Assembly (NCBI GenBank): GCA_012840965.1 | Contig: DUVQ01000012.1 | Span: 1-39,597 of the forward strand | DNA length: 39,597 nucleotides | Source: Oligoflexales bacterium | GTDB taxonomy: Bacteria; Myxococcota_A; UBA9042; DTJE01 | Direction of reading: 5' to 3' | Shown here: piece after piece, positions 1 through 39,597 of the stretch | Numbering within the stretch: position 1 is the first letter of the stretch | How the letters are laid out: each line of letters opens with the position of its first letter | Translations under genes and position numbers: made by a program | Notes under the pieces: generated by a model | What the model was told of the DNA's origin: nothing | What the model saw: the letters and a program-made list of their open reading frames with translations, nothing else | Databases searched by the model: none

Positions 1-54
1 TTTCGCTCTTGCTTTTTCCCGCAAAATTTCTAAGCCGCCTGCGCGGCGGCTTAC
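1..54 (-). CRISPR. Leader end of a type I-F CRISPR array: one repeat plus a partial spacer
   Basis: Positions 27-54, read on the minus strand, form one 28-nt repeat. It begins GTAAGCCGCC and ends GGCGGCTTAGAAA, matching the type I-F repeat layout (stem-loop, then a TTAGAAA-type 3' end that becomes the crRNA 5' handle). Positions 1-26 are the first 26 nt of spacer 1, and the array continues beyond the left edge. Orientation follows from the repeat and from the cas6f-leader-array order usual in I-F loci, so transcription runs leftward, in the same direction as the cas genes. By analogy with Csy4, cleavage should leave the 8-nt handle CTTAGAAA. Only one repeat is visible, so the call rests on its family resemblance and on the adjacent complete cas operon. 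Confidence 0.85.
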
Positions 55-200
55 CCGAGATACTACACGAGAATCACTGTTTTTTCAACTTGTTAGAGTA
101 AACTATTTGGGCTTTACATTACAAAATTGTCAAAGACGTAGTGTCTTGAATTTATTCAAGATTTCCAATCTGTCAAAAAGCAAAGGTGTTTGCGTTCGTT
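55..200 (-). promoter_or_regulatory. CRISPR leader between cas6f and the array
   Basis: This A+T-rich non-coding stretch separates the cas6f stop from the first repeat, where an I-F leader is expected. On the minus strand it has a TTGACA box (176-171), a 16-nt spacer and TAAATT (154-149), a plausible sigma-70 promoter for the pre-crRNA. An inverted repeat with 7-bp arms, TCTTGAA/TTCAAGA around a 4-nt centre (144-161), covers the -10 box and could be an operator. A second TTGACA (133-128) lacks a good -10. A weak IHF-like match lies at 72-84, near the first repeat; I-F adaptation uses IHF in other bacteria. Promoter and operator are inferred from sequence only. Confidence 0.6.
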
Positions 201-860
201 CTACCAATGTGGAACGGTCGCGTGATTGCTCAGTCCATAAGTACTAAAAGTTCCTTGAACCGATTCTCTGACCGGTATTTGCTGGATCTGTAATGAAAAC
301 TCCTTCTCACCGCTGAAACTCTGCATTTTGATGTAAGGAAAATCTTCTGCTTTTGACCTAGTATTTCCTTCCTGCTGAGCCTTTTGATTTTCAGCATAAC
401 GTTGGTTTTGTAATTTCCTAGCTTCTTTGAAGGTTATCTGGATACCTTCCCTTTGTTCTTTGCGCCGGATGAATCTGCGGGTTAATCGGTCCAGGTTGAT
501 GTCGACCCGGTATCGCTTCACAAGCACGTATTCAGGGGTGGTTGCAGGCACGGGTTGAATACTTCTAACATGAAGGTAATCCGCTAGACGTTCCAGCCAT
601 TTGTGTAAATTCAGCCTTTGCAACTCCTCAGCAGAGGAGGCAAAAACGCGAAGTTTATTACCCAAGGATCCGCGCCTTTTTTCGTCCTGTTCGATTCTTG
701 GAGCAACATAATTTGGAAAACTGACGCCGAAGTTCACCGTTTTATCGGAGTTTTGCTGCTCAACCAATGCCAGGTGCAATTGTGTATACAACTTACTCCA
801 GATAAAATATGGCGAAGCATCAAGCGTTTCTATGAGAGTGATTTCTTGGTAAAAACGCAT
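201..860 (-). CDS. cas6f: Type I-F crRNA endoribonuclease Cas6f/Csy4
   Basis: This metal-independent RNase cuts pre-crRNA at the base of each repeat hairpin and stays bound to the 3' end of the crRNA in the Csy complex. The 219-residue product aligns from memory with Pseudomonas Csy4 (about 187 aa). It has the catalytic His at residue 29 (QLHLALV), an Arg-rich helix near 124-137 (DRLTRRFIRRKEQR) that would sit in the RNA major groove, the MQSFSGEKEF strand with candidate catalytic Ser residues, and the C-terminal TYGLS motif. It is about 30 residues longer than the Pseudomonas protein, mostly in loops near 38-60 and 140-170. The ATG has a GAGGAG ribosome site. The gene lies 12 nt after csy3 and is the last cas gene before the leader. 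Confidence 0.93.
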   Translation of the reverse strand: MRFYQEITLIETLDASPYFIWSKLYTQLHLALVEQQNSDKTVNFGVSFPNYVAPRIEQDEKRRGSLGNKLRVFASSAEELQRLNLHKWLERLADYLHVRSIQPVPATTPEYVLVKRYRVDINLDRLTRRFIRRKEQREGIQITFKEARKLQNQRYAENQKAQQEGNTRSKAEDFPYIKMQSFSGEKEFSLQIQQIPVRESVQGTFSTYGLSNHATVPHW

Positions 861-872
861 GATATCTCCTCT

Positions 873-1865
873 CTATTTTGAGGCTCTACTGAATACACCA
901 CCACGAATCAGGTTGCCAACGATGAACATCTGGTCTTCCAACCTTAACTCATCTAAGTTAGCCCAGCTAACCATTAGCGTGTAAAGGTCCCCTTCCTTTT
1001 TATTTCTCCTGAACGCTTCACCAATTTGGGTTACTGCCCCGAAAGGTTCAATAGCTATGGGGTGACCTTGTTCTTGGTAGCGAGGATACCAGGTATCTAT
1101 AGTGCGAATCGCGTTTCCTATTTTTACATTGTGGATGGCAGCACATTCGTCCAACTGAAACAATACCTTCTCTTTTTCTCCCATATTCATTTTTTGAGAA
1201 GGAAAAACATGCTGTTGGAACCCAAGTTTTGCAAACGCATCAACCTTAAGCAAGACATGGCTCTCACCATCACCTTTCAAATATTCTTCCACTATTGAGG
1301 CTAGGTATTGCAAATCGGGGTCTTCTTGACCTTTCTCAAAGTCAGCCAAGGAAAAGTCGTAGGCGTTGAACTGAAATTCCTTATCTGGGTCGTTGCTGGG
1401 TGTAATCCGAATCATAATTTTTTCGGCTCCAACACGGTTCCGCCAAAGGAAGCGCCCATTGGCTAAATTGTAGGCGTACCGATAAGCCAACGTCTTAATA
1501 CCGTCCCCGTTTTTAAACTGCTCAGTTTGATCCTGTATCGCACTGGTGAATTCAGGGGAATTACAGCCGAAAGGTACCCCTAAGTTGCCAACTATGCGCA
1601 CACTAAAGCTTACCCTTAACGTATCGTGATCTAGGGGCAGATTAGCGTCATCATTACCCGAGGATACTGGGTTGGGTTGTGACTTGTTATCTTCATCAAT
1701 GCCATGGGCGCTTTGCGTTGAACGGTTATACCTTTTAGTGATAGGAATCTTTTTCCATTTTTCACAATTCTGTGCATCTTCCCAGATGCCAGAAAACATC
1801 AACGCATCGGATGTTTCCAATTTTCGATCAAACGCTAACATACTTGGTAACTCGATTCTCGACAT
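873..1865 (-). CDS. csy3: Type I-F Csy3/Cas7f, crRNA backbone subunit
   Basis: Csy3 is the Cas7-type subunit that polymerises (six copies in studied systems) along the spacer part of the crRNA in the Csy surveillance complex. The 330-residue length is usual for the family. Recognisable sequence includes an N-terminal LPSMLAFDRKLETSDALMFS block, the signature ANGRFLWRNR near residue 133-143 and VRIVGNLGVPFG near 90-100. The ATG follows a strong AAGGGGG ribosome site, fitting the high copy number needed. Between the csy2 stop and this start lies a palindrome (1880-1893). Position in the operon between csy2 and cas6f is canonical. Confidence 0.93.
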   Translation of the reverse strand: MSRIELPSMLAFDRKLETSDALMFSGIWEDAQNCEKWKKIPITKRYNRSTQSAHGIDEDNKSQPNPVSSGNDDANLPLDHDTLRVSFSVRIVGNLGVPFGCNSPEFTSAIQDQTEQFKNGDGIKTLAYRYAYNLANGRFLWRNRVGAEKIMIRITPSNDPDKEFQFNAYDFSLADFEKGQEDPDLQYLASIVEEYLKGDGESHVLLKVDAFAKLGFQQHVFPSQKMNMGEKEKVLFQLDECAAIHNVKIGNAIRTIDTWYPRYQEQGHPIAIEPFGAVTQIGEAFRRNKKEGDLYTLMVSWANLDELRLEDQMFIVGNLIRGGVFSRASK

Positions 1866-1879
1866 GATAACCCCCTTTT

Positions 1880-1893
1880 AGAATAAATATTCT
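1880..1893. promoter_or_regulatory. Palindrome in the csy2-csy3 gap
   Basis: AGAATA and TATTCT flank a 2-nt AA centre in the 31-nt gap between csy2 and csy3, just before the csy3 ribosome site. It could be an RNA hairpin tuning csy3 expression or a protein site. A 2-nt loop is too tight for a simple full-length RNA hairpin, so the role is unknown. Confidence 0.3.
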
Positions 1894-1896
1894 TTA

Positions 1897-3021
1897 CTAA
1901 GCACCAATGCCCTGTCGGCAAAGGTACCAACCTTCCTCATCGTAATGATATTTCCAAACACTGGAGCTCCACAGCTCCAGCGTTTTAAGACGATGTACGC
2001 TTTGCCATTCACCTATGGAATGAACGGCCTCGACAAAACGAACATCAGTTTCAGCATCCCTAGCTCCATCAATCTCTCCGGCAGCAAACAGCTCGGTGAT
2101 GGCTTTGTAACCAGTCATAATTGGAACTAAAAAACCGCCTTCCGGTTTTTTCAGATATTCCCAGCTGGCATCCGTTTTTTCGGTAGGACTTAGGTAGTTT
2201 TGCCACTGATTCTGTAGTGCTTTGTCGAGATTGTCTATATTTTCATCAAAGTACTTGAGTACAACCTCAGGTATTGATCCCACCCTGAATGGTTCTTCCT
2301 TGTGTGCAACCCAAGAATCGTTTATTGCCAATTCAGAGTCTTTCGACAGCAGTGCTAGGTGTTTGTCAATCAGTTGGCAGGCGGGTCTAGCGACCCTTTT
2401 TAACGCCACAAAATCAAACCAAGCATCTAGCAACTCGACATTGCCATCCATTTGCTTCAGACCCGCAAAATGTTTCTCCAGATACGCAGACCTGTCCTGC
2501 AATACAAAACCAGGTAACAATCTGAATCGTAAGGATTTTAGTTTTGATTCGTCGAAATTCTTCATTAATTCAATTTGTTCAATTTCCAGTATGGTACCGC
2601 CTGCCAAACGTTGTACTTGGCAGCAGTCCCTTATGAATTGCAGTAATTCCTCTTCTATTCCACCGGTATAACCAACTACCGGGATTAATAGAGAAACAGT
2701 CATGTTCATCTTTGCTTCTTCAATAACACTCGGAGCCTCTAAAATTCCTTTTTTAAATTTAAGCGGTAAATACTGGGCAGTTTTATACTGTGTAAATTTG
2801 CTACGACTACCGACCTTAAATGTATGTGGCGTATGTTGGTGGGCTATAACAATGCAGCCATCCAGCGAAAGCTCGCATAACTCGCTCCGGCTTTGCAATC
2901 GCCTATGTAAGTTATGGGTAAAACCCAGAAAGTGAGTGATAGCTGGAAAGCCCCATGTAAAACCAGCAGCAGCGTTTGCATTTTGAACTTTCATTCTTTC
3001 TATTAACAGAAACTGGTTCAC
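1897..3021 (-). CDS. csy2: Type I-F Csy2/Cas5f
   Basis: Csy2 is the Cas5-type subunit that, with Csy1, caps the 5' handle of the crRNA and helps recognise the PAM in the Csy complex. Family hallmarks are the start MKVQNANAAAG-FTWGFPAITHFLGFTHNLHRRL and the GFVLQDRS block near the middle. I chose the GTG at 3021 (VNQFLLIERM) because a GGGAGG ribosome site (3033-3028) lies 6 nt upstream and lies after the csy1 stop; the longer frame back to 3078 would overlap csy1 and adds residues that look non-native. This gives 374 residues, somewhat longer than the roughly 330 of the Pseudomonas protein, with the extra length in the C-terminal half. The gap to csy1 is 22 nt. Confidence 0.92.
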   Translation of the reverse strand: MNQFLLIERMKVQNANAAAGFTWGFPAITHFLGFTHNLHRRLQSRSELCELSLDGCIVIAHQHTPHTFKVGSRSKFTQYKTAQYLPLKFKKGILEAPSVIEEAKMNMTVSLLIPVVGYTGGIEEELLQFIRDCCQVQRLAGGTILEIEQIELMKNFDESKLKSLRFRLLPGFVLQDRSAYLEKHFAGLKQMDGNVELLDAWFDFVALKRVARPACQLIDKHLALLSKDSELAINDSWVAHKEEPFRVGSIPEVVLKYFDENIDNLDKALQNQWQNYLSPTEKTDASWEYLKKPEGGFLVPIMTGYKAITELFAAGEIDGARDAETDVRFVEAVHSIGEWQSVHRLKTLELWSSSVWKYHYDEEGWYLCRQGIGA

Positions 3022-3043
3022 TTCATACCTCCCTTCCCTTAAC

Positions 3044-4414
3044 CTACAATCCAAGGACCTCTCTGACATTAGCCTCAAAAAGCTTTTTCCAAAGGCTAGT
3101 ATGGGCTCTTTGAGGTGTGAACTTATTGTTTTTACGGTGTAGCTGGTTGTTCAACCAGTCGGCAAAGTCCTGGACTATTACCTCTTGCCAATTATTGCGT
3201 TGCCTCATCAAGTTAAACTCTTCATCTTCGCGATAACAGTCCAGCAGTATCCTGTGTGATTCTTTCAATTTGATACCCGAAACGTTCGACCAGCCGGGGG
3301 GCAAGGCTTGAACGGATTTTACATAGGTTATTATTTCGTCTGACACATCTTCTATCCATCTTTCTAACCACTTAAACCGCTCAGGATCCTTAATGCTTAG
3401 TTCTAACTGCTCGAAGCGAAGCAGGAAGTCACACAAATACTCCACAGTTTGCTCAACATTTCTTCCCAGCATGTAATAGAAACTGGTTTTGTAGATTGGT
3501 AGTCTTGGAGATGATTGCCAGACTGGAGGTTGGCATGAAAACAAGGTCAAGCGACCGCCACGCGTGCCATTCAACTGCGACGCATTCCCATGATTGCTGG
3601 CAGTAACAGAGATTTCAGCTCGGTTTGGAAACTGAAAATAGGTTGTATCCGAAAACTTCCCCTTATCCCTAAGTTTAACGGCCTCTTTATCATGAATCCT
3701 GTTTCTAACATATTGAAACAACGCATGAGCTTTAGAAGATGAAACTACGTTGTTCAATAGGTGATATTTATTAGGTGAAACAGGAAAGTAAACCTGTTTT
3801 ATTAAGGAGTGGGATGACGGTTTTTCTAATGTTAATGAGGCAGAAAATCCACGGTTCCACGTTTGCATTTCCTGGTCATTAGCAGCGAAGCTTTTCAAGA
3901 CATTCGTTTCAGAATCCAAAAACTCGTCCTTAAGTTCTTGTCCATTTAGTTTCAGTGTCAGAAACTGATGGATAGGAGCAAATGCATTATTGACCACACC
4001 ATCAATAGACTTATCTTTCAAACTCGAAGTCGAAAGGTAACCCCCTTTTGTTGTTTTTGACCTATCGTAAAACGCAGAACTATCAATCATCGAGTGAGTT
4101 AGTTTTGGAACATGTGTAGCAAATATTACGTAATGCGCTTTTTCATAGTTTTCTGTAATCCACTGCCTCGGTGAAAACTTGCTGTCTAACTCTTGTCTTC
4201 TAGCTGAGATCTCTTCGCACTGAATATTGAGATTCAAATACCAATCCCTATTAGGCGGTTCGTCCAAAGCCTTTTTTTGCTCTACCAACTCTGCGGCTTC
4301 TTCATGGCTTTTTGCTGTGGCACTCAAATACTTCCAAAAGTCAGAAATGAACTTCTCATCAAGGAACGCGTTTATTACATCGTCCCAGGTTTCTTCTTTC
4401 TGTCCGCCGCTCAT
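3044..4414 (-). CDS. csy1: Type I-F Csy1/Cas8f, large subunit
   Basis: Csy1 is the Cas8-type large subunit of the Csy complex, which binds the crRNA 5' handle with Csy2 and reads the PAM. The 456-residue product fits the family length. Conserved stretches recognised from memory include SHSLIKQVYFPVSPNKYHLL, the ASNHGNASQLNGTRGGR block (equivalent to NISQLNNERRG), and LPPGWSNVSG near the C-terminus. I place the start at 4414 (MSGGQKEETW), because AGGAG lies 8 nt upstream; an extension to 4516 has no such site and runs through what looks like spacer. That leaves a 123-nt gap after cas2-3, the longest in the operon, in which I see no feature. Confidence 0.9.
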   Translation of the reverse strand: MSGGQKEETWDDVINAFLDEKFISDFWKYLSATAKSHEEAAELVEQKKALDEPPNRDWYLNLNIQCEEISARRQELDSKFSPRQWITENYEKAHYVIFATHVPKLTHSMIDSSAFYDRSKTTKGGYLSTSSLKDKSIDGVVNNAFAPIHQFLTLKLNGQELKDEFLDSETNVLKSFAANDQEMQTWNRGFSASLTLEKPSSHSLIKQVYFPVSPNKYHLLNNVVSSSKAHALFQYVRNRIHDKEAVKLRDKGKFSDTTYFQFPNRAEISVTASNHGNASQLNGTRGGRLTLFSCQPPVWQSSPRLPIYKTSFYYMLGRNVEQTVEYLCDFLLRFEQLELSIKDPERFKWLERWIEDVSDEIITYVKSVQALPPGWSNVSGIKLKESHRILLDCYREDEEFNLMRQRNNWQEVIVQDFADWLNNQLHRKNNKFTPQRAHTSLWKKLFEANVREVLGL

Positions 4415-4537
4415 GATTTCATCTCCTAACAAAATCCCAAACGCATCATGCCATACACCTGTGACATTGTGCACATGATCGCCCATCTGGCAAAAGTTCC
4501 AAGCGAATGGTAGCACACCCTTGTGACATAGTGCTCG

Positions 4538-7500
4538 CTATTCGGCATCCTGATAAATCCCAAGCTCGTAGCAATATCTAAATTCAATGACATCCTTTTT
4601 GTCATAGCTAGCCAAGCGCATTTCCCCAAATCGTTGCGATACTTCTGTTTCGCAACTTATTTTTAAATCCTTGGCTAACGTGGCGTAAATTGTTTCGGGG
4701 TCCAAATCAAATAAAAAGCTAACCCGATCAGCCAAGCTAGGTCTGCCCTCATTCGTAATGTCAAAACCAGAGGCAGAAATTTCACCCATTTTAGGTGGTG
4801 AAACGTTTTCATTTTTCCATTGCCATTTTAATCCACCATCTGTAGCCACCAGGTATAAAGCCTCATCCTTAAGAGATTTTCTGAATGGTTGTCGTTTTTG
4901 CAAAACCCCGCACCAATGGACTTGTTCTCTCCACCAAAGTTTTGCTGCGTCGGGGTTATCAAACAAACGTCTCTGCAAAGCGTGATGTTCCAAAGCGACT
5001 AAGTTGTGTTGCCAATCAAGATTAGATTTTATGACTCGTGGTTTAGCACTTATGTCACTATATTGCTCATCTAGCAAGACCTCATTTAACTGATGTTTTT
5101 CCAGCTTCAGATCTTGGGCCTCAAAACCAGGTTTTACGAAACATGGGGCTTTGCCCTTTAATTGCTTGATGTTTTGATTGATCAATAAAATATTATTGCT
5201 ACTTGGTTGCTTGTTGCGGTGTCTTAACACGCGTCCTGCGATTTGAATGATCGAGCGCATCGAACTTGGTTCAATAATTGCCCAATCATAGTCATGATCT
5301 CGACCCACTTCAGCTACAGGTGAAGCAAGTACGACAATTATGTGATTATTAGAAGGCAACTCGTAGAGTTTTTGTCCTAGTTCAGCAGGTGGCCATGCGC
5401 CTTTACGATTGAGGTAAGAATCAAGTTTGTTTTCGAGATGAGAGCGTACCGCCAAAGGATAACGACTGTGGTAAACGCATAAATGCAAGTGATAGTTTGT
5501 TGGCAGCTCCAGCTTTATTAATTCTTTGGCTACCGCTACTAATGGGTTTATGTTTGCCATCCTGACAAGGCCAATGGAAACCCGTTTGGAATCAACCTCA
5601 ACGTGATTGTGTTCATGTAAGTCAAGTGCTCCTTTAAGAATTGTCTCTGCGAATCCCTTATAAATATTTTCTTCAGCCGAAACATTTTCTAGTAGGTTCC
5701 CTTTGTGCTTGGTGGCAGATGAATTGCTGTCTAAATACTTTACGCGCTTTTCAACGTATCCCCTATGCGCTTCCTCGAATTCCTTGCGATTAGCAATTTC
5801 TTTGGTTACTGCCCCTGTATCCTTGCGTTCATCGAACCAAGCGCAGTTAATGATGGAATTCGGATTGGAGATGTTAACTTTGGCATATTCAGACCAACCA
5901 GCTTGGTAAGCTTCAAAAGTAGCTAAGGCCAAGTCTGGTGGCATGGTAGCAGTGGACAGCAAAACCCGGCAGCCCAGCATTCCGGCCCAATGAACTAGTC
6001 GACAAAGTGCCGGCAAATCCTCCAGACCAAAGTCATCAGGCTCATCTATTACTAAATCTGACGTTAAAAGTCGTAACATTGGGCCAATTTGTTTGCCACC
6101 CTTGGTGCCATCAGTGGCAGGAATGAGGTGGTCAATTGTGCACACCAAAACAGGGGCCTGTAAAAGCTTTTCAATGCGGTTGTCTGTTTTTGTCCAGCTA
6201 TACAAGCTATGGTCCACACCTGCTTCTTGTTGAAAGTCCAGTGTCAAATCCGGGGCTAGAAAGTCATCTGAGGATTCACTTCCGGTGTCATGTTGAGCAT
6301 CTTTTTTTGCTTGTTCATTCTCGAATAATGTCTTTGATGCCGATCCTCCAACTGCGATTGCTAATTGTTCGTCACTAAGCCTCAGTTCCCTTCGATATTC
6401 CCTGCCGGTTTGTAAAGTTAGAGTCCTGAGACCAAGGGCTACTGTGAACCGGCAGTCTTGTTCTTGATCTGCTAGGGCATACATTATTTTTGCATTGGCC
6501 AGCGTTTTCCCTTTTCCTGTGGACGCCATATTAATTCCAAAAAAGCCTTGTCTAACACTCGATTCGCTAAGACTTTTGGCCTTCTTCTGCGCATCTACTT
6601 GCCACTGAAATCTTGGGTGTTCTTCTCTAGTTTTTTGTAAAAAGTCGTTGTCAGTCAGAGCAGGTAAACTGGTTCTTAACAAGGGTAACGCATCAACGAT
6701 TTCCTTTGCGGTCCTAGATACTCCAATTAGGTGCTCGTCAAGTTTTTGTTTTGGCTTACGACTTTCTTTGGAGGTGTTGGCATAGACTTCATAGTTTGGT
6801 GCCTGCCACTCTTCTGTTGTTTCCTCTTTGGCGGAATAGTTGTGATCAGCAAGCATTAATGCCATTCTAGCTAAATGAGTTGTAAACAGTTCATCATGTA
6901 ACAGATTTTTTCCTGCAATCTGTCTAATGCCAGATAAAGCCTGATCAGCAGCCTTCATAGCTCTTAAGCGCCACTTAAAACTTTTGTATGGCAACCCATC
7001 GTCATGAAATCTCCAGTTGTCCTCATAACGTTCTTCTTTTTCCCTGAAGTTGTATGAGTTCCATTCTACCTGTAGTTCGCGTTCAAACCAAGCTTCTAAG
7101 GGGCTTTTTCCACAAAGGCCCCTCGGTTCTGTTTCCTGTGTCAGCTCTTTTTTCCAATCTGGGACAACCGGCATTTTATGATGACTTACTATCAACCACC
7201 CGACTAATTGGGCGAAAGGGGGTAGTTTTGCTAGCGGATTTTGTTTCCTCTTACTTAGTCCATCCTCAAAAAGCTCATCGGAATGATTTTCCGCAACCTT
7301 GGCCAAAGCGGCAAGCCACTCTTCATCCGTTTTGTCTCCCACAAATGCTTCAAAGATTCTTAGCGATACCCACTCATGCCTGACTGGTTCAAAAATCTGT
7401 TTACTTTGTCCATTTAGCTTGTTTTGAAACAGTTGATTCGCCTTTCCAAAATCGTGAAAAAGACCCGCCAGTACTACGGCGTGTTTCATTATTGGAAGGC

Positions 7501-7822
7501 TTTGCCATTTTTCCTTATCCATAAAATGGTTCATTTCACTTTCCGTGTAATTAACTGGCACAAGTCCTCGTTCGTTAAACTTTTTTCTGTTACCCACTAT
7601 CCATAGCAAATCGCTGCGGGAACGGTGTCGAATCCAGTGGCAGCTGACAGCAGTACTTTTGCTGGCAGTTTTGCGTAACAATTTTCGAACCGCTTGTAAA
7701 CCCTCTGCAGTTATTACCGTTTGCCACGTGTTGTCACCAATGCGATCTGCGAACGCATCAAGAACACGGCGTGTCCTAGCAAGCGCCTTTTTTTCACACT
7801 GCGAGACAAAGATGACCATCAT
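4538..7822 (-). CDS. cas3: Type I-F Cas2-Cas3 fusion nuclease-helicase
   Basis: The fused protein supplies Cas2 for spacer integration with Cas1, and Cas3 for unwinding and degrading target DNA after Csy recruitment. Residues 1 to about 95 are the Cas2-like domain (MMVIFVSQCEKKALARTRR, then SCHWIRHRSRSDLLWIVG). An HD nuclease follows, with His114 and the HD pair at 123-124 (LFHDFGKA). The SF2 helicase has Walker A ASTGKGKT near 433-440, DEPD near 593-596, STAT near 623 and the arginine-finger motif QIAGRVLRHR near 860-869. All key residues appear intact. The ATG at 7822 is chosen because AGGAGG lies 10 nt upstream, within the 17-nt gap after cas1; an upstream ATG would consume that site. Length 1094 aa is normal for I-F. 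Confidence 0.95.
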   Translation of the reverse strand: MMVIFVSQCEKKALARTRRVLDAFADRIGDNTWQTVITAEGLQAVRKLLRKTASKSTAVSCHWIRHRSRSDLLWIVGNRKKFNERGLVPVNYTESEMNHFMDKEKWQSLPIMKHAVVLAGLFHDFGKANQLFQNKLNGQSKQIFEPVRHEWVSLRIFEAFVGDKTDEEWLAALAKVAENHSDELFEDGLSKRKQNPLAKLPPFAQLVGWLIVSHHKMPVVPDWKKELTQETEPRGLCGKSPLEAWFERELQVEWNSYNFREKEERYEDNWRFHDDGLPYKSFKWRLRAMKAADQALSGIRQIAGKNLLHDELFTTHLARMALMLADHNYSAKEETTEEWQAPNYEVYANTSKESRKPKQKLDEHLIGVSRTAKEIVDALPLLRTSLPALTDNDFLQKTREEHPRFQWQVDAQKKAKSLSESSVRQGFFGINMASTGKGKTLANAKIMYALADQEQDCRFTVALGLRTLTLQTGREYRRELRLSDEQLAIAVGGSASKTLFENEQAKKDAQHDTGSESSDDFLAPDLTLDFQQEAGVDHSLYSWTKTDNRIEKLLQAPVLVCTIDHLIPATDGTKGGKQIGPMLRLLTSDLVIDEPDDFGLEDLPALCRLVHWAGMLGCRVLLSTATMPPDLALATFEAYQAGWSEYAKVNISNPNSIINCAWFDERKDTGAVTKEIANRKEFEEAHRGYVEKRVKYLDSNSSATKHKGNLLENVSAEENIYKGFAETILKGALDLHEHNHVEVDSKRVSIGLVRMANINPLVAVAKELIKLELPTNYHLHLCVYHSRYPLAVRSHLENKLDSYLNRKGAWPPAELGQKLYELPSNNHIIVVLASPVAEVGRDHDYDWAIIEPSSMRSIIQIAGRVLRHRNKQPSSNNILLINQNIKQLKGKAPCFVKPGFEAQDLKLEKHQLNEVLLDEQYSDISAKPRVIKSNLDWQHNLVALEHHALQRRLFDNPDAAKLWWREQVHWCGVLQKRQPFRKSLKDEALYLVATDGGLKWQWKNENVSPPKMGEISASGFDITNEGRPSLADRVSFLFDLDPETIYATLAKDLKISCETEVSQRFGEMRLASYDKKDVIEFRYCYELGIYQDAE

Positions 7823-7839
7823 GGGCCAGTCTCCTCCTA

Positions 7840-8787
7840 TCATAAACTAGTGTGTAATTGTGATACGTGTTTGACCACGTTAAACATGAAGTCCAATGCT
7901 TTGTGATCCGTAAACGCTTGTAAACATTGTTGCCGAAATTCTTGTTCTGTTGCTCGTTCTTTAGCCGCAATAAAGGCCCAAGGTAAAACTAGCGTGTCTT
8001 TGATTAAGTCCGCAACATCAAATACTAAAGCTCCCCTTCGTGTTTTGCCATGCATAACCGCAAAGCCATGTGGTATGCCTAAAACCCACAAGGTAGTCGC
8101 TGCCAATCCATAAGCCAAATAATTTCCATGATTTAAAAAATCGTTAGCTTTATCTTCTGCGTCTCGATCCCTATTAAAATCGGGAAAATTCGTATTTTGT
8201 GCGGCAAACTTGTACAGCTTTTTTGTCACTTCAGCTTCTAGTTGTAGGAGCATTGTGACGCTGATTGCCCTAGTGATTTTGCCAGAAAAATCTTCAACTA
8301 AGTCTCGTATCAACGGGTCAGTGGCATCAAAACCTTCTTGCTTAAGGTCGCGATCATTAGTCCAGGTTTTACATAAATAGTTTAAACGCGCCAGTTGGAA
8401 CTCTTTAGCCACCGCAAGTCGCTTAGCGTCATCAAACCAAAAGCCGAGCCATCCTTGCACGTACTCTGTTGGGCGATACTCGCTTTGTGGGCTAAGCCAT
8501 TCAATCTCTGTAGCCATCAATAGGGGAGTGGCCCCGCCGCCACAAAATCCAACCATGACCCCTGCTTGGGCAAGCATCCGCATGGCCGCCTGAGTAATGG
8601 ATGTCCCAGTGCCAAGCAGCAGACACGTTGTATTAGCAACAGGTATGTTGTAGTAGCTGTTTTGTTTGTCTTCTCCAGTCAGATAAAGTACCCGGCCATC
8701 CTTTTGTAGAATCCGACAATACTCCAAGTAATAGATATTGGCTCGCTTGGAATGCAAGATAGCTTTTAAATCGGTCAGTTGTTCCAC
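7840..8787 (-). CDS. cas1: Type I-F Cas1 integrase
   Basis: Cas1 is the metal-dependent integrase that, with Cas2-3, inserts new spacers at the leader end. The 315-residue product has the expected active site: Glu184 or Glu186 in LQLEAEVTKK, His246 in GFAVMHGKTRRG, and Asp257/Asp260 in FDVADLIKD. The N-terminal half carries the beta-rich domain (TTCLLLGTGTSIT). The start is GTG at 8787, with GAGG placed 6 nt upstream. It is the first gene of the cas operon, and its 5' region is the only plausible operon promoter region. With cas2-3 intact the system looks capable of adaptation, which argues against an I-F3 transposon-associated variant, since those lack cas1 and cas2-3. Confidence 0.95.
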   Translation of the reverse strand: MEQLTDLKAILHSKRANIYYLEYCRILQKDGRVLYLTGEDKQNSYYNIPVANTTCLLLGTGTSITQAAMRMLAQAGVMVGFCGGGATPLLMATEIEWLSPQSEYRPTEYVQGWLGFWFDDAKRLAVAKEFQLARLNYLCKTWTNDRDLKQEGFDATDPLIRDLVEDFSGKITRAISVTMLLQLEAEVTKKLYKFAAQNTNFPDFNRDRDAEDKANDFLNHGNYLAYGLAATTLWVLGIPHGFAVMHGKTRRGALVFDVADLIKDTLVLPWAFIAAKERATEQEFRQQCLQAFTDHKALDFMFNVVKHVSQLHTSL

Positions 8788-8910
8788 GTTGAACCTCGTG
8801 TTTGGGACAACATGATCCTAACCATACACCAAGGGTGTGACATAAGTGTTGAGTTGAGTGTACCAAAACAATAAGAGCGTGAATTGCTGCTTGCCCCAAC
8901 CCCAAACATC
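8788..8910 (-). promoter_or_regulatory. Upstream region of the cas operon
   Basis: The non-coding stretch in front of cas1 should hold the operon promoter. A weak pair on the minus strand is TTGGTA, 16 nt, TATGTC. Just downstream is an inverted repeat, ACACC/GGTGT around a 3-nt centre (8826-8838), about 40 nt before the cas1 start and well placed for an operator. No strong sigma-70 promoter is seen, so the control element is tentative. Confidence 0.3.
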
Positions 8911-8939
8911 TTGACATTGGGTGGGGACGGCGGTAGATT
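8911..8939 (+). promoter_or_regulatory. Sigma-70-type promoter of tRNA-Gly
   Basis: A perfect TTGACA -35 box (8911-8916) is followed after exactly 17 nt by TAGATT (8934-8939, 4 of 6 to consensus). The predicted start near 8946 lies about 6 nt before the mature tRNA 5' end. Confidence 0.65.
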
Positions 8940-8951
8940 TGGCGGCCCGTT

Positions 8952-9024
8952 GCGGGAATAACTCAGTTGGTAGAGTGACAGCTTCCCAAGCTGTAGGTCG
9001 CGGGTTCGAGTCCCGTTTCCCGCT
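8952..9024 (+). tRNA. tRNA-Gly, anticodon CCC
   Basis: A full 73-nt cloverleaf can be folded by eye: acceptor stem GCGGGAA/TTCCCGC, D arm ACTC/GAGT, anticodon stem ACAGC/GCTGT with loop TTCCCAA (anticodon CCC, reads GGG), and T arm GCGGG/CCCGT with loop TTCGAGT (one G-U pair). The discriminator is T, as in other bacterial tRNA-Gly. CCA is not encoded. The 3' end directly abuts the stop codon of the convergent peptidase gene and no terminator is seen. The gene marks the edge of the CRISPR-Cas block. Confidence 0.95.
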
Positions 9025-10056
9025 CTAATAACCGGATATGGAGAAATGCATTAAATCCCTTGTTGTGCCTGGGATTTCTCCGCCCCATTTCCAAAACTTT
9101 GTGAATTCGCGATAAACAATGCTGTCCTTGGTGATGGTTTGAGTTGGTGCGGCTGTGGGGTTCCATCTGCCGCCGATGCCAAGCTTGCAGGTGCCTTGTC
9201 CTGGCCTTTCAAGTTGGCCTGGTGGGCAGTTGGTGTATAAGCCGTTGCGGTTGGCGTTGATGTCAATGGCAGTGCCAAATGAATGATTGCTTAAAAGGGT
9301 GCGGTAGCCGTTGACAATGGGGCCTCTGGTGCGGCCGGGGCGGTATCCTACGATTTGCTTTATCTCGAATTCGCCTGATTCGACGATGGCTCGTAATGCG
9401 TCTTCAACCTGCTCGCGATATACATGGCAGATTTGAAAGGGTTTTACTCCTGGGATGCCTAGCTGTGCAGGGTCAATGGTGACCTGATCCTTCCTGCATA
9501 CGGAACAACGCGGTTCTAAGGGGTCTCGTTCGTCATCCTGGATCTGGGAACATGGCTTGCGTACCAGGGGGGCCGCCTCCGCTCGCCTTTTTATGCTGTT
9601 CCAGTTGTGTAAGCGGTATGAACATTCGCAGTCGTCAGCCTCGATGACTGGTGAGGCGTCGTCAACCCAAACGTCTTGTGGTGCCTTTTCAACGCCAATA
9701 CCTCGTGGTGCGTCGTCAACTTGGCTGTCTTGGGACGCGGGTGAAGCTTCAGTGTCTGCTGCTGTGTCGTCAAATTCCGTGTCAATGGCCGCTTCATCAA
9801 CTTCCGCCCCTGGGCCCTCCGCACCTTCCGCGCCCACCGCCGCCTCCTCAACTTCCGCCTCTAGGCCCTCCGCACCTTCCGCGCCCGCTGCCGCCTCATC
9901 AACTTCCGCCTCTGGGGCCTCATCGTCAAACTCGGCCTCCTGTGGCCCGTCGTCAAACTCACCATCCGGCACCACACCGTCCTGTGCCACAGCGGAAATC
10001 GCCATCAGGCTTAACACCATGAAAGGTATCAGCAATGGTCGAACCAAAGCTTTCAT
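9025..10056 (-). CDS. Exported M15/VanY-like zinc peptidase with acidic repeat linker
   Basis: This is probably a periplasmic peptidoglycan peptidase of the M15 (D-Ala-D-Ala or L-Ala-D-Glu carboxypeptidase) group. Residues 1-24 are a signal peptide ending AVAQ. Residues 25 to about 140 are a low-complexity acidic segment rich in Glu, Asp, Ala and Gly, including a repeat of about 17 residues. The C-terminal domain (about 200-343) has the M15 zinc motif SNHSFGTAIDIN (His258, Asp265) and the second His337 in DLMHFS, plus a WKWGG stretch, so the enzyme should be active. Four cysteines (near 143, 145, 184, 187) and more in the catalytic domain may form disulfides. The ATG has GGGAG 6 nt upstream. 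It follows the LIC_10091-like gene by 19 nt, suggesting one operon. Exact bond specificity cannot be read from the sequence. Confidence 0.8.
   Translation of the reverse strand: MKALVRPLLIPFMVLSLMAISAVAQDGVVPDGEFDDGPQEAEFDDEAPEAEVDEAAAGAEGAEGLEAEVEEAAVGAEGAEGPGAEVDEAAIDTEFDDTAADTEASPASQDSQVDDAPRGIGVEKAPQDVWVDDASPVIEADDCECSYRLHNWNSIKRRAEAAPLVRKPCSQIQDDERDPLEPRCSVCRKDQVTIDPAQLGIPGVKPFQICHVYREQVEDALRAIVESGEFEIKQIVGYRPGRTRGPIVNGYRTLLSNHSFGTAIDINANRNGLYTNCPPGQLERPGQGTCKLGIGGRWNPTAAPTQTITKDSIVYREFTKFWKWGGEIPGTTRDLMHFSISGY
9766..9912 (-). repeat. Acidic-linker tandem repeat inside the M15 peptidase gene
   Basis: Three imperfect copies encode variants of EAEVDEAAAGAEGAEGL (residues 49-97). The reverse strand is therefore open over a long serine/alanine-rich frame, which is not a gene. 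Confidence 0.8.
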
Positions 10057-10075
10057 CTGTATCTCCCACCACCAA

Positions 10076-11071
10076 TCATTGGGGCTCGTTTTCTATCGTG
10101 ATCAACTGTACTTGGTCTGGATGGCGAATGGCCCTTCTTGGGAACATATTCTTGGTGCGCTTTACCTTTCCAGATTCTGCCCAGAGCTTGAAATTAGCGT
10201 GGCTTTGCAAGACATAGCGATAATCACCATTGGTGTGTTTGGATGCAACTGTCCTTAACAACAGGGAATTGCTGTCATAATGCAGACTCAACAGGTTTTG
10301 TACGTACTGCGTCGAGTAAGCCCAGTAGTCTTCAACATTGGACAAATACAGGACCCGAATTGGAATCTCGATTTTAGCTGCAGCCTTGCCTATTTCCTTC
10401 AATCCGACGCTGTCCAGCAGATTTGCTTGAATCGCCACGACCCTGCCAGTAATTATCATGGTCCTGATGTGGTCGTAGATTGCCTGGTCATTCAAGTAAA
10501 AGGCGACATTGGCCTTTTTCATCAGTCGAATCGATTGCTGTAAGCGCCTGTAAATCTTTGCCCTGTTTCTGTGAAACAGCGATACAGCCCCTTTGGGGTC
10601 GTCCTGTATCTCGCCCGAAATCAGCTCCTTACTGGCCTTTTCAGACTCCTTTGACCACAGCCTCACGAAGTCTTGGTACGTCTCAGCCTTGGTAAAAAAC
10701 ACCTTGTAGAGCTCGTGTACGCGAATGACCAAGGGGTCATAATCGAACAAAAAACCAAGCTCAGATTTGGCCCAACCCATTAAAATGTAAGACTGATCTG
10801 TGCCAACGCCAGCGTAAGCGCCACCAATTCCATCAATGGCCGGCTTAAAAAGTTGAAGATTCAGCTCATCACAAGTCAAAAAGTGCTGCCCTTCATACTC
10901 CTTTTTTATGGTGTGTCGTTTTTCAGGCTCGGGATCTCCCTTTAGATCCGCTAGGATCTGCAATTGTGCCTCGCCAAGAGGGGTAAGCTTGCTTGCTTCC
11001 TGGGCGTTCGCCCCAAACGCAACCCCCAAAGCCAGCCAAAAAAACAAAACCGATTTAATTTTCTTCGCCAT
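10076..11071 (-). CDS. Exported LIC_10091-like protein of unknown function
   Basis: The 331-residue product starts with a signal peptide (VLFFWLALGVAFGANAQ, cleavage near residue 23). The mature part resembles, from memory, the family named after Leptospira LIC_10091: LTCDELNLQ near the start, the GVGTDQSYILMGWA block, FLFDYDPLVIRVHELYKVFF, and VLYLSNVEDYW near residue 240. That family has a Rossmann-like fold related to methyltransferases, but no activity is established that I know of. The usual acidic and aromatic signatures are altered (DIRR is FDYD here). It has its own promoter (11105-11133) and is followed after 19 nt by the M15 peptidase, so the pair may act together in the periplasm. 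Family call moderately sure; function unknown. Confidence 0.7.
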   Translation of the reverse strand: MAKKIKSVLFFWLALGVAFGANAQEASKLTPLGEAQLQILADLKGDPEPEKRHTIKKEYEGQHFLTCDELNLQLFKPAIDGIGGAYAGVGTDQSYILMGWAKSELGFLFDYDPLVIRVHELYKVFFTKAETYQDFVRLWSKESEKASKELISGEIQDDPKGAVSLFHRNRAKIYRRLQQSIRLMKKANVAFYLNDQAIYDHIRTMIITGRVVAIQANLLDSVGLKEIGKAAAKIEIPIRVLYLSNVEDYWAYSTQYVQNLLSLHYDSNSLLLRTVASKHTNGDYRYVLQSHANFKLWAESGKVKRTKNMFPRRAIRHPDQVQLITIENEPQ

Positions 11072-11104
11072 TCTAACTTCTTATCAAAAAACCAAAGGTA
11101 AGGC

Positions 11105-11133
11105 AGTGTAGATATCCACCCCAGGAATGTCAA
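11105..11133 (-). promoter_or_regulatory. Sigma-70-type promoter of the LIC_10091-like/M15 unit
   Basis: On the minus strand TTGACA (11133-11128), a 17-nt spacer and TACACT (11110-11105) give a perfect -35 with a 4-of-6 -10. Transcription would start near 11098, 27 nt before the ATG. Confidence 0.6.
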
Positions 11134-11307
11134 CGAATGCACATTTTCCAAACGCGCTTATGTTCCCGAACTTTCGCCGGAAATTTCGCCTCTTTGGTGC
11201 GTCACTTGCGCTTAAGACGGTCCTTTTGGTCGCCCAACAATACTTGCCCGATTCTTACGCTTTTGGTAACTTTTCAGATAGGTTTGAATGTCGAAAAGGC
11301 TGAAGAT

Positions 11308-11805
11308 ATGAAGCAGGCTAAAAACACTCCAGAATGGCGTCGGCGCTTGACAGAATATATCCAAAGCCAGGGGCGCTTGGTGACTCGCCCAAGGATGGCC
11401 GTGGCTGAGGTGTTTTTCTCGATGAAGGGGCACCCCGGGATCGAGATGGTTATTAGCCAAGTCCGCAAAAAGTATCCCGGAATTGGTGATGCGACTGTCT
11501 ATCGTACGATGCGATTGCTGGTCGAGGCCGGGCTTGCTATTCCAAGGGATTTTGGCGAAGGCTTCACCAGGTACGAGGCCTACGACGACGATAAAAACCA
11601 TAACCACTTGGTGTGTTCTGGGTGTGGTGCAATTATAGAGTTCGTGGCTCCGGAATTAGACGAAATCCTGACGAAAATCGCCCTTGAACACGAATTCTTG
11701 GTTAATCAACATCGCGTTGAAATTTTCGGATTATGCAAAAAATGCCAAGAGTTAAAGGCGGATTCTGATCGCAAACAGGCGACAAAGCACACCAAGAAAC
11801 GTTAG
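11308..11805 (+). CDS. Fur-family metal-responsive transcription regulator
   Basis: The 165-residue product has the Fur layout: an N-terminal winged helix (recognition helix around GDATVYRTMRLLVEAGL, residues 60-76) and a dimerisation domain with a His cluster (KNHNH, 96-100) and two CxxC zinc sites, Cys103/Cys106 and Cys143/Cys146. I chose the ATG at 11308 because the family begins about here; the frame stays open further upstream but that part is unlike Fur. The tail is basic (KQATKHTKKR). It could be Fur, PerR or Zur; sequence by eye does not settle the metal. It sits 90 nt before the heme biosynthesis operon on the same strand, so iron or peroxide control of heme genes is a reasonable guess. 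The upstream 236 nt are shared with the divergent exported-protein operon. Confidence 0.88.
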   Translation: MKQAKNTPEWRRRLTEYIQSQGRLVTRPRMAVAEVFFSMKGHPGIEMVISQVRKKYPGIGDATVYRTMRLLVEAGLAIPRDFGEGFTRYEAYDDDKNHNHLVCSGCGAIIEFVAPELDEILTKIALEHEFLVNQHRVEIFGLCKKCQELKADSDRKQATKHTKKR

Positions 11806-11817
11806 GTTCAGCCGGAT

Positions 11818-11830
11818 GGTTCAAGGAACC
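11818..11830. promoter_or_regulatory. Small inverted repeat between the fur-like gene and hemX
   Basis: GGTTC-AAG-GAACC forms a perfect 5-bp palindrome 13 nt after the fur-family stop. It has no T-run, so it is a poor terminator; it may be an operator for the heme operon. Confidence 0.25.
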
Positions 11831-11895
11831 CAAACCAAATCAATCTGCTATTCTATGCGCCGTCCTGGTGTGATTACGCCGACTAGGGGTTTAAC

Positions 11896-12693
11896 GTGCA
11901 CTCAGCTCCAATGACAATTGCACTGGCCTTTTATGCGCTGTCTACCGTTTTTTATATGTTGTACCTGTCTGGCCTGCGGCCTCGCGCCTTGGTGTTTGCC
12001 GCGCCCACCCTAGCAGTGGCGGCGTTTGTGCACTTGGGGGCCATAGGTTGGCATCATGTCAGTGGGGCGCCGCCTCCAATCAAATCTGCTTATGGCATCC
12101 TTAACTTGGCTGTTTTTGTGGTCGTGGTGGCCTTTTTGGTTGTCAGCCTCTTTAAAAAGATGCCTCTGGCCGGCGCTTTTTTGGCGCCAATCGCGACCAT
12201 GTTTGTTGGGACATTGTTAAACAACGCTGGCCTGCCTGTAACTCCAGCACATCTTGAATTTTTCCGCTTTGTGACCCCTGTGCATATAGTTACAGCTGCC
12301 ATTGGTTTTTCCTGTTTTGCGGTGGCGTTTGTGGCCTCTTCCCTGATGCTGGTGGTTGACCATCGCATGCGTGAAAAGCTTGGGCGTGGCTGGCCACCGC
12401 TGCCGCCCATATCGACTTTGGAGAAGGTTTCGTTCACCGCCGTGCGCATTGGATTTCCGTTTTACACCCTTGGGATAGTGCTTGGGGTGATCTGGGCTTA
12501 TTGGGGGCGCCCTGAAGGCGTGCTCATCCCAGAGTACGTGCTGGGTGCGCTTGTGTGGCTGTTGTACGCGGTGCTGATGGTGTTGTATGCGGTTTCAGGC
12601 TGGCGAGGGCGCAAGGCCGCGGCCCTGACCATTTTTGGCTTCATTTCAACATTGCCCATCTTGGTAATGTATGCGCTGCGGAGGCTTAGCTAG
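11896..12693 (+). CDS. hemX: HemX/CcsA-type membrane protein, first gene of the heme operon
   Basis: The 265-residue product is almost wholly hydrophobic, with about eight membrane segments, and belongs to the CcsA/ResC/HemX-like superfamily. The Trp-rich heme-handling motif (WGxWW) of true cytochrome c assembly CcsA is not seen, and the gene precedes hemA as hemX does in Bacillus and many deltaproteobacteria, so HemX is the better name. HemX is thought to affect the level of glutamyl-tRNA reductase. The GTG at 11896 has AGGGG 6 nt upstream; an ATG five codons later is an alternative. The TAG stop touches the hemA ATG with no gap, implying coupled translation. Confidence 0.78.
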   Translation: MHSAPMTIALAFYALSTVFYMLYLSGLRPRALVFAAPTLAVAAFVHLGAIGWHHVSGAPPPIKSAYGILNLAVFVVVVAFLVVSLFKKMPLAGAFLAPIATMFVGTLLNNAGLPVTPAHLEFFRFVTPVHIVTAAIGFSCFAVAFVASSLMLVVDHRMREKLGRGWPPLPPISTLEKVSFTAVRIGFPFYTLGIVLGVIWAYWGRPEGVLIPEYVLGALVWLLYAVLMVLYAVSGWRGRKAAALTIFGFISTLPILVMYALRRLS

Positions 12694-14178
12694 ATGGCGG
12701 TGCCTGCCATAACGCTAGTTGGATTGTCCCACAAGACGGCCTCGGTGGCAGTCAGGGAACTTTACGCCTTCGATGACGAGCAAGCCCGCGCAGTACTTGA
12801 AGATTTAAAAGCCAGAGGCGTCCAGGAAGCCGTCCTGCTGTCAACTTGTAATCGCGTGGAAGTTTACGGCGTTAGTAGCGGCGAAACTGGCCATCAGGAA
12901 ATCAGATCCAAGATTGTCGAGTCGCTGGCAATGGCCAAGGGTGTGAATTCAAACGAAATTGTGCCCCATCTGTACACCTTGGAAGGTATAGCTGCTATTA
13001 GGCACCTTTTCAGGGTGGCGGCCTCGCTAGATTCGCTGGTTCTTGGGGAGCCCCAGATCTTGGGCCAGACCAAAAGTGCATACAGGATCGCTTCGGAAGC
13101 TGGAACAGTTGGTCCTGTGCTTGGGCGCTTTTTTGAGCGCGCCTTCAAGGTGGCAAAAGAGGTGCGTTCTTCCACAGGGGTGGGTACTGGGCAGGTCTCG
13201 GTCGGCTCGATAGCTGTGGATCTGGCTCGCAAAGTGTTTGGCGATTTGGCCAAATGCACCGTTTTGTTGCTGGGCGCCGGCAAGATGGCTGAGGCAGTCG
13301 CCAAAACGTTGGCCGCTGCTGGGGCGCAAAAAGTTGTCGTGGCCAATAGGACCGTTGAAAGGGCTATGGCCGTGGCAGAGCAATTTGGTTGGAGCGGCGT
13401 GTCGCTGGAAAACCTGCGGTCGCTGTTGATTGAAGCCGACGTGGTGATTGCCTCGGTTGCATATCCTGGATTTATCATTGATAGAGCAGGGTTAAGGGCT
13501 TTGATGTCTAAACGGCGCTATCGCCCCATGTTTATGGTTGATATTGCAGTACCTAGGGTGCTTGATCCTAAGGCCGCGGATTTAGAGGGTATTTACCTGT
13601 ATAACATTGATGACTTCAACCAGATTATTACTGAACACCTGCAACGACGGGCTCAGGACGTGCGCTTGGCTGACGCGGTAATCGAGCGGGAAGTTCAGGG
13701 GATAGATCGGTACTTGAAGAAGCTGGAGATTCAGCCGTTGGTGTCTCAACTTGGTAAAAGGGCGGCTGATTTGCGTCAGCGTGAAACCCAGCGTGCGCTT
13801 ATGGAGCTTGGTGATTTGACTGACGCCCAGCGTAAGGTTGTGGAAGCGTTGGCTAATTCACTTGTCAACAAGTTGATGGCAGACCCGTTGGCCACCTTGC
13901 AAAAGGCAGCCCAGGATGGGGATGTGAACCAGCTTGCAGATGCTGCCAGGCGGTTGTTTCACCTGCAAGGCTCGGACAGCCCACATGACGATGCCTTGGC
14001 GCATTTTGATGCCTCGCCCAACGATGCCTTGGCGTATTTTGATGCCGCACCCCATGATGCCTTGGCGCATTTTGATGCCGCGCTCCACGATGACGCCGCA
14101 TCCCATGATGCCGCGCCCCACACCGTGCCCCAAGCCGCACCCAACGCCCAACCAAACGATGGAGACGACAACCAATGA
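12694..14178 (+). CDS. hemA: Glutamyl-tRNA reductase with a repetitive C-terminal tail
   Basis: The enzyme reduces glutamyl-tRNA(Glu) to glutamate-1-semialdehyde, the first step of C5 tetrapyrrole synthesis. Hallmarks are SHKTA (residues 12-16), the catalytic Cys52 in STCNRVEVYG, GEPQILGQ near 118, the nucleotide-binding GAGKMAEAVAKTLA near 195, and the C-terminal dimerisation helices with RRLFHLQ near 425. The usual family length is about 420-430 aa; this one is 494 aa. The extra tail from about residue 430 is made of 11-residue repeats of DALAHFDAAPH type ending in a Pro/Ala/Asn-rich stretch. hemX abuts the start, and the stop overlaps hemC as ATGA, so the operon is tightly coupled. Confidence 0.95.
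   Translation: MAVPAITLVGLSHKTASVAVRELYAFDDEQARAVLEDLKARGVQEAVLLSTCNRVEVYGVSSGETGHQEIRSKIVESLAMAKGVNSNEIVPHLYTLEGIAAIRHLFRVAASLDSLVLGEPQILGQTKSAYRIASEAGTVGPVLGRFFERAFKVAKEVRSSTGVGTGQVSVGSIAVDLARKVFGDLAKCTVLLLGAGKMAEAVAKTLAAAGAQKVVVANRTVERAMAVAEQFGWSGVSLENLRSLLIEADVVIASVAYPGFIIDRAGLRALMSKRRYRPMFMVDIAVPRVLDPKAADLEGIYLYNIDDFNQIITEHLQRRAQDVRLADAVIEREVQGIDRYLKKLEIQPLVSQLGKRAADLRQRETQRALMELGDLTDAQRKVVEALANSLVNKLMADPLATLQKAAQDGDVNQLADAARRLFHLQGSDSPHDDALAHFDASPNDALAYFDAAPHDALAHFDAALHDDAASHDAAPHTVPQAAPNAQPNDGDDNQ
13990..14121 (+). repeat. 33-bp tandem repeat in the hemA 3' end
   Basis: Three near-identical 33-bp units start at 13990, 14023 and 14056, followed by shorter relics at 14089 and 14107. Each encodes D-A-L-A-(H/Y)-F-D-A-x-x-(H/N). 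Unit length is a multiple of three, so copy changes keep the frame. Confidence 0.9.
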
Positions 14179-15095
14179 AGAAAGTGATTCTTGCATCCCG
14201 AGGCAGTCGCTTGGCGCTGGCCCAGACTGAAATGGTGCGTGACGGCTTGATGGCGGCCAACGAAGGTCTGCAAACCGACTTGATAATCATCCAAACCAAA
14301 GGTGACAAAATTCTGGACGTCCCTTTGGCCAAAGTCGGTGGTAAGGGCTTATTTGTTAAGGAAATTGAAGAGGCGCTGCTGGACAAGAGGGCAGATATCG
14401 CGGTGCACAGCTTAAAGGATGTGCCAGCCGAGTTACCACAGGGCTTGATGCTTGGTGCCTGCCTTGTGCGCGAGACCCCGTTTGATGCGCTTGTCTCAGA
14501 AAAGTACGCCTCGTTAAGGGACTTGCCTGATGGTGCCAAAGTCGGCACTTCAAGCCTGCGACGCGCCTGTCAGCTTAAGGCCATTCGCCCTGATCTGGAA
14601 ATCCTAAGCTTGCGAGGCAACGTGGAAACGCGCCTGCGCAAGCTAAATTCAGAGGGCTTTGATGCAATTGTGCTGGCTGCAGCTGGCCTAAATCGCCTGG
14701 GCCTTGAAGACAGGATAACCGAGCTTTTGGTGGCGCCTGATTTTGTTCCTGCGGTTGGTCAAGGTATCGTGGTGGTTGAATGTCGCGAGGATGACCAAGA
14801 AATCAAGGACCTCTTGCTTAATTTGGAGCACGCCTCGACTCGTTTGGCAATGAGGGCTGAACGCGCCTTTTTGGCAACCATGGGTGGTGGCTGCCAAGTC
14901 CCGCTTGGGGCCTATGCTGAAATAAAAAACTCTAAAATCCACATGGTTGGCATGGTTGGCCATCCAGATGGGTCGCAAATCCATAAAGAAAAAATGGTCG
15001 GTTCGCTAACTGCGCCAGAAACCCTTGGAATTGCCTTGGCAAACGCCCTGCTTGACTGTGGTGGCGCTGAAATACTGCGGGAACTGACTGCATGA
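14175..15095 (+). CDS. hemC: Porphobilinogen deaminase (hydroxymethylbilane synthase)
   Basis: The enzyme polymerises four porphobilinogen molecules into hydroxymethylbilane. The 306-residue product has the catalytic Asp82 in HSLKDVP, the substrate-binding arginine motifs (GTSSLRRACQL, LRGNVETRL) and the dipyrromethane cofactor Cys240 in GGGCQVPLGAYA. Length and residue positions match the E. coli enzyme closely. Its ATG overlaps the hemA stop codon by four bases, and hemD follows after 12 nt. Confidence 0.97.
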   Translation: MKKVILASRGSRLALAQTEMVRDGLMAANEGLQTDLIIIQTKGDKILDVPLAKVGGKGLFVKEIEEALLDKRADIAVHSLKDVPAELPQGLMLGACLVRETPFDALVSEKYASLRDLPDGAKVGTSSLRRACQLKAIRPDLEILSLRGNVETRLRKLNSEGFDAIVLAAAGLNRLGLEDRITELLVAPDFVPAVGQGIVVVECREDDQEIKDLLLNLEHASTRLAMRAERAFLATMGGGCQVPLGAYAEIKNSKIHMVGMVGHPDGSQIHKEKMVGSLTAPETLGIALANALLDCGGAEILRELTA

Positions 15096-15107
15096 CTTGG
15101 AGGCCTC

Positions 15108-15887
15108 ATGGCCGCACACCTAAATGGGCGTCGAGTTTTGATCACCAGGGAGGCTGAAAAAGCCAAAGCCTTGGCTGATGCAGTTGTGGCCCGTGGTGGC
15201 ATTCCAGTCATCTTCCCAACCATCGAAATAGCCCCCCCAAAGGACCCCAAGCCTTTACATGACGCGGTTAAAAATCTGGCTCTTTATGACTGGGTGGCTG
15301 TGTCTTCTAAAAATGGGGTCGCGGCCTTGAAAGCGGCCCTTGCTGTAACAGGCGTCCATATAACAGGCGCTCATATAGATGGGCCTAGGTTTTTGGCTGT
15401 TGGTGAAGGAACTGCGCAGTCGCTTGAAGAAATTGGGGTGGACAATCCCATTTTCCCAGCCCGCCAAGATGCAGATGGCTTGCTTGCTTTGATGCTGACC
15501 CTTTTGACCGACCAGGATCCAAGTCATAAACGAGCCTTGGTAATTCGCGCTGAAGTGGGGCGCGATGTCTTGATAGATGGCCTTCGTGCCGCCGGCGTGC
15601 AGGTGGATTTTGTGGTCGGCTACACGACCAGTTTTGCAAGCCCAAGCCAGGAAGCCATTTCAACGCTGCTGGCCCAAAAAGCGCCTGAAATCGCCTTGTT
15701 TATGAGCCCTTCTGCATTTAATGGCTTGATGGCGATTCTTGGCCAGCCTTTCAAGGAATGGCTAAAGGATTGTCAGACAGTCGCGATTGGGGCAGTCACC
15801 AAGCAGGCTATGACTGACGCTGGTTTTCCCCCTGATGCTACGGCATCAAAGCCGACCATCGAGGCCATGCTGGATTGCATAAAGTAG
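15108..15887 (+). CDS. hemD: Uroporphyrinogen-III synthase
   Basis: HemD cyclises hydroxymethylbilane to uroporphyrinogen III, the branch point to heme, siroheme and cobalamin. The 259-residue product has the typical poorly conserved two-lobed layout: LNGRRVLITREAEKAKALADAVVARGG at the start, DWVAVSSKNGVAALKAAL, a central FLAVGEGTA, and the C-terminal IALFMSPSAFNGL and VAIGAVTKQAM blocks. Position after hemC supports the call. A short in-frame repeat (TGVHI, TGAHI, near residues 83-92) comes from a 15-bp duplication. The ATG has TTGGAGG upstream. The gene ends 53 nt from the convergent ispD with no obvious terminator between. Confidence 0.9.
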   Translation: MAAHLNGRRVLITREAEKAKALADAVVARGGIPVIFPTIEIAPPKDPKPLHDAVKNLALYDWVAVSSKNGVAALKAALAVTGVHITGAHIDGPRFLAVGEGTAQSLEEIGVDNPIFPARQDADGLLALMLTLLTDQDPSHKRALVIRAEVGRDVLIDGLRAAGVQVDFVVGYTTSFASPSQEAISTLLAQKAPEIALFMSPSAFNGLMAILGQPFKEWLKDCQTVAIGAVTKQAMTDAGFPPDATASKPTIEAMLDCIK

Positions 15888-15940
15888 AATTCGCTTTTTA
15901 ATCGCCTTTATGTTGAACGCCAGCTCCAGAATTTGGAACA

Positions 15941-16639
15941 TCAATCATAAATCTTGGGCTGCAGTAAAGCGTGGGCCACGGTCAAATCCATGTTGTGTGT
16001 GATTTTTATATTCGTTGGATCCCCAGGTACAATAGTCACCTTCATGCCGTTTGATACTGCCAGCTGAACATCATCGGTGGCATCAATTTCACCGCTAATC
16101 ATGGCATTTCGATGAGCCACTCTGATTGCCGCAAGGTCAAATCCCTGAGGCGTTTGAATATGGTAAAGCCCCTTGCGTTCAACGATACCGCTGATGCTGC
16201 CATTTTCCCCCGTCATCATCGTGTCTGTAACCGGGATCGCGGCAACCGCGGCGCCGGTGGCTGGGATGGCTTTGATGACCGCTGAAATTAGCGCCGGCTG
16301 AATCAGGGGTCTGACTGCGTCATGGATAAGGACGGTGTCGTACCTACCCAAAAAGGCGACGCGCTCGATGCCAGAAAAGGAAGACGACTGGCGGGTAGTG
16401 CCACCTGGGACCACATCGACAGTCCCCTTTATTTGGTGCTCCGCAAGAAGGATTTTGGTCCGGTCCACGCCATCAGCCGGTGCCACAACCACGATGGCGT
16501 CAATATCAGGGCTTTTTATAAAGGCATGTAGCGTCCTGATTATTACGGGATATCCATCAAGGTCGGTATATTGCTTGGGACTGGTTGTCTGGGCCCTTGT
16601 CCCACGTCCTGCCGCCAAGATCACCGCTGCAGTTGCCAT
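15941..16639 (-). CDS. ispD: 2-C-methyl-D-erythritol 4-phosphate cytidylyltransferase
   Basis: IspD transfers CMP from CTP to methylerythritol phosphate in the MEP isoprenoid pathway. The 232-residue product has the nucleotide-binding LAAGRGTRA near the start, GGTTRQSSSFSGI near 79-91, HDAVRP near 105, IQTPQGF near 162, DDVQL near 188 and the GDPTNIKIT signature near 207. Everything needed for activity appears present. It is not fused to ispF, which is not next to it. It is convergent with hemD. The ATG has GGGAGG upstream. A tentative promoter on the minus strand (TTTACG, 17 nt, TATAGC) lies near 16691-16719. Confidence 0.96.
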   Translation of the reverse strand: MATAAVILAAGRGTRAQTTSPKQYTDLDGYPVIIRTLHAFIKSPDIDAIVVVAPADGVDRTKILLAEHQIKGTVDVVPGGTTRQSSSFSGIERVAFLGRYDTVLIHDAVRPLIQPALISAVIKAIPATGAAVAAIPVTDTMMTGENGSISGIVERKGLYHIQTPQGFDLAAIRVAHRNAMISGEIDATDDVQLAVSNGMKVTIVPGDPTNIKITHNMDLTVAHALLQPKIYD

Positions 16640-16997
16640 AGCTACCTCCCAAAGACTTTCAAAACTACGTTTCCGCCTTCAATGCAAAGGCTATAATGAT
16701 TGTTGATTGTGACGTAAAAAGGCGTTTAATTCTAGTCCTTGGCATCAAATCAGCGCGGATTTTGGGATCAATTAGGTGGCGATTTTGGGCTTAGATCCAG
16801 GTCTGACAGCCTCAACATTTCCATTTGGCTAGCCCTAGAATTCATAAGATTGAATGAAAAGCGCTTGGTTACAAAACCCCCATTAACTTCGATAGGGAAA
16901 GGTGCTTGTCTTTACAAGTGATCACTATTTGGCTGACAAACTGTGATTTAAGGTGCATGTTGTTATAATTCCTGGGCGTCTGATTTCCGGAGGAGGC
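16640..16997. other. Divergent intergenic region between ispD and a lipoprotein gene
   Basis: No convincing gene is present. It holds the ispD 5' region, an unremarkable middle part, and, near the right end, two overlapping palindromes: CTTGT/ACAAG around CTTT (16905-16918) and AGTGATCACT (16917-16926). These lie about 40 nt upstream of a strong extended -10 element for the next gene. A 60-codon TTG frame at 16739 has no ribosome site and is not called. Confidence 0.6.
16961..16969 (+). promoter_or_regulatory. Extended -10 promoter of the ASH-domain lipoprotein gene
   Basis: TGTTATAAT combines a TG dinucleotide one base before a perfect TATAAT. No good -35 is found at 16-18 nt, as is common for extended -10 promoters. 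The start would be near 16976, with a GGAGGAGG ribosome site soon after. Confidence 0.55.
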
Positions 16998-18845
16998 ATG
17001 AAGTTTAGATACTTAGCCCTTGTGTTCTTGCTTGGTTGTACGGGAAATAAAGCTGTTTCAGACGTTTACTATATTCCAGAAGGCGCGATTACTGACTTGT
17101 CTGGATTGGATTTAGGCAGGCCTGACTGGGGGCGTGACCAAGGTGCCGAGGATGTTGTTGACGACAAAGATTCGCTGGACTTGATTGAACCTGGTGATAA
17201 CACTGCAGAAACCGCTGACTCCGATACAAGCGTAGATCCTGATACCCCAGTGCCAGATGACGGCGCCATAACCGATGATTTGGTGGAAGACGACGATGGT
17301 GGACCCGTTGGACCTGCTGCCGAGATGGTTGTAAATCCAGCCCTGATTGACTTTGGCTTTGTGCAAAATGGCAAGTATGGCAATGCCAGATTTTTTATTA
17401 AAAACAACTCGTTGGAAGTCGATTTACAGGTCAATAGGTTCAAGATAAGTGGCTCTTTGCAGGTTGCCTTGCAAATCGAAGAAGAGCCGAAAATCACAGG
17501 TAATACAAGGGATTACACTTTGAAGAAGCCAATTGTGATTCCCCCTGGCGAGACCATGGAGTTTACGCTTAGATTCACACCTACCGCTGATGCTTCAATG
17601 GATGCCGAGCTAGAGATCTATTCTTCAGACCCCAAGTATCCGGACGGAATCAAAATCTTCGTGATTGGAAACAGAAACAGGGCTTGCATAAGGGTAAATC
17701 CAGAGCAGATTGATTTCAGACTGGTCAGCGTTGGTGCCGTGATTGACTTGCCAATCAAAATTGAATCGTGTGGGGCTTTGCCTTTACAAATTACCGATAT
17801 TTCTTTGACTGAAGATGCAGGTGATGTGGGGTTGTCCTTAGATTTTAAAGACTTTCCAGGTCAGGCGGCCCCAACAACTGCAAACCCAGTAGTCATCAGC
17901 TCGGGCGGGCGTGAACATTTCGTGTTGCGATACGCTCCAACTGAGCCCTCAGAGGTTGGTAGGGACGGGCGCCCAATTGGGCTGCGTGAGCTTTTGGCCA
18001 TCACATCTAGTGGCTTTAATGGGGGTGCATACCTGCCAATTTCAGGTGCTGCGATTGACAGGCCTTGCGCCGTCCCAGTGATTGAAGCCGATCTTGAAGG
18101 AGACCTGTTTGTTGGTGATATCGTTCGCCTTTCCGCACTTGGTTCTATGTCGCCGTTTTCTCAAGTCGATTCATGGACTTGGGTGGTTAACGGGCCAGAC
18201 AATGGACCTGCGGTGGTTTTACCGTTTCCTGATGTGCCCGAGGTGATGCTGCCATTGGGTGGTCCTGGTCAATACGAGGTCCTTTTGACAGTTGATGACA
18301 CTGACGGGCATGGCTCATGTTCAAGTGCCATCAGGAAATTTACCGCGATTCCAACCAATAAGGCAATGATTGCCTTGTCTTGGCGCCCAGTGTTAGGAGT
18401 GGCCGTCCCTGGCGACGGTCCTGACGCCGATTTGCATTTGCTGCACCCACGAGCCAACGCTGATGGCTGGTTTGATACCACTTGGGATTGTTACTGGGGT
18501 AACCAGTGGCCTTTGAAATCAGAGTGGGGTGTGTCTGATCCAAGCATCGATGATGGGGTGGAGATGCTCCAGTTTTCTGAAGATGGCACCCAAAGTGAAA
18601 TCATTAAGCTTGGGATGTATTGCAAAGGAAACACGGTCTATAGACTTGGAGTTCATGTTTACAACGACCACGAATTTGGGCGAATTGAGGCGGTAGTCCG
18701 GATCTGGGATGGCCTTGGTGGTGGGGCTACAATCGCACACCAGCTATCTCACCACGACCTGTGGGAGTTAGCCACGTTTGCTTGTCCTTCAGGGGCCATT
18801 GTGGAGACCGATCCTCCAATCATTATCAGGGACTATCTGGATTAG
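16998..18845 (+). CDS. Lipoprotein with ASH-like and PKD-like domains
   Basis: The 615-residue product starts with a very short lipoprotein signal (MKFRYLALVFLLGC, lipobox LLGC, Cys14). I chose the ATG at 16998 because GGAGGAGG precedes it. Residues 35 to 108 are an acidic, low-complexity surface stalk. Residues about 110-225 and 228-355 look like two ASPM/SPD-2/Hydin (ASH) beta-sandwich domains (VVNPALIDFGFVQNGK; VNPEQIDFRLVSVGAV). Residues about 358-450 are PKD-like (VRLSALGSMSPFSQVDSWTWVV). The rest matches a C-terminal domain that I recognise from Myxococcota-type surface proteins (DADLHLLHPRA, WDCYWGNQ, YRLGVHVYNDHE). Cysteines occur in spaced pairs. Function is unknown; a surface-attached scaffold or adhesin is likely. 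No operon partner is seen. Confidence 0.75.
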   Translation: MKFRYLALVFLLGCTGNKAVSDVYYIPEGAITDLSGLDLGRPDWGRDQGAEDVVDDKDSLDLIEPGDNTAETADSDTSVDPDTPVPDDGAITDDLVEDDDGGPVGPAAEMVVNPALIDFGFVQNGKYGNARFFIKNNSLEVDLQVNRFKISGSLQVALQIEEEPKITGNTRDYTLKKPIVIPPGETMEFTLRFTPTADASMDAELEIYSSDPKYPDGIKIFVIGNRNRACIRVNPEQIDFRLVSVGAVIDLPIKIESCGALPLQITDISLTEDAGDVGLSLDFKDFPGQAAPTTANPVVISSGGREHFVLRYAPTEPSEVGRDGRPIGLRELLAITSSGFNGGAYLPISGAAIDRPCAVPVIEADLEGDLFVGDIVRLSALGSMSPFSQVDSWTWVVNGPDNGPAVVLPFPDVPEVMLPLGGPGQYEVLLTVDDTDGHGSCSSAIRKFTAIPTNKAMIALSWRPVLGVAVPGDGPDADLHLLHPRANADGWFDTTWDCYWGNQWPLKSEWGVSDPSIDDGVEMLQFSEDGTQSEIIKLGMYCKGNTVYRLGVHVYNDHEFGRIEAVVRIWDGLGGGATIAHQLSHHDLWELATFACPSGAIVETDPPIIIRDYLD

Positions 18846-18915
18846 TTCACAAAGATTTTTGGCTTTGGATGAGAATATGCAGTCGTGGGGTGTGCTAGGT
18901 GTTGCAAGTGCCCAG

Positions 18916-18943
18916 TTGACATCTAAGACTGGCTTGCAATTAT
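18916..18943 (+). promoter_or_regulatory. Candidate promoter of the cinA-thpR unit
   Basis: A perfect TTGACA (18916-18921), a 16-nt spacer and AATTAT (18938-18943, 4 of 6) lie about 45 nt before the cinA start. No SOS-type palindrome is obvious here. Confidence 0.4.
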
Positions 18944-18985
18944 GGCGGTGATTTTAGGAAGTTCAAGCCACAAGGATTGTTCATC

Positions 18986-19681
18986 ATGGTGGATGAAAAG
19001 ACAACAAAACCGGTTGTGTTAAGGATGCTTGGTCCTGATCTGTCAGACGTCGCAGCGTTTGCCAAGACTTTGTCTAAAAAACCTGCGGAGGTCATTTCGT
19101 GGGATCAGCCTCCGGAGGTGCACGTCAAGTGTCCACGACCCGAGCAGGTGCAAGCTATGATAGAACGCTATGGAGACAGCGTTTTCGCCGTGGGAACGAT
19201 GGGCCTTGCAGAAGTCGCCACGGGCCTTTTGATAGCATCTGGGCTGACCGTTTCGGTTGCTGAATCATGTACTGGTGGGCTGCTGGCTCAAATGATAAGC
19301 TCAGTGCCAGGTGTTTCGGCCTGTTTTAAGGGAGGGGTCGTTGCATATTCAAACGACGTCAAAAGCACCATTTTGGGCGTGCCCACGGCCATGATTGACA
19401 AGTACGGGGCCGTTTCTGAAGAGGTCGTGCGCTCCATGGCCTCTGGGATTAGGCGTTTAACTGGGACGGATTTGGCTGTTTCCATTTCTGGAATAGCTGG
19501 CCCAACAGGTGGTAGCGATGAAAAGCCGGTTGGTACAGTTTGGATTGGCTGGGAAGACGCAGCAGGAAATGGGGCCAGGGAGTTTCGCTTTTCGGGCAAT
19601 CGCGAGGAAAATCGCCACTATGCCGCTGTGTACGCTTTGGATATCATTCGTAGGGAGACCTTGAGGATGCCTGGGCGTTAA
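18986..19681 (+). CDS. CinA C-terminal/PncC-type nicotinamide-nucleotide amidase without the MoCF domain
   Basis: The C-terminal domain of CinA deamidates nicotinamide mononucleotide in NAD recycling. Residues from about 70 to the end match it: AESCTGGLLAQMISSVPG (Ser and Cys of the active region, near residue 91), YSNDVKSTILGV, and SISGIAGPTGGSDEKPVGTVWIG. The first 70 residues resemble the small linker domain of full-length CinA (about 410 aa), but the N-terminal MoaB/MoCF-like ADP-ribose hydrolase domain is absent. ATG 18986 is chosen for the AAGGA 9 nt upstream; a TTG three codons earlier sits too close to that site. The genes that follow, a ThpR-like gene and recA, form the cinA-thpR-recA order known from many bacteria. 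Confidence 0.88.
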   Translation: MVDEKTTKPVVLRMLGPDLSDVAAFAKTLSKKPAEVISWDQPPEVHVKCPRPEQVQAMIERYGDSVFAVGTMGLAEVATGLLIASGLTVSVAESCTGGLLAQMISSVPGVSACFKGGVVAYSNDVKSTILGVPTAMIDKYGAVSEEVVRSMASGIRRLTGTDLAVSISGIAGPTGGSDEKPVGTVWIGWEDAAGNGAREFRFSGNREENRHYAAVYALDIIRRETLRMPGR

Positions 19682-19694
19682 CAATGGAGAAAAC

Positions 19695-20273
19695 ATGTCG
19701 GGTTGTGTTGGGATTGTTATAGAGCTGCCATTGTCGATGACTAACGTGGTGCTTGATGCTGCTAGGCGGGTCTTTGTTGAAGATTCTGGCGAGGATACTG
19801 GTATTAGCTTTTTTCCTCCTGAAAGCTACATGGTGCCTTTGGCTGTCCGTTCAGGGGGGGACATCCAGGACCTAGATATTGCGGCGATGGCGCTGAATTT
19901 GGCAGCCAAGGAAGTGGTTGAATTTGGGGTGCAGCTTGGGCCGTTGACCATGGATCACAATGGGCTGGTCAGCTCGCAGCTAAGCACTCACAATGGCGAT
20001 TTACCAGCGATAGTTGCCACCCTAGTAAAAGCGTTTGAGGATGTTGGTTGCAAGGGCGTCATTACACCGCCTTTGTACTTGCCAATTGCTTGGGTTGGCA
20101 AGGATAGATGGCATGAAATCGAGGGATTACTGAAGCAGCAACATAATACGCCTTTGGCTGGATGGCTGGTGTACGATTTGTGCGTCGCAGGCGGGTTTCC
20201 AGGTCCGGAAGATAACACCTGGATTCTTGAAAGATACCGTTGCTTACCGTTGCGCAGGTATGGCTATAGGTAA
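19695..20273 (+). CDS. ThpR-like 2H-phosphoesterase fold protein lacking both HxT motifs
   Basis: The 192-residue product sits exactly where thpR (RNA 2',3'-cyclic phosphodiesterase, formerly 2'-5' RNA ligase) lies between cinA and recA. Its layout follows ThpR: GIVIELPLSM at the N-terminus (FIAIDLPE in ThpR), FFPPESYMVPLAV where ThpR has RPENLHLTLKFLG, VVEFGVQLGPL, and TPPLYLPIAWVG where ThpR has PHLTLAR. Both catalytic HxT motifs are thus replaced (YMV and YLP), so the protein should be inactive as a phosphodiesterase. No frameshift or stop is seen, and it has a GGAG ribosome site, so it looks maintained rather than decayed. The homology is by eye and could be wrong; if so, this is an unrecognised protein. 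Confidence 0.55.
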   Translation: MSGCVGIVIELPLSMTNVVLDAARRVFVEDSGEDTGISFFPPESYMVPLAVRSGGDIQDLDIAAMALNLAAKEVVEFGVQLGPLTMDHNGLVSSQLSTHNGDLPAIVATLVKAFEDVGCKGVITPPLYLPIAWVGKDRWHEIEGLLKQQHNTPLAGWLVYDLCVAGGFPGPEDNTWILERYRCLPLRRYGYR

Positions 20274-20349
20274 CGGTGATTTTGGGGCTCTCCTTCTTGC
20301 TCATGTCACATTCGTCTGATAGATTTAGCGCGTCTTTGGAGGTGTTTTA

Positions 20350-21393
20350 ATGGCTAAGGAAACTAAAAGTGCCGCTACTGATGATCGCGAACGAAATATA
20401 GCTGTTGCAGTACAAACAATCGAACGCCAGTTCGGTAAAGGCAGCATCATGCGCCTAAAAGAGGGCGAATCTGTTGTCGCCGATATTGGCGTGATCCCTA
20501 CCGGTTCGTTAACCCTCGATACTGCCTTGGGAATTGGTGGCTATCCAAAGGGCAGGGTAGTGGAAATCTATGGGCAGGAATCGTCGGGTAAGACGACTTT
20601 GGCGCTTTTGGCCATTGCCGAGGCTCAAAAGGCCGGTGGCCTTGCGGTTTTTATCGATGCCGAGCACGCACTGGACGTGAATTACGCCAGGAAGCTTGGG
20701 GTGTCGATTGATGACCTTTTGCTTGCCCAGCCGGACACTGGCGAGCAAGCACTTGAGATTGCCGAGACCTTGGTTCGCACAAACGCCGTGGATATCGTAG
20801 TTGTCGACTCGGTCGCAGCGCTTGTTCCCAAGGCTGAGCTTGAAGGCGATATGGGCGACAGCCACGTGGGACTTCAGGCAAGGCTGATGTCACAGGCGCT
20901 GCGCAAGCTTGCTGGCGTTTTGTCGAAATCAAAAACATGCATGGTTTTCATCAATCAAATCCGCATGAAAATCGGTGTCATGTACGGCAACCCTGAAACT
21001 ACAACTGGTGGAAACGCGCTGAAGTTTTATTCCAGCGTTCGCCTTGAGGTGCGCCGTGGCCAAGCCATAAAGGAGGGCGACGGCTCTTCCAGCGGTGTCA
21101 GGACCAGAGTCAAGGTTGTAAAGAACAAAATGGCGCCGCCCTTTAAAGAGGCCGAGTTTGACTTGATTTATGGCCAGGGCATCAACCGCCTTGGTGAGCT
21201 TATCGACTTGGCCTCACAAGCTGGTGTGGTAGACAAGGCCGGTTCCTGGTTTAGCTTTAACGGTGAGCGACTTGGTCAAGGACGTGAACAGTCCATGGCA
21301 ACCCTTTCAGAAAAACCTGAATTGTTGGCCCAAGTGGAAAACGGCGTTTTGGAAAAATACGGGATCGCCGCTCGCGCTATCGTTAGCAAATAG
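20350..21393 (+). CDS. recA: DNA recombinase RecA
   Basis: RecA forms the nucleoprotein filament for homologous recombination and SOS induction. The 347-residue product has Walker A GQESSGKT at 75-82, [23 protein letters not shown] with Walker B, the L1/L2 loops ([52 protein letters not shown]) and the normal C-terminal domain. The acidic tail is short (ends IVSK). TTGGAGG lies 8 nt before the ATG. The 76-nt gap to the upstream ThpR-like gene shows no clear SOS box of the CTGT-N8-ACAG or GAAC-N4-GTTC kind. recX is not the next gene; alaS is. Confidence 0.98.
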
Positions 21394-21488
21394 GGCGTCC
21401 AAAACGTCTTTCAACGTGCCTGCGGGGTGTAGACCTTTGGTACCAGCGCGGTCCAATTTTAGGCGCCCAAGTTTTGAGGAGAACCCAA

Positions 21489-24092
21489 GTGAAATCAGCA
21501 GATATTCGTAAGCGGTTTCTGGATTTTTTTGCATCTAAGGGCCATCGCGTGGTTGCAAGCCATTCGCTGCTGCCACCAGCCGATCCGACTTTGTTGTTTG
21601 TTAATGCTGGAATGGTCCAGTTTAAGGACGTTTTTACCGGGCAACGCGATCTTGGCTATGGTAGGGCTGCGTCATCTCAAAAATGTTTGAGGGTCAGTGG
21701 TAAACATAATGATCTTGATGAAGTAGGCAGGACGCCACGCCATCATACTTTTTTTGAAATGCTTGGCAATTTCAGCTTTGGAGATTACTTCAAGGCGGAT
21801 GCTTGTGCTTGGGCTTGGGAACTGCTGACCGAAGGATATGGGCTGGACCCCAACGACCTTTGGATTACCGTGCATCCAGAGGACGACGAGGCTAGGCGAA
21901 TTTGGATCGACCAAGTTGGGGTGGCGGCTGATCGGATAATCGATGACCCAAGCAACTTTTGGTCAATGGGAGACACAGGTCCATGTGGTCCATGCAGTGA
22001 AATCCACATAGACAGGGGGCCCAGCTTTAAAGGTACCTCCATGCACGACCAAGGTGACCGCTTCATGGAGCTGTGGAACCTGGTTTTCATGCAGTATGAC
22101 CGCGATGCCGCAGGTAAGCTGACGCCTTTGCCAGCCCCCTCGATTGATACTGGGATGGGGCTTGAAAGAATCGCCTCTGTGCTTCAAGGTGTGCGCACCA
22201 ACTACGATACTGACCTGTTCATGCCTTTGATCAATAAAACCGCTGAGATAGCTGGGGTTGAGTTTGGTAAAGATCTGGAAACTGACACTGCTCTTAGGGT
22301 CATAGCTGATCACGCCAGGGCCACCGCGTTTTTGATTTGTGATGGTGTGTATCCTGAAAATGAAGGGCGTGGTTATGTGTTAAGGCGTTTGATGCGACGT
22401 GCGCTTCGCTTTGGCCACAAATTGGGACTGCGACAGCCGTTTTTTACCGAGGTCTGTTTGGAAGTGGCCCCAACAATGGGGGTTGCTTGGCAGGAGCTTG
22501 AAAAGGCGGCCCCGATCATCGAGAAGATTGCCGGGCAGGAAGAGGACCGCTTCTTGCGCACTCTTTCTTCAGGAATGGAACTGCTGGAATCGGCGATTGC
22601 CGCCGCCAAAGGCCAGCTTGACGGAGAGACCGCTTTTACGCTGTACGATACCCATGGATTTCCAGTGGATCTGACGGCTGTAATTGCTGAAGAACATGGT
22701 CTTTCCGTGGATCATGACGGCTTTTTGGCAAAAATGGAGGAGCAGCGGGCGCGAGGCCGAGCCTCTTGGAAGACCCACACAGAGGATTTGGCTGGAGTGC
22801 TTGATTATTGCTCAGATAATGAGCTTAAGTCCGAATTTGTTGGTTATTCAGCTGTCGAGTCGGCAGCAAAGCCAATAGAATCCCAAGTGTCAGCTATTTT
22901 TGTGGACGGCGCACCTGTCCAAGAGGTCAAGGCAGGGACTGAGGCCGCTGTTTTGGTTCAGGCAACTCCCTTTTATGGCGAATCTGGCGGTCAGATTGGC
23001 GACAAGGGTGTCATCACAGGTCCTTTGGGTGGCTTACAGGTGACCGACACAAAGCGTCCAAGGGAAGATGTCATCGTTCATCTAGGGACAGTCACCGGTG
23101 AAAAGCTTGCTGTTGGCGACCAGGTGTTGCTTGTGGTGGACAATGTCAGGCTGAAAACTAGGCGTAATCACAGCGCTACCCACCTTTTACACAAGGCTCT
23201 TCGCGAGGTGTTGGGGGCACATGTGCGTCAGCGCGGCTCTTTGGTTGCACCTGATAGGCTGCGTTTTGACTTTCAGCATACTGGGCCTGTTACAGATGAA
23301 GAAATCGCCAAAATTGAGGCCAAAGTCACCAAGGATATTTTGGCGGATGAGCCTGTTGTAACGGATGTTTTGGCCTTTGATCAGGCTGTGGAACGAGGTG
23401 CCCTGCACTTTTTTGGCGACAAGTACGGTGACGAGGTCCGGATGGTTTCAATGGGTGATTCCATCGAGCTTTGTGGTGGGACCCACGTTTCACGAACTGG
23501 CCAGATATTTGCCTTCAAAATTGTGTCTGAAACAGGTGTGGCCGCTGGTGTGCGTCGAATAGAGGCGGTTACCGGTGATGTGGCCTTGGCTTTGTTGCAG
23601 GCAAATGACCGCTTGGTCCAAGATCTTGGTAGGCTGCTTAAAACTGAGTCAGAAGGATTGATCGAGCGCGTCAAAAAAATGTTGGCCGATGAAAAGGTCC
23701 TGCGAAAAGAACTGGCAGACGCACAAGTCAAGGCAGCGTCAGGTGGCGCTCTGTCTAACGACAAGGTCGTGGAGGTAAACGGTATCAAGGTTACCGCGGT
23801 TGTAGCCGATGGTATGGACTCCAAGGCTATGAGGGAACTGTCTGATATTATTAGAAGTCGCGTAGGCTCAGGGCTGGTCCTCTTGACCCGCCGTGAGGAT
23901 GAAAAGCTTAATGTTGTGCTGGCAGCAACCAAGGATATTGTTGACCGGGCGCCCGCCAATCGTTTGCTTGGGGATATCCTAAAAAGCATGGGTGGAAAGG
24001 GTGGTGGAAACCCAGAATTGGCAATGGGAGGCATTTCAAGTGGTGGAGACCCGCTAAAGATACTTGACTCTTTGATTGCTGCTCTGCGATGA
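21489..24092 (+). CDS. alaS: Alanyl-tRNA synthetase
   Basis: The enzyme charges tRNA-Ala and edits Ser/Gly mischarging. The 867-residue product contains the class II catalytic core (FVNAGMVQFKDVFTG, KHNDLDEVGRTPRHHTFFEMLGNFSFGDYF, GMGLERIASVLQG), the editing domain zinc motifs (HSATHLLH near residue 560, and CGGTH near 661) and the C-Ala domain with GGGNPELAMGG near the end. I chose GTG 21489 (KSADIRKRF) because AGGAG lies 7 nt upstream; the frame starting at TTG 21474 would put that site inside the coding region. The recA-alaS order is common in proteobacteria. The 95 nt between show no clear terminator. Confidence 0.97.
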   Translation: MKSADIRKRFLDFFASKGHRVVASHSLLPPADPTLLFVNAGMVQFKDVFTGQRDLGYGRAASSQKCLRVSGKHNDLDEVGRTPRHHTFFEMLGNFSFGDYFKADACAWAWELLTEGYGLDPNDLWITVHPEDDEARRIWIDQVGVAADRIIDDPSNFWSMGDTGPCGPCSEIHIDRGPSFKGTSMHDQGDRFMELWNLVFMQYDRDAAGKLTPLPAPSIDTGMGLERIASVLQGVRTNYDTDLFMPLINKTAEIAGVEFGKDLETDTALRVIADHARATAFLICDGVYPENEGRGYVLRRLMRRALRFGHKLGLRQPFFTEVCLEVAPTMGVAWQELEKAAPIIEKIAGQEEDRFLRTLSSGMELLESAIAAAKGQLDGETAFTLYDTHGFPVDLTAVIAEEHGLSVDHDGFLAKMEEQRARGRASWKTHTEDLAGVLDYCSDNELKSEFVGYSAVESAAKPIESQVSAIFVDGAPVQEVKAGTEAAVLVQATPFYGESGGQIGDKGVITGPLGGLQVTDTKRPREDVIVHLGTVTGEKLAVGDQVLLVVDNVRLKTRRNHSATHLLHKALREVLGAHVRQRGSLVAPDRLRFDFQHTGPVTDEEIAKIEAKVTKDILADEPVVTDVLAFDQAVERGALHFFGDKYGDEVRMVSMGDSIELCGGTHVSRTGQIFAFKIVSETGVAAGVRRIEAVTGDVALALLQANDRLVQDLGRLLKTESEGLIERVKKMLADEKVLRKELADAQVKAASGGALSNDKVVEVNGIKVTAVVADGMDSKAMRELSDIIRSRVGSGLVLLTRREDEKLNVVLAATKDIVDRAPANRLLGDILKSMGGKGGGNPELAMGGISSGGDPLKILDSLIAALR

Positions 24093-24125
24093 TCCTTGGT
24101 CGTACGTTGGGGACTGGAGGTAATT

Positions 24126-24935
24126 GTGGCTAGGAAGAAAAAAGATTCAGGTTCAAAAGAGTCAGGCATCGAGATTGGCTTGCTGCAACGTCATTCGAAA
24201 GTGCCGTCGACCGATGAGTTTCGATCTCTTTACGTTTCACTCTATTCCGGTAAACCGATTGGTGGTGATGAAACTTTGATGGCTGAAGCGGCAAGGGAGC
24301 ACGACGCTGAAGTTCCACCTATCTTCTTTGAGGAAGGTTTTGTGGATCGCAGGGCGTCAAGTGAACCTTTAGTGCCCTTGTCGATTCCTACAGACAAAGT
24401 GATGGACGAGCCTGTGTTTGTCGATGAAGACGTTGCCGTGCCGATGGACGAGCCTGTGTTTGTCGATGAGGACGCGACCGTACTGCTTGAAGAGCCAATT
24501 GACGAGCCGGTAGCTGAAGTTGCTGGCGAGCCGGTGGACGAAGCTGCTTGGGCGGAAGCGGCTGAGGAACCGCCGCAAGACGCGCCAGATCTGAACGCCA
24601 CCATGGCCTTTGATGCGTTGGATATCCCGCCGGAGCCTGTGGATGAGCCTGACTTGGTTGAATCCGCCCAGGAAGTGCCGCAGGACCCACCAGATCTGAA
24701 CGCTACCATGTCCTTCGATGCGTTGGACATCCCGGAGCCAGTGCCAGAGGAAGTTGCGGATCCAAATGCGACGCAGCTCATGGATGCCCTGGATGATGAG
24801 TTCGAGTCAGAGGACGATGACGAACCGGAGACTGGCACCATCGCCATGGGAGCGTTGACTGAAGAAGAGTTGGCCGCTGCAGTTGCTCAGCAGGAGCAAG
24901 GCGGTAAAAAGAAAAAGAAACGTCGTCATCGCTAA
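24126..24935 (+). CDS. Acidic repeat protein with NAT-x-DALD motifs and a basic tail; function unknown
   Basis: I do not recognise this 269-residue protein as a known family. The GTG at 24126 has GGAGG 5 nt upstream. The N-terminus is basic (VARKKKDSGSKES), followed by a short globular-looking part to about residue 85 (IGLLQRHSKVPSTDEFRSLYVSLYSGKP). Then come two copies of MDEPVFVDED, and two copies of PDLNATM(A/S)FDALDIP spaced 35 residues apart. DPNATQLMDALDD and TGTIAMGAL look like relics of the same motif. The C-terminus is GGKKKKKRRHR. The threonines in an acidic setting resemble phosphothreonine sites read by FHA domains, a guess only. It lies 33 nt after alaS and before the TIG lipoprotein. 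No signal peptide or membrane segment is seen. Confidence 0.75.
   Translation: MARKKKDSGSKESGIEIGLLQRHSKVPSTDEFRSLYVSLYSGKPIGGDETLMAEAAREHDAEVPPIFFEEGFVDRRASSEPLVPLSIPTDKVMDEPVFVDEDVAVPMDEPVFVDEDATVLLEEPIDEPVAEVAGEPVDEAAWAEAAEEPPQDAPDLNATMAFDALDIPPEPVDEPDLVESAQEVPQDPPDLNATMSFDALDIPEPVPEEVADPNATQLMDALDDEFESEDDDEPETGTIAMGALTEEELAAAVAQQEQGGKKKKKRRHR
24402..24740 (+). repeat. Two repeat families inside the NAT-DALD gene
   Basis: A 42-bp unit (starts at 24402 and 24444) encodes MDEPVFVDED plus four residues. A separate 105-bp duplication repeats the CAGATCTGAA core at 24586 and 24691 and encodes the two PDLNATM-FDALDIP copies. Both units keep the frame. Confidence 0.85.
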
Positions 24936-25068
24936 GCGTCTCGCAAGCCATAATCAGATATCCCAACAACGTTGGATGTCTTTAGTCAATCAGATCCCAC
25001 TCTTTCTTTCTTTTGGCTTCGCCATCTTGGATAAATTTAGCCATAATAGACGCATTCGGGAGGCCCCT

Positions 25069-28000
25069 TTGAGAAAGCTTCTGACATTGATGCTTTTTGG
25101 TTTTACAGCTTGCTCCCTGTCTTCCTTTGGCTTTACGCAAGATGTAGACGATGAAGACATCACAAAGCCTGATGCATACGAGTTTTTAGATACAAGTGAT
25201 CAGGAAGACCCAGTCATAGGAATTCATAGGGTCGTACCTGCTCGCGGCCCGACAACTGGTGGGACCGAGGTCGAGATTCAGGGTTTTGGGTTTGCCGCTC
25301 ACTCGCTTGTTGTATTTGGTTCGTCTAAAGCTACAAACGTTGTTGTCCAAAATGATCACTCCATCTTGGCGACAACCCCTGCAAATCAATCAGGTTTTGT
25401 GTCAGTTGCCGTTGTCCAACCTGACAATACTGTGCTGCGTCAGGACAAGGCCTTTTTTTACGAAACAGACGTTTCAATCTTTGGTGTAAAGCCTGATAAG
25501 GGGCCTGAAACTGGCGGAACCCCAGTAACAATAACTGGTTATGGTTTTACCCAAAACACCAGCTTCATAATTGGAGGCCGTCTTGTATTTGATGCCCGCG
25601 TCTTGGATGAGCAGACAGCAGTGGCTGTTACCCCGCCATCAAGTGCCGGTCCAAAGGATGTCATGGCGGTGTCGGAAGGTGGAACTGGGCGTTTGCGTCG
25701 GGGATTTTCATACCTTGCGACACCTTCAACACCAAAGTGTTTTCCTGCCGTTGTCCCTGTTGGTCAGGAAACTTTGGTTTTTGCAACCGCGGTCCCACCA
25801 GTTGACTTGGTGATTGCAACGCCAGGTAAGGCCGCAAATATCACATCTTTACAGGATTTCGCGAATTTTGAGCTGACAGCGACTCAAGCTGGCCCAATCG
25901 AAGTCACGCTAAGTGGTCCTGCAGGTGTAGCTACAAACTCGTCCTGTCTTTGGGCAACAGACAAGGATATTAGGACGGGGAACCTTGAAATATTGGGCTT
26001 TTCACCTGGAGTCGTTCCGGAATCAGGCGGTATGCCTGGGGTTTTGGGGGTCATTGGAATCCAAGCTGGGGTAAGGGTCGAGATTGGCAAAACCAATGCT
26101 GAGATCGTGTCCATCGACCCTGAAGCCGGTTACATTGAGGTTTTGATCCCCCCACATGAGCCAGGTGTAGTGGCTTGTACCGTCGCAAGTGGTGCCCGCA
26201 CGGTAACTTTGCAAAACTGCCTGCGTTATGTGCCTGATATGGCAATTGACGAAGTTTTTCCAAGCGAAGGCCCTGCAACTGGAGGCACCCGAGTTTTGCT
26301 CAAAGGCAAAGGGTTGGGTCAAGTTAGCCAGGTAAACGTCGGGCCTTTACCAGCCACCATAGTTGCTGGCCCCTCAAATTCTGCAATTGAGGTTGTTACC
26401 TCTGCTGGTAGCCCTGGACGTCACGATGTAATTGCGATTGCAAGCGATGGACGAAGGGCCGTCTTGCCAAAGTCCTTCAGTTATGGGTCAAATGACGTCG
26501 CATTAATCGCCATCACCCCTGATTCTGGAGCGATAGCAGGTGGCACTATCGTTTCTTTGGTAGGTTCTGGATTTGCGCCAGGTTGTCGCGTTGAATTTGG
26601 TTCAATGCCTGCGGAAATTATTGATGATTTTGACCCTGCAAGACTTCTGGTACGTACTCCTATGCAAGAGGAGCCAGGCCAATATGATGTGTCTGTTCGC
26701 TTCCCCAATGGACATTTAAAAACGCTACGTGAGGGGTTCACCTATTTCGACCCGACCGGAATTTTTGGGGGCGTTTGGGGTGAATCCATTGATGGCGCAG
26801 TAAATGTGACTGTAAAAGATGGTTCTACTGGCAAGTCTCTTGTTGGGGCTTTTGTTTTGCTTGGCCCCGATGATGAGGCCCAGTACTTTGGGCGTACCAA
26901 CTTGACGGGCCAGCTGACTTTGTCAGGCCCAGACCTGGTTGGTCCGATCCAGATAACTGCAACGCGTGAAGATTACACGACGTTTTCGATAGTTGGTGTC
27001 GATGCTGAAAATATCACTTTGTACATCGACTCCATTCTTCCACCGCCGGACACTGGCAGCGGCAGTGGCTCTGGTTCCGATCCTTTACCACCCGGCCTTG
27101 TGAAGGGGAAAGTCACTGGAATTGAAAAGAACCTACTGATGCCAGCTGACTCCTGTGTCAACCAGCAACTGATCCATGGTCCATTGTGCAGGCCTTGTTC
27201 CAGCGACCTAGATTGTGACTATGCCAAGTGTGTCCATTTTTCACAGGGCGGCTTTTTTTGCGCGACAGATTGCGTCAGTGATGACGATTGTCCCGATGGT
27301 TACTCATGTTTTGCATCTTTTGGAACCGGTCTTGTATGCAAACCTTCGACAGGGCGAGTTGAAATTCGATGTAACACTACGCTGTCTGGAGCATACTCAT
27401 ATCCGCCTACTCAGGGGCCTGGGGCATTGGTTGGGCCGCAGCGTTCCTATGTGGTCAATTCCAGGCTTGGAACGGTCGGGGTGCAATGTGAGGGCGGTGT
27501 GCGCCATTTTTCAGATGGGAACTTCGAGCCGATGGTTTTTGGCTTGACCCTTCCCATTACTGTTTATCCAGCTCGAATCACCGAAGATCAAGACGTAGAC
27601 CTCAACATCCACCTGGATCGCGATCTGAAGGTCAGATTTGTAAATGCTCCAGGTGGTGCTGATGGTCCAAATGACCACAGTTTGATGGCGGCTATCGAGT
27701 TGGGAGTAGCTGGGGCTTTAAGGCCGTGGCCAGTGATGGGTGGCTACGACCTGAATCATTACCATCTGAACAAGCTTCCAAGGGAATTCAAAGGGCCTTT
27801 GGAAACCGCCAAGATGATGTTCATGGGTGAGGCCAACTCAAGGGTACCAGGCGGCATGCCATACTCGGTCTCTCGCGTTTCAGATTGGCTGCCTGGAAAA
27901 AAGGACACAGTGGCGCTAATTGGGGCAAACTATGGGACAGTCCTTGCCCAGGAGGTTCGTCCGGAGGTTTATGCGGCATGCCCTGTTGCTGAGGGCAGCT

Positions 28001-29106
28001 TGCTGTTTGGGCCAAATGGTCGGACTTGGTTGATCGATCACGACAAAAAAGTGTCCCAGATGCCTTCCGCAGCCTCAAGTACTCTGTATGCTTGTACCAA
28101 TTACGGCGAGTCGATTTTTGCTGTTGGAGACGGGGGTGTTATCACTAGGTTGGAAGCTGGTGTTTGGCAACGAGAAGCTGTTCCAACCGCCAAAACCCTG
28201 ATGGCCATTGCTTTTGACCACGATGGAACCGGTTGGGCTGGGGGCGATGGGATCCTGCTGCGTCGCGCATCGGATGGCACCTGGATTGAGACCCCTTATG
28301 GGTCAAATCAAGCGATTCGTTCGCTTATTTCGATTCCTGGTGGTGGGTTAATTGGGTTTGGTGACAAGGGGCTGGTCATTAGAATCGCTGCAGAAACCGC
28401 CAGTCCGCTGCTACCTTTTCCTGGAAATAAGGACCTTTTGACAGCAGTTATAGCCGGTGATCAGATTGTGGTGGCCGGAGCGCAAGGTGGGGCGTACATT
28501 GGCCCTTGGATGGGCCCCTTCAACCCAATTCCCATCTCCACATTTGTAGATATCACAGCCTTGACTGTCACGGACGACGGCAGCATTTACGCGGCAGGCA
28601 GTCTTGGTCACGTGTTTGTATTTGATGGCACCCAGTGGTCCAAGATTGAGATCGCAGGATTCAATAGTGAAATCACTGTGTTAATTCCAACTGAGGATGG
28701 GAAAATCCTGGTGCTCGCCTCTGATGATCTAGCCATTGGTCCCTTTCTTGGAATAGCAAAATATCAAAGTCCAATAGTCAACTCTCCATGGTTAAACAGG
28801 ACCATCGAGTGGTCTTTTGATCGTCTACCAACCCCATCGTTCACGTATATGGGCCTTTATGGTTCGAAGGCAAAATCGGCATGGGTAGTTGTTGGCCCTG
28901 GACACATCCAGAAGGTGCGTTTGCCAGACCTTTCTGTCAAAGGAGGGCCTGAGCTAAAGGCTCCCTTGCCCGGCAGCGTTCGGATAAGGGCCTATCATGT
29001 GCTTAATAACGCCTTTGACATAAATCGATTTGATAACGCCTCGTTATACTCATCCAGTTGGAGATCTTGGGTTATTCAGCAGGTGGAAGCACTATTTCTG
29101 GACTGA
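25069..29106 (+). CDS. Giant lipoprotein with IPT/TIG domains, Cys-rich region and propeller-like repeats
   Basis: The 1345-residue product probably starts at TTG 25069 (RKLLTLMLFGFTAC), with GGGAGG 5 nt upstream and a lipobox ending at Cys15; the frame is open further upstream but shows no ribosome site. It has IPT/TIG beta-sandwich repeats near residues 50-130, 135-220, 305-385 (degenerate), 390-470 and 476-560, typically P-x-x-GP-x-TGGT. A carboxypeptidase-regulatory-like domain follows (563-650), then a SGSGSGS linker near 662, a Cys-rich block at 695-757 (CSSDLDC, CVSDDDCPDGYSC) typical of Myxococcota surface proteins, and a C-terminal part (about 980-1290) with repeated AVGDGGVI / GFGDKGLVIRI / AAGSLGHVFVF units like a beta-propeller. 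It is likely surface-anchored for binding. Function unknown. Confidence 0.78.
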   Translation: MRKLLTLMLFGFTACSLSSFGFTQDVDDEDITKPDAYEFLDTSDQEDPVIGIHRVVPARGPTTGGTEVEIQGFGFAAHSLVVFGSSKATNVVVQNDHSILATTPANQSGFVSVAVVQPDNTVLRQDKAFFYETDVSIFGVKPDKGPETGGTPVTITGYGFTQNTSFIIGGRLVFDARVLDEQTAVAVTPPSSAGPKDVMAVSEGGTGRLRRGFSYLATPSTPKCFPAVVPVGQETLVFATAVPPVDLVIATPGKAANITSLQDFANFELTATQAGPIEVTLSGPAGVATNSSCLWATDKDIRTGNLEILGFSPGVVPESGGMPGVLGVIGIQAGVRVEIGKTNAEIVSIDPEAGYIEVLIPPHEPGVVACTVASGARTVTLQNCLRYVPDMAIDEVFPSEGPATGGTRVLLKGKGLGQVSQVNVGPLPATIVAGPSNSAIEVVTSAGSPGRHDVIAIASDGRRAVLPKSFSYGSNDVALIAITPDSGAIAGGTIVSLVGSGFAPGCRVEFGSMPAEIIDDFDPARLLVRTPMQEEPGQYDVSVRFPNGHLKTLREGFTYFDPTGIFGGVWGESIDGAVNVTVKDGSTGKSLVGAFVLLGPDDEAQYFGRTNLTGQLTLSGPDLVGPIQITATREDYTTFSIVGVDAENITLYIDSILPPPDTGSGSGSGSDPLPPGLVKGKVTGIEKNLLMPADSCVNQQLIHGPLCRPCSSDLDCDYAKCVHFSQGGFFCATDCVSDDDCPDGYSCFASFGTGLVCKPSTGRVEIRCNTTLSGAYSYPPTQGPGALVGPQRSYVVNSRLGTVGVQCEGGVRHFSDGNFEPMVFGLTLPITVYPARITEDQDVDLNIHLDRDLKVRFVNAPGGADGPNDHSLMAAIELGVAGALRPWPVMGGYDLNHYHLNKLPREFKGPLETAKMMFMGEANSRVPGGMPYSVSRVSDWLPGKKDTVALIGANYGTVLAQEVRPEVYAACPVAEGSLLFGPNGRTWLIDHDKKVSQMPSAASSTLYACTNYGESIFAVGDGGVITRLEAGVWQREAVPTAKTLMAIAFDHDGTGWAGGDGILLRRASDGTWIETPYGSNQAIRSLISIPGGGLIGFGDKGLVIRIAAETASPLLPFPGNKDLLTAVIAGDQIVVAGAQGGAYIGPWMGPFNPIPISTFVDITALTVTDDGSIYAAGSLGHVFVFDGTQWSKIEIAGFNSEITVLIPTEDGKILVLASDDLAIGPFLGIAKYQSPIVNSPWLNRTIEWSFDRLPTPSFTYMGLYGSKAKSAWVVVGPGHIQKVRLPDLSVKGGPELKAPLPGSVRIRAYHVLNNAFDINRFDNASLYSSSWRSWVIQQVEALFLD

Positions 29107-29166
29107 TCCAGATCCAGCGCAGACAAGCTTCAATCGGACGTTAGGTTTGGGGTTACTGCGGGGAGA

Positions 29167-30159
29167 TCACCGACTCCATCGCAACAGTGCCTGGGCTTCC
29201 AAAAGAGCCCCAAATGGACCGCCTTCAAGCAACAGATTCATTTCCAGGGTGCCTCCACACAGGCAGGCGTTGCAATCCTTGGGCTCAATCGCCTTCATCG
29301 CGTCCATGACCGTTGGGTGATCCATCAAAGGTGTGTGTAAACCGTTTAGTTCTCCGGCGCATGAATAGATAGCGCCGGACGGATCCATTCTGCAAAACAG
29401 CCGACCACTACCACAAGCCACTTTACGTGAATAAACAGGCCATTCCATGTAGTAATCCAGTGCTCGGTAGGAGTTCAAAACTGGAGCTCCAGCCTTTTTT
29501 AGCCGCCTAATCTTCTTTAGGGTAAGCTGCATCTGCGCAGGCTGTGGGGCTGCCGCATTAAAACGGTCAGTATCTTTGCAAACTACAGGGTTAACAGGTT
29601 GAAATCGAATTGGTAATCCTTGGGCTTCAACAAAAATCTGATCGATAAAATCAAGATTCCCTTTGGTAAGAGTGCAGTTCAATCGCACTGGAACTTTGGC
29701 CTTTTTCGCAACCTCGATAGCCCGTTTTACTGCAGCATATGCCCCCTTGCCTCGGAGCTTGTCGTGAATTTCTTCGGGGCCATCAAGACTCATCGCTACG
29801 CCATCGATATATTGGAGTATTTCTTGGCGCTGCGGCAGTAAAAATCCATTGGTGTTCAGATCCACTGCAATGCGGTGCTTCTTTAAAAACTTGGCCAATT
29901 CGATAACGTCTTCTCTGACTAGGGCCTCGGCCCCTCCAAGGATACAAAATCGAAGGCCGGCCTTGATAAATCGCTCCAGGTGCAGCAACGCCCCCTCAGC
30001 GTCAAGTTCTGCCGCCTGAAATTCTGGCACCCCACAGTAAGAGCAACGCTGATTACAACGGTAAGTGACGTCAAAACCAAGCACTGCGGGTGCTTTGCGG
30101 TTAAAGGCCCAGTACTTGGCCACATCTATCATCAATCCAGTCCTTGATAATTTAATCAT
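29167..30159 (-). CDS. Radical SAM protein with SPASM-like C-terminal cysteines
   Basis: The product (330 aa from the ATG at 30159) has the CxxxCxxC cluster CNQRCSYC for the SAM-binding 4Fe-4S centre and a TIM-barrel layout (VAMSLDGPEEIHD, VRLNCTLTKGN). The GGEP motif is altered to GAEA in ILGGAEALVREDV; the Glu is kept. The C-terminal part has further cysteines (CGSGRLFC, YSCAGEL, CNACLC) like a SPASM or twitch domain with an auxiliary cluster. Substrate is unknown; no precursor peptide gene is seen nearby. Two starts are possible: ATG 30159, or ATG 30132 with AAGGA 8 nt upstream. It is convergent with the TIG lipoprotein (60-nt gap) and divergent from gspC. Confidence 0.82.
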   Translation of the reverse strand: MIKLSRTGLMIDVAKYWAFNRKAPAVLGFDVTYRCNQRCSYCGVPEFQAAELDAEGALLHLERFIKAGLRFCILGGAEALVREDVIELAKFLKKHRIAVDLNTNGFLLPQRQEILQYIDGVAMSLDGPEEIHDKLRGKGAYAAVKRAIEVAKKAKVPVRLNCTLTKGNLDFIDQIFVEAQGLPIRFQPVNPVVCKDTDRFNAAAPQPAQMQLTLKKIRRLKKAGAPVLNSYRALDYYMEWPVYSRKVACGSGRLFCRMDPSGAIYSCAGELNGLHTPLMDHPTVMDAMKAIEPKDCNACLCGGTLEMNLLLEGGPFGALLEAQALLRWSR

Positions 30160-30188
30160 ATACCCCAATTCCGTCTGGGTCGATTTCT

Positions 30189-30217
30189 AGTATAGGCTCT
30201 TAAAACCATGATTGGAA
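30189..30217 (-). promoter_or_regulatory. Candidate promoter of the radical SAM gene
   Basis: On the minus strand TATACT (30194-30189) is a good -10 and TTCCAA (30217-30212), 17 nt upstream, is a weak -35. Transcription would start near 30182. Confidence 0.4.
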
Positions 30218-30453
30218 GCGATTTGCCCATTGGCCCAATTGGGCAGCGATATCTCGCGTCAGCCCGGGCCGTGATTTTGGGTGCAAAATTGACGGCGCCA
30301 TCAAGTAAGCGTTGCCAAAATGTCATTAACGCCGTAAAGAATTCGCTTTGTTTTAACGGTTAATTGCATCTAAAAAGGGCGGTTGGTCTGTAACCCTTCT
30401 AACATCGGGTGTAATTCGGTGTGTAAATTGGATTTGGCAGATATGTTCTTGTT

Positions 30454-30469
30454 CGGCATGAATATTGCT
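30454..30469 (+). promoter_or_regulatory. Sigma-54-like -24/-12 element upstream of gspC
   Basis: The sequence CGGCATGAATATTGCT has the required GG-N10-GC spacing (GG at 30455-30456, GC at 30467-30468). Only two of the twelve specified positions of TGGCACG-N4-TTGCW differ. The start would be near 30480, 30 nt before the gspC ATG. Such promoters need an enhancer-binding protein, not seen in this window. Confidence 0.45.
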
Positions 30470-30509
30470 TAGAAGCCCGCCCGGTGTATCTTAGCCGGTT
30501 GGGGCTTGA

Positions 30510-31451
30510 ATGCAGGATTTTTTACGAAGAAATTTTTGGGTAGTCAGATTGGCCGCTATTGCGGTCGGAGCGTGGCTTTTGGCGGCAGTTACCACTCAGG
30601 CTGTGGCTTGGGCGGTTTTGAAGCCAGATCCTGGAGCTGTAACCCAAATTCTGGACTCTCTTCCACCTCCAATCCCAAAGGCTGTTAAGCCTGACACTAA
30701 CGTTTCGCTTAGCAGCACTCTTGGCGAGCACAATCTGTTTGATGCCGAGCCTCCGCCCATAGTGATCGAGGAAGGTGAAGAGGGTGGGCACGATGAGCCA
30801 GCTTTGTCATTAGACTTTAACGTGGATCTCCTTGGTACTTTGGTTGCAGATAAACCAGAGTGGTCCTTGGCAACCATTAGGGTCGAAGGCGTCACCATGA
30901 TGGTTAAGCTTGGGGCCCAGATTCGAGAACAAGCCGAGGTGGCCGAGATAGCGCCGCGATACATCGTGCTGGTGGCAGGCACCGATCACCGCGTAGTCAA
31001 GCTGTGGGATGAAAAAATCGCTGAAAGGGCCAGTCAACCAAGGCCTGTTGCGGCGACGACCCCAGTTGGTTTTACTCCGCCAGTTGCTGCCAAAAAGGAT
31101 GATTTTTCAAAGGGGGTCCACAAAAAAGGACCTTATGAATTCCAGATTGATCGAAACATGCTGGAAGAAAACCTTCAGGACCTGACCAAACTCGGGATGC
31201 AGGCGCGAATTGTGCCCAACTACGAGGCCGGTCAGTACAACGGTTTCAGACTGGTTGGTGTGCGTCCCGACAGTTTGTATAAGGCAATTGGGTTGCAGTC
31301 AGGTGACATGATTAGTAGGGTCAATGGTCAAAACATTGATACCCCCAATCGTGCAATCCAGTTGTTTGAAGAGCTGCGTAGCTCTTCCAATATTGCGGTT
31401 GATATTGAGCGTCGTGGTAAAAAGATCACGTTAAGTTACCAAATCAAGTGA
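30510..31451 (+). CDS. gspC: Type II secretion inner-membrane protein GspC
   Basis: GspC links the inner-membrane platform to the secretin GspD and helps select substrates. The 313-residue product has a short cytoplasmic N-terminus, one membrane helix (residues about 12-35), a Pro-rich spacer, a homology-region-like domain near 95-165 (VDLLGTLVADKPEWSLATIRVEG) and a C-terminal PDZ-like domain near 245-313 (GFRLVGVRPDSLYKAIGLQSGDMISRVNG). The start has GGGG 5 nt upstream. It is first in the operon and followed by gspD after 13 nt. The PDZ form is also seen in other proteobacterial GspC proteins. Confidence 0.9.
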   Translation: MQDFLRRNFWVVRLAAIAVGAWLLAAVTTQAVAWAVLKPDPGAVTQILDSLPPPIPKAVKPDTNVSLSSTLGEHNLFDAEPPPIVIEEGEEGGHDEPALSLDFNVDLLGTLVADKPEWSLATIRVEGVTMMVKLGAQIREQAEVAEIAPRYIVLVAGTDHRVVKLWDEKIAERASQPRPVAATTPVGFTPPVAAKKDDFSKGVHKKGPYEFQIDRNMLEENLQDLTKLGMQARIVPNYEAGQYNGFRLVGVRPDSLYKAIGLQSGDMISRVNGQNIDTPNRAIQLFEELRSSSNIAVDIERRGKKITLSYQIK

Positions 31452-31464
31452 TGAGGGATATCTG

Positions 31465-34080
31465 ATGACCCAACATTTTGGAAAGTACACCCTATCAGGT
31501 TTTGCGAAGTCGGCCTTATTGGGTGTGGGTATCTTCAGTTTGCTGTTGATTGGCGGCCCAAGCTATGCCCAATCAGGTGGTGGACCTGGTGTTTTACCAT
31601 CGAGTTCAAGCACGATGCCGCCACCTAAAATCCCAGGGCAGGGGCTAACAGCTCCAGCTCAGGCGCCAGTCTCCCAAACCATAAGTCCTTTGCCCGAGAC
31701 TGGTGGAAAGCCGTCGCCTCAAGAGGTCACAGCCTCGTTTGATCTGAAGTCCAACTTTGAAGATGACCCCAAATGTGTCTCCTTGCCACTGAACGCAAAG
31801 ATCAGTGTGGACTTTGAAGAAGTGCCGCTGTACGACGTTGTAAAGTTCATGGCATGTATAACCAAGCGAAATTACATAGTTGCTTCCAACATCAAGCAAG
31901 GTAAAACCATCACAATTTTGTCCACTGGCCCAGTTACCGTGTACGAGGCGTACAAGGCCTTTTTGTCGTCGCTGGATGTAAACGGCCTTACACTGGTTCC
32001 GGCTGGTCCCTTCTACAAAATCGTGGAGCTAGCCAAAGCCAAGACCGAGACTGTTCCGCTGTATGGCTCATCCGAGAAAGTGCCTGATGAAGATCGCCTC
32101 GTTACCAGAATAGTTGCGTTAAACCACGTGGATGTAAAGGACATTGAGCCAATTTTGCAAAAATTCAAGACTGCTTCAGGTGATATAAGCAGCTATGCCC
32201 CGGGAAACAGTCTGATCATCACCGATATGGGGCGAAATATCGTCAGAATTTTGAAGTTCGTAAATGAGCTTGATATCCCAACTGGGCGTGAAAAAATCTG
32301 GGTGCGTCCGATTCAATACGCAAGTGCCACAGACATGGCCAACCTGATCACCAACTTGTTTGGTGATGGTAAGGCCGGCTCTGGCACGTCAAAAGCGCCG
32401 CCTCGACCTGCAAGGGGCAGGGGGGCTCAGCCAGCGCCACCAGCTGGGGCGCCGGCTGGTTCGGACTCGTCGGCAGATTCTGCATCAACCGTTTCGAAGG
32501 TAATAGCTGATGAACGCTCTAACCAGCTGATTTTAGTGGCCACTCCATCGGCATATCTGAAGATTGATCGCCTTCTTCGACGGATGGACATGCCAATTGA
32601 AGGCGAGGGGCAGATCCACATTTACTATCTGGAAAATGCGACTGCTGAAGACGTAGCCTCGACCTTGTCTTCCTTGACAAGTGGCTCTGGCGCCAAGCCA
32701 AAGTCAGGTACGGCTGCTGCAGGTGGGGCTGCCGCCTTGTTTTCAGGCGAAGTAAAGATAACTGCCCACAAGTCTACAAACTCGCTGGTAATCGAAAGTA
32801 CCTTAAAAGATTACATGGCCTTGAAGAGGGTCATCCAGCAGCTTGATGTCCGCAGAAAGCAGGTCTATGTGGAAGCGGTCATTATGGAAATCTCCAGCAA
32901 CAAGGACCGCAAGCTTGGTATTTCTGGCAGTGGTGGAACTGCCTTTAATATTGGCGGAAATACTGTGCCACTGCTGCTTGGGATGGGTGGGCTTGGAATC
33001 TCAGCTTTCGATATGAACCAACTTCAGAAGGGTGGCTTTGCAGCTGGTTTACAAGGTCCACTTGTTGACGTTTCAACTGGGACGACTGGTTCCACAAGCA
33101 CCGCTGGGGCATTATCTATTCCGACCTATGGTTTCTTGATTCAGGCTGTGCAATCTAACTCTGATATCAACGTGTTGTCGACTCCGCACATCCTTACTAT
33201 GGACAACGAAGAGGCCGAAATTGTGGTTGGAAAGCAGATCCCCTACCAGGCGTCCTCGATGTATGGGCTTAGCAACCTGCTGGGTTCCTATGGAGGTCTT
33301 GCGTCATCCGCGCTTGGTGGTGTAGCAGGCGGGGCGGCCACAAGTCTGCTGTCGTCTTTGGGAGGCTACGGCGGCTATGGTGCTTATGTTCAGCGAATCG
33401 ACGTTGACTTGACCCTGAAGATTACGCCTCAGATCAGTGAATCCAACTTTGTGCGCTTAAAAATCGACCACCAGCTTGATGATGTAGAAGCGCTTGATCC
33501 TTCATTAGGACCGACAACCTCAAAGCGTAAGGTCTCAAACACTGTTGTTGTGCGGGATCAGCAGCCGGTCGTAATAGGCGGTTTGATCAGGGATATCGAG
33601 GTTACTGGGGTCGATAAGGTGCCATTTTTGGGTGACATTCCGGTGATCGGCCAACTTTTCCGTACCACTGCGAAACGCGTTGAAAAGCGCAACCTCTTAA
33701 TGGTGATTACCCCCTATATCATTGAAGACCCTTCAGACTTGCAGCGCATCCATCAGCAAAAAATGGATGAAATGCGCGAGTTTGCTGAGTACATGTCCAC
33801 CAAGAAGGCCGAATATGGTGGCCACATTGATTACCGTAAAAAACACGGGATCTTGGAAGATATTCGCAGAACCATGGTTCAGGTTAACAAGGACCGTGAG
33901 CTGTTGGAGCAGACTCGTTTTGATGATCAAGACATCGTAGGTTCGGCAAAATCTCATGACCTGGACTTTGATCCCTTTGCAGAGCAGGACGGCGAATTGG
34001 AAGTGGTAGCACCACCAAAGGTCGATCAGGTCATTGAGGTTGATGCCCAGGCGGTCGAGCTTGAGCCCATCGAGGAGTAG
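31465..34080 (+). CDS. gspD: Type II secretion outer-membrane secretin GspD
   Basis: GspD forms the outer-membrane channel for folded exoproteins. The 871-residue product has a signal peptide (cleavage after SYAQ near residue 36), a Pro-rich stretch, N0 (SVDFEEVPLYDVVKFM), N1 to N3 domains (RIVALNHVDVKDIEPIL; VIADERSNQLILVAT; IHIYYLENATAEDVASTLSS) and a secretin core with VYVEAVIMEISS, LSTPHILTMDNEEAEIVVG, VVIGGLIRD and VPFLGDIPVIGQLF. The two Gly/Ala/Pro-rich inserts (near residues 308-335 and 408-425) sit between periplasmic domains. The C-terminus extends about 120 residues beyond the secretin core, possibly a pilotin-binding part. A GAGGG ribosome site precedes the ATG. Confidence 0.95.
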   Translation: MTQHFGKYTLSGFAKSALLGVGIFSLLLIGGPSYAQSGGGPGVLPSSSSTMPPPKIPGQGLTAPAQAPVSQTISPLPETGGKPSPQEVTASFDLKSNFEDDPKCVSLPLNAKISVDFEEVPLYDVVKFMACITKRNYIVASNIKQGKTITILSTGPVTVYEAYKAFLSSLDVNGLTLVPAGPFYKIVELAKAKTETVPLYGSSEKVPDEDRLVTRIVALNHVDVKDIEPILQKFKTASGDISSYAPGNSLIITDMGRNIVRILKFVNELDIPTGREKIWVRPIQYASATDMANLITNLFGDGKAGSGTSKAPPRPARGRGAQPAPPAGAPAGSDSSADSASTVSKVIADERSNQLILVATPSAYLKIDRLLRRMDMPIEGEGQIHIYYLENATAEDVASTLSSLTSGSGAKPKSGTAAAGGAAALFSGEVKITAHKSTNSLVIESTLKDYMALKRVIQQLDVRRKQVYVEAVIMEISSNKDRKLGISGSGGTAFNIGGNTVPLLLGMGGLGISAFDMNQLQKGGFAAGLQGPLVDVSTGTTGSTSTAGALSIPTYGFLIQAVQSNSDINVLSTPHILTMDNEEAEIVVGKQIPYQASSMYGLSNLLGSYGGLASSALGGVAGGAATSLLSSLGGYGGYGAYVQRIDVDLTLKITPQISESNFVRLKIDHQLDDVEALDPSLGPTTSKRKVSNTVVVRDQQPVVIGGLIRDIEVTGVDKVPFLGDIPVIGQLFRTTAKRVEKRNLLMVITPYIIEDPSDLQRIHQQKMDEMREFAEYMSTKKAEYGGHIDYRKKHGILEDIRRTMVQVNKDRELLEQTRFDDQDIVGSAKSHDLDFDPFAEQDGELEVVAPPKVDQVIEVDAQAVELEPIEE

Positions 34081-34086
34081 TTAGGG

Positions 34087-35814
34087 ATGAACCAGTTGGC
34101 TCAAACTGGAAATAATGAATTTGTCCGCAAGCTTTTGTTGGAGCACCAACTTGTTGATATCGAGGGGCTGCAACGGGCTGATGAGGCCAGGGAAGCCAGG
34201 CCTGACATTGGCCTTGTTGAGGCCATGTTAAACCTTGAGATCCTGGATGAACGCCAGTTTTTACACACGATGGGGGTTGTTTTGGACCTCCAAGTTCTGG
34301 ACGAATTACCAGTTGATGATATCGACCTGGAATTGGTGCGAGACCTGCCAATTACCTATGCAAAACAGGGATATGTACTGCCTTTAAGACGTGAGGATGG
34401 TCGCGTTGTAGTGGCCATGTCCAACCCCTTGGACTTGTCAGCGCAAGATGACCTGAGGGTGTTATTGCGCGGCAGGATAGAGCCGGTCCTTGCTTTGCGA
34501 GAAACCGTTTTTGAGGGGATTAACAAGGTCTACGACCGGATGCACGGCCTTGAAGGTACAGCGGGCGAGGTCTTGCAAGATGACGACTTGGGTTCTATCG
34601 CCCACGAGATTGAAGAATCAACCAAGGATATTTTGGATGTCACTGATGAGGCACCAATCATCAGGCTGGTCAACAGCATATTGGCCCAGGCGGTCAAGGA
34701 TCGCGTCTCGGATATCCACATTGAGCCTTATGAAAAGCACCTTTCTGTGCGATTCAGGAAGGACGGCATTCTGCGTGAAGTCCTTCGCCCACCACGGCGA
34801 TTTCAGGCGTCTATCGCCAGCCGAATCAAGATCATGGGAAATCTGAATATCGCTGAAAAGCGACTGCCCCAAGACGGTAGGATTAGGCGAGTTGTTGCAG
34901 GAAAAGAGATCGACATCCGACTTTCGACCGTCCCAACGACCTTTGGCGAACGACTGGTCATGCGTATCTTGGACCGTACATCCACGGTCTTGGACCTGAC
35001 AGATCTGGGGCTCGATAAAAAGCTTCTCGATACGATGGAGGACTTGATCAGCCGACCTCACGGGATCATCTTGGTAACAGGTCCCACCGGGTCTGGTAAA
35101 ACCACCACGCTGTATGCTTGTCTTACCAGGATTAATACCCCTGATAAAAACATCCTAACTGTTGAAGATCCTGTGGAATATCAGATTTCCGGCATTGGTC
35201 AGATGCAGGTCAATCCCAAGATCGACTTTACCTTTGCCAATGGACTTCGGGCGATTTTGCGACAAGACCCTGACGTGGTTTTAATCGGGGAAATCCGTGA
35301 CAAGGAAACCGCGGAGATCGCGGTTCAGGCGTCTTTGACTGGCCACTTGGTGTTTAGCACCCTGCACACTAATGACGCGGCCTCTGCCTTTACTCGACTG
35401 GTCGATATGGGAGTTGAGCCGTTTTTAATCGCTTCGTCGGTCTTGGCCATGGTGGCCCAGCGTTTGGTGCGTGTTGTGTGTCGTGAATGCAGGGTGCCAT
35501 ATGTCCCATCGGAAGGGGAGCTTGCCTCTTTAGGCCTCACGAAAGTTGAACCAAGCGACACGTTTTTCAGGGCGGCTGGATGCCCAGCATGTTCAAACAC
35601 CGGTTATGCAGGCCGAAACGCCATCTATGAAATCATGCGCGTTGACGAGGCCGTGCGCGAACTGGTTATGAAAAACGCGGATGCTGGTGCGCTGAAAAGG
35701 GCGGCCCTGGCGGGAGGCATGCGGACCTTGCGACAAGATGGCGTTTTAAAAGTTCGCCGCGGGATTACCACGGCTGAAGAGGTTATGAGAGTTACCCAGG
35801 GTGACTTAGATTAG
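34087..35814 (+). CDS. gspE: Type II secretion ATPase GspE
   Basis: GspE is the hexameric cytoplasmic ATPase that drives pseudopilus assembly. The 575-residue product has N-terminal MshEN-type domains (to about 150), SDIHIEP near 208, Walker A GPTGSGKT at 332-339, the Asp box near 359 (EDPVEY), Walker B QDPDVVLIGEIRD near 393-405, STLHTNDA near 424, and a zinc-finger-like C-M domain with Cys465, Cys468, Cys499 and Cys502. Nothing needed for activity is missing. Start 34087 lies 6 nt after the gspD stop, with TAGGG ahead of it. Confidence 0.97.
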   Translation: MNQLAQTGNNEFVRKLLLEHQLVDIEGLQRADEAREARPDIGLVEAMLNLEILDERQFLHTMGVVLDLQVLDELPVDDIDLELVRDLPITYAKQGYVLPLRREDGRVVVAMSNPLDLSAQDDLRVLLRGRIEPVLALRETVFEGINKVYDRMHGLEGTAGEVLQDDDLGSIAHEIEESTKDILDVTDEAPIIRLVNSILAQAVKDRVSDIHIEPYEKHLSVRFRKDGILREVLRPPRRFQASIASRIKIMGNLNIAEKRLPQDGRIRRVVAGKEIDIRLSTVPTTFGERLVMRILDRTSTVLDLTDLGLDKKLLDTMEDLISRPHGIILVTGPTGSGKTTTLYACLTRINTPDKNILTVEDPVEYQISGIGQMQVNPKIDFTFANGLRAILRQDPDVVLIGEIRDKETAEIAVQASLTGHLVFSTLHTNDAASAFTRLVDMGVEPFLIASSVLAMVAQRLVRVVCRECRVPYVPSEGELASLGLTKVEPSDTFFRAAGCPACSNTGYAGRNAIYEIMRVDEAVRELVMKNADAGALKRAALAGGMRTLRQDGVLKVRRGITTAEEVMRVTQGDLD

Positions 35815-35823
35815 GATGGCGCG

Positions 35824-37092
35824 ATGCCGTTGTTTGAGTACAAAGGATATTCCTCAAAGGGAAAGCAGGTCACCGGAGTGGTGGAAGCTGATGGCCCGGC
35901 TGACTTGAGGGGCAAGCTTCTGAAGGATGGCGTTTACCTTACTTCCTTTGCGGAAACTGGTGGTTCCAAGACCAAAGCGGCGCGAAAAGGCGATAAAAAG
36001 GGCGACGGCTCTCTGCTTTCTAAAGAGATTGACCTCAAGGGAATGTTTGAAAGGGTTAAACCTGGGGAAATCGCCGTACTTACAAGGCAGTTTGGGACGT
36101 TGCTGCGGGCTGGAATTCCGATGACTGAGGCCTTGACGGCCTTGGTAGCTCAGCAAGAAAAGCCAAAGTTAAAGGCTGTAATGACCTCTGTCAGGGAAAA
36201 AGTTCGCGAGGGTAGCTCTTTGGCTGACGCTTTGGCCGAGCATCGCAAAATCTTTACGGACCTTTACATCAACATGGTCAGGGTTGGTGAGGCGTCGGGT
36301 ACCTTGGACATCGTTCTTGAGCGGCTTGCCGACTTTTTGGAATCCAACGTCAGGCTTCGTTCCAAGGTGACCTCGGCGATGATTTATCCAATCCTGATGG
36401 CCGGTGTTGGACTGCTGATTGTCGCCTTGATGATGCTTTTGGTTGTTCCAAGGATGGTTGAGCTGTTTGAAGACATGGGTGGCGAGCTTCCACTGCTTAC
36501 CAGGATCCTTATTTTCCTTAGTGATATGGCCACCAATACCTGGTTTATCGGTCTGCCACTGACGATTTTGGCGATTTGGTGGTTTAAGCGATACATCAAC
36601 ACCGAAAAAGGGCGCTGGTGGTGGGATGGCGTCCGTTTGCGTGCCCCGCTGTTTGGACCAGTTGTGCGCTTGGTGTCGGTGGCCAGGTTTGCGCGCACCT
36701 TGGCGACTCTGCTTACTTCTGGGGTTCCAGTGCTTTCATCGCTGGATATCGTCAAGACAATCGTCAACAACGTCGTTATGGCGAAGGCGATAGATGACTC
36801 GAAGGTGGCAGTACGTGAAGGTGAAAGCCTGGCGACACCGCTGCAAAAAAGCGGGCTCTTTCCACCGATGATGACGCACATGATCGCCATTGGCGAAAAG
36901 ACAGGTCAACTGGAAGGGATGCTAAAAAACGTGGCCGATGCCTACGACTCAGAAGTTGACTCCAGGGTGACCATGCTGACCGCAGTGATGGAGCCCGTGA
37001 TGATTGTAGGTATGGGCATTATGGTTTCATTTCTGGTGTTCGCCATTTTAATGCCGATGCTGAAGATGAACGAGGTCATAGCAGGGGGCTAA
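35824..37092 (+). CDS. gspF: Type II secretion inner-membrane platform protein GspF
   Basis: GspF is the polytopic platform protein that couples GspE to pseudopilin insertion. The 422-residue product has the two repeated cytoplasmic T2SSF domains (LTRQFGTLLRAGIPMTEAL near 84; FARTLATLLTSGVPVLSSL near 290) and three or so hydrophobic segments (PILMAGVGLLIVALMMLLVV; TWFIGLPLTILAIW; PVMIVGMGIMVSFLVFAILM). Length is close to the family norm of about 405. An insert of Lys/Gly-rich residues near 48-65 separates the N-terminal beta domain from the first T2SSF domain. It starts 9 nt after gspE. Confidence 0.95.
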   Translation: MPLFEYKGYSSKGKQVTGVVEADGPADLRGKLLKDGVYLTSFAETGGSKTKAARKGDKKGDGSLLSKEIDLKGMFERVKPGEIAVLTRQFGTLLRAGIPMTEALTALVAQQEKPKLKAVMTSVREKVREGSSLADALAEHRKIFTDLYINMVRVGEASGTLDIVLERLADFLESNVRLRSKVTSAMIYPILMAGVGLLIVALMMLLVVPRMVELFEDMGGELPLLTRILIFLSDMATNTWFIGLPLTILAIWWFKRYINTEKGRWWWDGVRLRAPLFGPVVRLVSVARFARTLATLLTSGVPVLSSLDIVKTIVNNVVMAKAIDDSKVAVREGESLATPLQKSGLFPPMMTHMIAIGEKTGQLEGMLKNVADAYDSEVDSRVTMLTAVMEPVMIVGMGIMVSFLVFAILMPMLKMNEVIAGG

Positions 37093-37112
37093 TTGCCTCG
37101 GGGAGGACTATT

Positions 37113-37514
37113 ATGAAAACGCGAATAGCTGCAAAGAGTTCCAAGGCTGCTTTTAGAGGAATGACTCTACTCGAAATCATGGTTGTTATTGCCATCATAG
37201 GAATTGTGGCAACAGCAGTCTCGGTTGGCGTTGTTGGGTATTTGAACAAAGCCCGTGTTAATGCAACAAAGTCGCAGATTGGAACCATTTCCAACGCACT
37301 CCAGATGTATGCCCTTGATGGCGATTATCCAAACACCCTGACTGCCCTGACAGAAGGCGTTGGAGCTCCACTGAAGCCAAAGCAACTTAAGGATCCATGG
37401 GGCCAGGACTTTGTCTACAACTATCCCGCCCAAGACGCCACCCGCGAGTTTGATTTGTGTTCAAAGGGGCCTGACAGGCGGGAAAATACAGAAGACGACA
37501 TATGCAATGACTAG
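37113..37514 (+). CDS. gspG: Type II secretion major pseudopilin GspG
   Basis: GspG is the main subunit of the pseudopilus. The 133-residue product has a short basic leader and the prepilin peptidase site RG^MTLLEIMVVIAIIG (cleavage after Gly16). The first mature residue is Met rather than the usual Phe; the Glu at mature position 5 is kept. The C-terminal part has KDPWGQDFVYNYP and the acidic end with GPDRRENTEDDI, the calcium-binding loop known in GspG. It ends inside the start of gspH (8-nt overlap). Confidence 0.94.
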   Translation: MKTRIAAKSSKAAFRGMTLLEIMVVIAIIGIVATAVSVGVVGYLNKARVNATKSQIGTISNALQMYALDGDYPNTLTALTEGVGAPLKPKQLKDPWGQDFVYNYPAQDATREFDLCSKGPDRRENTEDDICND

Positions 37515-38154
37515 ATTTGACGAGATCACCTTGACTCGACGCAAGATGGCAGGCTTTACCCTGATTGAACTTGGGGCGGTGCTGGCCATAGCGATGCTCT
37601 TGGTGGTCGCTGGGATAGCAACAATGCAGGGGATTCGGAAGGCAGACATTAGTACCTCTGCTGCAAAAATCTCGGCATCTATCCGATATCTTTACGATCT
37701 AGCTGCTATCAATAACAGAACTTACCGCTTGGTTTTTGATTTTGAGTCCAGCTCATACTGGGGTGAACAGATTGATTTATCCCAGACGTGTGGGACTGCA
37801 GTCCTGCCCTCGGATGAAGAGCGAAAATTCGGTTCTGACGAGCCGACTATTGGTGGGTCAGAGGTGTCTGATAGCCCAACTGGTGGTCAGGGAAAGCTTA
37901 AAGACAACCTGCTTTCCAAGCGTGAACTGCCCAAAGGCATCAGGTTTATGGGGGTGATGACAACCCACCAAGACGAACTGACCGAAGACGGCACTGCCGA
38001 GGTTTACTTTTTTCCAAGTGGTTACGTTGAAAGGGCGTTTATCTATCTGGAACGCGATGGCGAGGTTTATACCATCGAAACTCTTCCCTTGAGGGGAGTT
38101 GGTGTTGTTCATTCAAAAGAGCTTGATCTTAGGGACTTGCTGGATGAAGGCTAA
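37507..38154 (+). CDS. gspH: Type II secretion minor pseudopilin GspH
   Basis: The 215-residue product has a leader ending in the prepilin site KMAG^FTLIELGAVLAIAMLLVVAG, followed by a mixed beta-rich domain (IRYLYDLAAINNRTYRLVFDFESSSYWGE) as in GspH/FimT proteins. Order after gspG supports the name. The ATG at 37507 overlaps the gspG stop; an internal ATG at 37546 would remove most of the leader. The acidic, Ser/Gly-rich stretch near 105-130 lies in a loop. Confidence 0.85.
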   Translation: MTRFDEITLTRRKMAGFTLIELGAVLAIAMLLVVAGIATMQGIRKADISTSAAKISASIRYLYDLAAINNRTYRLVFDFESSSYWGEQIDLSQTCGTAVLPSDEERKFGSDEPTIGGSEVSDSPTGGQGKLKDNLLSKRELPKGIRFMGVMTTHQDELTEDGTAEVYFFPSGYVERAFIYLERDGEVYTIETLPLRGVGVVHSKELDLRDLLDEG

Positions 38155-38157
38155 AAG

Positions 38158-39000
38158 ATGGCCAAGGTGTCAAAAATAACAGGATTGAATCGGCGTAACC
38201 AAAGGGGGTTTACCCTCCTTGAGGTTATGGTTGCGCTGATGATTCTTGCTATGTCCTTGGCGGCCATATCGTTTTCAAACGCGGCGGCCATGAATCAGGT
38301 CAGCAGGATCACCAGAATGACCACCGCTGCCTTTTTGATGGAGGGCGTTGTAAACGATATTCATGCTCACTATGTCAGCCAGGGCTTGCCATCAAACAGC
38401 ATTGAAGACCGCCAGTGCGACCTGCCAAGGGATTTTCAGAACATCTACGAATGCAGATATGACTTAAAGGCCCTTAATTTGACGCCCGATCAAGTCACAA
38501 CCTTGGCTGAGGCGGCGATGACCCAGTTTGCAAACTTAGGCGAGCTTGGGCAAGACATGGATGGTGTCTCCAGTGGCGGCCTTGACCTTCAACAGTTGGC
38601 AGTATTTTCCCCTTTGTTTGGTCCCATGGGTCAGGAATTGATGGCGTTGTGCAGGGTTGATATGAGCCAAGTCATCATGGGCGTGACCGCGATGACTGGC
38701 TTTTTGCCCAGAATTATCGACGAGGTCAGTAAACGAACCAGGCAGCTAACAGTGCGATTAACCTGGAGAGATGGTCCCAGGGGCAGTCGTGAGCTTCCAG
38801 TTCAGACCTTCATAGTGTCTTTGCCTGAAGAAGAGATGGCCGCCAAGCGCGAGATGGAGCGGATGATGGACGTCCAAGAGGCCGTCCAGGCAAACACTCC
38901 AGGTTTTGGTACCAGGGGGACTATTACTCCGCAAGGAACTCCAAGCACGCAAATGCCCGTTGGTGGTGGTGCCAAGCTACCCTTTGGGGGTGGCAAATGA
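38158..39000 (+). CDS. gspI: Type II secretion minor pseudopilin GspI, unusually long
   Basis: The 280-residue product has a leader with the prepilin site RG^FTLLEVMVALMILAMSLAA. Position after gspH and before a GspJ-like gene supports GspI, but a typical GspI is about 125 aa. The extra part includes a middle helical region (LTPDQVTTLAEAAMTQFANLGELG) and a Gly/Pro/Thr-rich tail (TPQGTPSTQMPVGGG) of 20 or more residues. Whether the extra parts function in secretion is unknown. Its stop overlaps the next ATG as ATGA. Confidence 0.82.
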   Translation: MAKVSKITGLNRRNQRGFTLLEVMVALMILAMSLAAISFSNAAAMNQVSRITRMTTAAFLMEGVVNDIHAHYVSQGLPSNSIEDRQCDLPRDFQNIYECRYDLKALNLTPDQVTTLAEAAMTQFANLGELGQDMDGVSSGGLDLQQLAVFSPLFGPMGQELMALCRVDMSQVIMGVTAMTGFLPRIIDEVSKRTRQLTVRLTWRDGPRGSRELPVQTFIVSLPEEEMAAKREMERMMDVQEAVQANTPGFGTRGTITPQGTPSTQMPVGGGAKLPFGGGK

Positions 39001-39597
39001 AAAAGGGGGGCTTTACACTGATAGAAGTGCTGGTGGCAGTTGGTCTGCTGGCGTTTATTTCGCTGCTGATGGTGCAGGCCATCCGTTTGTCTTTTCAGGC
39101 TCGCGAAGAAATAGCAAGAGTCGAGGATTTAAACCACGCCGCCCAGGTTGCGCTTCGACGGATGACTTCTGACATTTCAATGGCTTACGTTTCGAACCAT
39201 GTTAATCAGCAGGAGCCCACCACGGCCACCCTTTTTGATGGGCGTGAGGACACCCTGCTTTTTTCGTATCTTGGGCATGAAAGGCGCAGGCGAGGTGCCA
39301 GGGAGTCAGACCAAGGCATAGTTGAATATCGCCTTGAACGAGGTGCGGAAGGGCGGCAGCTTATCCGTCGTGAAAAGTTTATTCCTGATACTGAGCCTGA
39401 ACGAGGCGGCATTCGTGAGGTTTTGGTCACAGGAATTAAGGATTTTAGACTGGCTTACTGGGATGAAAAAAGTGAGGACTGGAAAAACGAATGGGAGGTA
39501 ATCATGGAAGATGCCTTGCGTTCGGGAACTGGAGGGTCCTTGTCACCAGTGGTAGCCCCTGCAGGGTCGGCCATGATGAAGGCGGCCCAGGAAAAAA
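38997..39597 (+). CDS. gspJ: Type II secretion minor pseudopilin GspJ, cut by the window end
   Basis: The frame begins at the ATG overlapping the gspI stop and stays open for 200 codons to the last base, so the C-terminus is missing. It has a very short leader with the prepilin site KKGG^FTLIEVLVAVGLLAFISLL, then a GspJ-type body (LNHAAQVALRRMTSDISMAYVSNH, ATLFDGREDTLLFSYL, VTGIKDFRLAYWDE). Order (I then J) and motif pattern agree. gspK, L and M would be expected next. Confidence 0.86.
   Translation, partial: MKKGGFTLIEVLVAVGLLAFISLLMVQAIRLSFQAREEIARVEDLNHAAQVALRRMTSDISMAYVSNHVNQQEPTTATLFDGREDTLLFSYLGHERRRRGARESDQGIVEYRLERGAEGRQLIRREKFIPDTEPERGGIREVLVTGIKDFRLAYWDEKSEDWKNEWEVIMEDALRSGTGGSLSPVVAPAGSAMMKAAQEK

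Follow-up and report, generated by a model that had tools for sequence, protein, structure and literature searches.

Phosphothreonine peptides are bound by FHA domains with the help of a determinant at position +3 (PMC5549992). The FHA domain of DgcB takes up a self-peptide, LEKpTSIVASDT, with the +3 residue in its pocket, and hydrophobic residues at +2 and +3 are common to this peptide and OdhI (PMC6733907). On the kinase side, PknA-dependent sites of Mycobacterium have acidic residues at −1 and at −3 to −6, and a hydrophobic residue at +3 (PMC7164672). In Myxococcus, the Kil apparatus, a Tad-like predation machinery, contains the FHA-fused ATPase KilF together with many FHA proteins, and the signalling input to these proteins is described there as still open (PMC8460266).

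We analysed a window of 39,597 nucleotides, positions 1 to 39,597 of contig DUVQ01000012.1 from an Oligoflexales bacterium (assembly GCA_012840965.1), in which the alanyl-tRNA synthetase gene alaS is followed by a gene for a protein of 269 residues (Table 1). Like GarA/OdhI and DgcB, this protein has threonines with a hydrophobic +3 residue in a disordered segment (PMC6733907). It differs from them in having no FHA domain and in carrying several copies of the motif, and would therefore act in trans. The protein has no Pfam match, and none of the 13 members of its family (one of them partial) was matched by any Pfam or NCBIfam model, including the FHA domain by which the GarA/OdhI family is defined. 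A further comparison is offered by PopZ of the alphaproteobacteria, which combines a short helical client-binding region with an acidic, proline-rich disordered linker and is encoded beside a tRNA synthetase gene. By this description the 269-residue protein resembles PopZ in its helical head, its acidic disordered linker and its tRNA synthetase neighbour, but it has a basic tail in place of the oligomerising C-terminus, and Thr motifs in addition. No published description of the alaS-linked protein was found in the literature searched, mostly at the level of listings.

Table 1. Positions in the window of the alaS-linked gene, its parts and its upstream neighbour.
Feature	Position	Strand	Basis
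Complete gene for 269 aa, from the GTG through the stop codon	24126..24935	+	open reading frame preceded by GGAGG
Probable ribosome-binding site GGAGG, 5 nt 5' of GTG	24116..24120	+	sequence reading
Conserved N-terminal module of 34 residues, SGIEIGLLQRHSKVPSTDEFRSLYVSLYSGKPIG, with a short helix-turn-helix predicted	24162..24263	+	profile A4, AF2
Relic Thr motif T118, TVLLEEP	24477..24497	+	sequence reading
Thr motif 1, T159, TMAFDAL	24600..24620	+	
Thr motif 2, T194, TMSFDAL	24705..24725	+	
Thr motif 3, T216, TQLMDAL	24771..24791	+	
Thr motif 4, T238, TIAMGAL	24837..24857	+	
Basic C-terminal tail, KKKKKRRHR	24906..24932	+	
Candidate FHA-ligand peptides PDLNATMSFDALDIPE and ETGTIAMGALTEE			
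alaS (alanyl-tRNA synthetase), upstream neighbour	21474..24092	+	Pfam tRNA-synt_2c, tRNA_SAD, DHHA1

The acidic linker of the protein is 210 residues long, with 64 Asp or Glu against 4 Lys or Arg, and it holds every copy of a motif that follows the grammar TxxΦxAΦ, where Φ is a hydrophobic residue. Two copies are nearly identical (PDLNATMAFDALDI at T159 and PDLNATMSFDALDI at T194), two are divergent (DPNATQLMDALD at T216 and GTIAMGALT at T238), and a weaker relic, ATVLLEEP, is found at T118. When the linker was shuffled, four such motifs were reached in none of 20,000 trials, in agreement with the initial annotation, which had noted motif copies and relics in an acidic chain. That annotation had also placed basic ends at both termini. 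The basic tail is present in all 12 full-length family proteins, but the basic N-terminus is not a general feature, since MARKKK begins this protein whereas several orthologs begin with MSDLLS, MAQDAR or MDRLVI; the conserved N-terminal part is an LLERHSxVPSxEExLxRYV module just after the start and not a basic stretch. An AF2 model, built from a shallow alignment of 13 rows and with a mean pLDDT of 53.8, leaves the linker without structure and places helices at residues 19–22, 29–40, 49–58 and 246–257, of which the well-predicted part holds the first two only. The head alone was predicted well (block pLDDT 78 and 88), and showed no resemblance to solved structures (best E 0.16). Composition and the model thus support a largely disordered protein with charge segregation, as had been proposed from the single sequence. 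It is presumably cytoplasmic.

Searching with the 269-residue protein alone gave matches in six of 52 related genomes, its own genome included. There it returned only itself, and a single-protein scan of genome contigs confirmed no relative. A profile made from the first orthologs matched 13 of the 14 genomes of the family and order. In the exception, G008, alaS was not found either, so that the locus is probably unassembled there, and this genome was left out of the counts. Orthologs are accordingly known from 12 other genomes, one of them (G013) with a protein cut by the contig end and excluded from the motif counts. The family also occurs in five named MAG records, three of them from uncultured Myxococcales and the others labelled Myxococcota or Deltaproteobacteria bacterium. 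In every family or order genome in which the region was assembled (13/13) the gene lies directly 3' of alaS on the same strand; conservation of this neighbourhood had been proposed as a check on the gene. Pfam confirms both alaS and recA in the window. Of the 12 relatives fetched, 10 have recA upstream of alaS, and in the other two a contig end interrupts the region. Between these two genes, 10 of the 12 carry a GspE-like match (36–42% identity); it is missing at this place in the window (21393–21474) and in G002, and in G011 the place is not in view.

All 12 full-length proteins keep the short N-terminal module (consensus LLERHSxVPSxEExLxRYVxRYAG), an acidic linker of the Pro/Ala/Glu type and a basic tail, which ends in RHR in nine. 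The linkers vary from 109 to 250 residues and carry one to six copies of TxxΦxAΦ, depending on how strictly it is defined. The remainder of the linker aligns poorly across the family, yet the motif recurs in 12/12, a point on which the initial annotation had let its reading depend. Identity to the first row of the alignment is 25–41%. We conclude from these sequence comparisons that the gene encodes a real, fast-evolving, mostly unstructured and lineage-restricted protein family of uncultured Myxococcota.

The first position of the motif is strongly biased towards threonine. With a loose pattern, the 12 proteins gave 44 T-forms and one S-form; with a first definition of the core, position 0 was Thr in 28 of 29 cases and Ala in the remaining one, and with a second definition it was Thr in 32 of 36, with three Ala and one Ser. 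Thr and Ser are about equally frequent in the linkers of these proteins. A hydrophobic residue stands at +3 after 73 of 119 Thr but only 13 of 106 Ser of the family linkers, and +4 is often acidic (50/119), unlike the basic +4 residue that PknA-dependent sites prefer (PMC7164672). Motif density is far above that of shuffled linkers, except in G010, where the count was reached by 93 of 2,000 shuffles, and G004 (27), where the difference is weaker. Copies and orthologs share descent, and these counts do not represent independent events. Thr at the site and a hydrophobic +3 residue, two of the features expected of an FHA phosphothreonine ligand, were both found in the family.

An alternative is that TxxΦxAΦ is a short binding peptide for one dedicated partner that works unphosphorylated, for example as a Thr-capped helical turn. 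Read as a pattern, Ala at +5 and the hydrophobic +6 residue could indeed line one face of a short helix. A helix cap, however, would tolerate Ser, Asp or Asn, whereas Ser occupies position 0 in only one of 45 motifs, and the AF2 model, at low confidence, shows no helix at the motifs. Discrimination of Thr from Ser is a requirement of phosphothreonine readers and not of a helix cap, and the bias therefore favours phosphothreonine reading. Since the same motif also follows FHA domains, as described below, we consider an unphosphorylated peptide unlikely.

The distribution of the motif in the genomes was followed at the level of DNA. A strict pattern for T[VIM][SAT]F[DE]A was found at 13 places in 13 family genomes, against one for a reversed control, and 10 of the 13 places are inside the alaS-linked gene, in seven genomes. 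The three places outside it were rejected, their frames being unlike the alaS-linked family. A looser pattern in the genome of the window gave 128 places against 77 for the reversed control; among the matches listed, only the alaS-linked gene has at least two within 500 bases on one strand. The initial annotation had suggested looking for the motif elsewhere in the genome, and the same grammar was found behind an FHA domain. The protein concerned is FHA-T2SSE-like, and of the 11 genomes in which the stretch behind its FHA domain was read, 10 have TxxΦxAΦ there, as TISIQAI in the genome of the window itself and elsewhere as TVAMPVL, TIAMPAF, TVAMPAL (twice), TIVMTAM, TVAMPAP, TVAMPAV and TVSMSAF (twice). 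In the genome of the window this protein is encoded at L154 3298–5094 on the − strand. In G006 the linker reads TVSMPSL, departing from the motif at +5 alone, and no such protein was seen at the loci fetched from G004 and G010. The motif forms an island within an otherwise varying disordered linker, and none of 5,000 shuffles of the first six linkers placed it in all six. As in GarA/OdhI and DgcB, these proteins carry the motif in cis (PMC6733907). The FHA domain is identified by Pfam, and its N-terminal position before a T2SSE-like region recalls KilF (PMC8460266); the proteins differ from KilF in that their T2SSE match is weak and falls short of the Pfam cut-off, and that GKT or GKS stands at the expected place in none of the six aligned.

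The motif is absent from most FHA open reading frames examined. Thirty FHA loci were scanned: 14 gave a recognised frame, six of these with a T-form match, and 16 gave none. One of the matches, in L070, probably sits in a folded domain, and another FHA protein, in G007, has TRALEVP twice and TVLLQAP. The genome of the window has 16 kinase matches and 14 FHA matches; kinases and FHA proteins are common in these bacteria, so that their co-occurrence with the gene is weak evidence.

The initial annotation had ventured a signalling scaffold whose phosphothreonines are read by FHA domains. This suggestion gains from the bias for Thr over Ser, the hydrophobic +3 residue and the occurrence of the motif beside FHA domains, and we lean towards the view that the 269-residue protein is disordered and serves FHA proteins as a multivalent hub whose phosphothreonines they read. 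Hanks-type kinases would phosphorylate the motif threonines, which would then be bound by FHA domains with the hydrophobic +3 residue as specificity determinant. The FHA-T2SSE-like proteins, with a linker motif of their own, are the most likely source of these domains. Several motif copies could provide avidity and so gather FHA proteins, perhaps in competition with the motif that the FHA-T2SSE-like proteins hold in cis. The head may serve for docking on a partner, while the tail may attach to an acidic surface such as a membrane, nucleic acid or the ribosome. More tentatively, it is possible that the alaS-linked hubs of Myxococcota recruit, by their phosphothreonine tags, FHA-fused proteins resembling secretion or pilus ATPases in trans and compete with the tag that each of these has in cis, so that kinase activity would switch them from a self-bound state to one clustered on the hub. 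The Thr motif common to the hub and an FHA protein provides a concrete candidate ligand grammar, TxxΦxAΦ, and the alaS-linked family may be a new bacterial example of multivalent phospho-scaffolding.

We also considered whether the protein works through its head and tail, for instance as a small regulator that docks on a translation- or envelope-related partner, with the linker as an acidic spacer whose Thr motifs matter in some lineages only. A profile of the 34-residue head from 20 genomes (A4) was searched over 377 genomes of the phylum. At E ≤0.0013 it matched 24 genomes, 13 from the family and order and 11 from elsewhere in the class; the 20 rows of A4, among them the head in the window (E 3.7e-13), match by construction, and G014, G035, G021 and G024 are independent. 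The relatives in G035, G021 and G024 are complete, with acidic linker and basic tail, and that in G014 is cut by a contig end. The best match outside the class had an E value of 0.006. At E ≤0.1 the search returned 68 of the 377 genomes, and the matches outside the class, about 40, are near the chance expectation at this threshold and were rejected as noise. Ten of the 12 class families thus have the head. There was no match in f6 among the 20 of its 22 genomes whose results were listed, nor in the one genome of f11. With the full-length profile, matches were confined to the family and order, apart from a weak one in the class (G024, E 0.02); G024 was missing from a second profile search (E 0.001), and was later backed by the head profile, its motifs and its tail. 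One match from the phylum search, G168, was judged from its locus to be a chance low-complexity match.

Outside the family, alaS was found in 25 of the 29 genomes of other class families examined, in some near a contig end, and the head directly follows it in seven (G015, G016, G018, G020, G023, G026 and G027). Seven of nine complete relatives from other families have the basic tail, whereas linker and tail are both missing from the short forms in G015 and G026. Beyond the family and order the Thr motif is clear only in f10, namely in G021 (EDATTM[I/F]QAMPD, three times) and G024 (ESTMLIQAMPD and GATKMIAAFRD), while the conservation of head and tail extends further. In seven other-family proteins a hydrophobic +3 residue follows 20 of 58 Thr and 29 of 114 Ser, which is not distinct. 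This weak bias, with the restriction of the motif to f10, indicates that the role of the linker is not class-wide, and the Thr grammar is well supported by sequence for the alaS-linked family and f10 only. The wide distribution of the head over a varying linker, the short forms, and the constancy of the alaS neighbour within the family and order and in seven genomes beyond it all suit a protein that works through head and tail. Against this stands the recurrence of the motif in all 12 linkers of the family, and we regard such a protein as quite improbable. A reading of the gene as chance repeats in non-coding or low-complexity sequence can be dismissed, for although the lack of Pfam and NCBIfam matches and the fast evolution would fit, the orthologs occupy the same locus and encode head, motif and tail in the same frame, and the head alone independently recovers relatives in other families.

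Several further features were seen around the relatives. The tail of the G016 relative (L097), KKKGGFFSMFRKKK, is basic with aromatic residues, which hints at membrane binding. In f10 the relative's neighbour is glutamate-cysteine ligase (Pfam GCS2; L147 4580–6109 and L148 1–552), and frames resembling this enzyme were recognised by eye in L149 and, after alaS, in L096 and L114. In both G035 (L149) and G024 (L148) the relative is preceded, in an identical order, by a TPR-like and a coiled-coil-like protein; both were assigned by eye and are possible partners of it.

The window contains other genes of note. Downstream of the alaS-linked gene, a TIG-domain protein gene (25069–29106, + strand) adjoins a radical SAM gene (29167–30168, − strand). 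The former runs in the direction of alaS here and opposite to it in 7/7 relatives with both in view, and therefore seems inverted in this genome. Glutamyl-tRNA reductase (12694–14178, + strand; Pfam GlutR domains) has a repeated DALAHFDA-type tail past its last domain, and the product of 9025–10056 (− strand) has a repetitive acidic region of the EAEVDEAA type before an M15-type D-alanyl-D-alanine carboxypeptidase domain. At the start of the window, from 201 to 8787 on the − strand, lie type I-F CRISPR-Cas genes, identified by Pfam as Csy4, Csy3, Csy2, Csy1, Cas3 with a Cas2 domain, and Cas1.
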